From Dermatophilaceae bacterium Soc4.6 (lineage in GTDB: Bacteria; Actinomycetota; Actinomycetes; Actinomycetales; Dermatophilaceae), in assembly GCA_039889245.1 (NCBI GenBank), contig JAZGVH010000002.1, positions 4,588,001 to 4,652,000 on the forward strand: 64,000 nt of DNA. The letters are read 5' to 3'. Position numbers and translations under genes: made by a program. Positions 1 through 64,000 of this stretch are shown here, piece by piece. Under the pieces are notes generated by a model that made no database searches, had not been told where the DNA came from, and saw only the letters and a program-made list of their open reading frames with translations. Numbering within the stretch: the stretch's first letter is position 1; every line of letters starts with the position of its first letter.

Positions 1-1
1 A

Positions 2-742
2 CCCAACGCGCGGGCGCGCGACGCCGTACGCGGTGTGGCCCGCGCGCAGGCCGGTCTGCTCAACGAGGTGTCCCTGACCGTGGCGAGCAGGACCCCGCAC
101 CCGGAGGAGACGACCGCCTGGCTCACCTGGGCCGACCACATCGACCGCGACATCGACACGGCGACCGCCTGCGTGCAGGCCGTCGAACAGAGTCGCAAGC
201 TCAACCCGCTCGCGCTCGCCAGCCCCACCGTGCACCACGGACTGGCTGACGCGCTCGGTCGCCTCGATCGGTGTCTCGCCGCCGTTCGCGCCCTCCTGAA
301 CGTCATCGCCCACCAGGTGCCGCCCACCGTGGACACCGCCGAGCGCGCCGTCGCCGTCGAGCTGAGGCGGGCGTTCGCCGTGGTCTTGGACGACCTCGCC
401 GGCGGCCTGCGCTCCTATGCCGACCTGATCGACGCCGAGTACGGCCCGAGCCCAGCCGAACGGGTCGACGAGGTCTTCCAGTGCACCCTCGACGTCGTAC
501 GCGAGAGCCGAGCCGTGGTCACCGAGCTGATGCTGGTCGACGTCGACCCGCGCCAGCACGCAGACCTCTGGATGCTCCAGGGTTCGGTGCTCTCCGGGGT
601 CGAGCACGTCCTGCGGCAGCTCGACCTCGAGCACCCCGGACACCGCACCGAAGCGTGGCTCGCGCGCGGGGCCACCCCTCTCAACCCCCAGACCTCGCAG
701 GCCTGGCGCACCGTGCGCCGCTCGCTCACACGAAGCCCCTGA
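2..742 (+). CDS. Unrecognised protein, 5' end outside the window
   Basis: The frame is open from the first bases of the window and ends in a TGA, so the gene probably starts upstream. An internal GTG at 35 could start a 235-residue protein, but the codons before it also read as coding. The product is Ala/Leu/Arg-rich and looks mostly helical. I see no signal peptide, membrane segment, cysteine cluster or catalytic motif, and I do not recognise the family. Downstream lies the end of an oppositely oriented gene remnant, so it does not share an operon with anything to its right. Confidence 0.6.
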   Translation, partial: PNARARDAVRGVARAQAGLLNEVSLTVASRTPHPEETTAWLTWADHIDRDIDTATACVQAVEQSRKLNPLALASPTVHHGLADALGRLDRCLAAVRALLNVIAHQVPPTVDTAERAVAVELRRAFAVVLDDLAGGLRSYADLIDAEYGPSPAERVDEVFQCTLDVVRESRAVVTELMLVDVDPRQHADLWMLQGSVLSGVEHVLRQLDLEHPGHRTEAWLARGATPLNPQTSQAWRTVRRSLTRSP

Positions 743-902
743 GCCAGCTGGTCCACCGAGCGCTACCGCAGCTGACCGGGCCACCACCGCCCAAGGACCG
801 CCGACCGCGCGCATGAGGCCGCGCGAAGGAGGCCGGAGGCCACCCCGAGCGCACTGCCTGGCCCGGGCCGGCACGCCGTCGGTCCGCCGTGTCACGTGAT
901 GG

Positions 903-1195
903 CTCAGACGATGGCGCCCTTGTTGCGGGGTAGCCCACGGCGTCCGGCGGGTAGTCGGAGCAGTTCAGACGGGTGCTCGAGCTGCACTGGTACGACGAGG
1001 CACAGCCGGCCTTGCCCGACGCGTTGCCGGCCGGGGTGGCCTCGAGTCGGACGGCGTCGGCGTCGGAGCCGACAGGGGCCTTCTCCGTACCGCTGCCGGA
1101 GCAGGTCGGGTTGCTGCTGCCGACGGTGGGGAAGACGTTCCACGTGCACGCCGGGGAACAAGCGTCGGCCTGAACGGGGATCGTCGTCGTCTAAC
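903..1195 (-). pseudogene. Remnant of a small cysteine-rich, probably secreted protein
   Basis: On the minus strand an open stretch follows a TAG at about 1194-1196. It has no start codon, but reads as a Ser/Thr/Gly-rich polypeptide with about six cysteines (for example ACSPACTW and GCASSYQCSSS). This composition suits a disulfide-bonded exported protein. Near 920 the natural ending (YPRNKGAIV then stop) lies one frame away, as if a C were lost from a C-run. With no start and a likely frameshift, I call it a remnant. The family is not recognised, and other frames here are also open, so this is tentative. Confidence 0.3.
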
Positions 1196-1227
1196 CCGGA
1201 CCGGCAACCTAGGGGGTGGGGTCATGA

Positions 1228-1263
1228 CTGCAGCCCCGCACCTGTGGGGGTGTGGGGCTGCAG
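1228..1263 (-). terminator. Strong hairpin 12 bp past the broken phosphoesterase gene
   Basis: CTGCAGCCCCGCACC and GGTGTGGGGCTGCAG pair with one mismatch around a short G-rich loop, immediately downstream of the minus-strand stop at 1276. There is no clear U-run, as is common for actinomycete terminators. Confidence 0.6.
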
Positions 1264-1275
1264 GGGGATGGGTCC

Positions 1276-3994
1276 TTAGCCGTCGGACTTTTCGAGTGCC
1301 TGGCCGGGGAGGGTGGTGACCTGGTCGGGGGTCAGGACGGTGCGGTCGCCGGGGTAGGGCCGGGTGTAGCTGTGGGTGGCGTACCAGTCGGCCCGGTTGA
1401 GCGCGGCGGGGTTGGCCCGGTCGGGCCCGCTCCAGTCCTGCTTGGAGGACCAGGTGGTCCACGCCTTAGCCAAGGTCTTGGCTGCAGCGGGCGCAGCGGG
1501 GGCGGCGGGGGTGCCGTTGAGGGTGTCCAGGGGGATCTGGTTGGGCCGAGCGGTGTAGGGCGCGAAGTGGGGCTTGTTGGTGAACGCGTCGAACATCGGC
1601 TGGGCGGCCAGGTCCATCTGGGTCATCGGGGGCAGGCCGAGGATCTGCTCGATAGTGCGCACGATGTTGAGCTGGGTGTAGTACGTGCTGACGACGGCGC
1701 CTGCCTGCGGGCGGCCGACGCCCGCGGCGACGTCTTGGCGTACGGGCTCCAGACCAGGGCCGGTTGGCGGTGCCCGTCGACGTGGTCGACGCCGGCCTGG
1801 CTGTCGTCTTCCATCACGAACACAGCGGAGTCCTTGCCGTGCGTGGAGTGGGAGATCGCGTCGATGATCCGCCCGACGGCGAGGTCGTTGTCAGCGACCA
1901 TGGCCGATGGGGTCGGCTCGGTGGGGTCGGTGCCCGCGGTGTGGTCGGCGGGCAGGGTCAGGATGTTCAGCCGCGGCAGGGTGTTGGAGCGGTCGGCCTG
2001 GTGCAGGTCCTTGATGAACAGGTCGGCGCGGTACTGGTCGGGGACCTGGAGCTGGAACCCGGGGAAGGCCGGGTGCAGGATGCTGGTCAGCGATGGCACG
2101 TCGGTGGACGCGTGGTACTGGTTCGCCGGGATCGTGGCCGGCTGCCCGGCTTCGAGAGCCTTGGTGTTCTGGTACCACTGGGTCCAGGTGTGGGTGTCGC
2201 TGTGGCCGGCGCGGTCAGTCCAGTTGTTGGTGTACTCGCCCCAGCCCTTGGCGCTGACGCCGTGCCTGGCGGCGTTGTCCCACAGGAAGCCGGTGGCGCC
2301 GTAGGCCAGGGCGTCGCCGCCGTTGTAGGGGTAGCTGCGGTCGTAGTTGCCGATCGACCGGGTGAGGTACTCGTCCACGGTGGCCTGGGTCAGCCACTGG
2401 TGCCCGTCGGCGGACATGGTGCCGGAGGAGTAGGTGTTGTCCAGCAGCGGCCCGGCGGCGGCCAGGGCGTGATGGTTGGGGGTGGTCTTGCCGCCGAACT
2501 CCGCCAGGGACGGGTCGCCGTTCCCTCGGGGGGCGTCACCCAGGACCTGGTCGTAGGTGCGGTTCTCCTTGATGATCATGAACACGTGCTTGATCGTCGA
2601 CGGGTCACCGTCGCGGCGCGGCACGGCCACGGCGTCCCGCTTACCGCCGGTGCCGGGGGCCAAATCGGTCTGGGCGGCCGTCCACTGGTTGTTGGCCCAT
2701 ACCGCCTTGGTGTACGCGGGGAGCTGCTGGCGGCTGGGTGTGGGGACCGTGCTGATCATGCCGAGGTCGGAGTACACCGTGTGAGCGCCGCTGGCGTCGG
2801 GGGCACCGAGGGACCCCACGCCCTTCTGGGCAGCGACGACCATCTGCCGCAGGGCGGAGTCGTACACGACGGTGCCCGGGTACCAGCCCGTCGGGACCAG
2901 CCCCTCGAACGTGGCCGGGGTGTTCTGGTTCTTGTACTCGTAGATCGCGACCGCGTTGGCCTGACCGAGGCTGACGGCCAGGTGGGTCTCGTCGAGCATG
3001 GTCAGCGACGTCGGGGAGCTACCCACCGGGGCACCGGGCAGCGGGTTGACATTGATGGTCTGTCCGACCTTGCCGTGCTTGGGGTCGAGGACCGAGACCG
3101 TGTCAGAGTTGGAGTTGGCCACGAACACGTCACCGTCGTGGACCAGCAGAGCTGAAGGAGCCAGGCCCGTGCTGTAGCTGCGAACCACCTTCGAGGTGGC
3201 CAGGTCGACCTCCGAGACGGTACCCGTCGACGGCGACCCGTCGCGGGTGTTGGCGACGATGTCGGTGCCGTAAGAACTGTTGGTCCGGTCACCCGGCTTG
3301 GCAGTGCGCCCGCCCTGGTTGGCCACGAACGCGTGACCTGCCTGGACCACGACGTCGCGGGGAGCGTTACCGACCGGGATCTGGCGGATCACCGCGCCCG
3401 TGGCGGCGTCCAGCACGGCCAGGGTGTTGACGCCGTTAAGGGTGGCCAGGATCTGCTTGCCGCCGGGCGCCAACGCCAGTCCGGCCGGAATGGGGTCCCT
3501 GCCGTTGGCTCCAGGCAGGGCGATCGTGACCGGGTTGGACAAGGTGCCGTCGTCAGCGACGGTGAACTTCACCAGATTGCGTGGCTGGGCCGCCCACAGG
3601 GTCTAGCCGTCCTTGGAGTACAGCAAGCCCCCGTACGAGGCGCCCGAGCCCTGCGCGGGGCTGATCTGCTGCAGAACCTTGTGGCCGACGAGGTCGGTGA
3701 CGGTGAACTCGCCCTTGCCGTCCCACGTCTCGTTGACCGCGGTCCGCCCGTTCGGGGCCACGGCCATCACCATGGGCCGTCCTGACTGTTCGGTGCTGAT
3801 CCCTGCCGAGTGATCCTCTGGTTCGTGGCGGTCAGGACCGACCCGTCCGCTTGCCGCCCGATCAAGGCGTCCCCCCACCCGTGCATGACCGCGCCATACG
3901 CGCCGCCCGCGACGACCGCGACCGTCAACGCGGCCGCGGGTACCGCGACCCCCTTCCGCATCCGCCTGGGGTTCATGTTCCTGCTCATGCTCAT
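1276..3994 (-). pseudogene. YncE-type propeller / phosphoesterase fusion, broken in three places
   Basis: Pieced together, this is a roughly 900-residue protein of the bifunctional YncE-family/alkaline-phosphatase-family type. It has an N-terminal membrane or signal segment (VAVPAAALTVAVVAGGAYG), a seven-bladed-propeller half with repeats such as PSALLVHDGDVFVANSNSDTV, and a C-terminal PF04185-type phosphoesterase half (IIKENRTYDQVLGD, metal site near VMEDDSQAGVDHVDGHRQP). Start: ATG at 3994 with AAGGAG 7 bp upstream. The reading is broken by a one-base deletion near 3800, a TAG at 3603-3605 where Lys would fit (SKDG-stop-TLWAAQP), and a one-base deletion near 1731, after which the correct C-terminus resumes. 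Such proteins are exported phosphate-ester hydrolases. Three lesions suggest decay, though indel errors could explain two of them. Confidence 0.8.
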
Positions 3995-4662
3995 CCTCTG
4001 CTCCTTCGCCTGTTCCAGCAGCGCCCAAGATGGGCGCGGACTCGGTCTGCGTCTCAACCACTGCCACGACTAGCCGGTCAGCGTTGAACCGACCACGGCA
4101 CGGCGTGACCGACCCTCACCCTTCTCGTGGACGCTTGCGGGCAGGTGAGTCGGACATGAACGGGGAGGGAAGGTTCGGGCCCGTACAGGTCAAGGGATCC
4201 CCTGCCGAAGGTTGCGCTCAGCGCCCGGACGGCCACCCCGTCCCGATACCGCCCCCGGTCATGGGGCCGTCATCGGCCGGTTCGCACCGCGGTGCTCAGC
4301 TCGCAGGGCATGTCCAGCCCGCCCGGCCCAGACGACACCGCCGCCGTCCCAGGGCCTTATGGCGGCACACGAAGCTGGCGCCAAGGAGGGAAGGCGGCTC
4401 AGATATGTCTGCCGTTCGAGAGGCCCACCAGCGGGTTACGCCCCGCCCCGTCAGCCGAAAGCTGCAGCCGATGGCTCTCACGAATCGTGCACACCATGGA
4501 CATTTTGGAGTGCTGAACTCGACGTCCTACTGGCCCTCGCCAGGTGAACATCCCCCGTTCACCTTGCCGTCACCCGCCGTGCGGGGCTTGCTCAGATGCC
4601 GTCTGTACGTTCGGCCGGCGGTCGCGCGGGCGTGGCCGTCACTCCCGTCGAAAGGAACCACC
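3995..4662. other. Intergenic region between divergent phosphoesterase genes
   Basis: About 670 bp separate the start of the minus-strand propeller/phosphoesterase gene from the plus-strand phosphoesterase. I find no convincing gene here. The long open frame is GC-driven and lacks protein-like composition. The one clear feature is the PHO-box-like repeat at 4543-4578. Confidence 0.5.
4543..4578 (+). promoter_or_regulatory. PHO-box-like repeats upstream of the secreted phosphoesterase
   Basis: GTTCACCTTGC and CGTCACCCGCC stand as two adjacent 11-bp direct units (4557-4578), close to the actinomycete PhoP direct-repeat consensus. The first unit also forms a perfect 7-bp inverted repeat with GGTGAAC at 4543. 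The site is 85-105 bp before the phosphoesterase GTG, which suggests phosphate-starvation control. This is inferred from sequence only. Confidence 0.45.
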
Positions 4663-5091
4663 GTGCCCACTCGAGCACGTTCGAGGCGACTGGTCGTCGC
4701 TACCGCTGCCCTGGCCGCCGCCCTCCTGGCCGTGGCCGGCACCCCCACAGGTGCCGCCCTCGCCGCCGGCAGCGGCGCCGTCCCTGCCGTCAAGGTCGCC
4801 GCCAACCCGGTGCTCGGCAACTTCAAGCACCTCGTGGTGATCTACGAGGAGAACCACAGCTTCGACAACCTCTACGGCAACTGGCGCGACGTCCGCGGCA
4901 TCCCGGTCGAGGGGCTGAACCAGGCGGTCGGCGCCAACACCACCCAGGTGTCCCAGGACGGGCGAGCGTACGGCTGCCTCCTGCAGAACGACGTCAACCT
5001 CACGACGCCCCCGCTGTCGTCGAAGTGCGCCCAGGGGTCGAGCTCGGGCTCGACCGCCGGCACCACCTTCGACAGCCACTTCGTCAACTAG
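4663..5091 (+). pseudogene. 5' part of secreted phosphoesterase (PF04185), cut by IS1182-type element
   Basis: GTG start with AAAGGA eight bases upstream. Residues 1-35 form a Sec-type signal (basic RSRR, hydrophobic AALAAALLAVAG, Ala-rich cleavage region). The mature part opens with the family signature FKHLVVIYEENHSFDNLYG. Members of PF04185 (phospholipase C/acid phosphatase-like) hydrolyse phosphate esters outside the cell. The frame ends at a TAG formed by the CTAG target repeat of the inserted element, after the sequence DSHFVN. The rest of the protein resumes after the element at 6940 in the same frame. The protein cannot be made whole while the element is present. Confidence 0.85.
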
Positions 5092-6935
5092 GACCCTGCT
5101 GAACAAGGTGTGTTCGGAGGTCGGAGTCGTCATTCGGGGGTGACGGGGGCGCCGTCTGTCGGGTTCAGGACGCCTTGGACGGCGTTGATCCTGGGGGAGA
5201 CCCGAGCGGTCTTCGGTCGGTGTGAGGGGTACGAGGCGTTCGCGGGGCCGTCAGGGGTGGGGGTGGGGGGGTTCTGCCTCCCCTGTGGGCTCAGGCGACG
5301 ACCCAAGCTCCGTCGGTGCGGGTCAGGCCGAGATTGAGCAGCCGGCGCAGGTTCAGGGCTGCGCTGCGGGTGTGGAGCCAGGCATTGTTCTTCCGCACAC
5401 CGCGGTAGCGAACCCGACGGTTCCTCCCCGCCACGAGCCACGCGATCGAGCGTTCCACCATCGGCCGGTGCTGGCGGTAATCCGCTTGCCAGGCAGGGTC
5501 CTTCGCGCGCTGACGATGCTCACGTAGCAGCGTGTGATGCCGGTGTAGCTGCAGGGCCCGGCCCCTCTTCGCGGTGGTGCACCGGGCACGCAAGGGACAG
5601 CCGACGCAGCCGACCCCGAACGTGACGCTGCGCGCTGGCGTAATCGGGCGGGTCAGGCCGTTGGGGCAGGTCGCGGTCCCGGCCTGCTCATCGACGATGA
5701 AGTCGTCCAAGGTGAACCCACCCTCGACCGCGGGCTTGAGCGGGCCGGGCTTGACCAGCGGACGCCGCCCCGCCGCAGTGATCTTCTCGAGCGCGTCACC
5801 CGTGGCGTACGCACTGTCACCGAGGACGTCGACGACCTGCCCCTCGCGGAGATCGTCCGCGGCGGGCAGGGTGTCGTCCGCGTCCATCAGCCGCATCCCC
5901 GTCGCCCCGTCCGGCGCGAGCGGGCCAGCACCCTTGGTCAGCTCGCACGCGGTCGTGATCCCGGTCTCGGGCTCGACCGCGACGTGCGCCTTGAAGCCGT
6001 CCTGACGCCGGTGCACCGTCTTGTGGATGTGCCGGGCCTCGGGGTCCACCACGCTGATGACCCGATCCGGGGCGACCCGGCGAGCGATCCGCCACCGGCC
6101 GTCGGTCCCGTCCGACCCTGGTGCGGGCTCCACGTCCTGCCCCGCGATCAACGCCAGCAACGCGACCGCCTCGGCGCCGGCCTCGTCGAGGTCCCACCCG
6201 GACACGACCTCCAAAAGCGCCAGGGCGTCCCGCACCAGCGCATCGACCAGCACCGCCCGCGCTTCCTTGTCGTCCCATGCGATCTGAGGCTTACCCGGGT
6301 CGTCGTAGTCATGCGCCGAGCAGACCTCATCCACGACGTCACTCGCCCCCGGAACCAGCCGGGCGACCCTGCGGATCACCGCGACCAGCTGCGTCACCGT
6401 GTCCTGCGTCGCGACCGCATCATCCAACGCGGTCGAGTCCAGCGCCCGCCGGTTCTTCCCCGTCAACACCCCCGTCTCAGCCACTACCGCCTTGACCGCG
6501 TCGAAGATCCGGTGCGGGGACGGGCTGGCCGCCAACCGCTTCCGCCAGTACGTCAACGTCGACGGGTCGAACCCTCCATGCCCCACCGGCAGGCCACACG
6601 CCACCTTCCACCGCAGATCCGTCCGCAACGCCGCCATCGCCTCCCGATCCGAGAGCCCATGCAACGACTGCAACACCATCACCGACGCCGCGACATCCAC
6701 CGGCACCGACGGGCGACCCAACCGCGACGGGAACAGATCCGCGAACATCGCCTCCGGGAACAACACCCGCCTCTGCTGCGCCAACAACCCGAACACGCTG
6801 CCCTCATCGACCAGGTGCCCAGCGACCGACTCAGCATCCAACAGCTCACGCGCATCAAGCGGACGACCCTGCATACCCCATGATCTCAACCCACGACAGG
6901 CCGGACCAGGACGACACACCTTATTCAGCAGTCTC
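5092..6935 (-). mobile_element. IS1182-family insertion sequence, copy 1
   Basis: An element of about 1.84 kb with terminal inverted repeats GGACCCTGCTGAACAAGG (left) and, read inward from the right, GGAGACTGCTGAATAAGG. It is flanked on both sides by CTAG (5088-5091 and 6936-6939), the 4-bp target duplication. One transposase gene reads right to left. A closely related second copy lies at 44455-46299 with the same ends and the same CTAG flanks. This copy splits the secreted phosphoesterase gene. Confidence 0.9.
5291..6874 (-). CDS. IS1182-family transposase
   Basis: Apparently intact, 527 residues from ATG 6874 (MQGRPLDARELLD). The N-terminal DUF772-like helical region (SVPVDVAASVMVLQSLHGLSDREAM) precedes a DDE transposase core. 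Candidate catalytic acids are in ALDSTALDD and VVDVLGDSAYATGDALEK, with the last in the region around MVERSIAWLV. A cysteine cluster (CVGCPLRARC) sits before the C-terminus, as is usual in the family. It acts on its own element ends and would also mobilise copy 2. The ORF track frame continues upstream to 6919, but 6874 matches the start in copy 2. Confidence 0.9.
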   Translation of the reverse strand: MQGRPLDARELLDAESVAGHLVDEGSVFGLLAQQRRVLFPEAMFADLFPSRLGRPSVPVDVAASVMVLQSLHGLSDREAMAALRTDLRWKVACGLPVGHGGFDPSTLTYWRKRLAASPSPHRIFDAVKAVVAETGVLTGKNRRALDSTALDDAVATQDTVTQLVAVIRRVARLVPGASDVVDEVCSAHDYDDPGKPQIAWDDKEARAVLVDALVRDALALLEVVSGWDLDEAGAEAVALLALIAGQDVEPAPGSDGTDGRWRIARRVAPDRVISVVDPEARHIHKTVHRRQDGFKAHVAVEPETGITTACELTKGAGPLAPDGATGMRLMDADDTLPAADDLREGQVVDVLGDSAYATGDALEKITAAGRRPLVKPGPLKPAVEGGFTLDDFIVDEQAGTATCPNGLTRPITPARSVTFGVGCVGCPLRARCTTAKRGRALQLHRHHTLLREHRQRAKDPAWQADYRQHRPMVERSIAWLVAGRNRRVRYRGVRKNNAWLHTRSAALNLRRLLNLGLTRTDGAWVVA

Positions 6936-8288
6936 CTAGCCGTTCTCGATCAACACCTACATCCCACCGACCGCCACCACCTGCCCCGCGCCGGGAGTGT
7001 TCGCCCCCAACGGCGTCAAGGCCGGCTCGGGGCTGCCGGGTGGCTGCACCCGCGACATCGTGCACCGCTTCTACCAGGAGCAGTACCAGATCGACGGGGG
7101 CAAGCAGGACCGCTACGTCACCGGCAGCGACGCCGCCGGGCTGACCATGGGCACCTACGACACGCGCACGACCCCGGTCTACCGCTACCTCCACCAGAGC
7201 GGGGCACCGAAGTACGTCGTGGCCGACCACTTCTTCCAGGCCGCCTTCGGCGGGTCGTTCCTTAACCACCAGTACCTCGTGGCCGCCCAGGCACCGACGT
7301 ACACCTGCGTGGACACGGCCGCGGTGTGCTCCGCCAACGACCTGCACTCCGTGGTCGACACGAACGGGATGCCGACGACCTACCCGCTCTACTCTCCGAC
7401 CTCCACCGTGAAGGACGCCCAGCTGACGCAGGCCTGCGCGCAGGGCACGACGAACCCCTCCGTGGCCTGCGGTGACAACGCCGTCAACACGATCCAGCCG
7501 CTGTCGCAGCCGTTTGCCCCGGGCACGATCCCGGCCAAGCGGCTCCAGGTCGACGACGCGACCACGGCGAAGAACATCGGCGACACGATGACTGCCGCCG
7601 ACGTGTCGTGGAACTGGTACTCCGGTGGCTGGGACAACGCGGCCGGCAACACGACCGGTCTCGGCTGGACCAACGGCGCGACCCCCGGCACGTGCGCCGA
7701 CCCGAACGCCATCCCAGGCAACTACCCCTACTGCCCTGACAAGCTCTTCCAGTTCCACCACCAGCCCCTCAACTACTTCAGCAACTACGCCGAGGGTGGC
7801 CCCGGCCGCAGCCACCTGCAGGACGAGAAGAACTTCATCGCCTCGGCCCAGGGCGGCACCCTGCCACAGGTCAGCTTCGTCAAGCCGGTGGGCGAGGAGA
7901 ACGAGCACCCCGGGTACGCCAGCACCACCAACGGTGAGAGCCACCTGGTCGACCTGCTGAAGGCCGTCACCAGCGGCCCCCAGGCGAAGGACACGCTGGT
8001 CGTCGTGACCTACGACGAGTTCGGCGGGCAGTGGGACCACGTCTCGCCACCCAGCGCCGCCACCGGTGCCCCGGCCGGCACGACCGACCTCTACGGTCCG
8101 GGGACGCGGATCCCGGCCCTCGTCGTGTCCGCGGGGCTCCCGCACAGCGGGGTCGCGAAGACGACCTTCGACACGACGTCGATCATGGCCACCATCGAGC
8201 GCGGCTTCGGGGCCGCCGCGGTCGCCACCCGCGACGCGTCGGTGTCTGACCTGCGCAGCACGCTCACCGCCGCCGGGGTCTCCCTGAA

Positions 8289-8302
8289 CCCCCCCCCCCC
8301 CC
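8289..8302 (+). repeat. Run of 14 cytosines near the 3' end of the phosphoesterase gene
   Basis: Fourteen consecutive C residues encode a short proline run. Such homopolymers slip during replication and are also error-prone in sequencing, so the reading frame after this point is not secure. Confidence 0.9.
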
Positions 8303-8310
8303 GCGACCCG

Positions 8311-8340
8311 GGCCGGTCACCGCAGCCGCGGTGGCCGGCC
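8311..8340 (+). terminator. GC-rich hairpin after the phosphoesterase
   Basis: GGCCGGTCACCGC and GCGGTGGCCGGCC pair over 13 positions with one G-T pair and a 4-base loop. It lies between the phosphoesterase and the following HTH gene copy. Confidence 0.5.
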
Positions 8341-8413
8341 GGGGCGCCGCTGGGCTCCACACGACTAGTCGGATCGGTCCGGGGTCATCCCTCGCGACCC
8401 GGGGCACGAGAGA

Positions 8414-8879
8414 ATGGTTCTCATGAGGGCTGTCGCGGTCGATCTACCCCGGGTCTCAGGCCGCCACAAGACTCACGCCCTGGCCTCTGCGCGCCGAGCG
8501 CGGGCGATCCAGCTGGTGACCGAAGGCCACACCTACCAGCAGGTCGCCGACCAGATGGGCTACAGCAACCGGGGCACCGTGCACCCTCTGGTGCGGACAG
8601 CCCTCATGAACGAGACCGTCGACTCCGTCTCCGAGCTGCGTCGGCTCGACAGCGATCGCCTTGACGCGCTCCTCCGCAGCGTCTGGGATCAGGCGATGGG
8701 GGCCAGGAGCCCCGTCGAGTGCCGCGGGGCGCACCGTGGTTCTGCTGCCCCAGGAGCGCGCGGCCCTCGGACTCGACGAAGGCGCTCGTGCGGAGGTGAG
8801 GACATCGCACACCGCCAGGGCGGCGTCCCGAAGTCTTCCCCCCGGGTGGGCCCAAGGGTTACATTGCAAGGTCCGATAG
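8414..8879 (+). pseudogene. Small HTH protein gene, copy 1, internally deleted
   Basis: The first 95 or so residues (MVLMRAVAVDLPRVSGRH... to SVWDQAMG) match the intact copy at 11112-11564, including the predicted helix-turn-helix TYQQVADQMGYSNRGTVH. About 25 residues after DQAM are then missing and the frame shifts. The typical C-terminus (AGRTVVLLPQERAALGLDE) is found in another frame at about 8720-8780. A palindrome GAGAATGGTTCTC (8410-8422) overlaps the ATG, as in the other copies. Confidence 0.7.
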
Positions 8880-8913
8880 GGCAGCGGACATCGTCTCGCT
8901 GGAGGTCGATCTC

Positions 8914-9399
8914 ATGCAGAGAATCATGGAACGCCGACACGTCCTTCGTGCCGCGAGTGCCGCCGGAGCGGCGGCGGTTACAGGACTCGCGCTCACAGAC
9001 TCGGCTCGCGCCGATGACGGCGAAGGGGGCGACTCGGTCCTGGGCGCCTGGGTGGTCACCCACCGCGACGACCCGCCCGGTCCACCCAACATTGGAAAGT
9101 CGATCGTCACCGCCGCCCTCGGCGGAGCGCTGGAGAATGTGGAGATTGCCCCGCCTACCGGCGTCGGTGCGGGCGCGTGGCGGAGTCTGGGCGGCGGGAG
9201 GTTCCAGTCGGTGTTCCAGACCGGGGCTCCTGGCCAGACTGCGACCGACCCGGGCGTGATCGTCGAGGTCCGCCCCCGCGGCCGAGTCCACGGCAACACG
9301 ATGTCCGGGACGTACACCGTGAGGGCGTTGGACGCTGATAACGGAGCCGTGCTCTTCTCCGGGACAGGAACGTTTACCGGGATCCGGCTGATCCCCTGA
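8914..9399 (+). CDS. Tat-exported protein of unknown function
   Basis: 161 residues. ATG at 8914 with GGAGG-type site upstream (a second ATG at 8926 is possible). The N-terminus ERRHVLRAASAAGAAAVTGLALTDSARA carries a twin-arginine pair followed by a hydrophobic stretch and an Ala-x-Ala cleavage region, so export by the Tat system is likely. The mature part is Gly/Thr/Val-rich with alternating hydrophobic residues, consistent with a small beta-sandwich or barrel (for example GRVHGNTMSGTYTVRALD). No catalytic motif is visible, and I do not recognise a named family. It stands alone between a decayed HTH gene and an oppositely oriented hydrolase. Confidence 0.75.
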   Translation: MQRIMERRHVLRAASAAGAAAVTGLALTDSARADDGEGGDSVLGAWVVTHRDDPPGPPNIGKSIVTAALGGALENVEIAPPTGVGAGAWRSLGGGRFQSVFQTGAPGQTATDPGVIVEVRPRGRVHGNTMSGTYTVRALDADNGAVLFSGTGTFTGIRLIP

Positions 9400-9419
9400 T
9401 CCAGCCTCGCGAGTGGCGC

Positions 9420-9434
9420 ACCGGGCGACCCGGT
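9420..9434. terminator. Hairpin between convergent genes
   Basis: ACCGGG CGA CCCGGT is a perfect 6-bp stem lying between the ends of two convergent genes. It is placed where a bidirectional terminator would be expected, but is short. Confidence 0.35.
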
Positions 9435-9477
9435 ACCCGTCTCCACGCCTGTCGTGTAAACCCGCGGTCGTTGACCG

Positions 9478-10680
9478 TCACCCGCCAACAGCGGGCACGA
9501 TAGCGTCCCTGACCATGCCCCGCACGTGCTCCCAGTGCAGGTCGGACTCGCCGACGTCAGCAGCGATCACGACGATCAGGCGCAGGTCAGGGACGACTTC
9601 GATGACCTGGCCGCCGAACCCAAAGGCGGCGTACGCGGGGTGTCCTCTCTCCTGGGTAACCCACCACTGGTAGCCGTAGTTCTCGGCGAGGGCGGTGGCA
9701 TCGCCGTGCGTGGACACCTGGGCGGTGGTGGCGGCCTTCACCCAGTCCGTGGGGACGATCTGCTGCCCGTTCCACCGGCCGCCGTCGAGGTAGAGCTGGC
9801 CGATCTTTATCAGGTCGCGTGGCACCATCTTGAGGGTGGCGAAGCCGAACTGGATGCCGGTCGGGTCGCGCAGCCACCCGAAGGTCGCTTTGTCATACGC
9901 AGGGATGGGCGCCCTGTCCGTGACGCGTGGTTGTGCCGCGTTGCGGGTGTCGATGCCCAGCGGGTCGAAGAGGCGCAGCCGCGCATAGTCCAGCGCCGAC
10001 ATGCCCGTGGCGTGGGTGAGGATGGCGGAGAGCAGGTGAGACCCCACGCTGGAGTACGCGAACGTGCCGGGCGGTGTCTCGGTGCCGGTGTGCAGGATGT
10101 TGGCGACCCAGTCTGGCCCGGACAGCGAGGCGGGGGGGTCGCCGTTGGCTTGGTCCGGGGGCAGCCCGGATGTCATGCTCAGGAGCTGGCGCGGGGTGAT
10201 CCCGGCGACCGTGGGACTCATGTCGCGGGCGTGTTGCGGCAGCGGCGTTGCCAGCGTGTCGTCGAGGGAATGCAGACGCCCCTCCGCGAGGGCGATCCCA
10301 ACGAGCGTGGCGATGACGCTCTTGGTCACGGAGTGCATGTCATGCGCCTGGGCGGGTGTGCTGGAGCGGTAGAGCTGCACGAGTGGTCGTCGGTCGACGG
10401 TGACCAGCACCGCCCGGACGTTGGCGATCGCCGGTGACAGGATGTTCGTCAGGTACTTCTGGGTGCGCGAGGCCACCTGGGTGGGGTCGGGTGCACGGGA
10501 TCGGGCTGCGGACGACTGGTCAGGGGGCGTCGATGCCGGGCCGCGCGAGGAGTCAGTCCCTTGGACGGTGCAACCTCCGCTGATCGCAATCACCGCAACC
10601 CCCGCGGCGCACAGTACCGAGCCCGTCACTGTGCGGCGGGCAGCAGCGTGTCGAGAAGACGTCTGTTGGCACAGGCTCAT
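9478..10680 (-). CDS. Beta-lactamase-family serine hydrolase, probable lipoprotein
   Basis: 400 residues from ATG 10680, chosen because GGGAGGTG lies just upstream; the longer frame to 10821 lacks such a site. An N-terminal hydrophobic segment ends in a cysteine at residue 37 (VIAISGGC), a possible but imperfect lipobox. The catalytic SxxK is SVTK at 117-120. The second motif appears as YSS (FAYSSVGSHLL) in place of YxN, and the third as FGFGG. These are features of the class C/PBP-like family (COG1680), whose members act on peptides, esters or D-amino-acid compounds in the cell envelope. Substrate cannot be assigned, and resistance should not be assumed. Confidence 0.85.
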   Translation of the reverse strand: MSLCQQTSSRHAAARRTVTGSVLCAAGVAVIAISGGCTVQGTDSSRGPASTPPDQSSAARSRAPDPTQVASRTQKYLTNILSPAIANVRAVLVTVDRRPLVQLYRSSTPAQAHDMHSVTKSVIATLVGIALAEGRLHSLDDTLATPLPQHARDMSPTVAGITPRQLLSMTSGLPPDQANGDPPASLSGPDWVANILHTGTETPPGTFAYSSVGSHLLSAILTHATGMSALDYARLRLFDPLGIDTRNAAQPRVTDRAPIPAYDKATFGWLRDPTGIQFGFATLKMVPRDLIKIGQLYLDGGRWNGQQIVPTDWVKAATTAQVSTHGDATALAENYGYQWWVTQERGHPAYAAFGFGGQVIEVVPDLRLIVVIAADVGESDLHWEHVRGMVRDAIVPAVGG

Positions 10681-11108
10681 GCGGCACCTCCCGAAACCCC
10701 CATCCTCCCGCCAATCAGGCAGGCTGGGAAGGGGCATCGTGCAAAGAGAGCGCATCCAGCAGCCCTCCCGGGCACCGTTGGTCACAGATGTCGACTGGGC
10801 GACCGAGCTGGCGGGGGTCATCCGCGATCTGGGTCAATGGCTTCCTCACCGTGATCGGCCCCGACTTCGCTTGTTTGACAACGGATCTCGGTAGTCCTCG
10901 ACGTCTACACATCAACCCGTGATTCCGATGCCACACCCCAGGCTGCGCGGGACGCCAAGGGATCGTGGCAGCCTGCGCAGGAATTCGTACCCTGTAGTTG
11001 GGGGTTCGCGAGGATGGAGTGCCTCTCGTCGTCAAGCAGCGAGAGCCCCGGGCGCCGGCCTGAGGGCTCGGCACGCCGGGGTAGCTGCACCTCGGCCTAA
11101 CGTAAGCA

Positions 11109-11119
11109 AGAATGATTCT
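11109..11119 (+). promoter_or_regulatory. Palindrome overlapping the HTH gene start
   Basis: AGAATGATTCT is an 11-bp palindrome whose ATG is the start codon of the gene at 11112. Equivalent palindromes (GAGAATGGTTCTC) overlap the ATG of the two damaged copies at 8410-8422 and 16579-16591. It may be an operator for autoregulation. It also resembles Fur/Zur-type half-sites, but too weakly to name the regulator. Confidence 0.4.
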
Positions 11120-11564
11120 CAGGAGCGCTATCGCGGTGGACACAGCTGCAGTGGCGCTACCTCGGGTTTCAGGCCGCCACAGAAACCACGCCCTGGCCTC
11201 TGCGCGCCGAGCGCGGGCGATCCGGCTGGTGACCGAAGGCCAGACCTATCAGCAGGTCGCCGACCACCTCGGATACAGCAACCGGGGCACCGTGCACCGT
11301 CTGGTGCGGACAGCACTCATGAACGAGACCGTCAACGCCGTCTCCGAGCTGCGCAGGCTCGAGAGCGATCGCCTCGACGCGCTCCTGCATAGCGTCTGGG
11401 ACCAGGCGATGGCCGGCGACCTAAACGCCGTCAGGGTCGCGACAGCGGTCGTCATGGCGCGGGTGAAGCTCCTCGGACTGGAAGGCGCAGGATCCCCGCC
11501 GACCACGGCGGGACGCACTGTGGTTCTGCTGTCTGAGGAGCGTGCGGCCCTGGGGCTGGACTGA
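11112..11564 (+). CDS. Small helix-turn-helix DNA-binding protein, intact copy
   Basis: 150 residues. The first ATG is conserved at the same place in all three copies in this window, which supports it as the start. Residues about 35-65 (RRARAIRLVTEGQTYQQVADHLGYSNRGTVHRLV) form a helix-turn-helix like that of terminase small subunits and resolvase-type regulators. The rest is helical with a conserved acidic/Leu region (SELRRLESDRLDALLHSVWDQAM) and an ending RTVVLLSEERAALGLD. Probably a DNA-binding regulator or adaptor. The other copies at 8414 and 16583 are damaged. The family has no name I can give. Confidence 0.75.
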   Translation: MILRSAIAVDTAAVALPRVSGRHRNHALASARRARAIRLVTEGQTYQQVADHLGYSNRGTVHRLVRTALMNETVNAVSELRRLESDRLDALLHSVWDQAMAGDLNAVRVATAVVMARVKLLGLEGAGSPPTTAGRTVVLLSEERAALGLD

Positions 11565-11972
11565 CCTCCCGACGTGTGATGCCTACCTGTGGCGCCATGA
11601 TGGTTCAGGCGTCCTCGGGAAGCGGTGGCCCGACGACCTGCAGTTCGTAGCGGGGGCCGACGATCTTGGCCATGACCCCACCATGCGCTCACAGCGTGGT
11701 GGGCGACAAGCCAACACTGCGTCAACAAACTCGCGGCCTCTGCCGCGGTCGCGCCATCGGCGATCAGCTCCTACAACTGGGACCGGACCGGACCGGACCG
11801 GACCGTGCTGCCGTGGAAGCGGAACCGGCGCCCGTCGTCGGCCGCGCGTTGGATGCGTTCGATCGCCTGGGCCCCACCTCAGACGCCTACGAGGTCACCT
11901 CGCCGTGAGGAGTTGACTGCCGGCGGATCGTCCCCTGCTGGCCGAGCTCCTTGCCGACGTAGGGTGGTCAGC
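11565..11972. other. Intergenic, with a short relic on the minus strand
   Basis: About 400 bp without a credible gene. On the minus strand near 11608-11680 a 22-codon stretch (MAKIVGPRYELQVVGPPLPEDA then stop) reads like the end or start of a lost protein. A GACCG unit is repeated about four times near 11780-11805. Confidence 0.4.
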
Positions 11973-12863
11973 ATGATCGAGCGCATTGTCTCCGTGGCCG
12001 ACATCGATGGGCGGATCCTCACAGCTGCGGAATGGGGGGATCCCAAGGGTTTCCCCGTTGTGGCTCTCCACGGCACTCCGGGCTCACGATTCGGTCGTCA
12101 CCCGGATGAGGGCGCGGTGCGTGAGCTCGGCATTCGCCTGATCACGTACGACCGCCCCGGTTACGGCGGCTCGACTCGACACGTAGGACGGCGGGTCGTC
12201 GACTGCGTTCGTGACGTCGTCGCTGTCGCGGATGCCTTTGGTCTGGGGCAGTTCGCGGTCACCGGTGCGTCGGGGGGCGGCCCGCACTGCCTCGCCATCG
12301 CGGCCCGGCTCCCTGACAGGGTACTTCGCGCGAGGTGCGTCGTCGGGCTCGCACCCTTCGACGCTGAGGGCCTGGACTTCTACGCGGGGATGGACCCGGA
12401 GAACATCAGGGAGATTGGTCTTGCCGAGCAGGGTGAGAGCGTCCTGCAGCCCGAGCTCGACCGGATGGCAACGGCTGACCTCGAGCGTATGGCGGCCGAC
12501 CCGTCGAAGTTGCTGTCGGATGACTGGGAGCTCGCAGACGCCGACCGGGCCGTGCTGGCCGACCCCCGCATACAAGCTATGGCGGGCGAGATGATGCGAG
12601 AGGCCTACCGGAACGGCGTCTGGGGGTGGGTTGACGACGACCTCGCCTTCCTGCAGCCATGGGGCTTCGACCTCGCCGAGATCCGCGTGCCCGTCGAGGT
12701 GCACTACGGGGCCGAGGACGTGCTCGTCCCGGCGGCGCACGGGGCATGGCTCGCCGGCCACGTCCCGAGCGCCCAGGTAACAGTGAACAAGGACGGCGGA
12801 CACCTGACCGACCTGGACACCGGGCTCCGGGACTTGCGATCCCTGGTCGCGGCCGCACGCTGA
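11973..12863 (+). CDS. Alpha/beta hydrolase
   Basis: 296 residues, ATG at 11973. The oxyanion-hole motif HGTPGSR is at 33-39, the nucleophile elbow GASGGG has Ser100, and the likely acid and base are Asp249 (GAEDVLVP) and His277 (GGHLTDL). Fold and triad match the alpha/beta-hydrolase superfamily of small esterases, lactonases and epoxide hydrolases. No signal peptide, so cytoplasmic. Upstream is an apparently empty 400-bp region and it is the only gene in its orientation here, so it is probably transcribed alone. The substrate is unknown. Confidence 0.9.
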   Translation: MIERIVSVADIDGRILTAAEWGDPKGFPVVALHGTPGSRFGRHPDEGAVRELGIRLITYDRPGYGGSTRHVGRRVVDCVRDVVAVADAFGLGQFAVTGASGGGPHCLAIAARLPDRVLRARCVVGLAPFDAEGLDFYAGMDPENIREIGLAEQGESVLQPELDRMATADLERMAADPSKLLSDDWELADADRAVLADPRIQAMAGEMMREAYRNGVWGWVDDDLAFLQPWGFDLAEIRVPVEVHYGAEDVLVPAAHGAWLAGHVPSAQVTVNKDGGHLTDLDTGLRDLRSLVAAAR

Positions 12864-13166
12864 CCCCTCGCCGCGCAGCCGCAGTGGTCAAGGACCAGCC
12901 CGGTCCTCGCTGTCGTCTGCGAGCGAAAGCACGACGTCCTCTAGGCTGTCGACTGCGCCATCGGGCTGGTCGACCCGCCTTCGACTGCATGCCGCCGGTT
13001 ACACAGCTCAGTCGGTCCCGCGCTCCGCTTCATTCCCTATCGAGCGTCTAGAAGGAACGGGTTACGGGTGCGCGTGATGGGGTTAAGGTTGACGACCTGG
13101 ATCAAGATCCCGAACCGGCCTCGGCAAGACCAACCGTCGAAGGGTCCTCGAATACGCCGCACTAGA
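12864..13166. other. Intergenic, nothing recognised
   Basis: About 300 bp between the convergent alpha/beta hydrolase and lsr2 genes. No gene, clear repeat or strong terminator hairpin was seen. Confidence 0.5.
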
Positions 13167-13499
13167 TCAGTGAGCGGCGGTGTATGCGTCAATGATCTCC
13201 GCCTTGACCCGGCCGCGAGCTGAGACCTCGTAGCCGTTGGCCGTGGCCCACTCCCGGATCGCGCTCAGATCGTTGCGCTTCGCCGTCGTCGACCGCACGC
13301 CCTTGCGTGGCGTCGCCCGACGCCCCGTGACCTTGGTGCCGGCTGCGATGTACGGCTTCATCACCTTGTCGAACGCCGTCTTGTTCTTGGAGCTCAGGTC
13401 GATCGTGTACTCAGTGCCGTCGTAACTGAAGGTGACAGCGGAGGCGTTGGTCGAGCCATCGAGGTCGTCGGAAATCTGCTCAATCACGGTACGGGCCAT
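13167..13499 (-). CDS. lsr2: Lsr2-family nucleoid-associated protein
   Basis: 110 residues from ATG 13499 (MARTVIEQISDDLDG). The N-terminal dimerisation domain (about 1-60) contains FSYDGTEYTIDLSSKNKTAFDKVMKPYI. The C-terminal DNA-binding domain (about 75-110) has the AT-hook-like core SARGRVKAEIIDAY. Lsr2 binds AT-rich DNA and silences acquired genes, like H-NS in proteobacteria. This one is near a conjugative element and many IS copies, so it could be a cargo copy rather than the main chromosomal one. A probable promoter ends 7 bp before the ATG, giving a leaderless or nearly leaderless mRNA. Confidence 0.95.
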   Translation of the reverse strand: MARTVIEQISDDLDGSTNASAVTFSYDGTEYTIDLSSKNKTAFDKVMKPYIAAGTKVTGRRATPRKGVRSTTAKRNDLSAIREWATANGYEVSARGRVKAEIIDAYTAAH

Positions 13500-13506
13500 A
13501 CGTCGA

Positions 13507-13535
13507 AGTATTGCCTGTTGCGCGCCTGATTGCAA
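13507..13535 (-). promoter_or_regulatory. Probable sigma-70-type promoter of lsr2
   Basis: On the minus strand TTGCAA (13535-13530) and AATACT (13512-13507) are separated by 17 bp, and the ATG follows after 7 bp. That places the transcription start at or next to the start codon. The -35 box is also part of an inverted repeat, TTGCA-aaa-TGCAA. Confidence 0.45.
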
Positions 13536-13920
13536 AATGCAACGCGGATGAGCCGTCGAGCCCGTGACTTACCCCGACTGCCACCGGGCGAGTCGGGGCG
13601 GCGCCGAGGGCGCCCTGACGTACAACATCGGAGCCACCACAATGGTCGACTCGAGAACCTCCGCGGGTCCGCCCTCGGGTTCCGCAACCTCACCAACTAC
13701 ATCGCCCGCTCCCTACTCGAGAGCGGCGGCTTCAGACCTCAACTACACCCTGCTTGTGAAGAGCCGGTAATCTTCTTCACCTGGAAGGTGCCCCTTTGAG
13801 CTGTGCTGATGAAGACATCGCAATCCCCATTTCCGCAGGTCAGAGGCACTTTTCAGGTCACGCCACGACCGTCAGCAACACAGCCCGAGGAAATCTCCGG
13901 GCTAGGCACACCGCCGTTAC
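13536..13920. other. Intergenic, nothing recognised beyond the lsr2 promoter
   Basis: About 385 bp. Short open frames exist on both strands but none has a convincing start or protein-like composition. Confidence 0.45.
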
Positions 13921-14232
13921 TCATCTCCAAATTTCCGTCGGCGAACACGTCTGTCTGTCTCCATGTGATGTTCCGCACCATCGGCAACTGTCGCCTGGGT
14001 TCGGTGTGAGTCGCCGCAGTGCGAGGTACGACGACAGGGACTCATCCAACCGGGATAGTCTGCTGGCAATGTGCAGATTGATGCCCGGGGGCAGGCTGTC
14101 TTTGCGCATCTCCAGTTCCTTCACGAACTGGTCGCGCAGTGTGGAGGCCTCGAGGAACCTCCAGGCACGGGCGATTCGCTCGATTTCGCCCAGGTCGAGG
14201 AGCAAGCGCTGCATCGTCAGGACATCGGGCAC
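13921..14232 (-). CDS. Small hypothetical protein with CxxC...C ending
   Basis: Start taken as GTG 14232 (VPDVLTMQRLLLDLGEIER); an ATG at 14214 is an alternative. The sequence is amphipathic helical (IERIARAWRFLEASTLRDQFVKELEMRK) and ends with CRWCGTSHGDRQTC, a possible small zinc or disulfide site. Neither start has a strong ribosome site, and no close family is recognised. Immediately upstream lies an IS256-type transposase relic, so this may be a truncated or partly decayed gene. Confidence 0.4.
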   Translation of the reverse strand: MPDVLTMQRLLLDLGEIERIARAWRFLEASTLRDQFVKELEMRKDSLPPGINLHIASRLSRLDESLSSYLALRRLTPNPGDSCRWCGTSHGDRQTCSPTEIWR

Positions 14233-14484
14233 GCCCCAAGCATGACCTACCCACCGCCCCAGAACGCCTGAAATCGGACTAATCCGTTGGCGGGCTTTAC
14301 CTCGCCCGACCCGGGGGGCCCGGTGGTCGATCAACCGGAGCCGCACGCCGGGATGCCGTTGTCGCGTGCGTGGTCCTCTCCGTTCCGGGCGTACTCCGTG
14401 GCTCGTGTGGCCGGCCGGCGCTCGCAAGGAGAAGGGCTGCTGCTGCCGAGTGACAGGTTGAGCTCTTCGCAGTCCATGGGAAGG

Positions 14485-14655
14485 CCCCGGGCGGACCTCA
14501 CCGAGGCCGCGAGCGACGAGGTCAGCGAAGAACTCGTCCCACGCCCCCCGGTCTCGGAGGCGGCGACCCGCATCCCCAGGACCTCCCGGTGGCCGTCGCC
14601 GTTGACGCCGGTCGCCACCAGGACCACAGCGTTTACAACGTGTCCGCGGCGAGGA
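14485..14655 (-). pseudogene. Fragment of an IS256/Mutator-family transposase
   Basis: On the minus strand VVNAVVLVATGVNGDGHREVLGMRVAASETGG is the signature stretch of IS256-family transposases. It is followed, one frame away, by AWDEFFADLVARGLGEVRP, the expected continuation. Only this central piece remains, with a frameshift and no ends. Confidence 0.7.
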
Positions 14656-15409
14656 ACGTCAACGGGCCTGGGCACGCCGCCCACGCCGCCCACGCCGCAC
14701 ACGACGTCCACGACGCCCACGCCGCCCCTCCTCACCACTTCGGCCACCGCCGACCCCGACCCCCGCGACTCGAGTCAAGCCCGACCGCATGCACCCGCCT
14801 GCTTCGTGGCTCGGTCTCGACTACCGATGGCGCCACACGAAGGCGCGTCTCGTCGGAGTATGACTAAGCGTTACCCCTCTTGGCATGCGAGATCGGGGTC
14901 TCCAGGGCCCACCCCGGCACCGGGACATCGCACGGTGGCCGGTTGGGCGGTCGAGAGAGCTGGATGTGCGCCAGCGCCCACCTGCGGGGTCATCCCAGAT
15001 TCAGGCCGTCGGCTGCTTCCTGACCAAGCCCCGCCGGGTCTAGCATCCGACGAAGGCCAGGGGTGGCGCCAAGAGATCACGCCGCCGTGTGTGGCCGGTC
15101 CCAGCGTCGTAGTGACCAACCATCATGGACGCCAGATCGAGGACCGGGGAGGATCTCGTGGCCCCGAGCCTCCGAACTGCGTGTTCCGCCACCTCACCCA
15201 CGCTTGCGAACGTCGGTCGGGGCGGCAGCTCAGGAGGAAGCGTGAGCTCAACAACCACCACACCCCTGTCCCCCCGGCTGCAACCCCACCCCCCACGTCG
15301 ATGGCCACGACGTACTCCACAGAGGGGGGCCGTTACTGTCCCGTCCTCTCTTCGACTTGGCGATGACCTGCCCGCGGTTACTTCGCTGAGCGCATCGTCA
15401 GCCCACACG
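14656..15409. other. Non-coding or decayed region
   Basis: About 750 bp. There is a short tandem run of CGCCCACGC-like units near 14670-14735. Open frames here are long only because of high GC. No feature is supported. Confidence 0.45.
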
Positions 15410-16450
15410 ATGGTCCCAGGCCTCAACCACCCGCGGAGCTCCCGTCGCACCCACACGGCAGTGCTCCTCGGTGCATCGGAGACCGCCCAGACCGGCCGGA
15501 GTGCCGCCGCAGCGGTGGCTCTGCTCATCCTCTTGTCGGCCTGTTCCAGCCCGGCAGCTCCGCCGACGTCTGCGTCGACGCCTGCTGAAGCGTCGACCTC
15601 GTCGGCTCCGCCCACGACGCCATCCACATCGACGTCGTCACCGGCCCTCCTGACCGGCAGGATCGTCTACGGGAGGTTCGACCCCGCCGGCGTCAGCATG
15701 TTCACCGCCCGGCCCGACGGCTCGGGAGTCAGGCCGCTGCTGGCCGGATCAGGCGGGGAACCCCGGCAATGGTCCCCCGACGGCACCCTGCTTGCCGTCA
15801 TCGCCACGAACCACGGCCCCCTGGTCGGGTCGACGGTCCGTGCCGACGGGACCCACCAGCACGTGTTCCGGCTGCCCCCCGGGGCACCCCCCTCTCTACC
15901 CTGCGGGATCTGGTCACCCGATGCGCAGCGACTAGCCTGCGAAGGCTTCGACGACGCCCACCCGGACCGGGCCGGCATGTACACCGTGCGGGCCAGCGAT
16001 GGGCTGCAGCTGGTCCAGGTGACGAAGCATCGGGACGTGCCGTGTTCCTACTCGCCCGACGGAACACGCATCCTCTTCCTGCGCCTCACCGCGGAGGGCG
16101 AGGAGCACAACCAACTGATGACCGTCCAGGTCGACGGCTCCCACGAACACCTGATCACCCAGAGCGCCGTGGGGTTGTCCTGTGACTGGTCACCCGACGG
16201 GCGGACCGTCCTGTCCGAGATGAAGGGTTCACTGGTCCTGTTCGACCCGTCGGGTACGCCCACACCGATTCCAATCGCGACCGGAGGGTCGGCCGGACGG
16301 GGCGCTTTCTCGGCGGACGGCTCGCACATCATCTTCTCCTTCAAGGTCGGCGCCCAAGAAGACATCTACACCGTCCGCACGGACGGATCCGACCTCACCC
16401 AGATCACCGACACACCCGCCAACGAGGAGTTCGGCGACTGGGGCCGATGA
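15410..16450 (+). CDS. TolB-like beta-propeller lipoprotein
   Basis: About 346 residues if ATG 15410 is used; there is no strong ribosome site, so a nearby GTG is possible. A hydrophobic N-terminal segment ends in the lipobox LLSAC, so the mature protein is probably anchored to the outer face of the membrane. A Ser/Thr/Pro-rich linker follows. The rest is built of repeated blades with the PD40/WD40-like signature WSPDG (QWSPDGTLL, SYSPDGTRI, DWSPDGRTV, FSADGSHI), as in TolB C-terminal domains. Such propellers bind peptides or glycans. Two similar secreted propellers lie at 48274 and 49212. Confidence 0.8.
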   Translation: MVPGLNHPRSSRRTHTAVLLGASETAQTGRSAAAAVALLILLSACSSPAAPPTSASTPAEASTSSAPPTTPSTSTSSPALLTGRIVYGRFDPAGVSMFTARPDGSGVRPLLAGSGGEPRQWSPDGTLLAVIATNHGPLVGSTVRADGTHQHVFRLPPGAPPSLPCGIWSPDAQRLACEGFDDAHPDRAGMYTVRASDGLQLVQVTKHRDVPCSYSPDGTRILFLRLTAEGEEHNQLMTVQVDGSHEHLITQSAVGLSCDWSPDGRTVLSEMKGSLVLFDPSGTPTPIPIATGGSAGRGAFSADGSHIIFSFKVGAQEDIYTVRTDGSDLTQITDTPANEEFGDWGR

Positions 16451-16578
16451 CCCCCTGCCTATCGCGGACCGAGCGACCGGGTCTCCCGGGACGACAGAAC
16501 CAGGCCTAGCGGGAGCAAGCCCGGCCGGCCGGCCCAGCCTGAGTGCTCTGGGTTATCCCCTCTCGACCTGGAGTACGG

Positions 16579-16640
16579 GAGAATGGTTCTCATGAGCGCT
16601 GTCGCGGTTGACCTTCCCCGGGTCTCAGGCCGCCACCGGA
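16579..16640 (+). pseudogene. Third copy of the small HTH gene, truncated by IS3
   Basis: The palindrome GAGAATGGTTCTC with its ATG at 16583, followed by MSAVAVDLPRVSGRH, matches the starts at 8414 and 11112. Homology stops at about 16636, where IS3-family sequence begins. Only about 18 codons survive. Confidence 0.75.
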
Positions 16641-16916
16641 ACCTGGATGGCCGTCGATCTGCGGCGTGACCCGCAGACGCGCCAGGGGGCGCTGCGTCGG
16701 GTCGGCGAGCAGCTCGGGATCAACCCCGAGACCCTCAGGAACTGGGTCACGCAGGTCGAGGTCGACGACGGGCACCGGCCCGGGACCACGACGGCCGAGG
16801 CGAAACGGATTGTCGAGCTGGAGCGCGAGGTCAGGGAGCTGCGTCGAGCCAACGACATCTTGAAGACAGCGTCGGCGTCTTTCGCCGCGGCGGACCTCGA
16901 CCGCCGACTGAAGTGA
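16641..16916 (+). pseudogene. IS3-family transposase OrfA, 5' truncated
   Basis: The surviving sequence has the helix-turn-helix of IS3 OrfA (GALRRVGEQLGINPETLRNWVTQ) and the leucine-zipper-like segment (AEAKRIVELEREVRELRRANDILKTASASFAAADLD). About 25 N-terminal residues are replaced by sequence of the interrupted HTH gene. OrfB starts 4 bp before the OrfA stop, the arrangement that allows the frameshifted OrfAB product in intact members. Confidence 0.8.
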
Positions 16917-17398
16917 CCACCGGGGTGCTCGTCGCGTACATCGACGAGCACCGCGCCAGGTTCGGGGTCGAGCCGATCTGCGAGGTCCTGACGGAGGCTG
17001 GGACCAAGATCGCCCCGAGACGTACTACGCCGCGAAGACCCAGGCCGGCTTCGGCCCGGTCGGTCACCGACGCCGCCACGACCGAGGTCATCCGGACCGT
17101 GCACGAGCAGAACTACGGCGTGTACGGCGTGCGGCGTCGGCGTCTTTCGCCGCGGCGGACCTCGACCGCCGACTGAAGTGACCACCGGGGTGCTCGTCGC
17201 CTATATCGACGAGCACCGCGCCAGGTTCGGGGTCGAGCCGATCTGCGAGGTCCTGACGGAGGCTGGGACCAAGATCGCCCCGAGCACGTACTACGCCGCG
17301 AAGACCCAGGCCGGCCTCGGCCCGGTCGGTCACCGACGCCGCCACGACCGAGGTCATCCGGACCGTGCACGAGCAGAACTACGGCGTGTACGGCGTGC
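16869..17398 (+). repeat. Tandem duplication of 265/266 bp inside the IS3 transposase
   Basis: The stretch from the end of OrfA through the first 75 codons of OrfB occurs twice head to tail, starting near 16869 and 17134. The first copy lacks one C near 17018 that the second has, so the copies are 265 and 266 bp. Because the length is not a multiple of three, the duplication breaks the OrfAB frame. Confidence 0.85.
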
Positions 17399-17910
17399 GG
17401 AAGGTGCACGCCGAGCTGCACCGGCAGGGCCACCGCGTGGCTCGGTGCACGGTCCACCGGTTGATGAGGACCGCTGGGCTGCGGGGGATCTCCCGCGCGA
17501 AGGGCCCGCGCACCACCATCCCCGGCATCGGACCCGACACCCGCCCCGACCTGGTCCAGCGGGCGTTCACCGCGACTGCCCCCGGGCAGCTGTGGGTCGC
17601 GGACATCACGTACTGCCGCACGTTCTCCGGGTTGGTGTACGCCGCGTTCGTGGTCGACGTGTTCTCCCGCCGGGTCGTCGGCTGGCAGCTGTCGAAGAAC
17701 CTGCGCACCGACCTGGCCCTCGACGCCCTCGAAATGGGGCTGTGGGCCCGCCGCCGCGACGGCCATGACACCAGCGGTCTGATCCACCACTCCGACAAAG
17801 GAGTTCAGTACGTCGCCGTGAGGTACACCCAGCGCCTCGCCGAGGCCGGCGCCGTCGCGTCGGTCGGCTCGACCGGCGACAGCTACGACAACGCCCTCGC
17901 CGAAGCGTTC
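16913..17910 (+). pseudogene. IS3-family transposase OrfB, 5' part
   Basis: The second start (17178, MTTGVLVAYIDEHRARFGVEPICEVL) leads, after a one-base frameshift near 17310, into the conserved IS3 integrase core: VHEQNYGVYGVRKVHAELHRQG, then WVADITYCRTFSGLVYAAFVVDVFSRRVVGW, then HHSDKGVQYVA and SVGSTGDSYDNALAEAF. The catalytic DDE acids are visible in ADITY and HSDKG. The reading ends at a Tn554-like insertion exactly after EAF; the last E and the C-terminus are found at 21653. Confidence 0.85.
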
Positions 17911-18058
17911 ATTATCTGGAGCCCTCCGGAGGGTGTGTCCGACGTAGCTCACGAGGCCGATCCGGTGCGTCAGCGACACGTTATCTGGAGCATGTCTTCG
18001 ACGTCCCCCACGTGGCTGGCGGGTCGGAGTAGAAGAGTAGGTATCCGGCTGGAAGCCG

Positions 18059-19207
18059 GTGCAGGCCGACCTCGAGGTGGCGGTGCTGGTGAAGGCGCAA
18101 CGGGTGCTCATGCCGGTGACGGGGGTGGAGTCGTGGACCGTCGTCGACGACGACTTCGGTCCGGTCGAGGCGGCGGAGCGGTACCTGGCGTTCCTGTCCT
18201 CGATCGAGCGGTCGCCGAACACGGTGCGGGCGTACGCGCACAGTCTGGCGTTGTGGCTCGAGTTCCTCGCCTTGAGACGCGTCGACTGGGCCAGCGCCGG
18301 AGTCGAGGACGTCTCACGGTTCGTGTCGTGGCTGCGGGCACCGGCCGCGAACGTCATCGTGCTGGATGCTGCAACGGCCCGCCGCAGCGAGGCCACCGTC
18401 AACCGTCACCTGGCGGGCGTGTTCGGCTTCTATGACTTCCACGCCCGCACGGGTGTGGCCCTGGCTGAGTCGTTGGTCGCGTGGCGCCGTGTACCGAGGG
18501 GGTCGTTCAAGCCGTTCCTGCACCATGTCACCAAGGGACGCCCGATCGCGACCAGACCCGTCAAGCTCAAGGCACCGAGGCGGCTGCCGTCCACGCTGAG
18601 CGTTGAGGAGGTCGCGGTGATCCTCGGCGCCTGCACGCGGCTGCGAGACAGGTTCCTGCTCGCGCTGCTGGCCGAGACCGGGATCAGGGTGGGTCAAGCG
18701 CTCGGGCTGCGCCACAGCGATCTGATCTCTCGTCGGTGCGAGCTGCGGATCGTGCCGCGTGACGACAACGCCAACGGCGCCCGCGCCAAGACCAAAACCG
18801 TTGCCGTGCTGCCCGTTTCAGCGCCGCTGGTGCGCCTGTACAGCGAGTACATGCACACCGAATACGGCGACCTGGACAGCGACTACGTCTTCGTCAACCT
18901 GTTCGCGGCACCGGTCGGGCGACCCCTGCGGTACGACGCGGTCGCGAAGCTCGTGGCCCGCCTGCGGGCCGGGACCGGGATCGAGTTCAGCCCCCACATG
19001 CTGCGCCATACCCGGGCGACGGAGCTGATCCGGGCCGGTGTCCCGATCGAGATCGTCTCGAACATGCTGACCCACCGCTCGGTCGTGACCACGAGCGAAA
19101 CGTACGTCCATCTCGGTGTCGAGGACGTGCGGGCCGAGCTCGTCCGCGCGGGATTCTGGGTCGAGCGGCCAGCCACTCGCCCGGTCCTGCAGGCGGACCC
19201 GTCATGA
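18059..19207 (+). CDS. tnpA: Tn554-type tyrosine recombinase TnpA
   Basis: 382 residues from GTG 18059. It has an N-terminal SAM-like DNA-binding domain (ERYLAFLSSIERSPNTVRAYAHSLALWLEFL) and a C-terminal phage-integrase catalytic domain. Active-site residues are visible: Arg in ETGIRVGQALGL (about 211), HMLRHT (about 314-319), His in LTHRSV and the nucleophile Tyr in SETYVHL (about 349). Tn554 needs both TnpA and TnpB for transposition. The stop overlaps the next start (ATGA), so tnpA and tnpB are translationally coupled. Confidence 0.9.
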   Translation: MQADLEVAVLVKAQRVLMPVTGVESWTVVDDDFGPVEAAERYLAFLSSIERSPNTVRAYAHSLALWLEFLALRRVDWASAGVEDVSRFVSWLRAPAANVIVLDAATARRSEATVNRHLAGVFGFYDFHARTGVALAESLVAWRRVPRGSFKPFLHHVTKGRPIATRPVKLKAPRRLPSTLSVEEVAVILGACTRLRDRFLLALLAETGIRVGQALGLRHSDLISRRCELRIVPRDDNANGARAKTKTVAVLPVSAPLVRLYSEYMHTEYGDLDSDYVFVNLFAAPVGRPLRYDAVAKLVARLRAGTGIEFSPHMLRHTRATELIRAGVPIEIVSNMLTHRSVVTTSETYVHLGVEDVRAELVRAGFWVERPATRPVLQADPS

Positions 19208-21207
19208 CCATCGCGCTGCACGCCAACCGGGCTGGCGCGCTGAGCCTGCTGGACAAGCTGGGAGCGGCTGTCCGACCGGAGTTCGCGGTCGACCTGATCC
19301 ACATCGATCCCACCCACCCCGTCTTCGCGCGCGGGCAGTGCCGCGTCACCGACTGCGAACGCGGCGCCTGGACCAAGTTGCTGTGCAACAGCCACTACGG
19401 ACGGTGGGTCCACGAGGGCCGCCACGACCTGGACCTGTTCGCGGCCACGACCGGCCCGGTGGTCGGCGGTCACAGCGACCGGATCGACGCGTTCGATCTT
19501 CGCGGGTTGCCGTTGCAGCTGCGGTTGGAGGTGGCCTACTCCATTCAGATCCGCCACGATCATCGAACGATCCGCCTCGTCCCGATGATGATCAACCGCC
19601 TCGTGAGGCTGGTCAGTACCGCCAGGGTCGACTCGCTGCTGGACCACGGGCTGGAGCGCTGGACCTTGCTGGCCCTCGAGCACGGCCTGACCGACACCGG
19701 TGGCCGGGCGATGGGCCAGCTGCGTTTCGCGTGGCGGCAGGTGCTCGACCTGGACGAGGGCATCGACGCCGAGGCCGAGTTCGCTCGAGACACCTGGCGG
19801 GCAGCCGCACTCGGGGCGCGACCGTCGCCGAAGAAGGTCCCACCCATTCGGTTCGACCACATCCCACAACCGTGGCTGCGTGAGGCGATCAAGCGAGCCT
19901 GCCGCTACCGGCTCGGCGCCGGTAAAGCGTTCGGATCGGTCAGCATCGACGAGCGTGCCCTGCGCTGGTTCGCCGGGTTCCTGCATCACCATCACCCGGA
20001 CGTCGATGATGCCAGCGGGATCAGCCGGCAGGTCCTGGAGCACTACCTGTCCTGGCTCACCGCGGCGCCGCAGTTGTCGGGCAACACGACGAACACCTAC
20101 CTGGTCATCCTGCGCAGCTTCCTGCAGGCCTGCCACCGCCACGACTGGATGCCCGGCCTCTCCGGTCACGCCGCGCTGTACCTGGACGAGCTGCCACCGC
20201 GGCCGCGTCCCCTGCCACGGTTCATCCCCGAGTTCGTGATGGCCCAGCTCGAGGACCCCAACAACCTCGCCCTGCTCCCCGACGAGACCACCCGACACCT
20301 GCTGATCCTCATCCAGGAGACCGGCCTACGCGCCAATGACGCCTGCCTGCTCGAGTACAACCCCGTCATCGTCGACAGCGCCGGCTGGCCCTGCCTGAAG
20401 TACGTCAACCACAAGATGTCCACCGAGCAGCTCGTCCCGCTGTCGCAGCGGGCCGCCGACGCCGTCCGCGCCCAACAACTGCACCTGAGCAGCCGCTGGC
20501 CAGCCGGATGCCCGAAGCTGTTTCCCTCGCCTCACGCCAATCCCGATGGGGCCCAACCATTCTCCTACGCCACCCTGCGCCAGCGCCTAGCCGACTGGCA
20601 GGAGAAGATCAGTCTCCACGACGAAGCCGGCCAGGCCGTGTCCGTCACCGCGCACCAGTACCGTCACACCCTCGGGACCCGGTTGATCAACGCCGGTGTG
20701 CCGCAGCACGTCGTTCAGAAGATGCTCGGCCACGCCTCACCCCAGATGACCGCCCGGTACGCCACGATCCACGACGCCACCGTCCGCGCGGCCTTCGACG
20801 ACTACCAGCAGCGGCGCGTGGACATCCACGGTGACCGCCTCCCGTTCGACCCCCACGGTCCCAGCGCCGACGCCGAGTGGATCAAGCACAACCTCGCCCG
20901 GGTGCAGGCCAGCCTGCCGAACGGCTACTGCGGACGACCACCGCAGCAGGACTGCCCACACCCCAACGCCTGCCTGACCTGCCCGGACTTCCAAACCACC
21001 ACGACGTTCCTGCCGATCCACCGGCGCCAACACGACGACACCCTCGAACTGATCGACCTGGCCGAGCACCGCGGCAACCACCGGCTGGCCGACAACCACC
21101 GCAAGGTCGCCGACAACCTCACGAGGATCATCTCCGCGCTGGAAACCCTCGAGACCCTCGGGATCCATGACGCCCCAGCCGGACAGGACACCCCCGATGC
21201 GCGCTGA
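19204..21207 (+). CDS. tnpB: Tn554-type tyrosine recombinase TnpB
   Basis: 667 residues, close to the size of Tn554 TnpB. A cysteine/histidine cluster near residues 46-63 (CRVTDCERGAWTKLLCNSH) and another in the C-terminal part (CGRPPQQDCPHPNACLTC) suggest zinc binding. The core is a tyrosine recombinase with Arg in ETGLRANDACLL, HQYRHT, His in LGHASPQMT and Tyr in ARYATI. It works with TnpA to excise and integrate the element without a conventional target duplication. Confidence 0.9.
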   Translation: MTIALHANRAGALSLLDKLGAAVRPEFAVDLIHIDPTHPVFARGQCRVTDCERGAWTKLLCNSHYGRWVHEGRHDLDLFAATTGPVVGGHSDRIDAFDLRGLPLQLRLEVAYSIQIRHDHRTIRLVPMMINRLVRLVSTARVDSLLDHGLERWTLLALEHGLTDTGGRAMGQLRFAWRQVLDLDEGIDAEAEFARDTWRAAALGARPSPKKVPPIRFDHIPQPWLREAIKRACRYRLGAGKAFGSVSIDERALRWFAGFLHHHHPDVDDASGISRQVLEHYLSWLTAAPQLSGNTTNTYLVILRSFLQACHRHDWMPGLSGHAALYLDELPPRPRPLPRFIPEFVMAQLEDPNNLALLPDETTRHLLILIQETGLRANDACLLEYNPVIVDSAGWPCLKYVNHKMSTEQLVPLSQRAADAVRAQQLHLSSRWPAGCPKLFPSPHANPDGAQPFSYATLRQRLADWQEKISLHDEAGQAVSVTAHQYRHTLGTRLINAGVPQHVVQKMLGHASPQMTARYATIHDATVRAAFDDYQQRRVDIHGDRLPFDPHGPSADAEWIKHNLARVQASLPNGYCGRPPQQDCPHPNACLTCPDFQTTTTFLPIHRRQHDDTLELIDLAEHRGNHRLADNHRKVADNLTRIISALETLETLGIHDAPAGQDTPDAR

Positions 21208-21595
21208 CAACACCACAGCCCTCACTGCCGCGAGCCGGCACCGAGCCGAATCGGCTCGGGAGCGGGCCCGCGCGGCCATCCATACCCTCGACCACGCTGG
21301 CACCCCCATCACCTACGCCGCCGTCGCTCACACCGCCGGCGTCTCGCGGACCCTGCTCTATCGCGATCCCCAGCTCCGCGAGCAAATCAACCGGCTTCGA
21401 GCTCCCGCCACCCGCAGCCCCCGTCAACCCGCAGCCCAACGGATGAGCCAAGCCTCCCGCGACGAACAGCTGACCACCCTCCGCCAGGAACTCCACACCC
21501 TGCGAGCAGAGAACCACGCGCTCCGCCTGCAACTCGCCACCCGCATCGGGCAGGACCGCACCGCCGGCCGCGACGCCCCCGTCAGCGACATGTAG
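21197..21595 (+). CDS. tnpC: Tn554 TnpC-like protein (DUF6262)
   Basis: 132 residues from ATG 21197, chosen because MRADNTTALTAASRHRAESARERARAAI matches the usual start of the family; an in-frame ATG at 21167 is possible. It has a helix-turn-helix (ITYAAVAHTAGVSRTLLYRDPQLREQI) and a C-terminal coiled coil (LTTLRQELHTLRAENHALRLQLA). It overlaps tnpB by 11 bp. TnpC of Tn554 affects the efficiency and orientation of insertion. Confidence 0.85.
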   Translation: MRADNTTALTAASRHRAESARERARAAIHTLDHAGTPITYAAVAHTAGVSRTLLYRDPQLREQINRLRAPATRSPRQPAAQRMSQASRDEQLTTLRQELHTLRAENHALRLQLATRIGQDRTAGRDAPVSDM

Positions 21596-21652
21596 CCGAC
21601 GCAGACATGCAGGTCACCGGCCACATCCGACCAAGTGCTCCAGATAACGTTC

Positions 21653-21868
21653 AACTCCCTCTTCAAGGCCGAGTTGATCCGGAACAAGGGGCCCTGGGCC
21701 GGGATCGACGACCTCGAGATCGCGACCGCCGAGTACGCCGACTGGTTCAACCGCCGCCGCCTCCACGGAGAGATCGGCACCATCCCACCCACCGAGTACA
21801 AGATCAACTATTACGCTCAGAACACCGCGACGAGAACTGTTGAGGCGTCGGTTACGAGCCTCCGCTAG
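21653..21868 (+). pseudogene. IS3-family transposase OrfB, 3' part
   Basis: NSLFKAELIRNKGPWAGIDDLEIATAEYADWFNRRRLHGEIG continues the OrfB sequence interrupted after EAF at 17910. It contains the last catalytic acid (KAELIR) and the typical WFNRRRLH ending of IS3 OrfB. The frame joins exactly if the Tn554-like element is removed. Confidence 0.9.
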
Positions 21869-22017
21869 ACCCGGTACGAGACAGATCTCGAGCAAGGGTG
21901 CTGGCGGGCTGGACGAGGGTTCTCCCACCCGTCATGACGAACCCCGTCCCGCGTGGTCACTGGCCGGTGAGAGCACGGGCCGGGAGTCGTCCGTTCGCAA
22001 CGAATGGAGGAACCCTC

Positions 22018-22203
22018 GTGTCCATCGACACTACCGACCTCAGCAGCGACCCTGTCGCTGATCGGGTCGTGCGCGTGCAAGCCGGGATCGACGCCGCCGT
22101 GGTCGCCAACCACCAGGTCACGATCCGCGAGACCACCCGCACCCAGGCCACCGTCGCCGTCTTCGTACCCCCCAGCCACCCGGATGCGTACCCCCTTCCG
22201 TAG
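22018..22203 (+). CDS. Small protein at the head of the conjugation operon
   Basis: 61 residues from GTG 22018, chosen because GGAGG lies seven bases upstream. The sequence MSIDTTDLSSDPVADRVVRVQAGIDAAVVANHQVTIRETTRTQATVAVF has no membrane segment and no motif I recognise. It is the first gene of the series that continues into the type IV secretion genes. Its stop codon lies in the loop of a strong hairpin, which may set how much transcription passes downstream. Confidence 0.6.
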   Translation: MSIDTTDLSSDPVADRVVRVQAGIDAAVVANHQVTIRETTRTQATVAVFVPPSHPDAYPLP

Positions 22204-22226
22204 GTCAGACGGGGGTACGTATCCGG
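22180..22226 (+). promoter_or_regulatory. Long stem-loop between the first two genes of the conjugation operon
   Basis: CCGGATGCGTACCCCC and GGGGGTACGTATCCGG pair over 16 positions with a single G-U pair and a 15-base loop that holds the TAG stop of the small upstream gene. There is no U-run. It could be a partial terminator, an RNA processing site or a stabilising structure. Confidence 0.6.
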
Positions 22227-22279
22227 GGACGTCCGATCGAGACCGTCTCGCCGTCACCCAACGGCGGAAGGAACTCGAC

Positions 22280-23098
22280 ATGAGCGTGGCACAGTATTTG
22301 GGCTTGACGGACCCCGACATCGGCGACCTGGCCGTGGCAAGGCAGCGGTGGACCCATTGGCGTTCGAGGTACGAGGCGCTGCACGTGGTGGATGACTTGG
22401 CGGAGTTGCCCGCTTGGCTCAGTGATGCCGACTGCGCCTCAGCAGATCGTGTATTGCTCGCAATGGCGCAGCTCTCGGCTCCTGACGGCGGCGATGACGT
22501 GGTCGCGACCAGCGCGCTGGCCTGGCTGCTCGTGCCGGGGGCGAGCATGCTGGCGCATCGCCTGGGGGGGCTGAGCGCTCGCGTGGACGAGCTGGTGGCC
22601 GCCCAGCTGTGGATGGAAGCCAGGACGTTTCCGTGGCGGCGGGGGTGGAAGGTCGCCGCGAACGTCCTGATGAACACCCGCAAGGGCGTGTTGCGTGACC
22701 TCGGGATCGGTGTCCTGGCCGACCAGACCTGGGCCCACACTGTCCCCCTAGAACCCACCGCCGACCTTCTACTCGAGGCCGTCTTCTGTCTCACCCAGGA
22801 CGACCCGGATGCGTGCACCCCGGAGCAGGAGCTGCAGGACCTCCTCACCGGTGCCATGGCCAAGCGCGTCGTGAACCCTTCCGACGTAGAGCTCCTCCTC
22901 GCCCTGGCCTCGGCCGCCGACCAGTGCGCACTCTCCCGCTCGACCCGCGGTCACGGGGGGCTCATGTCGCTCGAGGCGTCTGACGCCGTCGCCAGTGCGC
23001 GAGGCGTCTGTGGCCGGACGGTACGGCGTCATGCTGCCCGCTCGGTCCGTGATCTGCGTGTCCACTTGCGTGTCCCCGCCGAGTGTCTCGCCGGCTGA
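22280..23098 (+). CDS. Conserved helical protein of the conjugative element
   Basis: 272 residues from ATG 22280 with GGAAGGAA upstream. The middle is helical and mildly hydrophobic (SALAWLLVPGASMLAHRLGGLSARVDELVAAQLWMEAR). The C-terminal segment (SLEASDAVASARGVCGRTVRRHAARSVRDLRVHL) resembles a helix-turn-helix. I recognise the type from actinomycete mobile elements but know no function. A regulatory or replication-linked role is a guess based on the C-terminal helices and on its place in front of the secretion genes. Confidence 0.7.
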   Translation: MSVAQYLGLTDPDIGDLAVARQRWTHWRSRYEALHVVDDLAELPAWLSDADCASADRVLLAMAQLSAPDGGDDVVATSALAWLLVPGASMLAHRLGGLSARVDELVAAQLWMEARTFPWRRGWKVAANVLMNTRKGVLRDLGIGVLADQTWAHTVPLEPTADLLLEAVFCLTQDDPDACTPEQELQDLLTGAMAKRVVNPSDVELLLALASAADQCALSRSTRGHGGLMSLEASDAVASARGVCGRTVRRHAARSVRDLRVHLRVPAECLAG

Positions 23099-23142
23099 TG
23101 GTGTCCACCGAGCCGCCGATCGCGGCATTAGTTCGGGAGGTG

Positions 23143-23262
23143 ATGACCGTGACGAACCCGACTGGACTCCGGACCCTGCTCATCAGGGCCCTCATCAATG
23201 CCGGCGACGGCGCCACGCGCAACGTCCCCAACGGGCGCGCCGCACGGCGAGACCAGCGATGA
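23143..23262 (+). CDS. 39-residue protein between operon genes
   Basis: ATG 23143 with GGGAGGTG directly upstream, ending in a TGA that overlaps the next ATG (ATGA at 23259-23262). The sequence begins MTVTNPTGLRTLLIRALINAG and ends basic. The good ribosome site and the overlap argue that it is translated and coupled to the following gene. It was too short for the ORF list. Function unknown. Confidence 0.55.
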   Translation: MTVTNPTGLRTLLIRALINAGDGATRNVPNGRAARRDQR

Positions 23263-24200
23263 CGGCCACCCCGAGTCTCGGCACGACCCGGGAGAGTGTC
23301 GTGACCGTCCACGAGCTGAAGCGGGCGTGGCTCGCTCTGGAGCGGGGGCAGTTCCGGCAGCCCGGCGTCGGTGGATCCCGGACGGTGACGATCCACCCGG
23401 CTCAGCAGTCGAGAGCCCCAGGTGCGGACGTCGCATGGCAGGCCGTGGAGCCCGTGCTGCCCGTCGTCGGCTGCGCCGGCTCGGTCGGGGCGTCCACCCT
23501 GGCCCTGGCCCTCGCCACCGCGGCGAGCAGTCCGGACGCCGGGATCGCGCGGACTCGGGTCGTCGAGTGCTGCTCCGTGACCGCGTCCGGGCTGGCGGCG
23601 GCCACGACGGCCGAGCTCGGCCCGCACCCGGCCGGCTGGGTCCAAGGCACCCGCGGTGAGGTCCTCCTGGAGCGGGTCGTTGACGCGGTTCGAGCCCCAG
23701 ACGAGGTCCCTCGTCCGAGTATCGACGCTCCGTACCCCGTGTCATTGACCGTCCTCGACGTCGGCTGGGAGTTGGGACTGCTTCTCGGAAGCGCCGGCTG
23801 GCTGAGCGACCAGGTGCGGCGGGCGCCCCATGTCGTGGCCGTGGCGCGCGCGACGGTCCCCGGGCTGCGTCGACTCGAGGGCGTCTTGGCGATGCTGGCC
23901 GGGACCTCGGTCACGGCCGCCGTCCTTGGGCCTCGCCCGCCCATCGGACATCTTCGAGGGGGTCGAGGGTTGCGTGGCATCGAGTCGAGCATGGGCGCGC
24001 GGACTCGCGAGCTCGACCGGGACGGCCGGGTTCAGCGCATCCTGCTCGATCCTCGCCTGGCGCATCGAGGCCTGGACTCGCAACCGCTGCCCGCCCCGCT
24101 CCTGAGTGCCGCGCAGCGGCTCCTGGCCGCCGCGACCGCGGCACCGTACCCATCCGCCCCATCCGCCCCATCCGCGCAGACGAAGGGACGCCCCGAATGA
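23259..24200 (+). CDS. ParA/TadZ-like P-loop protein with altered Walker A
   Basis: 313 residues. The segment VVGCAGSVGASTLALALATAA (about 69-90) is the P-loop of the ParA/MinD/TadZ fold, but the usual GK[ST] lysine is replaced, giving GCAGSVGAST. The remainder follows the fold loosely (LTVLDVGWELG, then VVAVARATVPGLRRLEGVLAMLAG). Members of this class place secretion or pilus machines at the cell pole. Gene overlaps on both sides (ATGA) tie it to the conjugation operon. The altered motif suggests weak or no ATP hydrolysis; this is inference. Confidence 0.7.
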   Translation: MTATPSLGTTRESVVTVHELKRAWLALERGQFRQPGVGGSRTVTIHPAQQSRAPGADVAWQAVEPVLPVVGCAGSVGASTLALALATAASSPDAGIARTRVVECCSVTASGLAAATTAELGPHPAGWVQGTRGEVLLERVVDAVRAPDEVPRPSIDAPYPVSLTVLDVGWELGLLLGSAGWLSDQVRRAPHVVAVARATVPGLRRLEGVLAMLAGTSVTAAVLGPRPPIGHLRGGRGLRGIESSMGARTRELDRDGRVQRILLDPRLAHRGLDSQPLPAPLLSAAQRLLAAATAAPYPSAPSAPSAQTKGRPE

Positions 24201-24490
24201 CGCTCCTCACCCGCACCACGACCGCCTTGGCACAGGTTTGTCCGGTCGCTCCACCGGGCGCGCAGGTGTACGCCGACCAGCTCATGGGCTACGTCCTGTG
24301 GGGTGTGATCATCCTGTTCGTCCTGGGTGTCGTCGTCAGCATCGGTGCCATCGTCGCCGGCCGGATCTTCGGGATGCCGCACGCGTCGAAAGCCGGGATC
24401 GTCGGCGTCGCGGTCATCTTCCTCGCCGTGATCGCCTACCTGGTCCTGCCGGGGATCGTGCACACCATGACCGGCAGCGGGTGCATCTGA
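24197..24490 (+). CDS. Small two-span membrane protein, possible VirB2/pilin-like
   Basis: 97 residues with two hydrophobic spans, about 29-52 (LMGYVLWGVIILFVLGVVVSIGAIVAG) and 64-86 (AGIVGVAVIFLAVIAYLVLPGIV). The pattern and position, just before the VirB6-like and VirB4-like genes, resemble the small pilin-type or TrbC-type proteins of type IV secretion systems. The N-terminal 25 residues could be a cleaved leader (LAQVCPVAPPGA). Translationally coupled to both neighbours. Confidence 0.65.
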   Translation: MTLLTRTTTALAQVCPVAPPGAQVYADQLMGYVLWGVIILFVLGVVVSIGAIVAGRIFGMPHASKAGIVGVAVIFLAVIAYLVLPGIVHTMTGSGCI

Positions 24491-25464
24491 TGCGCGCGAC
24501 CCGATTGACCAGCACCGCCCCGGGTGCCGCTGGTGGGGTCTGGGGGAGGGCCAAGCTGAGGGCCATCCTCGCCGCCGGGATCGCGGGCGCGGTGGCACTC
24601 GTCACCGGCCTGGGGCTCGCCGTGTTCTACGGGCTGAGGACGGACGGTGGCTCCAGTAGCTCCGTCCACGACGTGGCCTCGTCTGCGTCGCCGGCCGCCT
24701 CATCCCCGGTCACCGGTGCGGCTGTCGCTGGGTCTGGTCGTTCCATGCGTGACGTGGTCGCCGCCCGGCCCATGATGTCGGTGACTGCGCAGGATGCCCG
24801 CCGCGGGGTCCCGGCTGCGGTGGCCGGTCCCGTCATCCACGTCCCGGCGGCCACCGTTCCCGGGGCAGCCGGGGTACCCACCGGGTTCCCCCACACCCCG
24901 CAGGGGGCGGTGGGCCAGCTCGCCGCGATCGAGACGACCGTCCTGCGGGGCATGTCCATCGGGCAGACGACCACGGTCTACCAGCGGTGGGCGTTGCCGG
25001 GAGGCGTCGGCGCGGCCAAGTGGGCAATGACGAGCAACGTCCAGAGCTTCCTCGGCAGCGCCGGCCAGGGGCAGACCAAGGACCTGGCCGTCGTCGTGAC
25101 CACCGTCCCCGTCGCCGCCCAGGTCAAGGGCAGCGACGGACCCGACTGGGTCCTCGCCTGCGTCCTGCTCGACATCCGCGCCACCGTCACGACCGAGGCG
25201 CGGATGGCCTTCGGCTACTGCGAACGCATGCAGTGGACCCCCGACACGGGTGGTCCCGCCGACCCGGGCGCGCAAGCCGGGACCAGCACGCATGGCCGGT
25301 GGATGATCGCGCCGGGCACTCCCGCTGCACCCGCCCCCTCCACCTGGCCCGGGACCGAGCTGTCGTTCGCGGCAGGCTGGCGCACCTGGGTCACCGAGGC
25401 CCCGTCGCCGACCCCGCCCACCTCGGCCCCAGGCGACCCCGTACGAGTGCGGGGATCGGCGTGA
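24490..25464 (+). CDS. Bitopic membrane protein of the secretion operon
   Basis: 324 residues, starting in a TGATG overlap. One membrane span near residues 25-48 (AILAAGIAGAVALVTGLGLAVFYGL), then a Ser/Ala-rich linker and an extracytoplasmic domain of about 230 residues (FPHTPQGAVGQLAAIETTVLRGM ... FLGSAGQGQTKDLAVVVTTVPVAAQ). This layout matches VirB8/TcpC-like assembly proteins, which scaffold the channel, but I see no diagnostic motif. The stop overlaps the next start (GTGA). Confidence 0.65.
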   Translation: MRATRLTSTAPGAAGGVWGRAKLRAILAAGIAGAVALVTGLGLAVFYGLRTDGGSSSSVHDVASSASPAASSPVTGAAVAGSGRSMRDVVAARPMMSVTAQDARRGVPAAVAGPVIHVPAATVPGAAGVPTGFPHTPQGAVGQLAAIETTVLRGMSIGQTTTVYQRWALPGGVGAAKWAMTSNVQSFLGSAGQGQTKDLAVVVTTVPVAAQVKGSDGPDWVLACVLLDIRATVTTEARMAFGYCERMQWTPDTGGPADPGAQAGTSTHGRWMIAPGTPAAPAPSTWPGTELSFAAGWRTWVTEAPSPTPPTSAPGDPVRVRGSA

Positions 25465-26981
25465 ACTTCCTCAACCCCTTCACCTATCTCGGCTCCGCCG
25501 CCGGCAAGATCGTCGCCGACGGGTGGACCGCCGCCATGCTCGGCCTGTGGAACGCCGGGCTGTGGCTCCTGAAGCTGGTCCTGACGCTCGTCGACTCCTT
25601 CACCACCCCTGACCTGCGCGCCGACGGGCCGGCCGCGGCTGTATACCAGGTGACGTTCTGGATCGCTGGGGCGCTGATGCTGCTGTTGACGATGGTCCAG
25701 CTCGGGGTCGCGGCCGTCCGCCGGGACGGGCGCTCGATCGCTCGGGTCCTGGCCGGGGTGGGGCAGTTCGTCATGGTGTGGGTCGGCTGGATCGCCCTGG
25801 CCGTCACTGTGGTCGCGGCTTGTGGGGGGCTGACTCGGGCGCTGATGTCGACGCTGCTGCACATCGACCGGTGGGCCCAGTTCGACCCGCTCGGGACCCC
25901 GATCGCCACCCAGGACCTGACAGACGGCACCGTCGCCACTGTCCTGGGGTTCCTGGGGATCTTCATGGTGCTGGCCGCGATCGGGCACCTGCTGGTAATG
26001 CTGACCCGGGCTGGGGCGCTGATGGTGCTGGCCGCGACCACCCCGATCTCGGCCGGGGGGCTGGTCAGCAACGCCGGGCAGAGCTGGTTCTGGAAGAGCC
26101 TGCGCTGGTTCATCGCCGCCGCGTTCACGCCGGTGCTGATGATCCTGGTCCTCGGCATTGGCGTGAAGATGACTTCCGGCGTCGCCACCGGCATGACCGA
26201 CACGCTCCAGCAGGCGATCGGGACCGCCGTGCCGGGAGTCGTCCTGATCTGCATCGGCTGCTTCAGCCCCCTGGCACTGTTCAAGCTCCTCGCGTTCGTC
26301 GACCCCGGCACCAGCTCCGGCTCCTCCCTGCGTGCCGGCCTCGCCGCCCAAGGCGGCCTCAGCGGCCTTGTCACCGGGGACAAGGGCGGCGGCGAGACGC
26401 AGGGCGACGGGCAGGAGACGACGACCGCCGCGTCCGAGACCGACCAGTACGGACGCTCCCAAGGGGAGAGCGCCGGCGCGGACGCCACCAGCTCCCGCCT
26501 GACCCACGCCGCAGGGGGTCTGACGAGCACGGCCGGGGGAGCGTGGGGCCAGCTCGCCAGCGCCAGCATCGGGGCCCTCGCCACCGTCGGAGCCCGCGCA
26601 GCCGCGGTCGGCGCCGACCTGACCAACCAGATGGGCGTCGGCCACAACACCTACGTCCCCGACTTCACCTCCACCCGAGGATCCACGGCCGGCCCCCACG
26701 GCCAGCCCTCCGACGGTGGCAACGAGGACGACAACCCCGAGATCAACGGCTCCGGACCCCACGACCCTGCACCCGGCCAGGACCCCAGCTCGCCGAACCC
26801 CGGGGGTGCGCCCTCCCCTCCGGTGCCGCAACTCTTCAGCGCTGCTGCCGCGCCGAGCGGAGGAGCCGGCCCCAGCAACCGCTCGAGCGGGGGAGCCGGT
26901 GGCTCCAGCCCGGGCGGCGGTGGTGCCGGCGCCGGCGAAGCGACCGGTGCTGCGGGCGCCGTGCCGGTGGTCCCCGTCTAA
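25461..26981 (+). CDS. VirB6/TrbL-like polytopic membrane protein
   Basis: 506 residues from GTG 25461, overlapping the upstream stop by 4 bp. Residues 1-290 contain about six membrane spans (LMLLLTMVQLGVAAV, FVMVWVGWIALAVTVVAACGG, VLGFLGIFMVLAAIGHLLVML, WFIAAAFTPVLMILVLGIG, GVVLICIGCFSPLALFKLLAFV). The C-terminal 210 residues are polar and Gly/Ser/Pro-rich. VirB6 and TrbL proteins form part of the inner-membrane channel through which DNA passes. The disordered tail is common in Gram-positive versions. Confidence 0.8.
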   Translation: MNFLNPFTYLGSAAGKIVADGWTAAMLGLWNAGLWLLKLVLTLVDSFTTPDLRADGPAAAVYQVTFWIAGALMLLLTMVQLGVAAVRRDGRSIARVLAGVGQFVMVWVGWIALAVTVVAACGGLTRALMSTLLHIDRWAQFDPLGTPIATQDLTDGTVATVLGFLGIFMVLAAIGHLLVMLTRAGALMVLAATTPISAGGLVSNAGQSWFWKSLRWFIAAAFTPVLMILVLGIGVKMTSGVATGMTDTLQQAIGTAVPGVVLICIGCFSPLALFKLLAFVDPGTSSGSSLRAGLAAQGGLSGLVTGDKGGGETQGDGQETTTAASETDQYGRSQGESAGADATSSRLTHAAGGLTSTAGGAWGQLASASIGALATVGARAAAVGADLTNQMGVGHNTYVPDFTSTRGSTAGPHGQPSDGGNEDDNPEINGSGPHDPAPGQDPSSPNPGGAPSPPVPQLFSAAAAPSGGAGPSNRSSGGAGGSSPGGGGAGAGEATGAAGAVPVVPV

Positions 26982-27026
26982 ACCCCCGCCGCACCCCATC
27001 CCGTTCTGAGCGAAGGAGAAGTGATC

Positions 27027-28664
27027 GTGGGCGTCATCTACAGCGACTACAGCCGGGCCCGGATCGGGTGGTTCTTCGGCCTGTCCGGGTGGCAGCTGGG
27101 CGTCGTCGCCCTGGGCACCCTGCCGGTGTTCTGGTGCATCCAAGCCGGGTCCTGGGCCGCAGCCGGACTCTTCCTGCTGCTCTGGGCCGTCGTCACCGCG
27201 GTCACCGTCACCCCCGTCCGGGGTCGGTCCGCGACCGGGTGGATCGCCGCGTCCCTGGCCTTCGCCCTCGGTGGCCTGACCGGGTGGACCCGGTTCCGGT
27301 CCGCCGCCTCGCACGGCCGCGCCGACACCCTCGACGCGGCCGACCTGCCCGGGGTGTTGGCCGCGGTCCAGATCCACGACGGCCCCCCGATGCTGCGCGG
27401 CGGGGCCTCGTTTTCCCGGATCGCGATCATCCAGAACCACGCCACCCGGACCTGGGCTGTGACCGCGGCCGTGGTCCACCCCGGCATCGGGCTGCGCGAG
27501 CCCGAGGACCGCGACCGGTACGGCCGCGGACTGGCCGAGCTGCTCGACCTTGCCTCCCAGACCGAGCTCGTCGACGAGATCATCCTGCTGGTGCGTACCG
27601 TCCCCGAGGACGGCGCTGAACGCGACCAGTGGCTCACCCGCCACCGCCGTCCCCTCGAGCACCCGCCGCGCGAGTCGCACGGGCCGCGAGGGCTGCAAGG
27701 GGAACGGGTAGCGCAGAACGCCTCTGCTGCAGGACTGGTCGGGGTGCGGGTGATCAACGACGAGCTCCAGCAGTGCCTGACCCGGGCCAGCGTCCGCACC
27801 GAGTCGTTCGTCACGGTCGTCATCCCCGAAGGCCGCCTCGCCAAGTCCGCGAGGGAGTCCGGCGGCGGGCTGGAGGGCCGGGCTCGCGTCATCTACGGGG
27901 TCCTGGCCGAGATCGAGGCCCAGCTGCGCGGTGGGCTCGGGATGACCGCCGTGACCTGGCTGACCAGCCCCGAGCTCGCCCTGGCTTGCCGGACCGGGTT
28001 CGCCCCCGGAGACCGCGCCGGCATCATCGACGCCCTCGCCGCCCTCGCCGCCCGCACCACCCAGCACGACCAGCCGGCCGGCGCAGCTAGTGGACACGTG
28101 GACGCGCCGGTCTACGCGGATGTCCCGTGGGCGCTGGCCGGGCCGTCCGGGGCCGACCCCGCGGTCCGGCACTACAGCCACGACGCGTGGAACAGTGTGA
28201 GCGCGACCGTGAAGCTGCCGGTCAAGGGCGCCGCGATGGGCGCGCTGCTGCCGGTCCTGACCCCCGCCGACCCGGGCGAGCGACGCAGCCTGATGGTCGC
28301 CTACCCGATCCTGTCCTCGACTGCGGCCGGCCGGCAGTCCGCGACCAGCGAGTGGGCCGCCGACATCGGCGAGGAGCTGCGGACCAAGGCCAAGATGAAG
28401 CAGACCGCAAAGGCCCGGGACGAGGCCGACAAGGTCCGCCGCCTCGACGGGAAGCTCGCCAGCGGCAACGCGATGACCCGCCCGTATGCCGTGTGCACCG
28501 TCACTGTCCCCAAGACCGCCCGCGCCTCCGAGTTCGGCCGCCGCCTCGACGCCTCCATCCGCCGGGCCGGGTTCGCCCCCCTGCGACTCGACCTCGCCCA
28601 GGACGTCGCGTTCGCCGCGTCCACCGTCCCGCTCGGGATCAGCCTCACCCGGACCAAGGACTGA
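27027..28664 (+). CDS. SCO6880-family conjugation protein
   Basis: 545 residues. GTG 27027 is chosen over GTG 27021 because it sits eight bases after AGGAG. Two spans near the N-terminus (WQLGVVALGTLPVFWCI, AAGLFLLLWAVVTAVTV) precede a long cytoplasmic part with the family sequence FSRIAIIQNHATRTWAVTAAVVHPGIGL. SCO6880-type proteins are typical of actinomycete type IV systems and appear to take the place of VirB3 plus the N-terminal half of VirB4. It sits directly upstream of the VirB4-like ATPase, in keeping with that idea. Confidence 0.85.
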   Translation: MGVIYSDYSRARIGWFFGLSGWQLGVVALGTLPVFWCIQAGSWAAAGLFLLLWAVVTAVTVTPVRGRSATGWIAASLAFALGGLTGWTRFRSAASHGRADTLDAADLPGVLAAVQIHDGPPMLRGGASFSRIAIIQNHATRTWAVTAAVVHPGIGLREPEDRDRYGRGLAELLDLASQTELVDEIILLVRTVPEDGAERDQWLTRHRRPLEHPPRESHGPRGLQGERVAQNASAAGLVGVRVINDELQQCLTRASVRTESFVTVVIPEGRLAKSARESGGGLEGRARVIYGVLAEIEAQLRGGLGMTAVTWLTSPELALACRTGFAPGDRAGIIDALAALAARTTQHDQPAGAASGHVDAPVYADVPWALAGPSGADPAVRHYSHDAWNSVSATVKLPVKGAAMGALLPVLTPADPGERRSLMVAYPILSSTAAGRQSATSEWAADIGEELRTKAKMKQTAKARDEADKVRRLDGKLASGNAMTRPYAVCTVTVPKTARASEFGRRLDASIRRAGFAPLRLDLAQDVAFAASTVPLGISLTRTKD

Positions 28665-28668
28665 CCCC

Positions 28669-30243
28669 GTGAACCACACCTGGAACCCCATACGGGGACC
28701 TCGCGGTGGCCACCACCGCGGCCACCTCGGCACGGACGCCGGCCGCGGCGTCGCCCGTCTCCTTGCCGACTTCGGCCATGACCTGCCCTCGATGCCGGCC
28801 AGCGGCGCGGCCCCGAAGGAGACTCGCCTCTTCCGCTCCGACTCCGGCTCTTTCCTCGGGCAGGGTCCCCGTCGCGCAGGTCGGGGGTGGGCGCCGGCGT
28901 CAGCGCCGGTGTCGACCTGGCGGATGACGTCCGACCAGGCCCCGGTGTTGTGGCCGTTCATCGCGGCCCCGGGGCTGCCGCCGACCGGCGCGCAGATGGG
29001 GGTCGACCTGCTCTCCGGTGGCTGCTTCTACGCGGACCCGCTGGGCTGGGTGTTGTCCGACGACGTGCCGGTCACCAACCCCAACATCTTCTCCTTCGGC
29101 AAACCCGGCCGCGGCAAGTCCGCCACGACCAAGGCGTTCTGCCTGCGGATGACCGACTTCGGCTACCGCATCCTCGTCCTGGGCGACCCGAAGGACGAGT
29201 ATGAAGGCCTGTGCCGGTTCTTCGGGGTCGAGCCCGTCGCCATCGGCCACGGCCTGCCGACGAGGATCAACCCCCTCGCGTTCGGGCCCCTGCTTCAGGG
29301 CTGGGACGACCTGAGCCCCGCGCAGGCGCAAGGTCGTGCTGCTGTCGTCTTCGGACGCTGGCTGACCCTGATCCGCGGGCTGGTCGGCAGCCAACGGATC
29401 GGGGAGCACCGGGTCCCGTTCGGCCCGACCGACGAGGTCGTCACCAAAGCCGCCCTGGCCCACCTGACCGGGTACGCCGCCGGGCACACCACGATGCGGG
29501 AGACCACGATCCCGCAGCTGTGGCACCTGCTCGACACCCCGACCCCCGAGCTGATCGCGCAGTGCCGGTACGCCAACGAACGGCACTTCCTCGACTCCAC
29601 CCGGCTCCTGCGGGACGCCCTGTCCCAGCTCGTCGGCGGGGCGCTGGCCGGGCTGTTCGACGACCACACCACCATCGACGTCGACTGGGCTGCGCCCATC
29701 CAGTCCCTGAGCCTGTCCCGGCTCGAAGCCCTAGGTGACGACGCCGTCGGGATCGCCTTGACCTGTCTGAACTCCTGGGGTCGCGGGATGCGGGAGATGG
29801 CCCCACCTGGGGACCTACGGGTGGTGGTTCGGGACGAGTCGTGGAAGCAGTTGCGGCTTGGGCCCGAAGCGTTGAAGTCGTTCGACGCCGACCTGCGCCT
29901 GTCCCGACGCGACGGTGACATCCAGTTCGCCGTCGCGCACAAACCCTCCGACTTGCTCTCCGCCGGCGACGCCGGCTCCCAAGCTGTGGCCATCGCCAAG
30001 GACCTGCTGCACCTGGCCGACATCACCATCCTGCACGGGCAAGACGTCGGGGTCGCCCGCGAGCTCGAGAGCCTTCTCGGCCTGCGGCCTATGGCCCGCG
30101 ACCTCGTCACCGGCTGGGCCATGCAGGGCAAGGGCCGCGCCCTGTGGTGCGTCGGCGAGCAGCACTACAAGGTCCAGACCATCCTGCACCCCATCGAGCG
30201 CGAGCTCACCTTCACCAACCAGGCCATCACCAGTGCCGCCTGA
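28669..30243 (+). CDS. VirB4-like ATPase of the secretion channel
   Basis: 524 residues from GTG 28669. Walker A GKPGRGKS at about 144-151 (in FSFGKPGRGKSATTKAFCLRM), a typical following stretch LVLGDPKDEYEGLCRFFG, and Walker B LRVVVRDESW at about 382-391. The C-terminal RecA-like part contains IQFAVAHKPSDLL and the ILHGQD motif. VirB4/TraC ATPases power assembly and substrate movement in type IV secretion. The usual N-terminal domain is absent and is probably supplied by the SCO6880-like protein just upstream. Confidence 0.9.
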   Translation: MNHTWNPIRGPRGGHHRGHLGTDAGRGVARLLADFGHDLPSMPASGAAPKETRLFRSDSGSFLGQGPRRAGRGWAPASAPVSTWRMTSDQAPVLWPFIAAPGLPPTGAQMGVDLLSGGCFYADPLGWVLSDDVPVTNPNIFSFGKPGRGKSATTKAFCLRMTDFGYRILVLGDPKDEYEGLCRFFGVEPVAIGHGLPTRINPLAFGPLLQGWDDLSPAQAQGRAAVVFGRWLTLIRGLVGSQRIGEHRVPFGPTDEVVTKAALAHLTGYAAGHTTMRETTIPQLWHLLDTPTPELIAQCRYANERHFLDSTRLLRDALSQLVGGALAGLFDDHTTIDVDWAAPIQSLSLSRLEALGDDAVGIALTCLNSWGRGMREMAPPGDLRVVVRDESWKQLRLGPEALKSFDADLRLSRRDGDIQFAVAHKPSDLLSAGDAGSQAVAIAKDLLHLADITILHGQDVGVARELESLLGLRPMARDLVTGWAMQGKGRALWCVGEQHYKVQTILHPIERELTFTNQAITSAA

Positions 30244-30306
30244 CCACCCCGACGCCCCACGCCCCGGCCTCGACGTGGGCCCGGCGTCCCCGACGGGACC
30301 ACGGCC

Positions 30307-31521
30307 GTGAAGAAGATCGCACTGATCGTCGCTCCTGTCCTGGTGCTCCTGTTCGGCATTCCCCTGGGCGTGGCCCTGATCGTGGTCGCCCTCACCGGCC
30401 CCGCCGCAGGCGAAGAGCTCCGCACCATCGCCTGTGCGGATGCGACCCCCGCCACCGGCCCAAACGCAACACCGACGCTTCCAATCGACCTGTCGACGCC
30501 CACTGCGACCCCGACGCCGAATGTCTCCTCGCCGGTGCTTGATCCGGTGAGCCGGGCAGTGGGGGAGGGTGGCATCGGGTTCCCGCTCCCTGCCCCTGGA
30601 GTGCCCCGGCAGAACTCCCTGCGCAACCCGCCACTGCCGATCCCGCCGGCGATCAAGAACGTCTACGAGGCCGCCGCTGCCCGGTACCTGATCCCGTGGA
30701 CGTTGCTGGCCGGGATCGGGATGGAGGAGACCGGGCACGGCCGGACCACCGCCACCGGTCCCGCCGGCGCGCAGGGGCTGATGCAGTTCATGCCCGCGAC
30801 GTGGGCCGTCATGGGCGTCGACGGCAACGGCGACGGCCGCGCCGACATCACCAACCCCGCCGACAGCGCCATGTCAGCCGCCAACTACCTCACCCAGGAA
30901 GGAGCGACCAGCAGCCCTAACGGGGTTCGCCGCGCGATCTTCGCGTACAACCACGCCGACTGGTACGTCAACGACGTCCTCTTCTACGCCGCCGCCTACG
31001 GCGGTGGCACCGTCCTCGGCGGCGGCACCGACTGCGGCCCCACCCCTACTGGACCGAGCGGGCCGGGCGCCGGCAACCCCCAGCTCCCGCCGCTGACCGA
31101 TGCCAGGCTGCGGACGGTCCTGGAGTGGGCGCTGAGCCAGGTGGGAGACCGGTACGTGATGGGCGCAGCCGGCCCTAACGCGTGGGACTGCTCCTCCTTC
31201 ACCCAGACCGCCTACGCACAGATCGGCATCACCACCCCCCGCACCGCCCAAGCACAACGGGACTGGCTCGCCACCGGCAACGGCTACCGCGTCGACCCCA
31301 CCCAGGCCCGACCCGCCGACCTGATCTTCTACGACTCCTACCTCGGGCCCAACACCATCGGGCACGTCGCCATGGTCCTCGACCCCACCCAGCAGACCAC
31401 CGTCGAAGCCATGAACAGCACCCGCGGCGTCACCTACGGCACCTACGCCGGCGCCGCGTCTAGGCACCACATCTTCGAGGTCTGGCGCGTCGGCAACCTA
31501 ACGACCCCACCGACCCCCTAG
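30307..31521 (+). CDS. SLT transglycosylase / NlpC-P60 peptidase (VirB1-like)
   Basis: 404 residues from GTG 30307. An N-terminal membrane anchor (IALIVAPVLVLLFGIPLGVALIVVALTG) is followed by a Pro/Thr linker. The lytic transglycosylase domain (about 115-235) has Glu in GMEETGHG and the motifs GAQGLMQFMPATW and AIFAYNHADWYV. The C-terminal NlpC/P60 domain (about 265-400) has Cys in WDCSSFTQTAY and His in GHVAMV. Cutting both glycan and peptide bonds, it would open the cell wall for the conjugation channel, as VirB1/TcpG proteins do. Confidence 0.92.
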   Translation: MKKIALIVAPVLVLLFGIPLGVALIVVALTGPAAGEELRTIACADATPATGPNATPTLPIDLSTPTATPTPNVSSPVLDPVSRAVGEGGIGFPLPAPGVPRQNSLRNPPLPIPPAIKNVYEAAAARYLIPWTLLAGIGMEETGHGRTTATGPAGAQGLMQFMPATWAVMGVDGNGDGRADITNPADSAMSAANYLTQEGATSSPNGVRRAIFAYNHADWYVNDVLFYAAAYGGGTVLGGGTDCGPTPTGPSGPGAGNPQLPPLTDARLRTVLEWALSQVGDRYVMGAAGPNAWDCSSFTQTAYAQIGITTPRTAQAQRDWLATGNGYRVDPTQARPADLIFYDSYLGPNTIGHVAMVLDPTQQTTVEAMNSTRGVTYGTYAGAASRHHIFEVWRVGNLTTPPTP

Positions 31522-31635
31522 ACCAACTCCACCGTTGCGGACCCACCCACCGGAGCGGGCCGTCGAAGCGAGAACCCGGTGAGTGTCCACCGGCGACGGG
31601 TTCCGTGGCATACGAGAAGAGAAAGGAGACTCACC

Positions 31636-32091
31636 ATGCAGGGAGAACGTCGCAGGAACCCGTACCCCCTCACCTGGGAGATCCCGCTGGCCGTCCTCGT
31701 CGCGGCCGTCCTGCTGGCCGTCCTCGGCGTCCACGCCGGACGGGCAGTGGCGAACCTGGTTGCTGGCGCTGGTCTCACCCTCCCCCCGCGAGCGGAGCTG
31801 TTCACCAGCGTGGTCGCTGTCTTGCGGGGGGATGCCGGGGCGGGGCTGACGGGCGCACACGTTCCGGCGGCCCGGCTGGCCGGAGCTGCGGCGGTCACGG
31901 CGTGGGTCACCGTCGTCGAGACGCTGCTGCTGGCGCTGCTCATGTGGGCGGGGAGGGTCGGACTCGACCGGTGGGGCCCTGGTCGGATCCAGGGCATGGC
32001 CACACGGGAAGAGGCCGAACGGCTCCTCGGCCGCTCCCGACTGCGCCGGACGAGCGCGGTCGTCCGGCCCGACCTGTACGGGCGACGTTGA
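31636..32091 (+). CDS. Small membrane protein coupled to the coupling protein
   Basis: 151 residues from ATG 31636, with AAAGGAG ten bases upstream (longer frames lack a site). Two spans: about 15-40 (EIPLAVLVAAVLLAVLGVHAGRAVANLVAGAGL) and 78-102 (LAGAAAVTAWVTVVETLLLALLMWAG). The cytoplasmic end reads GMATREEAERLLGRSRLRRTSAVVRPDL. This is the arrangement of the split membrane half of VirD4-type proteins in actinomycetes. The stop overlaps the start of the VirD4-like gene (TGATG), and the two are likely partners. Confidence 0.75.
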   Translation: MQGERRRNPYPLTWEIPLAVLVAAVLLAVLGVHAGRAVANLVAGAGLTLPPRAELFTSVVAVLRGDAGAGLTGAHVPAARLAGAAAVTAWVTVVETLLLALLMWAGRVGLDRWGPGRIQGMATREEAERLLGRSRLRRTSAVVRPDLYGRR

Positions 32092-33677
32092 TGAACCGGC
32101 CCGCCGTGCCGTGGCCGTGGAGGGGATTCGTCCCCGAGCAGGTGGGGTGGCGTCTCGGCCGCGGGCAGCAGCCCCGCGGAGGGGAACTCTGGATCCCGTG
32201 GGACCGCACCGCCGGAGTCATCGGACCACAAGGCTCCGGCAAGACCCTCGACCTGCTCATCCCCGCACTCCTCGGCGCCCCCGGCGCGGCCCTGGTGACC
32301 CTGACGAAGGTCGACGACCTCCTGCTCAGCATCACCGCCCGCAGCCGACCGATGTCCACCCCCGGCGGCGACCACATCACCGGCCACCGAGGAGGAGCGG
32401 GAACGAAGGTGACTGGGGGGCAGGAGTGTCCGTGCGTGGTCCTCGACCCGTTCGGGCTCGCCGTCGGTCTGCCCGAGCTGGTGTGGGACCCGATCGAGGG
32501 GTGCGTGGACCCGGTCGTGGCCGAGCGGCGGGCCAAGGCCTTCACCGCCGGGACCGTCACGGGTGCGGTCGCTGGCGGCCATGGCGACGACGCCGCCCGG
32601 TTCTATGCCGCCGAGGCCGCGAAGGTCATCCAGGCCTACTTCCACGCCGCCGCCCTGACCGGGCGGTCCCTCGAGGACGTCCTGCGGTGGGTCGCGAGCC
32701 CCCGCAGCGCGACCGACCCGACCGAGATCCTGCGCGAGCACCCCCACGCCGCCCCGTTTTGGCACGGGCTGCTGCACGGCGCCCTCCACGGCGACGACCG
32801 GACCGCGGGCAACACCACCACTACTGTGCAGCAGGCGATGAACCTGTTCTTCCAGGAACCGATCCGCCGCCGCTGCGTCCCCGGCCCCGGCCGGCCCGCC
32901 ACCGACATCGCCGACGTCATCCGCGCCGGCGGCACCATCTACCTCCTCGGCCGCGAAGACCCCTACGCCAGCGCCTCCCCCCTGATGACCGCCGTCGCCG
33001 AGCACGTCCTCGACACCGCCCTACAGCTGGCGCAGACATCCCCGTGGGGTCGGCTGTGCCCACCGATGCTGGCCTGCCTGGACGAGCTGCCGTCGACCGC
33101 GCCGCTACCGACCCTGCGCACCCGGATGGCGAACGAGCGCGCGCTCGGGATCTCGTTCATCTGGGCCGCGCAGACCCGACCCCAGCTCTCGGCGATCCTC
33201 GGCGACCAGGAGGCGCGGACCCTGCTGGGCCTGACGAACAACCTCATCCTCTTCGGCGGGTCCAAGGACGTCGCCTTCAACCAGGAGATCTCCGACCTCC
33301 TCGGGCCCGTCCGGATATCCCGCACCACCTGGCAGACCGGCCGCATGGGCGGGCGAAACACCACCGGCGATGACATCCCCATCCTCACCGGAGCCGAGGT
33401 CCGCCAGCTCAAGGAACGCCACGCCCTCGTGGTCTCCGAGAACGGGAAACCCCTCATCGCACAACTCACCCGCTGCCTCGACGGCCGCACCGGGAAAGCC
33501 CTCCTGGCCGACCAACAGGACGCCAAGAACCGCCTAGGCGCGCACCCAGAACATCACGTCGCCGCCCACGACCGGAAGACCGCAGCCCTCGAGATGTCAC
33601 GGCGTCACGGCCTCGCTGCCGACCGGGTCGCTGCACCGGATGCTGATCATGATGCTGTCCACGACACCAGGTTCTGA
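32091..33677 (+). CDS. VirD4/TraG-type coupling protein
   Basis: 528 residues. Walker A GPQGSGKT at about 44-51 and Walker B LACLDELPS at about 326-334. The usual T4CP sequences surround them (LVTLTKVDDLLLSITARSRP, VLDPFGLA, YLLGREDPYASASPLMTAVAEHV, SFIWAAQTRPQL, NNLILFGGSKD). It lacks its own membrane spans, which are probably provided by the preceding small protein. Coupling proteins receive the relaxase-DNA complex and pump it to the channel. It overlaps both neighbours by TGATG. Confidence 0.92.
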   Translation: MNRPAVPWPWRGFVPEQVGWRLGRGQQPRGGELWIPWDRTAGVIGPQGSGKTLDLLIPALLGAPGAALVTLTKVDDLLLSITARSRPMSTPGGDHITGHRGGAGTKVTGGQECPCVVLDPFGLAVGLPELVWDPIEGCVDPVVAERRAKAFTAGTVTGAVAGGHGDDAARFYAAEAAKVIQAYFHAAALTGRSLEDVLRWVASPRSATDPTEILREHPHAAPFWHGLLHGALHGDDRTAGNTTTTVQQAMNLFFQEPIRRRCVPGPGRPATDIADVIRAGGTIYLLGREDPYASASPLMTAVAEHVLDTALQLAQTSPWGRLCPPMLACLDELPSTAPLPTLRTRMANERALGISFIWAAQTRPQLSAILGDQEARTLLGLTNNLILFGGSKDVAFNQEISDLLGPVRISRTTWQTGRMGGRNTTGDDIPILTGAEVRQLKERHALVVSENGKPLIAQLTRCLDGRTGKALLADQQDAKNRLGAHPEHHVAAHDRKTAALEMSRRHGLAADRVAAPDADHDAVHDTRF

Positions 33678-34357
33678 TGGCGATGACAGCAGCGCACGGT
33701 GACGCATCCACGGAGGGGAAGAGTCGGTCTGCCGTGCCCATGGTGCGGCCCTTCCCTCAGCCCGGGCCACTGCTCAAGCTGGCGTATTGGGAGCTCAAGG
33801 CGGCTGTCGCCGGCACCCAAGAGCACAAGTGCAAGCTCGGTGACCCCTCACTGCTTCCACGACCGTGGGACCCCGGCAGCGTCACCCATCCCCTCCTGCG
33901 GAAGCAGCTGTGGGAATGGCTCGATGAGGTCGTCATCTGGGTCAACACCGAATACGTCTGGGACGTCGACGCCATGGTGCCAGCCTGCTGGCCCCACCAC
34001 CCGCACCTGGTCCGTGAGCTCGCGGTCCTGGCCGACCAACGACGACAGGCCGCCGACACCGTCGACAGTGACGCCCTCGAGGACTGGCACCGGTACTCAC
34101 TACCCGCGTTCCAACAGCGGATGGCCTCGCGCCTCGGCGTCCACTGCGACGACGGGCACCAACCCTGGCCCGCCAGGGGACGACACGCCCGCCACACCGG
34201 ACCGGCCGCGACACAGGACCGGCAGACGACCTTCGTCGGGGACACCGTGACGCTGACTTCGGAGGGGACGAACGAGGCTGGGGCCTTGGTCGGTCCCCGT
34301 CTTCGCGTCCTCGACGGTCACGAAGTCGACGCTGTCACCGGTGAGGTCTACGACTAG
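33677..34357 (+). CDS. Last gene of the secretion operon, function unknown
   Basis: 226 residues starting in a TGATG overlap with the coupling-protein gene. Contains KLAYWELKAAVAGTQEHKCKLGDP and LRKQLWEWLDEVVIWVNTEYVWD, a Trp-rich helical region, followed by a basic, low-complexity tail. Proteins of this kind follow virD4-type genes in actinomycete mobile elements (a DUF4913-like layout), but I cannot give a role. A weak hairpin (GCCCGAACGGGC, 34366-34377) follows. Confidence 0.65.
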   Translation: MAMTAAHGDASTEGKSRSAVPMVRPFPQPGPLLKLAYWELKAAVAGTQEHKCKLGDPSLLPRPWDPGSVTHPLLRKQLWEWLDEVVIWVNTEYVWDVDAMVPACWPHHPHLVRELAVLADQRRQAADTVDSDALEDWHRYSLPAFQQRMASRLGVHCDDGHQPWPARGRHARHTGPAATQDRQTTFVGDTVTLTSEGTNEAGALVGPRLRVLDGHEVDAVTGEVYD

Positions 34358-34523
34358 CCCAAGCCCGAACGGGCAAGCCGACACACGATCCGACATGACG
34401 GGGACCGCTCCTCCGGCGGGGCGAGCAAGGTCACTCGACACCCAGCAGTGTGCATGTAGGGCTATGCCCGGGGGAGGGGGGTGTAGCCGGCCGTGGCCTC
34501 GACGGTCTAACGGGTTGGAGCAC

Positions 34524-36037
34524 CTAGGAGTCGGTGACAACGCCGAACAGGGTGGCGCGGGCCAGACGGGTGAGGAGGTCAGGGTTGACCGAGCGATACC
34601 GGCCGGCCATGGACTCCAGCGCGTCGAAGGTCTCGCGTGCTCCTCGCCGGGCCTGGGTCGAGTCGACGTCGGCGCTGTCCTGAGTGCGCCAGCCGTGGTC
34701 GGTGAGCATCGCCGCCACGCCGGTGTCGAGGGTGGCCCCGGACTGGCCGGTGGCGAGGCCGAGCAGGAGGAACCACCCGGCGTGGGCGTCGAAGCCCTTG
34801 CCGATCGGCAGTCGCTCGAGCACGGCGGCGACGAGGTCACGGGGCTGGTGGGCGGCCGTGCGGGCGCGGGCGGTCGGAGTCAGGGTGCCCTTGGCCTTGC
34901 GCAGCAGGCCGAGGTCCTGCGTAGGCTGACGCAGGTCAGCGACGGGCCATGTGAGGTCCTCGCGGTTGGCCTTGCCGATCCACCAGTTCGCCACCCCCGC
35001 GGCCTGCGCGATCCGCTCGACCATGAGCGGGGGCAGGTAGCCAGCCGCCGTCAGCTTCGTGCCCTCGCCGACGGCGTCGAGCACTGCCTGCCAGGGCTTT
35101 GCCGCCCGGCGCACGTCGTCCTCGTCGAGCGGCACCGGCAGGCGTGGGCCCAGGTCGGTCAGCCAGGTCGTGGCCTGCACCCACCCCTCGTCCCGCAGAC
35201 CCTGCACGAGGTCGGCCAGCGGCTGGGGGAGCCCGTGCCACAGCAGATGCTCACCGCGCGCCCACACCACACCTGCATCTCAGCGCTTGCCTCAGCGGCG
35301 TCGAACACGTCGGGGTCGTACCCGGGGGGCAGCCACCCGCGGGCGTGCTCGGCGTCGTCGAACCCGCCGGGGACGCCGTCGTCGCGGGCCCCCGCGCGGA
35401 GCCAGTCGGCGACCTCCTCGTACCCGGGGACGCCGCCGACGTCCTCGGGTGGGCAGGCCCCCGCACCATCCAGACACACCGGGGCACGGTGGGTCTGCAT
35501 CAGGGGGGCGACGGACTCCAGCGTGAGCAGGTGCTCCCACCCGTCACCGAAGTCGTAGAGGTACGTCAGCTGATCACCGGGGGCGCGCAGGACCTGGTCA
35601 AGGCGGACGTCGGCCTCGCGGGTGCCGTCGTCGCCCTCCTCTTCTTCGTCGAACGGCGTAACGAAGTAGGGCTCGTCGTAGCCGTGGCTGCTGCCGGGCC
35701 GGAAGCGGTGCAGGTGGGAGTCGGTCCATCCCATCGCCGCCTGGAGAAGCGGGTGCACCGCGTCAAGGGTTAGGTCACCTCGCAGGGCCAGACGCCGCCA
35801 GATCCTGGGCTGCACCCCCATGAGCTCGATGCTGAGAGTAAGCAGACTCGGCTTGTCCGGGGCAGGTGGGAGGTCGATCGCGTGGTTAAGGGTGTCGAGA
35901 CCCCCGAGAGGCGATGGGCTGCCCGTCGGTGAGCCGTCGGACTGCTGGTTCAGGGCATCGAGGTGCTCGCTGGGCAGGGCGGCGACCCAGGCCTCGAGCT
36001 ACGCAGGATCCGAGGGCACAGGTCGCAGTCGGGTCAC
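34524..36037 (-). pseudogene. pRiA4b ORF-3 family protein, broken
   Basis: Read with corrections, a protein of about 490 residues. The N-terminal half has the pRiA4b ORF-3 (PF07929) signature LMGVQPRIWRRLALRGDLTLDAVHPLLQAAMGWTDSHLHRF and TYLYDFGDGWEH. The C-terminal 250 residues (WHGLPQPLADLVQGLRDEGWV ... LLTRLARATLFG) form a conserved helical region. The likely start is GTG 36037 (MTRLRPVPSDPA), but codon 13 is TAG (35999-36001), and a frameshift near 35265 separates the two halves. Function unknown in the family. Confidence 0.75.
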
Positions 36038-36162
36038 GGGCCCAGTGAATCAGGCCAGGCGCGCCACCCACTAGTGGATGGAGTGGCGGCGGCCCAACCG
36101 ACTGCCGGCCCCAGCCGCGGACTCCTCCGGCGACGGCGGGGCGAGTCACAAGCGGCTACTAG

Positions 36163-36383
36163 AGACTTCCCTGCAGGACCGGTGTCTGGCCAGACTCGGT
36201 CTAGGTGACCGGCGGGCGGCTCTCCACGCGGCTGCCCACTGGCGCAATTGGTGTGGCTCACCACCGGTCTGCAGCCCGCCGGTCACCGCTGACGAGGCGT
36301 GGCTCAAGAAGGGACTGCCCTGCTCGTAGTAGCACTGCCCACCTCGCCGTCCCCTCATCGGCACGAACAGGCGGGAGCATCAC
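36163..36383 (+). ncRNA. Candidate bridge RNA region of IS110 copy 1
   Basis: About 220 bp of non-coding DNA conserved with copy 2 lie between the left end and the transposase start. IS110-group elements encode a bridge RNA, which selects target and donor, in this position. I have not folded it, and exact RNA ends are unknown. Confidence 0.4.
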
Positions 36384-37372
36384 GTGGAGCGCAGCAGGCA
36401 CAACGACGAGCACGTCATCATTGGGGTCGATCCCCACAAGTTGTCCGCGACGATCGAGGTCGTCGACGGCCGAGAGCAGTTGCTCGGTTCGGGCCGGTTC
36501 ACGACCGACTCGGCGGGCTACGCCGCGATGCGCAGGTACGTCAAGGTGTGGCCTCATCGGGTGTGGGCGGTCGAGGGCGCGAACGGCGCCGGCCGGCCGC
36601 TGGCCCAGCGGCTGCTCGAGGACGGCGAGGACGTCGTCGACGTCCCGGCCAAGCTCGCCGCTCGGGTGCGCTTGTTCGACACCGGTCACAACCGCAAGAC
36701 CGACGCTCTCGACGCGCACTCGATCGCGGTCGTCGCCGTCCGCACCCAGGGACTACGGGTCCTCAGGATCGACGGAGAGCTCGAGGCGCTGCGGATGCTC
36801 ACCGACCGCCGCGAGGCGCTGACCCGGCGACGGGTCCAGACCGTCGACCGGCTCCAGGCCCTGTTAGCGGAACTCTGTCCTAGACAAGCGAAACGTGACC
36901 TCTCCACCGCCCAGGCCAAGGCCATCCTGGCGACCGTGCGACCCCGCGACATCGCCGTACGGACCCGCCGGCGGATCGCCGCGGAAGAACTGGCCGAGCT
37001 GATCGCGATCGAGGTCAAGATGAAGAAGGTCACCGCCGAGCTGAAGACGATCGTCCTCGCCCGCCAGTCCCGCCTGATGGACCTGCACGGTGTCGGGCCC
37101 GTGGTCGCAGCGCGGGTCCTGGCCGATGTCGGTGACGTGACCCGGTTCGCCGACCGCAACCGGTTCGCGTCCTGGACCGGGGACCGCACCCATCGACGCG
37201 TCGTCCGGGGAGCAGAACCGCCACCGGCTCTCCCGCGCCGGGAACCGGCGGATGAACCACATGATCCACATCGCCGCGGTCACCCAGCTGCGCCAGGACA
37301 CCGACGGTCGGGCCTACTACCGGCGCAAGCGCGCCGAGGGCAAGAAACCCCTCGAGGCCCTGCGGTGCCTCA

Positions 37373-37592
37373 TTGGGTGAGTATGGGGACGCGGGTCATG
37401 TTGACCTGTTCGTCGGGAACGGCGAGGGACGGCCTCGATGTCTCGCCACGCGATGGCCTGTTTGAGCTGGTCGCCCTCGTCGTTGCCGGGAGGCGTGATC
37501 GGCGCGAGAGAGCAGCCCCCCTGAGGGCCGAACAATGAGGAACCGACTGTCGACCCGGCCACCAACGGCGATGTCCGGCCAGGAGGTCAGCG
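37373..37592 (+). ncRNA. Candidate bridge RNA region of the inner IS110 element
   Basis: The 220 bp between the left end and the transposase start are non-coding and lie where IS110-group bridge RNAs are encoded. The left junction GCCTCA and right junction GCTCA contain the CT dinucleotide often used as core. Not folded. Confidence 0.4.
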
Positions 37593-38792
37593 ATGTTTTG
37601 CGGATGGGATTGGGCTTCAACGATTCACGGGGTGTGTCTCCTCGACGACGACGGGGTGACGATCAAGACTTGGATGGTCAAGCACACCGACAGCGAACTC
37701 GCTGCCGTGTTTGCTGAGCTCGCCGAACTGGGCGACCCGGGGCTGATCCCGGTGGCGATCGAACGCGGTGAAGGTCTGGTCGTCGGACTGATCGCCCAGG
37801 CGGGCCACCCCGTCCTCATGGTCGAGCCCGCCGCCTTCAAGGCCTCGCGGCCGCGCTGGGGCGCAGCCGGCGCGAAGTCCGATGCCGCGGATGCGTTCAT
37901 GCTCGCCGACTACGCCCGCACCGATGGCCACCGGTTGCGCCGGGTGGAACCTTTGGCCCAGGCCACGAGGGAGCTGACCGCTCTGGTCCGGGCGCGGACC
38001 GCCATGGTCGAGGCACGCACGGCGGCGTCCAACCAGCTGTGGGCCATCCTCGCCGAGCACTGGCCAGGGGCAGCGCAGGTCTTCCAGAAATTGACATCAC
38101 AGATCGCGTTGGCGTTCCTGGCCGACTACCCCACACCCCGCTCAGCGGCCCGGCTCGGGGAGGGGCGCATGCACCAGTTCTGCCGCCGACACAGCTACCG
38201 AGGCGGCAAGTCCCCCGCGGAGTTGGTCAGCCGCCTCCGATCAGCGCCGACCAGCGCGGACCCGATCGCGGAGAAGGTGCTCGAGACGATCGTCCGCTCC
38301 TTCGTCGCTCAGCTTGGCTTGCTCAACGCCGAGATCACCGGTCTCGAACGTCAGCTGGCGGACACGTTGGCCACACATCCCAAGGCTGCATTGCTCAAGA
38401 CGCTGCCACGGGTGGCCACCGTGAGCCTCGCCGCCCTAGTCGCCGAGATAGGACCGCTGCTGGAGCGATGCGACAACCCCGAACAGGTCGCCGCCATGTG
38501 CGGCGCCGCACCAGTGACCAAGGCATCAGGCAAGTCCCGCAACGTCGGGTTCCGCTACACCGCCAACAAGCCAGCACGCGTCGCCACCACCAGCTTCGCC
38601 GACAACTCTCGACACTCTTCAGCATGGGCCGGCGACTCCTACCGTCGGGCCCGGGCGCGTGGTGCTCGACACCCCCACGCGGTCCGGATCCTCGCCCGAG
38701 GATGGGTGCGCGTGATCTGGGCCTGCTGGACCACCGACACCCCCTACGACCCCTCCCGACACCGCAGCGAACAGCGACTCCGCGCCGCATGA
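37593..38792 (+). CDS. IS110-family transposase, apparently intact
   Basis: 399 residues, start MFCGWDWASTIHGVCLLDDDG. The N-terminal DEDD RuvC-like domain shows acids in CGWDWAST, VAIERGEGLVVGLI and AKSDAADAFMLADYAR. The C-terminal Tnp20 domain has LLKTLPRVATVSLAALVAEIGPLL and GAAPVTKASGKSRNVGFRYTANK. IS110 enzymes are RNA-guided serine/DEDD recombinases. A GAGG-type site lies ten bases before the ATG. It is only distantly related to the two surrounding IS110 copies. Confidence 0.9.
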   Translation: MFCGWDWASTIHGVCLLDDDGVTIKTWMVKHTDSELAAVFAELAELGDPGLIPVAIERGEGLVVGLIAQAGHPVLMVEPAAFKASRPRWGAAGAKSDAADAFMLADYARTDGHRLRRVEPLAQATRELTALVRARTAMVEARTAASNQLWAILAEHWPGAAQVFQKLTSQIALAFLADYPTPRSAARLGEGRMHQFCRRHSYRGGKSPAELVSRLRSAPTSADPIAEKVLETIVRSFVAQLGLLNAEITGLERQLADTLATHPKAALLKTLPRVATVSLAALVAEIGPLLERCDNPEQVAAMCGAAPVTKASGKSRNVGFRYTANKPARVATTSFADNSRHSSAWAGDSYRRARARGARHPHAVRILARGWVRVIWACWTTDTPYDPSRHRSEQRLRAA

Positions 38793-39067
38793 CTTGACCA
38801 AGAGAGCTCAAGCGCCGAATCTCGGACGCCATCTATCGCCAGCTCCTCGCCGACGCCGAACGCGACGCCGAACGCGAGGCTCACGCGGGTCCGGGAGGGC
38901 ACTGCGGGGCGTCTCAAGAATCCAGCGCGGCCGACCTACCCCCGCACATCGACACTTCGGACCAGCCACTTCCCGGACCCGCAGCACCGACGCTACGCCC
39001 GACCCCCGCCCCACGGAAGACCCACCAGAGAGCCCTCGCCACGACCCCTTGACAACAGAAGGGAGCC

Positions 39068-39323
39068 GGTGTGGGACAGCCGCTCTCACGATGGAAGGGG
39101 ACGGCCGCACTCGCGGCAGTAGACCCACCCCTCTGGTCCACCGTCCTCGACATGATGGGCACCTCGATCTCGAGCTCCTACGATGGGTACCTTAGGGTCG
39201 GTTCAGCGTAGACAATGTTCCTGTGCCTGACGACCGTCCGAAGCCGAAGGAGCGACGCGGCGATCAGGTTCTAGGAAAAATTAGGCCGCGATGGGCGTGG
39301 CCGAACTTCTGTGAGGGGTAAGG
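39068..39323. other. Right flank of IS110 copy 1, with palindromic repeat remnants
   Basis: Contains GTGGGACAGCCGCTCTCACG (39071-39090) and, 10 bp on, GGACGGCCGCACTCGCGGCAG (39099), related to the repeat at 40291-40365. A 32-codon frame from GTG about 39223 (MPDDRPKPKERRGDQVLG) is plausible but unproven. The rest is AT-richer DNA leading to the next gene. Confidence 0.45.
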
Positions 39324-40040
39324 ATGAAGTTTATTGGCACCATTTCTGTCGCGGGCCTGATTGGCGCGCTTCCGGCATGTTCGCAGGCAGCGGAGCGAGC
39401 TGAACCCGGGTATGCATCATCCTCTATTTCGTCACCGAGCTCCCCGCTTACCTCCACCCAACCACCCGTTGACTGCCAAACGGCGTCTCAGACGGAGTGG
39501 ATGGCGAACTGTGCTAAGAATTCCACTACGCCTCAGTCATCAGGGCCAGCTGCGCGCTTAGGTCAACCGTTTGACTATTTCCAGGAGTACGCCAATGACC
39601 CGCAACCCCGAGCATGGAAAGTTACCTTAACCAAGGCGGAGTGTGGAAAGAAGTCGATAGCGAAAGCGGAAATCAACCCCGAATGGGACGGGGGCGACGA
39701 TAAGCCCGAGTATATCGACGCAAAGCCCGCGAGCGGTAAGGACTTCTGTCTTTTATTCTGGTCTTGGCAGAACGTGGGGAAGATTCATGCTAACCCGGAC
39801 AGGTCCGGGGACTTCATGCTCGGCGACGAGCGGAGTTCGCGGAGCCAAGAGGACGAATTGATGTCGTGGACCGTCATGGAGACCATGCTGGGGGTTAGAT
39901 ACGCCGATGAGGTTAACCCTCACGAGTCGACCAAGTCGGTGGATGTGTACCAGGTGCCGTCCGGGGTGACACCCGACGCAGTCTGGTTTCCGCAGGCCAC
40001 CTTAGGAGGAGACTCCTATATCTTGGTCTCACTGTCCTAG
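39324..40040 (+). CDS. Lipoprotein with a DUF4352-like domain
   Basis: 238 residues from ATG 39324, with GGGGTAAGG upstream. The lipobox is LPAC (residue 19), so the protein is probably anchored on the cell surface. A Ser/Pro/Thr linker precedes a beta-rich domain (WKVTLTKAECGKKSIAKAEINPEW ... DFCLLFWSWQNVGKIHANPDRSGDFMLGDE ... SVDVYQVPSGVTPDAVWF), with the layout of DUF4352 immunoglobulin-like lipoproteins. Base composition is visibly less GC-rich than its neighbours, a sign of separate origin. Role unknown. Confidence 0.8.
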   Translation: MKFIGTISVAGLIGALPACSQAAERAEPGYASSSISSPSSPLTSTQPPVDCQTASQTEWMANCAKNSTTPQSSGPAARLGQPFDYFQEYANDPQPRAWKVTLTKAECGKKSIAKAEINPEWDGGDDKPEYIDAKPASGKDFCLLFWSWQNVGKIHANPDRSGDFMLGDERSSRSQEDELMSWTVMETMLGVRYADEVNPHESTKSVDVYQVPSGVTPDAVWFPQATLGGDSYILVSLS

Positions 40041-40466
40041 CTAGGGGCGGGCTCGGACGGGCGAAGCGACTACTGCCGCGAGCGGAGGGCAGGCGCAGTT
40101 GGGCTGCCACAGGGCGCATTTCCGAGGCAGGGTGGCCCGGGCCCCTCGCGGCGGGGGACGCTGGCCGCTCTCTCGGCGGCGGGAGCGCGAACCGCTGGAT
40201 GTCGGCGCGCCTGCTCAGGGGGATGCTCGAGCCAGGCCGTCACAAGACTGCCTCGTCAGCTGATACGTGAGTACCCTACAGGCGGCGAAGTGGGACGGCC
40301 GCTATCGCGGCGGTGTGGGACGGCCGCTATCGCGGCGGTGTGGGACAGCCGCTCTCGCGGCGGTGAGACGCATCTCCGAACACGCACATGGCGGGATGTG
40401 CGGGCGCGTGGGCACATGCCCAAGGCTGCCATTTCCCCTCGTAGCGACGACGGGCCGCGTAACCGA
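40041..40466. other. Intergenic region holding the palindromic tandem repeat
   Basis: About 425 bp with no credible gene; the main feature is the three-unit repeat at 40291-40365. Confidence 0.5.
40291..40365 (+). repeat. Three tandem 25-bp units, each with an internal palindrome
   Basis: Units start at 40291, 40316 and 40341. Each reads TGGGACGGCCGC, then TATC (CTCT in unit 3), then GCGGCGGTG, so CCGC/GCGG can pair around a 4-base loop. Related single copies are seen at 39070, 39099 and 43551. The junction GCGGC/GGTGTGGGAC between units is the probable insertion point of both IS110 copies. Confidence 0.85.
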
Positions 40467-40829
40467 TCAGCGGTCGAGAGGTTGGTATCCGTAGGCCGCG
40501 AGCCGCTCCCGTGCGGCGTTACGCTCGACGTGGGTGAAGAGCGATTCGAAGCGGTGCTCGAGGATGCGCGCCTCGACCGTGAGGTCGAGGCGACCACGCT
40601 CCCAAAGAGCGGTGAAACCCTGTGAGGGTTGTGTGGACGTGACCAAGCGACGGGCAGTCTGCAGGGGGCCAAGTTCAGACAACATCTGCAAGAAGTAGGT
40701 GGCGTTGTAGCCGGCTTCGCTCTTCGCTTTCAGGTAGATGTCCCGCATCGCTGCAGCGAATGCTTGTTCGATGTCGTCGTCAGGCTGGGGAGCATCCACC
40801 CGCTGAGTGTGGCGCGATTCCGCCCGCAT
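40467..40829 (-). CDS. Conserved small protein next to the EVE-DUF3883 gene
   Basis: 120 residues. The core AFAAAMRDIYLKAKSEAGYNATYFLQMLSELGPLQTARRLV and GFTALWERGRLDLTVEARIL belongs to a widespread small family that I recognise by sequence but cannot name. It is all-helical without membrane spans. It follows the EVE-DUF3883 gene by 155 bp on the same strand, so the two may share a transcript. Homologues of this type often stand near restriction or DNA-modification genes, so a helper role in nucleic-acid surveillance is a reasonable guess. Confidence 0.7.
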   Translation of the reverse strand: MRAESRHTQRVDAPQPDDDIEQAFAAAMRDIYLKAKSEAGYNATYFLQMLSELGPLQTARRLVTSTQPSQGFTALWERGRLDLTVEARILEHRFESLFTHVERNAARERLAAYGYQPLDR

Positions 40830-40984
40830 GTCGACAGAAGGCTTGGTCGTTCACCCCCGACCTGAGCAGGCACCAGTCGGGGTCGGATGATCGACTGGGG
40901 ACGCGAGTCGCACTGTGCCCACGTCCGCACCCTCGCTCCGAGCAAGTACCCGCGTCCTGTCTGTGTCGCTGGGTGAAGGTCAGG

Positions 40985-42280
40985 TCAGGTCAGCGCCGTC
41001 GTGGTGGCTGGGGTCCACGAGTAGCCCTGTGCGACCAAGTCACCCGCGTCGGGGTCCCAAGATAAAAGCCGAAAGTTCCCTGCGGTCGGGTCGATCTCGC
41101 CGCCTGGCAAGAAGGCGACATCGGACAGGACGCCCATGATGCATTCTCCAGGGTGTCGTCGGGCGTGGTCGACCTCGCCGGACGTGACCAAGACGCTTGA
41201 GCCAGCAGAGACGGTGCCCTTCGCCTCTAGGTAGCGGATCTCGCCGTTGCGGGTGGCCGTCGCGTCAAATGGGTTCCCAAAACGGGTGTCGCGTACAACC
41301 CACCCCTGCCCTTCGAAGTGCTCCATTAGGCGGGTCTGTGCCGCGTCCTCGATCACCTTCCTCTTGACCGAGTCCAGTTGCCAACCCTGCCCCCCACCAG
41401 GCGGTGGTGTCGCAGCGAGGGACACGCCGAGGTGTCCTGCCCACATCGCCTCCAACGCGGCCAGAATCGTAGGTTGCAGTGTGATTCCGCTCATCTGGGT
41501 GTCCCAGTGCTGCTCCGGGAATCGGGCGGCGAGGTCGGCGGTGGGCAGGGCATCCTCGTGGGCGAGGAGGTGCTCCCACTGGACGAGGATATAGGGAGCT
41601 GTCTCTCCAGGGCGGTCAGCGTCGAAGTGTTGGTCCTCGAAGACCCTGCTCGTTGCGTGCCCGCTGCCGATCAGGCCACGAGGGCCGCGGCCCTGGAGCA
41701 GCAGAAAGACGGGGTCGCCTGGCTCGATGCCGCCGACGCGGTTGCCTACGGACCAGTTCTCCTTGACGGAGCGGCCTTTGATGGTCGCATCGACCCACCG
41801 TTCCCACACGCCGGGCGCTGGGGCCCAACGCTCGGGGTTGTTGGTCAGCAGGAAGGCGTTGGTTGGCGTGGCACGGGGCGTGGCTCGAGTGCTCGTGGAC
41901 AGGCGATCGAGGTCGTGAGTGTCGTAGTAGGTGACTGGATTCCGGTCGGGCCAATCAGCTTGGCCCACGAGTGCGTCCCGGATCGGATCTCCTGGGTGAA
42001 GAACATCTCCGAGCAACGCGACGTAGTCCTTGTCCTTTGTCTTGTCGTAGACAATCTCGTGGCCTGACAGTTCGGCCACCACCTGGATGCGGCCGCCATG
42101 CGACAGCGTTGCGTAGCGTTCGACCCGCACCCTCGCTTCAGAGAGCACCCATATGCCCCGGTTCTGCTCCCAGAGTTCGTTGTCGCTGAGTGTTTCGTCC
42201 CAACCAAACCAGGACCGTCCCCACCCTTCGGTCTGGGGATCGACGTGCTGGACGTCGCTGAGCTTGAAATTGATGGCCAT
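40985..42280 (-). CDS. EVE-like domain plus DUF3883 nuclease-like protein
   Basis: 431 residues. ATG 42280 is preferred because GTGGAG lies eight bases upstream. There are three regions. About 1-125 is an N-terminal domain of unknown type (DVQHVDPQTEGWGRSWFGWD). About 142-285 is an EVE/PUA-like domain (RWVDATIKG, VGNRVGGIEPGDPVFLLLQG, GLIGSGHATS). About 305-390 is a DUF3883 domain of the PD-(D/E)xK kind, with D339 in NPFDATA and E352-x-K354 in YLEAKGT, followed by SVLVTSGEVDHAR. EVE domains read modified bases, and DUF3883 is found in restriction-like systems. I infer modification-dependent nuclease or regulatory activity. It is divergent from the DUF1643 gene. Confidence 0.75.
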   Translation of the reverse strand: MAINFKLSDVQHVDPQTEGWGRSWFGWDETLSDNELWEQNRGIWVLSEARVRVERYATLSHGGRIQVVAELSGHEIVYDKTKDKDYVALLGDVLHPGDPIRDALVGQADWPDRNPVTYYDTHDLDRLSTSTRATPRATPTNAFLLTNNPERWAPAPGVWERWVDATIKGRSVKENWSVGNRVGGIEPGDPVFLLLQGRGPRGLIGSGHATSRVFEDQHFDADRPGETAPYILVQWEHLLAHEDALPTADLAARFPEQHWDTQMSGITLQPTILAALEAMWAGHLGVSLAATPPPGGGQGWQLDSVKRKVIEDAAQTRLMEHFEGQGWVVRDTRFGNPFDATATRNGEIRYLEAKGTVSAGSSVLVTSGEVDHARRHPGECIMGVLSDVAFLPGGEIDPTAGNFRLLSWDPDAGDLVAQGYSWTPATTTALT

Positions 42281-42472
42281 GCTGCAGTCTCCACCCGCGA
42301 CTACCCTCGGATCCAGTGGGTCTGGCGTTGCGATCGCCCGCCGGGGCAAGTGACGCCTGCATCCCGTTCAGCCCCTCCTGCGTGTCGGGATCACCACCAA
42401 GACCGCCATCTCGTGGCGGGTGTGGACGGCCCAACTCCCGGCGAAATACTCAGCGATCGTCGCGTAACCAAC

Positions 42473-42498
42473 TTGGTTCGGAAACCGAGCGGTATGAT
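42473..42498 (+). promoter_or_regulatory. Probable promoter of a leaderless DUF1643 transcript
   Basis: TATGAT at 42493-42498 ends six bases before the GTG start at 42505, so transcription would begin at the start codon. A candidate -35 box TTGGTT (42473-42478) is only 14 bp away, shorter than ideal. No ribosome site precedes the GTG. Confidence 0.4.
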
Positions 42499-42504
42499 CG
42501 GTCG

Positions 42505-43500
42505 GTGCCCGACACCTTCGCACGACTTGCATCAGACAACGACCTGGAGGATCGGGTAGGCCGGTCACTGGAAGGTTTGACCGAGAGGTACCTGTATTCG
42601 TCAGACATGGTGTTTCGATACGCCTTTGGACGGTGGTGGGGAGACACGGAACTCGGCACTACCGCGATATGGGTACTGCTGAACCCCGCAACCGGCGACA
42701 CCGAGCAGCGTCACCGACCCACCCTGGAGCGGTGCATCTCCCGGTCGCGGGCCGCCGGGCACACCGGGTTGGTCATCGTCAATCTTTTCGCCCTGCGCAA
42801 TACCGACCCACGTAACCTGCGAACCGCACGTGATCCCATCGGGCCCCCTAACAACGAGGTACTTCGTGTCTTCACGACAGCGGGTGCGCAGACAATCGCC
42901 GCGTGGGGCGGATCTGGCCGACTCAACGGACGCTCTGCACAAGTCGGTCCCCTGCTGGGCTCACCCATGTGCCTCGGCACAACTCGAGACGGGGAACCTC
43001 GTCACCCGCTTTATGTTGCCGCGGACACCCCACTGGTCCTGTGGGTGCCGCCGCGTCTAACGCAGGGTGCTCGGAAGGGCGGCTCCGGGCACACGCGGGC
43101 CGCGGCGCTTCTGCGGTGCCCACCCCCGGTCGCCCGCGGTACCGTCGGCGCCCTGTTCGACCGCGAACCGGTCCAGTTAAGCCTGCGCGGCGACGCCTAC
43201 CTGTGGCGCGAACTGCGGGCCCAGTTCGCGACCACCCCCCTTCCCTCGGACTGGCACGAGCTGCGCCAGCTCCTCGAAGACGGCATAGGGAGGGTGGTCA
43301 GGGATCTCCTCGTGCCCCAGGAATCGCTCGGCCGGCACGACGCCGCCGCCGCCGCGGTCTATGTCCCCGCGTTCGACCCCGGTCATGGCATGTCCGCTGG
43401 GGCCGTTCAGCCCACATGGTGGTCACACACCGGAATACCGATCGTCATCGACCGATTCGAATCACAACACCGGCCGGAAGGTACGGCCGACGCCGAATGA
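42505..43500 (+). CDS. DUF1643-domain protein
   Basis: 331 residues from GTG 42505. Residues about 30-185 form a DUF1643 domain: YAFGRWWGD, IWVLLNPATGDTEQRHRPTLERCISRSRAAGHTGLVIVNLFALRNTDPRNL, and AWGGSGRLNGRS. The remaining 145 residues are an unassigned extension (GDAYLWRELRAQFATTPLPSDWHELRQLLEDGIG). DUF1643 proteins are common beside restriction or repair genes and on mobile elements, but the biochemical role is not established. It starts 225 bp from the divergent EVE-DUF3883 gene and probably has a leaderless mRNA. Confidence 0.8.
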   Translation: MPDTFARLASDNDLEDRVGRSLEGLTERYLYSSDMVFRYAFGRWWGDTELGTTAIWVLLNPATGDTEQRHRPTLERCISRSRAAGHTGLVIVNLFALRNTDPRNLRTARDPIGPPNNEVLRVFTTAGAQTIAAWGGSGRLNGRSAQVGPLLGSPMCLGTTRDGEPRHPLYVAADTPLVLWVPPRLTQGARKGGSGHTRAAALLRCPPPVARGTVGALFDREPVQLSLRGDAYLWRELRAQFATTPLPSDWHELRQLLEDGIGRVVRDLLVPQESLGRHDAAAAAVYVPAFDPGHGMSAGAVQPTWWSHTGIPIVIDRFESQHRPEGTADAE

Positions 43501-43621
43501 TGTCGCTGCCCTCTCGTTCCACAACCCCAGGCATGGTTGGCTCGCAGCCGAAGGGGACGGCCGCAAACGCGTCCGCTGAGAAGCCGTTCGACGTCCGTCG
43601 TCGAGGGCTAGTCTCCGTTCC

Positions 43622-44368
43622 ATGAGTGACCGAGCGGCGATCTTGGACCAACTGACCGAAAATCACGTGATCGCCGCCGGCTGGGCAGAGGCCCTGCGAA
43701 GCGTCGACCCCGAGATCGATCGCAGGATCGACGCCTGCCTCACCCGGCTCGCCACGGCAGGACCCTACCTGCCGGCGAGAGCGAACCTCTGGCGGGCATT
43801 CGAGGTGCCACTCAAGGACGTTCGCGTACTGATCCTCGGCCAAGATCCTTACCCCAATCCGCAACACGCTGTCGGACTGAGCTTCTCCACCGGTCCTCAA
43901 GGCCCGATCCCAGCATCGCTTCACAACATCTACCGCAACCTTGAGCAGTGCGGCTACCCACCTCCCGCCGACGGAGACCTCTCTGCCTGGACCGAGCAGG
44001 GCGTGATGTTGTTAAACCGCGCGCTCACTGTGCCGCTCAACGTAACGGCTCGACCACGTCGGCATCTGCGCTGGTGGGCGCCGGTGATCATCCCCACGAT
44101 GAAGGCCATCGCCGTGGAGGCAGCAGAGCGCCCGGTAGCCGCGTTGCTGTGGGGGGCAGCAGCACACCGCATGCGCCACTACCTCGAGCCCAGCGTCAAG
44201 GTCTTCGCTGCGAGCCACCCCTCGCCGCAATCAGTCAATCGCAGAGCTGGGGCAGAGGGACCGTTCCGCGACGCCCGCCCCTGTGCCGACGTGAACAAGT
44301 GGTTCGTTCAAGGCGGTGCCCCAGAGGTGGACTGGGCCCTCGCCGGACCGGAGGGCGCCGGCACATAG
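43622..44368 (+). CDS. ung: Uracil-DNA glycosylase, family 1
   Basis: 248 residues from ATG 43622. The water-activating motif GQDPYP is at 73-78 with Asp75. The uracil-binding stretch AVGLSFS follows at 83-89, then VMLLNRALTV at 128-137. The DNA-intercalation motif is HPSPQS at 199-204 in place of the usual HPSPLS, with the catalytic His199 kept. The enzyme removes uracil from DNA to start base-excision repair. Housekeeping ung is normally elsewhere, so this is probably an extra, mobile-borne copy. In this setting it may belong with the neighbouring nuclease-like genes. Confidence 0.9.
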   Translation: MSDRAAILDQLTENHVIAAGWAEALRSVDPEIDRRIDACLTRLATAGPYLPARANLWRAFEVPLKDVRVLILGQDPYPNPQHAVGLSFSTGPQGPIPASLHNIYRNLEQCGYPPPADGDLSAWTEQGVMLLNRALTVPLNVTARPRRHLRWWAPVIIPTMKAIAVEAAERPVAALLWGAAAHRMRHYLEPSVKVFAASHPSPQSVNRRAGAEGPFRDARPCADVNKWFVQGGAPEVDWALAGPEGAGT

Positions 44369-44454
44369 CAACCCTGGGCCAACGGCTACCCGCGTTCACG
44401 CGGCTGAGCGAACCGCTCGGAAGCAGACCGGGGGGCTGCACTCGCGGCTACTAG

Positions 44455-46299
44455 GACCCTGCTGAACAAGGCTCGTTCGTGGGTCGCGGTCGTCATTCAG
44501 GGGACGGCAGGGTGCCGACTGGGGCGCTCAGGGCACCCCGGAGGGCTTGTTCCTCGCGAGACCAGAATGATGTTCCGGTTGGTGTGAGGGAGTGCGGGGC
44601 CTGTGTGGGGCCTGCAGGGGTGGTGGACGGGGGGTTCTGCCTCGTTCGTGGGCTCAGGCCAGGACCCAGGCTCCGTCGGTGCGGGTCAGGCCGAGGTTGA
44701 GCAGCCGGCGTAGGTTCAGGGCGGCGCTGCGGGTATGGAGCCAGGCGTTGTTCTTCCGCACGCCGCGGTAGCGGACCCGGCGGTTCCTCCCGGCCACGAG
44801 CCACGAGATCGAGCGTTCCACCATCGGTCGGTGCTGGCGGTAGTCCGCTTGCCAGGCCGGGTCCTTCGCGCGCTGACGATGCTCGCGCAGCAGCGTGTGA
44901 TGCCGGTGCAGCTGCAGGATCCGGCCCCGCTTCGCGGTGGTGCACCGGGCCCGCAGCGGACAGCCGACGCACCCGATTCCGAAGGTGACGGTCCGGCTCT
45001 TGCTGATGGGGCGGGTCAGGCCGTTGGGGCAGGTCGCGGTGCCGGCCTGCTCGTCGACGGTGAAGTCGTCCTGGGTGAACCCGCCTTCGACGGCGGGCTT
45101 GAGGGGGCCGGGTTTGACCAGCGGACGCCGCCGCGCCGCGGTGATCTTCTCCAGCGCGTCACCGGTGGCGTAGGCGCTGTCCCCCAGGACGTCGACGACC
45201 TGCCCGTCGGGGAGATCGGCCGCCGCGGGCAGGGTGTCGTCCGCGTCCATCAGCCGCATCCCGGTCGCCCCGTCCGGCGCGAGCGGGCCCGCGCCCTTGG
45301 TCAGCTCGCACGCGGTCGTGATCCCGGTCTCGGGCTCGACCGCGATGTGCGCCTTGAAGCCGTCCTGACGCCGGTGCACCGTCTTGTGGATGTGCCGGGC
45401 CTCGGGGTCGACGATGCTGATGACCCGATCGGGGGCGACCTTCCGCGCGATCCGCCACCGGCCGTCGGTCCCGTCCGACCCGGGCGCAGGTTCGACGTCC
45501 TGCCCCGCGATCAACGCCAGCAACGCGACCGCCTCCGCGCCGACCTCGTCGAGGTCCCACCCGGACACGACCTCCAGCAGCGCGAGGGCGTCACGCACCA
45601 ACGCGTCGACCAGCACCGCCCGCGCCTCGCGGTCGTCCCAGGCGATCTGGGGCTTACCCGGGTCGTCGTAGTCATGCGCGCAGCACACCGTCGCGACGAC
45701 CTCGCCCGCGCCGGGGACCTGCCGGACGACCTTACGGATCACCGCGACCAGCTGCGTCACGGTGTCCTGCGTCGCGACCGCATCATCCAACGCGGTCGAG
45801 TCCAGGGCCCGCCGGTTCTTCCCCGTCAACACCCCCGTCTCGGCGACCACCACCTTGACCGCGTCGAAGATCCGATGCGGCGCCGCGCTCCCCGCCAACC
45901 GCTTCCGCCAGTACGTCAACGTCGACGGGTCGAACCCGCCATGCCCGACCGGCAGGCCACACGCGACCTTCCACCGCAGATCCGTACGCAACGCCGCCAT
46001 CGCCTCCCGGTCCGAGAGCCCATGCAACGACTGCAACACCATCACCGACGCCGCGACATCCGCCGGCACCGACGGGCGACCCAACCGGGTCGGGAACAGA
46101 TCAGCGAACATCACCTCCGGGAACAACACCCGCCGCTGCTGCGCCAACAACCCGAACACACTGCCCTTGTCGATCAGATGCCCCGCGACCGACTCAGCAT
46201 CCAACAGCTCACGCGCATCCAGCGGACGACCCTGCATCCACACATGATCCCAACCCCCGACCAGCGCGACCAGGACGACACGCCTTATTCAGCAGCGTC
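44455..46299 (-). mobile_element. IS1182-family insertion sequence, copy 2
   Basis: Ends GGACCCTGCTGAACAAGG and, from the right, GGACGCTGCTGAATAAGG, flanked by CTAG at 44451-44454 and 46300-46303. IS110 copy 1 has a single CTAG at the same place (36159-36162), which shows directly that insertion duplicated CTAG. Confidence 0.92.
44654..46237 (-). CDS. IS1182-family transposase, second copy
   Basis: 527 residues from ATG 46237 (MQGRPLDARELLDAESVAGHLIDKG); an ATG two codons upstream is also possible. Domain layout and motifs are those of the copy at 5291-6874, with scattered substitutions (for example DLPDGQVVDVLGDSAYATGD and CVGCPLRARC). The frame is intact, so this copy could act on both elements. 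It reads opposite to the IS110 gene it precedes. Confidence 0.92.
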   Translation of the reverse strand: MQGRPLDARELLDAESVAGHLIDKGSVFGLLAQQRRVLFPEVMFADLFPTRLGRPSVPADVAASVMVLQSLHGLSDREAMAALRTDLRWKVACGLPVGHGGFDPSTLTYWRKRLAGSAAPHRIFDAVKVVVAETGVLTGKNRRALDSTALDDAVATQDTVTQLVAVIRKVVRQVPGAGEVVATVCCAHDYDDPGKPQIAWDDREARAVLVDALVRDALALLEVVSGWDLDEVGAEAVALLALIAGQDVEPAPGSDGTDGRWRIARKVAPDRVISIVDPEARHIHKTVHRRQDGFKAHIAVEPETGITTACELTKGAGPLAPDGATGMRLMDADDTLPAAADLPDGQVVDVLGDSAYATGDALEKITAARRRPLVKPGPLKPAVEGGFTQDDFTVDEQAGTATCPNGLTRPISKSRTVTFGIGCVGCPLRARCTTAKRGRILQLHRHHTLLREHRQRAKDPAWQADYRQHRPMVERSISWLVAGRNRRVRYRGVRKNNAWLHTRSAALNLRRLLNLGLTRTDGAWVLA

Positions 46300-46303
46300 C
46301 TAG

Positions 46304-46532
46304 ACACTGGCAGCAGGACCGGCGTCTGGCCAGACTCGGTCTAGGTGATCGGCGGGCAGCTCTCCTTGCGGCTGCCCACCAGCAGGATCGGTGTGGCTCA
46401 CTACCGGTCTGCAGCCCGTCGGTCACCGTGACGAGGCGTGGCTCAAGAAGGGACTGCCCTGCTCGTAGTAGCTCGTAGTAGCACTGCCCACCTCGCCGTC
46501 CCCTCATCGGCACGAACAGGCGGGAGCATCAC
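46304..46532 (+). ncRNA. Candidate bridge RNA region of IS110 copy 2
   Basis: Non-coding stretch matching 36163-36383 of copy 1 with several substitutions and a small duplicated segment (GCTCGTAGTA twice near 46461-46480). It is the expected place for the bridge RNA. IS1182 copy 2 lies immediately to its left. Confidence 0.4.
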
Positions 46533-47914
46533 GTGGAGCGCAGCAGGCACAACGACGAGCACGTCATCATTGGGGTCGATCCCCACAAGTTGTCCGCGAC
46601 GATCGAGGTTGTCGACGGCCGAGAGCAGTTGCTCGGCTCGGGCCGGTTCACGACCAACTCGGCGGGCTACGCCGGCATGCGCAGGTACGTCAAGGCGTGG
46701 CCTCATCGAGTGTGGGCGGTCGAGGGCGCGAACGGCGCCGGTCGCCCGCTGGCTCAGCGGCTGCTCGAGGACGGGGAGATCGTCGTCGACGTCCCGGCCA
46801 AGCTCGCCGCCCGGGTGCGCCTGTTCGACACCGGCCACAACCGCAAGACCGACGCCCTCGACGCGCACTCGATCGCGGTCGTCGCCGTCCGCACCGAGGG
46901 ACTGCGGGTCTTGAAGGTCGACGGGGAGCTCGAGGCGCTGCGGATGCTCGCCGACCGGCGTGAGGCCCTGACCCGCGCCGGGTGGAGACCGTCAACCGGC
47001 TGCAGGCGCTGTTGGCTGAACTCCTTCCCGGACATTCGAAACGGGACCTCTCCACCGCCCAGGCCAAGGCCATGCTCTCGAGCGTGCGCCCCCGCGACAT
47101 CGCCGGCCGGACCCGTCGGCGGATCGCTGTGGAAGAGCTGGCCGAGCTCGTCGCGATCGAGGTCAAGATGAAGAAGGCCACCGCCGAGCTGAAGGCGATC
47201 GTCGTGGCCCGCCGGTCCCGCTTGATGGAGATCTATGGCGTCGGGCCGGTGGTCGCTGCGCGGGTCCTGGCCGATGTCGGTGATGTGACCCGGTTCGCCG
47301 ATCGCAACCGGTTCGCGTCGTGGACGGGGACGGCGCCGCTGGACGCGTCGTCCGGGGAGCAGAACCGGCACCGGCTTTCCCCCGCGGGGAACCGGCGGAT
47401 GAACCACATGATCCACATCGCCGCGGTCACCCAACTGTGCCAGGACACCGACGGCCGCGCCTACTACCGGCGCAAGCGCGCCGAGGGTAAGAAGCCGCTC
47501 GAGGCGCTGAGGTGCCTCAAGCGCCGGGTCTCCGACGCCATCTATCGCCAGCTCCTCGCCGACGCCGAACGCGACGCCGAGCACTTGGCGGGCACGGGTC
47601 CGGGAGGGCACTGCGGGGCGTCTCAAGAATCCAGCGCGGCCGACCTACCCCCGCACATCGACACTTCGGATCAGCCACTTCCCGGACCCGCGACACCGAC
47701 GCTACGCCCGACCCCAGCCCCACCATCGCACCCTCGCCACGACCTCTTGACAACAGAAGGGAGCCGGTGTGGGACGGCGGTAGGACACGGCAGCTCTGGC
47801 GACGAAGGGGGCGCCGGCCGCCAGGTCGCGTTCCCTGGCACCGACCTCGGGAAAAGCTCAAGGCCAGACAAAGGGCTGGACAACCTACCCGTCGCGGAGT
47901 ACACCAGAGTGTGA
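46533..47914 (+). pseudogene. IS110-family transposase, frameshifted
   Basis: Same protein as in copy 1 (MERSRHNDEHVIIGVDPHK). A one-base deletion near 46978, within EALTR-RRV, moves the rest to another frame. From there the C-terminal half is uninterrupted (FASWTGTAPLDASSGEQNRHRLSPAGNRRMNHMIHIAAVTQL), including the Tnp20 region damaged in copy 1. The frame runs past the element's right end to 47914 because of another small indel near 47730. The two copies are broken at different points. Confidence 0.85.
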
Positions 47915-48273
47915 GGGGGCGGCGGGCGAGGTGACTCGCCCACCGTCCGGGGACGTTCTTCTTGAGCGGCGCCCTGTCTCAGACCCGAACGCCTTGGCGG
48001 ACGTTGAACTCTTGCGTCGGTCGAGGAAGTGCGACGGGGGACCGCCACAACTCACCAAAGTCTGCGACCCCTTCCACAGAGCGGCACGACATGTCCTCAC
48101 GACCAACCGGTATGAATGCGCTTTTCGGTGCGGTGATGGCCTGGGGTAGGAGCAACGCCGTCTTAGGCTGGTGCAGGGGTACGCACCGTGTAGGACGCCA
48201 TTCGGGTCAGGCTCGCCGTCCGAATTCGCGTCGGTCTTTACGCTTGCGGGTGGGTTGGGACCTGGTTCCGACC
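47915..48273. other. Intergenic or unassigned
   Basis: About 360 bp. Open frames cross it on the plus strand (for example from 47931 and 47962), but none has a ribosome site or recognisable content, and I leave it unassigned. Confidence 0.4.
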
Positions 48274-49182
48274 GTGCAGAGGTTGGCTCTCGTGGCCCTC
48301 GTGGTTGCCCTGGGGTGTCTCATGGTGTCGGCGCCGCCGGCGAGTGCCACCTTCCCGGGTCGCAACGGCCTGATCGTGTTCGACACCCAAGACCGGCCGG
48401 GTATCGACGGCGGTAGCTCCCAGATCTACACGGTGAAACCCGACGGCTCCAACCTCCGGCAGTTGACGCACCTCGGGGCCGGCCACAATGCCTTCGACCC
48501 GCACTGGTCTCCGGACGGTCATTGGGTCGCCTACGTCAGTGACATCGCCGGCGGGCCCGCCGTATGGGTTATGCGTGCGGACGGCACGGGGAACCACCAG
48601 CTGGTGTCAGACCCGGGGTACGACCATTTCTCGCCGTCCTGGTCGCCCGACGGTCAGCGCCTGGTGTTCTCACGCTGCTCACAGTTCCTGCGAACGTGCG
48701 CCCTCGCCGTGGTCCGCAGCGACGGTGCCGGCCTGCGTGTCCTGGTCGGTGGCAACTGGAACTTCGGGCAGCCGGTGTGGTCGCCCGACGGGCGGTGGCT
48801 CGCCTACACCAGCGACAAGGGGGGCTTCGACTCCCGGTTGTGGGTCGCCCGCGCGGACGGCGATGCCCCGCACACGATCGCCCCCGCTCGTCTGGTCCCC
48901 GACCGGCCGGCTTGGTCACCGGACAGCACCCAGATCACGTTCACCGGTGACCCGGTCAACGGCCAGCTGTTCTCGATCCACCGCGACGGTACCGGGCAAC
49001 GGGCCCTGACGTCCGGGGCAACTATCTTCGGCACCTGGTCACCGGACTTTAGACGGATGGTGCTGATCAGCTTCCGCACCGGCGCGGCAACACTCGTCGT
49101 GGCCACCGCCGACGCCCGAGCGCAGAGCACGATCGTGACCCCGCCCGGTGTGGCCCGGTCCGACTGGGCCGTAGCCCGATGA
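48274..49182 (+). CDS. Secreted TolB-like beta-propeller
   Basis: About 302 residues from GTG 48274, chosen so that the signal peptide (LALVALVVALGCLMVSAPPASA) lies at the N-terminus; GTG 48250 is an alternative. Cleavage is likely after PASA. The mature protein is made of WSPDG-type blades (HWSPDGHWVAYVSD, SWSPDGQRLVFSR, VWSPDGRWLAYTSD, AWSPDSTQITFTG), the TolB/WD40-like PD40 repeat. Without a lipobox it is probably released or wall-associated. It stands 29 bp before a related gene, presumably one transcript. Confidence 0.82.
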   Translation: MQRLALVALVVALGCLMVSAPPASATFPGRNGLIVFDTQDRPGIDGGSSQIYTVKPDGSNLRQLTHLGAGHNAFDPHWSPDGHWVAYVSDIAGGPAVWVMRADGTGNHQLVSDPGYDHFSPSWSPDGQRLVFSRCSQFLRTCALAVVRSDGAGLRVLVGGNWNFGQPVWSPDGRWLAYTSDKGGFDSRLWVARADGDAPHTIAPARLVPDRPAWSPDSTQITFTGDPVNGQLFSIHRDGTGQRALTSGATIFGTWSPDFRRMVLISFRTGAATLVVATADARAQSTIVTPPGVARSDWAVAR

Positions 49183-49211
49183 CCCGCCCACCGACCTTCC
49201 GGAGGTATCGC

Positions 49212-50165
49212 ATGTCCCGTCTTCGGCTTGCCGCATTTGGCGTGCTCACCACACTGCTGCTCGTGGCCGCCACCATCGGCCCCGTCGCGCCCTTGACTGC
49301 AGCGGCGACCACTCCAGGCCGCAACGGCCGGATCATCTTTCAGGACCGTGCCAGCGGGCAGCTCTTCACGGTTAACCCTGACGGTTCGCAACTTCGCCAG
49401 GTCACCCACGTGGGCTTCAACACCACCCCGGACTGGTCGCCCGACGGGCGCCGCATCACCTATGCGAGCGACAGGAGCGGCATCGTCCAGATCTGGATCG
49501 CCGCCGCCGATGGGTCATCCGCACGCCAGCTCACCCCGGACACCAACCCGAACGACAAGCGCCACCCACAGTTCACTCCCGACGGGCGCACCATCGTTTA
49601 TCAAGACTGTCTCGGCGACGGCTGTGACGGCGGCATCTCCGCCGTGCGAACAGACGGCACCCAGCTGCCTGCCATAACTCCAAACAGTGGCGAATCTTAC
49701 AACTGGCCCATGCCGTCTCCCGACGGACGACGGCTCGCCTTCATGCGCTGGCACGTCGCTGGCGTGAAGATGCGAATATTCGTGATGCCTGTCGGCGGCG
49801 GTTTCGAACGGCCGATTACTCCCGCCTGGATAGGAGCGTGGGCACCGGACTGGGCACCCAACGGGCGACAGATCGTCTTCTCCAGTCACACCTACCAAGA
49901 CCGCCCCAACGGGGCCATCTTCACCGTGCGACCTGACGGCACCGGCCTTCAACGGCTCACCTCCCCACCCTGGCCGCTGGAGGACTGGCATGCCTCGTAT
50001 GCCCCCGACAGTACCAAGCTGGTGTTCTCCTCCGACCGTCGATACCCAGACAGGTGCTGCGCCGACCTCTACCTGATGAACGCCGACGGCTCGTCAATGC
50101 ACCGGATCCCGCTCACATCAACCCAAGCCGTGCTCGCCCGCTGGGGGACCGCGCCCCTTTTATGA
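49212..50165 (+). CDS. Secreted TolB-like beta-propeller, paralogue
   Basis: 317 residues from ATG 49212, with GGAGG seven bases upstream. Signal peptide LAAFGVLTTLLLVAATIGPVAPLTAAA. Propeller blades: DWSPDGRRITYASD, QFTPDGRTIVYQD, MPSPDGRRLAFMR, DWAPNGRQIVFSS, SYAPDSTKLVFSSD. It shares the opening TPGRNGRIIFQD with the upstream gene (FPGRNGLIVFDT), so the pair arose by duplication. Ligand unknown. Confidence 0.85.
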   Translation: MSRLRLAAFGVLTTLLLVAATIGPVAPLTAAATTPGRNGRIIFQDRASGQLFTVNPDGSQLRQVTHVGFNTTPDWSPDGRRITYASDRSGIVQIWIAAADGSSARQLTPDTNPNDKRHPQFTPDGRTIVYQDCLGDGCDGGISAVRTDGTQLPAITPNSGESYNWPMPSPDGRRLAFMRWHVAGVKMRIFVMPVGGGFERPITPAWIGAWAPDWAPNGRQIVFSSHTYQDRPNGAIFTVRPDGTGLQRLTSPPWPLEDWHASYAPDSTKLVFSSDRRYPDRCCADLYLMNADGSSMHRIPLTSTQAVLARWGTAPLL

Positions 50166-50440
50166 CCAGCGGTGCACGTGCGGGAGGTCGGCTCGACGGT
50201 GAGCATCAAGACACGGCGTTAGGGAGGACGACATGCATAGGTTCGGTGCTCGCGTCGCGGGGCGTCGCGTCCCAGGATAGTCGTCGGCTCCAGAGGTGGG
50301 TGGCAGCCGCCGCTGTTGTGCCGCGGAAAAGGGACTGGGAAGGGCGACCCCCGTTTTTGCCGAAGCCAATCTGCGTCCTGGACCGGGCTCAGCTAGAACC
50401 GCTAGATGTCGTCGCACGGGTGCTGACTCAAGAGCCATGA

Positions 50441-51049
50441 CTAAACTGCGAGGTCGCGCTTCTCGACGATGACGGCCGTTCCGTTCGCAGTAACACCAAA
50501 AACGTAAGGTAGGTACATGGTGCCACCGCCGGATGTAGCGGTCATTGGATCAAGGGTTAGGTAGTCAAAGTCGACGCCGATCACAGCATTACATCCAAGT
50601 TCGTAAGCAGCTTCTTTCAGCTCGGCCAATGCCCCTTTCCTGATAACTCCAAGAGACGACATGAGGCTGGCTCCTGTGTCGGTTGCGCGCGCAAATATTC
50701 CCGAAGTTCCCCGATCGACCTGCACGGCGTCGTCACCAGAGATGTATCCCAGGTATTGCGTAATGAGGTAACCCTGAAAGTCAAAGCCGGAAGTAACCAA
50801 CATTTCCGCCAACGCTCTCTGTTTGTTCTGATCAGCAAACTTGCGGACGGCGTCCTCGTGAGCTTTTCGTTCATGCTCCTGCGCTTCGTGGCGCTGGAAG
50901 GAATTGACGATCTCATTGATGTCTTGGCTATCATCTACGTCCATCCCTCCCATGAGGCTCAACTTATATGAATAGGCGGAGCGCTTTAGCCAACTCTCGA
51001 AGGCAGAGCTCTCAATGCCGTAATTCTTGGCGATATCTTTTGATTTGAT
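50441..51049 (-). CDS. UPF0145/YbjQ-domain protein with a possible ATC start
   Basis: The C-terminal part (about 85-202) is a UPF0145/YbjQ-type domain: MLVTSGFDFQGYLITQYLGYISGD and ELKEAAYELGCNAVIGVDFDY. In-frame coding-like sequence continues upstream of the first ATG (50953) as KSKDIAKNYGIESSAFESWLKRSAYSYKLSLMGG, a small helical domain. The only ribosome site is AAGGAG at 51061-51056, six bases before ATC (51049-51047), which lies in the ATG position. Either ATC is used, or an ATG has mutated. AT-richer than its neighbours. Confidence 0.7.
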   Translation of the reverse strand: MKSKDIAKNYGIESSAFESWLKRSAYSYKLSLMGGMDVDDSQDINEIVNSFQRHEAQEHERKAHEDAVRKFADQNKQRALAEMLVTSGFDFQGYLITQYLGYISGDDAVQVDRGTSGIFARATDTGASLMSSLGVIRKGALAELKEAAYELGCNAVIGVDFDYLTLDPMTATSGGGTMYLPYVFGVTANGTAVIVEKRDLAV

Positions 51050-51061
51050 GGCAAACTCCTT

Positions 51062-51643
51062 AACAGGGGGAGGTAGAAGGGGCCTTGCTCTCCACGGCTG
51101 AACCTCGTTCTAGCTTCTCGGGGTCTGTGCCGCAGTTGCCGATCAACCACCCCACCCCGCGGTGAGACAGAGGGCGATCCCTGTCAGCTTACCCATCTAG
51201 AAGTCGAAAGTCACTTTCCCGTACGCCTAAGCGGGCTCGTTCGGGCCTCATTTTCGGCTAGCTGGACGCGAGCGACCATAGCGGGGTTCTGACTTCGATG
51301 TTGTTGTAGTGCACGTAATACACGAAGACGTGCTTCCCGGTCCTGGCCCATGTCAGGGAGTCTTGAAACGGCAATGACCTGCCGGCGACATGTGGCACCA
51401 GAGCTAGAACTACGGACCAGGGATGTGTCGTACATCCAGGCTTGTCGGGCTCGTGGAGATCGACACAGACCGGCACTCTGGAGGTATGTCTATCTGGGCG
51501 GTGTGCAGCATCTCGTGGCAACTGGGCTGGCCTGTCCGGTCACCTTGGGCGGCTGTAGGTCTCGCGTCCCGGAGGGCCGGGACCCTCGAGCGGGCAAAGC
51601 AGTTGGACCCTCGCGATCTTGATGGTTCGTCTGGCAGGATCCA
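51062..51643. other. Intergenic, possible relic on the minus strand
   Basis: About 580 bp. A minus-strand frame, 51258-51521, contains protein-like sequence (HPWSVVLALVPHVAGRSLPFQDSLTWARTGKHVFVYYVHYNN), but has no good start or known relatives that I can name. The remainder shows nothing. Confidence 0.35.
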
Positions 51644-51910
51644 GTGGTGCCATACCCCGGTCAGCCGGTGCCAGACCCGCTACCGCAGTTCGTGGGGACT
51701 GCCACCGTGAAGCAGACACGGCAGCAGCGCGAGTCGCTGCTGACGTTCGTCGAGCGGGGCTACCTCGAGGGTAGGTCGCTTCGGTTTCTGGCGGCTCAGA
51801 CTGATCGCAGCCAGACCGCCATTCGTCGTGCTCTACGAGAGCGAGGGGTGGCGCTTCGGCGCAGGGGCGCTCCACTGGTTGAGGAGATCCCCAATCACCA
51901 GAACCCTTGA
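51644..51910 (+). CDS. Small helix-turn-helix protein
   Basis: 88 residues from GTG 51644 (AGGA five bases upstream). Residues about 24-75, KQTRQQRESLLTFVERGYLEGRSLRFLAAQTDRSQTAIRRALRERGV, form a helix-turn-helix of the kind found in small regulators of actinomycete mobile elements. It ends in a short basic/proline tail. Convergent with the relaxase gene, 113 bp away. Likely a DNA-binding regulator of the element. Confidence 0.7.
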   Translation: MVPYPGQPVPDPLPQFVGTATVKQTRQQRESLLTFVERGYLEGRSLRFLAAQTDRSQTAIRRALRERGVALRRRGAPLVEEIPNHQNP

Positions 51911-52023
51911 GGACCCTCGCAGTCGGAACTGAAAACCTGCGGGATGCCGGTCGGGTGACGCGTCGGTCGCCGTGTAGAGCGGTATCAGGGACCACCTGGC
52001 GCTGACGGCAGTGGGGAACATGA

Positions 52024-55000
52024 TCAACGCTCTGGTCCGACGCGGACGTTTGCCAGCCGTGGGTCAGCTCGTCTTTCCCGTTCTGCGACGGAGCTCTTGG
52101 ATGTCGGGCGTGGTCGAGGGGAAGCGGAAGCTGTGGGGGAGGTGGGTGGTCCGAGGTCGAGGGGGAGCTCGGCGATCAGGCGGTAGCGCAGGTCCTGGGC
52201 GGGAAGGTGTCCTAGCGGGCTGGCGGCCACGAGTCGGTGGCAGATGACGGTGACGTCGTACCCGTCGCGGTCGGCGAGGGTCATGATGGCGGCCAGTGCG
52301 GGCCAGTCGCTTTGGGATGGCAGCCGGGGGTCGAGGTGGTGGGCGAGTCCGGCCCATCGGGTGGTCGGGTTGGGGTGGGTTGCCGCGGTGTGGGTGGCCA
52401 TCCGGTCGCGGATGTGTGGCGTCGCGGCGAGCTGCGCGTTAGCTGCGGACCGCGGGTCGCTGTTCCAGGCGTCGACGGCTGTCGCGAGCTGCCGGGTGGC
52501 CTGGTCGGGGGGGATCTGGTACCGGCTGGCGATGGTGGCCGCTGCGCTGCGCCAGGTGGCTGCTGGTCTGGCTGCGGCGACCTGTGTTGCGTGGGTGAGG
52601 GCGTCATGGCCGGTGAGGTGGTCGAGTCGTTCCTGGAGGAGCCGCTCGCCCAGGGGTTGCGCGGTGGCCAGGGCCTGGATGAGTGCGTCGGGTCCGTGGC
52701 GGGCCAGGAGGTCGGCTGGGTCGGTGCCGTCGGGGAGGGTGGGGGTGAGGGGGTCGAGGCCGTGGGGGGTCAGGAGCCAGAAGTCGCGTTCGGCGGCGAG
52801 GTGGCCAGCGTGGTCGGCGTCGGTGGCCACGATCGGGGCGCGTCCGAGGGTGTGGCCGAGGTGGGCGAGCTGCTGGGCTTGTTCTTCGGTCAGTGCGGTG
52901 CCCAAGGGGGCGAGTCCGAGGTAGGGGTGGGCGGTACCGGTGCTGGCGAGGGTGACGGCCCAGGCGTCGAGCGGTCCTTCGACAAGCACGGGGGTAGCGC
53001 CGTTCCCCGGGTGCCCCTGCTGCCCCTGCTGTCCCGGCTGCTGACTCGAAGGGGGCGGGTTGAGGAGGTCGGGGTGGAGTCCGAAGAGCTGGGCGCCCTT
53101 GTGGAACAGGGCGGTGTCGGCGGTGTTGAGGTATTTCGGTCCGGCCCGGTGACCGCCCGCGTGCTGGCTGTGGGCGTCACCGGTGCTGTCGGTGTTGGTG
53201 GTGGTGGTGGGGGTGTCTTCGGTGAGGTCGGGGTGGCGTCGGGCGACGAAGCCGAGGATGTGGGTGGGGTTGTGGGGGTGGGTGATGGGCATGGTGACGC
53301 GGTCGCGGAAGCGGTCGATGAGGCGGCCGGTGCGAGCGAGGGTGGCGACGCCGGTCTCGGTCATCTCGAGGTCGCTGACGCCGAGGCGCCGTAGGTGGGT
53401 GACCAGGGTGGTCCAACCGGGTGGGGCGTAGCCGGGCTGCAGGTAGTGGTGGAGATGGGGGTGCTGGGCGGGGTCTTGGCCCAGGCGGGCGGTGAGGTAC
53501 CGCTGGGCCCAGCTGCCGGGGTATTGCTGCTGGAAGAAGGCGTGGGTGAGCCGGTTGATCTCGAGCATCCGTTCCGCGGGCACGGGGGCGAAGTCGAGGT
53601 CCGCGGCGTGGGTGACCTGCCGCTCGATGAGCGTGTCGCTGGGCTGGAGGGGTCCCATCGTGGCGCGGGTGAGGGCGGCGAGCTGCAGGCGCAGCTCGGG
53701 GTCGTCCGGGGTGGGAGGGACCGCATCTGGTGAACCCGCGCCGCGCCGCTGGGCCGAAACCGGGGCAGTGGATTTCCAAGTGCCTGAGTAATCCAGTGAG
53801 CCGGGTTCGTTGCGCGGATCCGGTGGTCGTTCCTCGTCGAGGTCCTCGGCAGATGGGGGAGGGGTGGTCATCGTCGACAGGCGCCACACCATGGCTTGGC
53901 ACGGGTCGACGTCCTCCTCGACCAGGACGGCGACCTCGCCCAGCGCGGCGTCTACCTTGGGGGCTGTGGCCAGGACCTCTGGCAGCGTCCAGCCGCGTTG
54001 GAGGGCGTGGTCGGTCGCGGTGATCAGGGCGGGCCACCAGCTGCTGGCCTGGATGAGGTCCGCGCGCTCCGACCCGACGCGGTCGATCAGGGCAGTGAGC
54101 CACTGTGCCCCGTGGGGGGTGTCGGGGCGCAGGGTCTGGGGGTGGGTGAGGTGGTGTCGGACGTCGGTGGCGACGGCGGGGGTGAGGTGGCGGCTGAGGC
54201 GCCACCACAAGGCGGCGGCGGCGTGGTCGTCCGGGAGGGGACCCTCGGCGAGGGCGGTGGTCAGGAGGCGGTGGGCGGGCAGTCCCGCGCGGGAGACCGC
54301 AGCCAGGCGTTCAGCGAGGAGGGGGACGAAGGCATCCGCGGCGTGGTGGTCCCGACCCCCACCGGGGGTGGCCGCTGCGGTCGGGGCGAGGACGTGGCCA
54401 AGGAGCTCACCCCATTCCTGCAGGGCCGGGGCGCGGTCGCCGGTGACGGCCCGGTCGAGGTGATGCTGCCACCGGACGGCAGTCTTCTGCAGCTGCGGCG
54501 GCCCGGTGGGTCGCCCGTCCTCCGGGTCCACCTGCATCGCGGCCCGCCAGACAGCGACATCGCCAAGGACCGCGGGCGCGGGCCGGCTAGATCCCTGCCG
54601 AGCCCAGACAGGAAGGGCGACTGACGTCGCACTCAACGCTGTTCCTCCCGTGGAGGGTGGTTGCTCGGTGGCGGCCGAGCGGACCTGGGTGGCCAGGTCC
54701 GCGACCCGGGCGTGCCTGCCCTGCAGGTAGTCGCCCCAGACGGGATGGTCGGCCAGGGCTGCGGGGATAGCAGGAAGCCAGGGCAGGGGTCCGGTCCCGG
54801 CGTTCCGCATCGCGTCGTCGTCGAGGCGCCAGTCGAGGACAGCTGCGCGGTCCTCGGCCGTGTCGAGCTCGCGCCCGTGCACGGCGGTGGCCAGGACGGT
54901 GCTGGGGTCGGCTCCATGGGCGGCGATCAGGACGAGGTGGGCGTGCAGGGTGGGCCAGGCGGGTTCGTCGGTCAGCCCGGGCAACAGGGTGTCGGCGGTG

Positions 55001-58000
55001 CGGGTGAGGTGGGTGTCGGCGGCGGGACCAAGGAGTTGTTCGGCGGCGACATGCAGGGCGTCGGTGTAGCGGGCGGTGGCGTGCCCGAGCGCGGTGGCGG
55101 CGTCGGCCAGGTGCCGTGCGGTGGTGGTGGCGGACTGGGGGGAGTCATCGCGGGCGAGGATGCGGTGCAGCAGGTCGGTGGCGGTCGCGGGGGACAGGGT
55201 GTCGGGGTGGATCGCCGTGTGGGGGTCGCCGTCGCCGACGACCTGCAGGTAGACGTGATTCGTCAAGCGGCCGCGGGTGAGCATCGTGTACAGCTGCTGG
55301 CGTGACTCGGTCCCGGTCGCGAGGCCGTGGACGGTGTCGACCGAGACCCCCTGCGCGCCATGGACCGTGGTCGCGTACCCGAGCTCGACAAAGGCGAGGA
55401 CGTACTCGGCCGGCAGGTGGATGATGCGGCCGTGTCGGGCGTGCTGCACCAATAGGCCGACCCCTCTGGCATGCGAGTCCGTGCCTGGGTCGCTGTCGCC
55501 TCGTCCGGGGTCATGGTCGGCGTCTTGCGCGCCCTCATGGATCTCGAGGACGGTCCACCGGTCGCCGTTCTTGACCCAGTCGGAGCCGCTGACCCGCAGT
55601 CGTCGGTCGTTGGTGCGGGTGATGATCAGGTCACCCGCTGAGGCGTGATTCCCGTCGGCGAGGAGCACACTCCGCCCGCATGCTGCGAAAGGTGCTGGTG
55701 CTTCTTGGTGATTGGGTTCCTGGGGTCCTGGGGGGTGTTCGGTCTGTAGGCGGTGGGTGCGGGCGCGGTGGTTGAGCTGGGCGACGAGGTCGCGGGTGGG
55801 GGCCAGCATGATCGCGTCGAGGGCCTGGTCGCGGTCGGTCTGCCAGGCGGTGAACACGTCGTGGGTGAGGGTGGCGAGGTCGCCGACGTGGACCCGGCCG
55901 TGGTCGAGGTAGAACCCGAGCGCCTCCGGCAGCCCGTCGCGCAGAGCCAGGGTCGCGGCGCCTTCGGCGGGGTCGGCGAACCGCAGAAGCTCACTCAGGC
56001 GCAGCGCCCCGTACGTGGTGTCGAGGTCGCGCAGGACCCCGCCGGCGCCGATCGCGGCGAGCTGCTGGTCATCACCGATGAGCCGGACGCTGGCCCCACG
56101 CGCGAGGGCGAACTCGATGGCGGTGTCCAGGGAGATTGTGTCGGCCATCCCGGCCTCGTCGATCACGACGAGGGTGTGGGGTCCGATGTCGTGGGCCCAG
56201 GGGGGGAGGTCGCCCAGGTGGGGGTGCTCGATGGTCCACGTGAGCTTGGCGAGGGTGTCCGTGCGTAGCGACGAGCCCGCCGAGCCCGCTGAGCCAAGGT
56301 GGTCGTGACTGTGGTCGTAGTCGTAGTCGTGGTCGTGGTCGGTGGGGTGGATTTGCTCGCGGAGGGCGGCTGCGGCGGCGGCCGAGGGGGCGAGGCCGAC
56401 GAGGGTGCCGCCGCCGTTCTCCCAGGCGGAGGCGAGGGCGCGCATGGCGGTGGTCTTGCCCGTTCCGGCGGGCGCGATCGCGAGCTGGAGCCGGTGTCCG
56501 GAGGTCGCCATGGACCGGACCAGAGCGGCCTGTCCGGCGTTGAGGGGGACCCCGTTCGCGGTCATCTCCAGCAGGGCGAGGTCGACCGCCTCGTCCGGGA
56601 CGGCGTGCCCGTCGAGGCGGGTACCGGCGGCGACGATCCGCTGTTCCGCGGCCAGCACCCGCGCGGAGGTGTAGAGGTCGGCGCCGTGGACGGTGTAGAC
56701 GCTGGACCCGTCCTGGCGGCGCAGCAGTGGGGGTTCGGTGATGCCGTCACCGTCCGGAGACAGCCGTACGGACCGGTGCTCGAGGACCTCAGCGACGAGC
56801 TGGTCGACGACGTGTTCAGGGGCCCCGGGACCGCCCGCTGTCGGGGTCGGCAGGTGCGTCTGTGGGTGTGATCGGAGCTGCCGGAGGGCTTCGGCGCGGA
56901 CGTGCCAGACCTGCCAGGTGCTGCGTCGTGCCTCGAGCGTGGCCAGGATCGTCGCGGCCGTCTCCTGCATCCAGGTGGCGTGCGTACTGGTGACCAGTGA
57001 CCCAGGGCCTTGCCCCTGTGCGGCGCTATTCGTGACCATTGTGTGGAGGGCGGTGCGGACCATGGCGGTGACGGCGTGGTCTGCGCCGAGGACGTCGGCG
57101 GCTTGGGTGCGCCAGGCGTGGCGTTGCTCGGCCAGGGTTCGGGGGGCCTTCTTGGCGTCGCGGGTCTCGAGGGTTGCTTGCTGGGCCAGCTGGATCGACT
57201 CGACCGGTGTGGGGGGCCGACCGTGGGTCGCCTGGAACGCCTTGGTCAGCTGGCTGCGGCGGGTCTCGATACTCGCCCGGCGTTGCGACCAGCGCTCGTT
57301 CAGGCGCGGGTCAACCCCGACGATCTCCCGGACAGCACGCTTCCCCGTCAACGAGTCACCGGCTGTGCCAGCGGTGACGGGGGCCGATCCCGGTCCCGAT
57401 ACTCGCTCCTCGAAACGCAGCCCGAGGTCGGCGGTGAGGTGCCGTTCGAGGGCGGTGTTGTAGGTCTCGGACGCGGCGACGTTGGCCTTGAACAGGACCC
57501 GGCCGTCGATGCTCAACCACTTCCCGTCGAGGGTTTGGACCTTGTTGGCGACGGCGACGTGGGTGTGCAGGTCGGGGTCGCCGGCGCGGGAGTCGCGGTG
57601 GGTGAACGCGGTCGCGACGAGCCCGTGGACGTTCACCTGCCGCACCCCGTGGGTGCCGGTCCGGGTGAACAGGGCGTGCTGCTCGAGGAAGGTCAGCGCG
57701 TCACGGACGGCGGCCTGGTGGGCGCGTTCGATCCGGGCGGCGGTGGCCGGGTCCGCGACCGCCCACAAGGTGCTGACGGACTTGACGGGGGAGAAGGTCA
57801 GGTCGTACCCGGCCACCGCCGTGGTCCGCGGACGGGAGTGCTTCGCGATCGTCGCGGCGATCTCGCGGGCATCCTCGGGGTCGCGGCCGTGCTCGGCGCG
57901 GAAGAACTCGACCGCGACCTGGGTCCGGATCCGGGCCCGGACCTCGGCCGGAACCGACCCCTGGTCAACCGGATTCCCCTCACCGCCTTGGGTGGTGAGG

Positions 58001-58386
58001 GTGGCGATGCGTTGGGCGACCTCGAGTCGGAACGTGGTGACGTCGGGGGAGTAGACCTTGAACGGTAGCCCGAGCCGGGTCACTGCCTGGTAGTTGTGGT
58101 CGCTCAGGTCGGGCCCCTGCAGCAGGTCCCGGCGCTGGGTCGCGAGGGGGTGGTGACCGGAGCCGAATAGGGCCTGCATCTGATCGGCGGTGACCGGGTC
58201 CCCGGCGCTCAGACCGTCGATGCCGGTCATGCCGGAGCCGACCCACTGCCCGGGGGTCTCGCCCGTGGCGGTGTAGTAGCTGGCCAGGCCGGTGTGGCCC
58301 TTGTCGGTCGCGTCCTGGGCCGCGACCTGCCGGGTCAGGTAGTCGTACCCGCTCCCCGCGGTCAGCTTGTGCATGGACATCGTCAC
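52024..58386 (-). CDS. MobF relaxase - RecD-like helicase - TOPRIM primase fusion
   Basis: 2,120 residues. N-terminal TrwC-type relaxase (about 1-390): the catalytic tyrosines are in GSGYDYLTRQV and the histidine motif is DLHTHVAVANK near 275. A RecD/UvrD-like helicase follows (about 600-1060): Walker A APAGTGKTTAM near 640, VVIDEAGM near 742, GDDQQLAAIG near 772, YATTVHGAQGVSVD near 1015. A long linker leads to a DnaG-type catalytic core (about 1605-1900), with RYLTARLG, GFVARRHPD, GPKYLNTADTALFHK, TOPRIM acids in LVEGPLDAW near 1800 and ATDADHAG near 1855. It nicks at oriT, unwinds and may prime the strand. Start GTG 58386; ATG 58380 possible. Confidence 0.92.
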   Translation of the reverse strand: MTMSMHKLTAGSGYDYLTRQVAAQDATDKGHTGLASYYTATGETPGQWVGSGMTGIDGLSAGDPVTADQMQALFGSGHHPLATQRRDLLQGPDLSDHNYQAVTRLGLPFKVYSPDVTTFRLEVAQRIATLTTQGGEGNPVDQGSVPAEVRARIRTQVAVEFFRAEHGRDPEDAREIAATIAKHSRPRTTAVAGYDLTFSPVKSVSTLWAVADPATAARIERAHQAAVRDALTFLEQHALFTRTGTHGVRQVNVHGLVATAFTHRDSRAGDPDLHTHVAVANKVQTLDGKWLSIDGRVLFKANVAASETYNTALERHLTADLGLRFEERVSGPGSAPVTAGTAGDSLTGKRAVREIVGVDPRLNERWSQRRASIETRRSQLTKAFQATHGRPPTPVESIQLAQQATLETRDAKKAPRTLAEQRHAWRTQAADVLGADHAVTAMVRTALHTMVTNSAAQGQGPGSLVTSTHATWMQETAATILATLEARRSTWQVWHVRAEALRQLRSHPQTHLPTPTAGGPGAPEHVVDQLVAEVLEHRSVRLSPDGDGITEPPLLRRQDGSSVYTVHGADLYTSARVLAAEQRIVAAGTRLDGHAVPDEAVDLALLEMTANGVPLNAGQAALVRSMATSGHRLQLAIAPAGTGKTTAMRALASAWENGGGTLVGLAPSAAAAAALREQIHPTDHDHDYDYDHSHDHLGSAGSAGSSLRTDTLAKLTWTIEHPHLGDLPPWAHDIGPHTLVVIDEAGMADTISLDTAIEFALARGASVRLIGDDQQLAAIGAGGVLRDLDTTYGALRLSELLRFADPAEGAATLALRDGLPEALGFYLDHGRVHVGDLATLTHDVFTAWQTDRDQALDAIMLAPTRDLVAQLNHRARTHRLQTEHPPGPQEPNHQEAPAPFAACGRSVLLADGNHASAGDLIITRTNDRRLRVSGSDWVKNGDRWTVLEIHEGAQDADHDPGRGDSDPGTDSHARGVGLLVQHARHGRIIHLPAEYVLAFVELGYATTVHGAQGVSVDTVHGLATGTESRQQLYTMLTRGRLTNHVYLQVVGDGDPHTAIHPDTLSPATATDLLHRILARDDSPQSATTTARHLADAATALGHATARYTDALHVAAEQLLGPAADTHLTRTADTLLPGLTDEPAWPTLHAHLVLIAAHGADPSTVLATAVHGRELDTAEDRAAVLDWRLDDDAMRNAGTGPLPWLPAIPAALADHPVWGDYLQGRHARVADLATQVRSAATEQPPSTGGTALSATSVALPVWARQGSSRPAPAVLGDVAVWRAAMQVDPEDGRPTGPPQLQKTAVRWQHHLDRAVTGDRAPALQEWGELLGHVLAPTAAATPGGGRDHHAADAFVPLLAERLAAVSRAGLPAHRLLTTALAEGPLPDDHAAAALWWRLSRHLTPAVATDVRHHLTHPQTLRPDTPHGAQWLTALIDRVGSERADLIQASSWWPALITATDHALQRGWTLPEVLATAPKVDAALGEVAVLVEEDVDPCQAMVWRLSTMTTPPPSAEDLDEERPPDPRNEPGSLDYSGTWKSTAPVSAQRRGAGSPDAVPPTPDDPELRLQLAALTRATMGPLQPSDTLIERQVTHAADLDFAPVPAERMLEINRLTHAFFQQQYPGSWAQRYLTARLGQDPAQHPHLHHYLQPGYAPPGWTTLVTHLRRLGVSDLEMTETGVATLARTGRLIDRFRDRVTMPITHPHNPTHILGFVARRHPDLTEDTPTTTTNTDSTGDAHSQHAGGHRAGPKYLNTADTALFHKGAQLFGLHPDLLNPPPSSQQPGQQGQQGHPGNGATPVLVEGPLDAWAVTLASTGTAHPYLGLAPLGTALTEEQAQQLAHLGHTLGRAPIVATDADHAGHLAAERDFWLLTPHGLDPLTPTLPDGTDPADLLARHGPDALIQALATAQPLGERLLQERLDHLTGHDALTHATQVAAARPAATWRSAAATIASRYQIPPDQATRQLATAVDAWNSDPRSAANAQLAATPHIRDRMATHTAATHPNPTTRWAGLAHHLDPRLPSQSDWPALAAIMTLADRDGYDVTVICHRLVAASPLGHLPAQDLRYRLIAELPLDLGPPTSPTASASPRPRPTSKSSVAERERRADPRLANVRVGPER
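56290..56345 (-). repeat. His/Asp-coding microsatellite inside the relaxase-helicase gene
   Basis: Short GTCGTA/GTGGTC-type repeats encode TDHDHDYDYDHSHDH within the helicase domain, between two conserved motifs. This looks like a surface loop expanded by slippage. Confidence 0.8.
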
Positions 58387-58666
58387 ACCCCCAAATGCCT
58401 CCGACCTGCCGTCGGGAGGACACGGGTTCGGCAGCGATTGGCGGCGGTCTCACCGGGAGTGCATGAGGTGTGTGGGCCATGGGTTTCGGCATTTCAGGGG
58501 GGTACGACGCGATCGGACGGGCGTCGGCGTCGGGGTAGGGGTCGGCGTCGAGCTCAGGGGGCGGTGGCTGGGCAGGGTCAAGGTGTCCACTGGGGCGGGT
58601 GCTGGTGGCATCTGTGGGTGTGAGGGATCCGACGAGTGACGAACAGCGACAGGAGCGGTGACGTCG
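58387..58666. other. Divergent intergenic region, candidate oriT and relaxase promoter
   Basis: About 280 bp between the divergent relaxase gene and its neighbour. It has an inverted repeat at 58398-58419 and a run of GGCGTC/GGGGTC-like hexamers near 58522-58552. MobF oriT sites usually lie next to the relaxase gene, so oriT is likely here, but I cannot point to the nick. Confidence 0.4.
58398..58419 (-). promoter_or_regulatory. Inverted repeat covering the relaxase ribosome site
   Basis: CCTCCGAC CTGCC GTCGGGAGG pairs as an 8-bp stem with one bulged base. On the minus strand the GGAGG before the relaxase start falls in one arm, so folding would hide it. It could also be part of oriT. Confidence 0.45.
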
Positions 58667-59062
58667 ATGGGTGAGCTGCAGGCGGGTTCGGGAGACAAGC
58701 CGGCGGATACGCAGGGCGTCCGGCAGTCGGCGCGTCGGGTGGCGCTGGACGCGCAGGACAAGGTGAAGAAGCGCCGCCTCGAGCGGGACAAACGGTTGAG
58801 CGCGTGGGGGATCGAGGTGGCCGTCGCGTTGGGTGAGCGAGACGCGGCCGTCGCCCGGTGTGAGCGCAGGGCCGGCGCCGCCTTACGGGCCATGACCGAC
58901 GACGAGGGTCTCGAGCTCGCGCAAGCCATCCTGTGGTGCGGCGAGGGCCTCACCCGGCGGGACGCGAGCCGGCTGCGGGCCGCCCACACGGACACCGCAA
59001 GCGGGGCCGCCGCGGCACGTGAGGCCCGGTCGCCTTCGGTCGACACCGGAAGTCCCGACTGA
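58667..59062 (+). CDS. Relaxase-neighbour protein, probable relaxosome accessory
   Basis: 131 residues from ATG 58667 (AGGAG 11 bases upstream; an in-frame GTG at 58658 is nearer). Highly charged and helical, with a basic N-terminal half (SARRVALDAQDKVKKRRLERDKRLSAWGIEVAVALGERDAAV) that could bind DNA. Divergently paired with the relaxase gene, the usual place for relaxosome accessory proteins. No named family. Confidence 0.65.
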   Translation: MGELQAGSGDKPADTQGVRQSARRVALDAQDKVKKRRLERDKRLSAWGIEVAVALGERDAAVARCERRAGAALRAMTDDEGLELAQAILWCGEGLTRRDASRLRAAHTDTASGAAAAREARSPSVDTGSPD

Positions 59063-59237
59063 GCAGGGGACGGCAGCGCGACGCGATCGTGGCTGCCGGG
59101 TCCCTGTCGGTGGACTCGGCCGGGTCCCCGCGAGCAGGTGGCCCCCGGGGACTCCAAGGCGAATGTCGGGCCGTCGAGGATCGGGTCGGTGTCGTCGGTG
59201 GGGTTGACACTGGTGGCCATCGGCGATGGCGGTGCCA

Positions 59238-59273
59238 TCGAAGCAGTCGAAGCAGTCGAAGCAGTCGAAGCCC
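59238..59273 (+). repeat. 9-bp tandem repeat, three full units and one partial
   Basis: TCGAAGCAG is repeated three times from 59238 and then as TCGAAGCCC. It lies in the gap before the membrane-protein gene. If translated in the upstream extension it would give a VEA repeat, but no ribosome site supports that. Iteron-like binding sites are possible. Confidence 0.7.
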
Positions 59274-59320
59274 AGTCGACTGTGCCGGTTCCGCAGGTAC
59301 CCGTGGTGAGGGAGGCAGAG

Positions 59321-60199
59321 ATGGCGACGGTGAGCAGGATGACGACAGTGGTGAGGAAGACGGCCGCGTACGGCCCAGCCGTCGTGGGCAGCACCATGCT
59401 CGTGCTCGTGTTCGGTGGGGTGCTGCCCGCAGCCCTGGCAGGTGGGGTCCTGGTCGGTGGCTTGGGCGTGGCGGCAGTGCTGCTGGCGGGCGGTGGGGAG
59501 TCCATCGCGGTCCGTCTGCTCTGGCGGGCCAGGACTCCCACCGCGGTGGAGCTGGCGACGCTCGCGCCGGCACTGGCGATGCTGCCTGGGCGGGGTGGTC
59601 GTGCCGGACCGTGGCGCCTACTCGTCAGCGCCGGAGGTACACCGGCGGTCCACGGGGTGGGTCGAGGAACGCTGGTGGTGTCCGCGGGGCTACCAGCGGC
59701 CCTGCGGGAACGACGACTTCGCCGTGATGACGGGGTCGCCCTGCTCGGGCGGGGTGCACGGGTCGTCCTCAGTGGCGCGGTGCGCAGCGACCCGGCGATT
59801 GCCCTCTGGACCTTGCCGGCTCAGCTCATCTGCGGGGCGGGCACCGGGATCGGCAGAGTCGTCGCGCGGATGCCGCTGGTGAGGACGATCTGGGCGGGTC
59901 GTGCCGTCGTCGCGACAATCGCCGCGGTCCAAGCGGCCGCGTCAGCCCAATGGATCGTGGCGGGCGTCCTCGCCGGGGTCACCGCCGTGTCCTACCTCGG
60001 CCCGACGTGGGCCCGCGCCTGGGCCCGCGAGGTCCGCAATATCGGGGACGCACCACCACCCCAGGCCGGCTTCAGTGCAGGGCAGCTCGCGCCTTTCAAC
60101 GACGATCGACGTCCGCCTGGCGCGACGGCAACGGTGGCAGGCTCACGTGGCCCGCTGCGCCCCGACCCGGGTGTCGAGGGAGGTCGAACGCGCGGCTGA
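59321..60199 (+). CDS. Membrane protein resembling an M48 scaffold without HExxH
   Basis: 292 residues from ATG 59321 with GGGAGG upstream. Hydrophobic spans at about 20-60 (STMLVLVFGGVLPAALAGGVLVGGLGVAAVLLAGG) and about 190-245 (AVVATIAAVQAAASAQWIVAGVLAGVTAVSYLG). Between them, VHGVGRGTLVVSAGLPAALRERRLRRDDGVALLGRGARVVLSGAVRSDPAI resembles the active region of M48 peptidases, but the zinc motif position reads LGRGAR in place of HExxH. So if related, it is catalytically dead. It is in the same direction as the relaxosome accessory gene and may be co-transcribed. Function unknown. Confidence 0.65.
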   Translation: MATVSRMTTVVRKTAAYGPAVVGSTMLVLVFGGVLPAALAGGVLVGGLGVAAVLLAGGGESIAVRLLWRARTPTAVELATLAPALAMLPGRGGRAGPWRLLVSAGGTPAVHGVGRGTLVVSAGLPAALRERRLRRDDGVALLGRGARVVLSGAVRSDPAIALWTLPAQLICGAGTGIGRVVARMPLVRTIWAGRAVVATIAAVQAAASAQWIVAGVLAGVTAVSYLGPTWARAWAREVRNIGDAPPPQAGFSAGQLAPFNDDRRPPGATATVAGSRGPLRPDPGVEGGRTRG

Positions 60200-60229
60200 G
60201 TACGTTACGCGAGCAGCGACCCGGTTCTC

Positions 60230-60433
60230 TCACTTGCCGATCCACGCACGGACGGTCATGCGGGTGACTCCCGCGAGGCGGGCCACTTCTGCCTCGGGGA
60301 CGCCCGCGGTGACGGCGTCGACGACGGCCTGACGCAGCTGCTGACGGGCGCGGTCACGGGTGGCGTCCGCGCGTTCGCTGGCCCGGCGTGCCTTCGCCAA
60401 CGCGGTCAGCTGGGCCGCCGGGGCGTCGCGCAC
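60230..60433 (-). CDS. Small HTH protein
   Basis: 67 residues from GTG 60433, chosen because AGGAG lies seven bases upstream. The C-terminal half, VVDAVTAGVPEAEVARLAGVTRMTVRAWIGK, is a helix-turn-helix of the kind seen in transposon and plasmid regulators. The N-terminal half is a charged helix. An inverted repeat (60446-60468) lies immediately upstream and is the likely operator. Probably an autoregulated repressor of the element. Confidence 0.7.
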   Translation of the reverse strand: MRDAPAAQLTALAKARRASERADATRDRARQQLRQAVVDAVTAGVPEAEVARLAGVTRMTVRAWIGK

Positions 60434-60445
60434 TCGAGACTCCTG

Positions 60446-60468
60446 ACAGTCGTGGTGTCTATGACTGT
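60446..60468 (-). promoter_or_regulatory. Inverted repeat upstream of the small HTH gene
   Basis: ACAGTC and GACTGT, separated by 11 bp, lie 13 bp before the GTG start. Their spacing of about two helical turns between centres suits a dimeric repressor. Confidence 0.45.
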
Positions 60469-60596
60469 ACAGAGGGGCGGGGGGGTGGCACCTGGGGCCC
60501 GGGACCGAGGGGGGACGAGTGGGTCGTCTGAGTGGGTCTGCTGGGTGGGTCGGCACCTCCTGGAGCCTGTCCCGCCGACCACGTAGGTGGGTGGCG

Positions 60597-61025
60597 TCAG
60601 GTCAGGCGCTGGTGGGGGAGCCGCCCGGCGGCGCGCTCGAGGTCGACGATCCTCCCCAGGGGGTAGGTCGGCCGGCCGTAGGCCGCTCCAGGGCAACCTG
60701 GTCGTGGCCCTGGCGGCGTCGATCAGGATCTCCGCGGGTCCGACGGTGTCGTCGAGCTCGTCTACGCTCAGGTCGGTCTCGTGGAGGTCGACACGGATCT
60801 CGGCCGGGACGCCGGGGAAGAGCTCGGCTGCGGTGGCCAGCAGGGTCGCCTGCAGGGCCCGCCCGTAGTCGCCGGGTCGATGTCGTAGCGCAGGTCGTCG
60901 GTTCGTGCCTCCAGGTCCAGGAGCCGGTCGTACTCCCGCTCGTGCCGAGGAGAGCGGGGGACGACCATGACGTCGCCGGGGCGCGCGTACTCGGAGGCCG
61001 GCTCCTCGTACGGTGGGGCGTCCAC
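60597..61025 (-). pseudogene. Conserved hypothetical gene with two frameshifts
   Basis: Start GTG 61025 (DAPPYEEPASEYARPGDVMVVP). After DDLRYDIDP near 60870 a one-base shift leads to GDYGRALQATLLATAAELFPGVPAEIRVDLHETDLSVDELDDTVGPAEILIDAARA. A second shift near 60690 gives YGRPTYPLGRIVDLERAAGRLPHQRLT and a stop at 60597. Corrected, this is an acidic protein of about 140 residues. It follows the two preceding minus-strand genes and seems to be the third member of their operon. Function unknown; the shifts may be sequencing errors. Confidence 0.6.
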
Positions 61026-61052
61026 GTCCAGCGGTCGCTAGTGCCGGTCGTC

Positions 61053-61577
61053 CTACAGCTGGTAGCGCCAGACCTGCTGATGCTGTTGCTCGCGCAGCAG
61101 CCGCTGCGACTCGTCGTACACGGCGTCGTAGCCGAGGTCGGCGAGGATCTCGGCCGGGCGCAGCACGACCAGGAGAGGCTCCGTCCGGTGACGCAGCAGC
61201 GTGACCGGGTCGTCCCCGACCGCGCCCTGCAGCAGCCCGCGCAGGCTCTCCGCCTCCCAGGACCCGGGCCGGCCCCGCAGGGCCCGTGACACCCCGCCGA
61301 GGTTGGCCACCGCGCCGGTCAGGGCGAGCGTCACGAACTCCGCCCAGTCGATCGGCTCGGTGCTGACCTCGTCCGGCCTGGACTGCTCGCGACCGTCCGG
61401 GTCTGGGGCGGGCAGCTGAAGCCGTGCCGCCTCGGTCAGCGCCGAGATGGTCGCCGCCAAGAGCTCATCCCACGTGCGGTGGGCGGCGGGGGCAGAGGGC
61501 GGTTCGACGAAGGGCTGCCCGTCTCGTGGGTGTGAGTGGAGGGCCGTCTCGGGAAGTTGCCTCTCCTGTGGGCTCAT
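61053..61577 (-). CDS. Hypothetical protein, second gene of a minus-strand operon
   Basis: 174 residues from ATG 61577 (GGAGG nine bases upstream), overlapping the preceding stop by ATGA. It contains helical segments HRTWDELLAATISALTEAARL and WAEFVTLALTGAVANLGGVSRALRG, and ends PAEILADLGYDAVYDESQRLLREQQHQQVWRYQL. No motif is recognised. Coupled translation with the upstream zinc-type protein suggests a joint function. Confidence 0.65.
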   Translation of the reverse strand: MSPQERQLPETALHSHPRDGQPFVEPPSAPAAHRTWDELLAATISALTEAARLQLPAPDPDGREQSRPDEVSTEPIDWAEFVTLALTGAVANLGGVSRALRGRPGSWEAESLRGLLQGAVGDDPVTLLRHRTEPLLVVLRPAEILADLGYDAVYDESQRLLREQQHQQVWRYQL

Positions 61578-61957
61578 CGGCTCAGACCCTCCGGATCCAG
61601 CACGGCCCGCAGGTCGTCTGCGGCCGCCGTCATGAGGTCGAGATCCACGACCTCGGCGCAGCGGTTGCACAGGTCGACCCCCGTCGGGGCGCTGACCCAC
61701 ACACACCCCCCCGGGCAGGCCCGGTCCTGCGTGCATCCGCACAGCCGACACGTCCGCCAGCGAGCCCGGCCACCGGCCCGCACCCGCAGGATCTCGTCCG
61801 CTACGGCCACCGCAGCGTCCTCCAGTTGCACGGCGGCGCGGCAGTGGTGAGTGCGGCGCAGGACCCGAGCGGAGGCGAGCAGCGCGACCCGCTGATGCTC
61901 CAACGCGGCCACCCCTCGACCACCGGCTGCCTCACACGTCGTTGGTGTTTCCATCAT
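61574..61957 (-). CDS. Small cysteine-cluster protein, probable zinc binder
   Basis: 127 residues from ATG 61957 (GGAG seven bases upstream; the next codon is also ATG). The centre holds CRLCGCTQDRACPGGCVWV and DLCNRCAEV, a pattern of eight cysteines common in small actinobacterial and phage proteins and fit for zinc or an iron-sulfur cluster. Helices precede it (VALLASARVLRRTHHCRAAVQLEDAAVAVADEILRV). First gene of a three-gene minus-strand operon, transcribed from the operator region at 61971-62037. Confidence 0.7.
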   Translation of the reverse strand: MMETPTTCEAAGGRGVAALEHQRVALLASARVLRRTHHCRAAVQLEDAAVAVADEILRVRAGGRARWRTCRLCGCTQDRACPGGCVWVSAPTGVDLCNRCAEVVDLDLMTAAADDLRAVLDPEGLSR

Positions 61958-61970
61958 CCCTCGTCTCCAC

Positions 61971-62037
61971 CCGTCCGAATGTATATCACTATACAGTACG
62001 TCGAAGGCGATGTGTATAGCGGCATACATCCGGACGG
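61971..62037. promoter_or_regulatory. Divergent operator region with two matching palindromes
   Basis: Two sites of the form TGTATAnnnnTATACA lie at 61980-61995 (TGTATATCACTATACA) and 62013-62028 (TGTATAGCGGCATACA), with centres 33 bp apart, about three turns. The whole 67 bp is also an outer inverted repeat (CCGTCCGAATGTAT and ATACATCCGGACGG). This AT-rich island in GC-rich DNA sits between a minus-strand operon and the plus-strand HTH gene, and is probably a shared repressor site. Confidence 0.65.
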
Positions 62038-62181
62038 CGTTCTCGTGTCGGATCGTTCACCGACGAATGACTCCGCCCGGCCGTGGGTGGACAAGAAGGG
62101 GGCCGCGGATTGTCCACCGGGGCCGCAACGCGCGGCATTCGTCGGTGACGGCAGGAAGCGCAAACCGGTGAGGAGGTCAGG

Positions 62182-63207
62182 GTGTCGAATCGCAAGGCGT
62201 GGGAGGTCGGGTACGTGCGAGACCGGGCCCGAGGTCGCCGACGGTACGTGCCCGCCGACGAGACGCGGACCAGGTTGCGCGATCTCACGCAGGCCGGTGT
62301 CCCCCGGGCAGCGGTCGCGGCGGCGACGGGCCTCAGCGACACGGCCGTCGCCCACATCCTCGACGGCCGGCACCGGCAGGTCCAGCACCGCACCGCGGAG
62401 CGCGTGGCCGCGGTGACGCTCACGCAGGTCTATGACCAAGCTGCCGGCCACGTCCCCACCGTGGGCGCGGTCCGCCGGGTCGAAGCCCTGATGGCCCTGG
62501 GCTGGCGCAAGTGCGACCTCTTGGCCGAGGGAGTCCCACCGGCGCAGCTGGTGACCCGCCCACGGCACCGGATCAGCGCGAGCGCGTGGCGGCGGGTCCG
62601 GGTGGTCTACGACCGGCTCAGCATGACCCCCGGCCCCTCACCGACCGCCCGGGCCCGCGCGGCCGCCCGCGGGTACGCCCCACCCCTGGCCTGGGACGAC
62701 GACACCATCGACGACCCGCAGGCCCGGCCCGACCGCGGTGACCACACCACGCAACCGTGCGACCCCGGGGACGTGGACCAGGTCGCTGTCGACCGGGTCG
62801 TGACCGCGGGGGCCTCGGCAGTGACATCCGCCGGCTGCGATACCCGGATCCGACTAACTCCAGACGAGGTCCTGGCCGTGACCTGGACGCTGACGGGGCG
62901 GGGTGAGTCGGACCGAGAGGTCGCGACCGCCCTGGGGGTGTCGACGCGCACCGTGCTGCGGATGCGTCAACAGCACGGGATTCCCACCGCGCACCCCGCA
63001 GGCGTCCGCCGGTCAGATCCCCGTGACCTCATCAGGGAGTCGGCGAGTCTCGAGGCGACGGTGTCACGCATCGCCCCGGGTGGCGACGCCCCTGGCGTCG
63101 GGGCCAACCCCCGCGGGTCGGATCGACTGCACAGGTCGATGCGCCTGGCACGAGCGGCCGTCGCCCTCGACGCTCGAGCAACGGCCGCCCCCGGACGTGT
63201 CCGATGA
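62182..63207 (+). CDS. Protein with two helix-turn-helix regions
   Basis: 341 residues from GTG 62182 (GAGGAGGTCAGG upstream). N-terminal helix-turn-helix at about 35-65 (TQAGVPRAAVAAATGLSDTAVAHILDGRHRQVQ), a middle region repeating the theme MALGWRKCDLLAEGVPPAQLV, and a C-terminal one at about 245-275 (SDREVATALGVSTRTVLRMRQQHG). Such proteins are found in actinomycete mobile elements and phages and are thought to be DNA-binding. It is a good candidate for the protein that binds the palindromes upstream at 61971-62037, though this is inference. Confidence 0.75.
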   Translation: MSNRKAWEVGYVRDRARGRRRYVPADETRTRLRDLTQAGVPRAAVAAATGLSDTAVAHILDGRHRQVQHRTAERVAAVTLTQVYDQAAGHVPTVGAVRRVEALMALGWRKCDLLAEGVPPAQLVTRPRHRISASAWRRVRVVYDRLSMTPGPSPTARARAAARGYAPPLAWDDDTIDDPQARPDRGDHTTQPCDPGDVDQVAVDRVVTAGASAVTSAGCDTRIRLTPDEVLAVTWTLTGRGESDREVATALGVSTRTVLRMRQQHGIPTAHPAGVRRSDPRDLIRESASLEATVSRIAPGGDAPGVGANPRGSDRLHRSMRLARAAVALDARATAAPGRVR

Positions 63208-63504
63208 CGTGTCCGAGGAGGCGCTCCGTCACCAGCACCACCCCAGGCAGGTACTGGAGACCACCCCAGCATCGCAGCCTGAGGCGGGCGACCGTGGCGC
63301 CGCAGCCGAAGGTGCCCACCCGTCGGGAAGTAGCCGTCGCAGTCCGACGAGGCCGCAACGAGAGATGGATCAGGCCCGTCCCCACCCGGTGCGCCGGGTT
63401 GGCATTGTCCCCAGCCGCCCACTGCGGGGCTGTCGGCGGACGACGCGTTCCTGCTCGATGGAACGCGTCACCACAAACGGCCCGACACCCATAGGAGAGG
63501 CGAC
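63208..63504. other. Intergenic or unassigned
   Basis: About 300 bp. ACGTGTCCGA occurs twice close together near 63195-63215. A 60-codon frame from GTG about 63317 (PTRREVAVAVRRGRNERWIRPV) is open but unproven. Confidence 0.4.
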
Positions 63505-64000
63505 ATGACCAGCACCAACTCGTCGAACCACGACCACCCGACGGCGCGCATGGCCCGCCACCTCGCGCAGAGTCCCCCAACGACGCCCAGACCCCTAGGC
63601 GCGGCGTTGCTGCAGGTCGCTCGGGACCTCGCCGAGGCCGCGGACGAGGCGTGGACCCACGCGGCGTCCCCCTGCGTGACCACCGCCCGCCGGGGCCCGG
63701 GAACAGGGGGAGGCCGCGACGCCGAAGGGATGACAGGGGGACTGGTGGCGCTGGACCGCGCGCTAGCCCTCCAGCTGGCGGCCGCCCAGGCCATCAGCCT
63801 GGTCCCCCCGGGCGACCTCGACACGCTCGACGCGATCCCGCTCAGTCCACGGGGCGTCGAGACGGCGGCTGCGGACCCGCTGCGCGCACCACGTCTCGAG
63901 GTGCGAGGTGAGCGGCGCCCGGCTGCAGCGATCGACGGACGCGCCACCTTCTCATCAGATGACGCGAACCCCCGTGACAGCGCCGAGCGTGGCGTCCCCG
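63505..64000 (+). CDS. Hypothetical protein, 3' end outside the window
   Basis: Starts at ATG 63505 with AGGAGAGG upstream and is open to the last base (165 codons seen). The N-terminus is polar (MTSTNSSNHDHPTARMARHLAQ), followed by helices (AALLQVARDLAEAADEAWTHAAS and GLVALDRALALQLAAAQAISLV) and a low-complexity charged tail. No motif is recognised. It follows the two-HTH gene by about 300 bp in the same direction. Confidence 0.6.
   Translation, partial: MTSTNSSNHDHPTARMARHLAQSPPTTPRPLGAALLQVARDLAEAADEAWTHAASPCVTTARRGPGTGGGRDAEGMTGGLVALDRALALQLAAAQAISLVPPGDLDTLDAIPLSPRGVETAAADPLRAPRLEVRGERRPAAAIDGRATFSSDDANPRDSAERGVP

What the first reader, a model, noticed from the sequence alone, without database searches (positions are those of the whole stretch)
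40467..44368. Candidate base-surveillance or defence module: EVE-DUF3883, small protein, DUF1643 and Ung
Three features come together. An EVE-like reader is fused to a PD-(D/E)xK-type DUF3883 domain, with D339, E352 and K354 in place. A small conserved protein follows on the same strand, and a divergent DUF1643 protein and an extra uracil-DNA glycosylase complete the block. Readers of modified bases joined to nuclease-like domains act against modified DNA. A glycosylase that makes abasic sites in uracil-containing DNA would fit the same job. I know of no described system with this exact set.
Basis: partly seen in the sequence, partly recalled or inferred. Interest (0 to 1): 0.65.

Follow-up and report, generated by a model that had tools for sequence, protein, structure and literature searches.

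The report
EVE-nuclease gene among unrelated mobile cargo
One of the four genes is a convincing, previously known type of enzyme predicted to recognise chemically modified DNA and cut it, but its three neighbours do not travel with it in the relatives examined, so the block looks like assorted cargo caught between insertion sequences on a mobile element rather than a new defence system.

Summary
The four genes are really there. The 431-aa protein (40985-42280, -) has three parts: an uncharacterised N-terminal domain (1-125), an EVE-fold reader (about 140-286; best structural match Z 12.6, with 5mC-bound THYN1 and the EVE-HNH enzyme VcaM4I also matching) and a Hjc-like PD-(D/E)xK nuclease (DUF3883/NOV_C) with D339, E352 and K354 invariant in 15 sequences. 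It is best read as a stand-alone modification-dependent (type IV) restriction endonuclease, a class already described as EVE-PD(D/E)XK. The "module" is not supported. None of 17 relative loci (up to 10 kb flanks) carries the small protein, DUF1643 or Ung. None of 80 viral DUF1643 loci carries the other three, and a 297-genome class sample shows no co-occurrence beyond chance. The small protein is a domain otherwise found as the C-terminus of GmrSD_N proteins or alone. The DUF1643 ORF is an in-frame join with an unrelated small protein and has lost near-invariant motif residues. Ung keeps its catalytic residues but has a remodelled DNA-wedge loop. The block lies between directly repeated IS110 copies, in cargo space between the coupling-protein and relaxase genes of a conjugative-type element. 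Interest is modest.

The parts
40985..42280 (-). EVE-DUF3883 protein, 431 aa: N-terminal domain (1-125), EVE-fold domain (about 140-286), PD-(D/E)xK NOV_C/DUF3883 domain (about 300-425)
   Evidence: Pfam NOV_C; AlphaFold2 model and structure matches; 15-row alignment with D339/E352/K354 invariant
40467..40829 (-). small conserved protein, 120 aa, downstream of EVE-DUF3883 after a 155-bp gap; relative of the C-terminal part of GmrSD_N (DUF262) proteins, also found stand-alone
42505..43066 (+). DUF1643 domain part of the ORF (GTG start inferred from a degraded paralogue in the same genome); S62, A64 and D71 of the family are A, G and R here
43147..43500 (+). C-terminal extension of the DUF1643 ORF: relative of a stand-alone family of about 100 aa, joined in frame through a low-confidence linker
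43622..44368 (+). extra family-1 uracil-DNA glycosylase; catalytic Asp and His motifs kept, wedge Leu/Met replaced by Gln with a 6-aa insertion in the same loop
36173..39077 (+). left IS110-family element, split by a second IS110 (about 37373-38806)
44450..46303 (-). IS1182-type transposase element; its left 200 bp recur identically at three other places in the genome
46313..47775 (+). right IS110-family element, 90% identical to the left one and in the same orientation
31605..33677 (+). TraG/TraD-type conjugation coupling protein (context)
52024..58386 (-). TrwC-type relaxase with helicase, primase and Toprim domains (context)
18059..21207 (+). two adjacent tyrosine recombinases (context)

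Best explanation
The core of the finding is one protein, a probable stand-alone modification-dependent (type IV) restriction endonuclease. The EVE domain would flip a modified base out of incoming DNA into its pocket, and the Hjc-like PD-(D/E)xK domain (D339, E352, K354) would cut the DNA nearby. No protective methyltransferase is needed, because the host lacks the mark. Shown here: the EVE fold, the nuclease fold, conservation of the catalytic triad, and carriage on a mobile-type island. Inferred: base flipping, cutting and the identity of the modified base. The small protein, the DUF1643 ORF and Ung are separate cargo genes brought together between IS110 copies in the variable zone of a conjugative-type element, not subunits of one machine.
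For: EVE fold: best match Z 12.6; VcaM4I, a proven EVE-HNH 5mC/5hmC-dependent endonuclease, Z 9.8 (PMC7897488). Nuclease fold: Hjc Z 8.8; triad invariant. EVE-PD(D/E)XK proteins are a described class of putative type IV enzymes (PMC7641849), and DUF3883 was called a novel REase domain (PMC3710099). The domains are modular: relatives have EVE+nuclease, N-domain+nuclease, or the N-domain alone. Relative loci sit by a Type ISP R-M gene (L131), a SNF2 helicase (L121) and a TrwC-type relaxase (L125). No co-occurrence of the other genes. IS bracketing and coupling-protein/relaxase context.
Against: No activity data. Window-specific changes in otherwise conserved positions (V for Q357; N in place of W in the 'TWNP' stretch of the EVE domain) could mean altered or lost function. 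The role of the N-terminal domain is unknown. The small gene lies co-directionally downstream, so co-transcription is possible.
Confidence: 0.72

Rival explanations
1. The four genes are one base-surveillance system: the EVE nuclease cuts modified DNA while Ung (and DUF1643) excise or detect uracil-type bases.
For: Physical adjacency; two co-directional pairs diverging from about 42280-42505; the Ung is an extra, divergent copy with a remodelled wedge loop; glycosylases can be defence enzymes (Brig1, PMC11078745). The same genome has a degraded DUF1643 paralogue about 6.6 kb from another DUF3883 gene.
Against: No co-occurrence in 17 EVE-DUF3883 loci, 80 viral DUF1643 loci or the class sample; IS-bracketed patchwork; DUF1643 part divergent at near-invariant positions and joined to an unrelated family.
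Confidence: 0.07
2. A two-gene unit: EVE-DUF3883 plus the small protein work together, the small protein acting as an accessory domain as it does when fused to GmrSD_N proteins.
For: Same strand, 155 bp apart; its relatives are C-terminal parts of GmrSD_N (type IV restriction family) proteins.
Against: Absent from all 17 EVE-DUF3883 relative loci; in the class sample one genome besides this one carries both, against 2.3 expected; stand-alone copies lie beside metabolic genes in Rhizobium.
Confidence: 0.12
3. The block is a decaying remnant: the DUF1643 ORF has lost its stop and motif residues, and the nuclease may be inactive too.
For: Lost motif residues and fusion in the DUF1643 ORF; a degraded paralogue in the same genome; V for conserved Q357; insertion sequences on both sides.
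Against: EVE-DUF3883, the small gene and Ung are full length with catalytic residues intact and normal coding bias.
Confidence: 0.09

Closest known systems
EVE-PD(D/E)XK putative modification-dependent restriction endonucleases (Bell et al. 2020, PMC7641849)
   Same: EVE reader fused to a PD-(D/E)xK nuclease; mobile, defence-type setting; no adjacent methyltransferase
   Different: Extra N-terminal domain (1-125), also found fused straight to DUF3883 or alone in other actinobacteria; the main text of that paper does not name DUF3883
VcaM4I, EVE-HNH endonuclease (PMC7897488)
   Same: EVE reader domain fold (Z 9.8) ahead of a nuclease; presumed same logic of base flipping and cutting nearby
   Different: HNH, not PD-(D/E)xK, nuclease; no N-terminal extra domain
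DUF3883 restriction-type proteins (e.g. SNF2-DUF3883, PMC3710099; MrcB_N-DUF3883 about 29 kb away in this genome)
   Same: Same nuclease domain
   Different: Different reader or motor partners
Brig1/Brig3 defence DNA glycosylases (PMC11078745, PMC13160076)
   Same: UDG-superfamily enzyme on a mobile, defence-type island; possible use of a polar wedge residue (Asn in Brig3, Gln at the Leu-loop position here)
   Different: The window Ung is a canonical family-1 Ung closest to Mycobacterium Ung among solved structures; nothing here shows activity on modified bases

Membership tests
EVE-PD(D/E)XK modification-dependent (type IV) restriction endonuclease | EVE-fold reader domain | tested here: met
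   Model residues 135-285: 2ar1 Z 12.6, 2eve 11.1, THYN1 10.5, VcaM4I 9.8
EVE-PD(D/E)XK modification-dependent (type IV) restriction endonuclease | PD-(D/E)xK nuclease fold with catalytic D...ExK | tested here: met
   Hjc Z 8.8; D339, E352, K354 invariant in 15 sequences; Pfam NOV_C
EVE-PD(D/E)XK modification-dependent (type IV) restriction endonuclease | no cognate methyltransferase in the unit | tested here: met
   No methyltransferase among the neighbouring genes; the nearest found, a C5-MTase with NgoMIV-type endonuclease, is about 36 kb away
EVE-PD(D/E)XK modification-dependent (type IV) restriction endonuclease | cuts DNA only when a base is modified | not testable with these tools
   Needs protein and substrates
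a conserved four-gene system (EVE-DUF3883 + small + DUF1643 + Ung) | genes co-occur at other loci | tested here: not met
   0 of 17 EVE-DUF3883 loci; 0 of 80 viral DUF1643 loci; class sample overlaps not above chance
GmrSD type IV restriction (for the small protein) | GmrSD_N (DUF262) domain in the same protein | tested here: not met
   The window protein is 120 aa and has no Pfam hit; only its relatives are joined to GmrSD_N
family-1 uracil-DNA glycosylase (Ung) | GQDPY, LLNR and HPSP motifs, Ung profile | tested here: met
   NCBIfam NF003588 188.6 bits against cut-off 143; motifs present; best solved relative 2zhx E 2.8e-39
family-1 uracil-DNA glycosylase (Ung) | hydrophobic wedge residue (Leu/Met) after HPSP (typical, not strictly defining) | tested here: not met
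   Gln with a 6-aa insertion; 29 of 30 class homologues have Leu or Met
Brig defence glycosylase | sequence membership of the Brig1 clade | not tested
   Brig1 sequence not available here; best solved relatives are family-1 Ungs
UDG superfamily (for DUF1643) | UDG fold | tested here: inconclusive
   No clear match: best Z 5.5 (an esterase), poxvirus D4 UDG Z 4.6; profile comparison with Ung negative, but that Ung alignment held misframed rows

The most novel reading that the evidence does not exclude
The extra Ung with a glutamine wedge and an enlarged wedge loop is a specialised defence glycosylase acting on uracil-type or hypermodified bases in invading DNA, working alongside the EVE nuclease as a two-pronged base-surveillance island.
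Probability: 0.06. Interest if true: 0.6.

Novelty: new member of a known kind. Interest (0 to 1): 0.22.

Why it matters
It adds a three-domain EVE-DUF3883 protein to the predicted modified-DNA restriction enzymes and shows that its N-terminal domain, reader and nuclease shuffle freely in actinobacterial mobile DNA. The negative result matters too: it stops a four-gene 'system' being named from one accidental gene cluster. The divergent Ung loop is a small, cheap test of whether repair-type glycosylases are being turned to other substrates.

Tried and rejected
Close-relative scan of viral contigs with the EVE-DUF3883 protein: no match; with its alignment: 215 pattern hits, none confirmed. Phage records: no match. 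Small protein in viral contigs: none confirmed. PADLOC: nothing significant. DUF1643 as a UDG-fold protein: considered from its motif pattern; structure and profile comparisons did not support it clearly, so no catalytic role is claimed. DUF1643 neighbourhoods on Streptomyces plasmids show DUF4326 and a DNA cytosine methyltransferase, not Ung. C-terminal extension family: stand-alone ORFs in Rhodococcus, Curtobacterium, Pseudomonas and others with no common partner. Island DNA in 58 relatives: only the conserved Ung core, short repeats and other short stretches matched. Sigma-70-type promoter scan: nothing.

Full report
What is there. Pfam gives NOV_C (the current name of DUF3883) at residues 334-400 of the searched ORF, DUF1643 at E 2.7e-28 and UDG at E 4e-12; the small protein has no family. 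NCBIfam names the last gene uracil-DNA glycosylase above cut-off. PADLOC finds no significant match.

The EVE-DUF3883 protein. Homology places its start at the ATG at 42280, giving 431 residues. An alignment with 14 relatives shows D339, E352 and K354 invariant. The AlphaFold2 model is moderate overall (pLDDT 76.6, pTM 0.44) but fair to confident within domains. Residues 135-285 match EVE proteins (2ar1 Z 12.6, 2eve 11.1, THYN1 from the 5mC-DNA entry 10.5, VcaM4I 9.8), and residues 307-427 match Hjc-type PD-(D/E)xK nucleases (Z 8.8). Residues 1-125 form a further domain that occurs alone or fused straight to DUF3883 in other actinobacteria. Relatives come as N-EVE-DUF3883 (Gordonia, L122, 43% identical over 422 residues), EVE-DUF3883 (L121, L123) and N-DUF3883 (Arthrobacter, Kocuria, Sinomonas).

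The neighbours. The small protein's relatives are either stand-alone or, in at least ten of 24 class matches, about 500 residues into long ORFs; the two tested by Pfam carry GmrSD_N. On plasmids it is stand-alone, in Rhizobium beside metabolic genes. The DUF1643 ORF probably starts at GTG 42505, because a degraded paralogue in the same genome (C2:2650811, 62% identical over 68 residues, internally deleted) begins at the matching place. Its C-terminal third is a different family that is stand-alone elsewhere; the linker has very low model confidence. The near-invariant S62, A64 and D71 of 66 aligned sequences are A, G and R here. DUF1643 itself is common on phages and conjugative plasmids. The Ung is a second copy; the genome's other Ung is at C2:1548788. 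It keeps GQDPYP, LLNR and HPSP, but the wedge residue is Gln, where 29 of 30 class homologues have Leu or Met, and six residues are inserted beside it.

Is it a system? The 17 genomic loci found with the EVE-DUF3883 alignment, held with up to 10 kb of flanking DNA per side, contain none of the other three proteins. Eighty viral DUF1643 loci contain none of the other three, nor do the DUF1643 loci taken from class genomes. In 297 genomes of the class, leaving out this one, EVE-DUF3883 and small-protein matches overlap in one genome against 2.3 expected, EVE-DUF3883 and DUF1643 in one against 0.5, DUF1643 and small in none. Limits: the genome scan used two 9-residue patterns from the nuclease domain, the class sample is partial, and contig ends cut some flanks.

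Setting. The block lies between two directly repeated IS110 copies (36173-39077, itself split by another IS110, and 46313-47775; 90% identical) with an IS1182-type element at 44450-46303 directly after Ung (identical ends elsewhere in the genome). To the left are tyrosine recombinases (18059-21207), an SLT/NlpC_P60 protein (30307-31521) and a TraG/TraD coupling protein (31605-33677); to the right a 2120-aa TrwC relaxase (52024-58386). Within about 36 kb, beyond the window, are an MrcB_N-DUF3883 gene and a C5-methyltransferase with an NgoMIV-type endonuclease. The region therefore reads as cargo of a conjugative-type element. No complete element with defined ends was shown.

Mechanism. The most likely reading is a single-protein type IV restriction enzyme: the EVE domain flips a modified base into its pocket, as shown for VcaM4I (PMC7897488), and the PD-(D/E)xK domain cuts nearby. 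Folds, triad and mobile setting are shown; base specificity and cutting are inferred. EVE-PD(D/E)XK proteins were described as putative modification-dependent enzymes in 2020 (PMC7641849) and DUF3883 as a REase domain in 2013 (PMC3710099), so this is a new member of a known kind. The idea that Ung adds a second, glycosylase arm, in the spirit of Brig1 and Brig3 (PMC11078745, PMC13160076), is not excluded but rests on adjacency and on one unusual loop.

Verdict. Observation confirmed. Interest 0.22.

Noticed in passing
window 43622-44368: Extra Ung with Gln at the wedge position (HPSPQS) and a 6-aa insertion in the same loop, unlike the 30 class homologues aligned.
   Followed up: partly
window 42316-43500: DUF1643 joined in frame to an unrelated family of about 100 aa that is stand-alone elsewhere (Rhodococcus, Curtobacterium, Pseudomonas, Persicobacter plasmids).
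   Followed up: partly
window 40282-40365: Tandem 25-bp repeat (GCGGCGGTGTGGGACGGCCGCTATC); similar arrays occur at G000:C2:4487577-4487807 and similar sequence in a congener.
   Followed up: no
L099 8812-9015, 15595-16605 and 17867-19501 (G000:C2:2650811 onwards): Second site in the genome with a degraded DUF1643 paralogue, another DUF3883 protein and a 1635-bp stretch 100% identical to the window's tyrosine-recombinase region (20014-21648).
   Followed up: partly
L100 4450-5886, 10974-13000 (G000:C2:4659449-4668000): MrcB_N-DUF3883 gene and a C5-methyltransferase with an NgoMIV-type restriction enzyme beyond the window's right end.
   Followed up: partly
L139, L140: Streptomyces plasmid operons with DNA cytosine methyltransferase, DUF4326, DUF1643 and a DnaB-like helicase protein in fixed order; DUF1643 may belong to a DNA-modification pathway there.
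   Followed up: no
L109, L113 and other class loci: GmrSD_N proteins of about 770 aa end in a conserved domain of about 100 aa that also exists as a stand-alone protein and has no Pfam model.
   Followed up: partly
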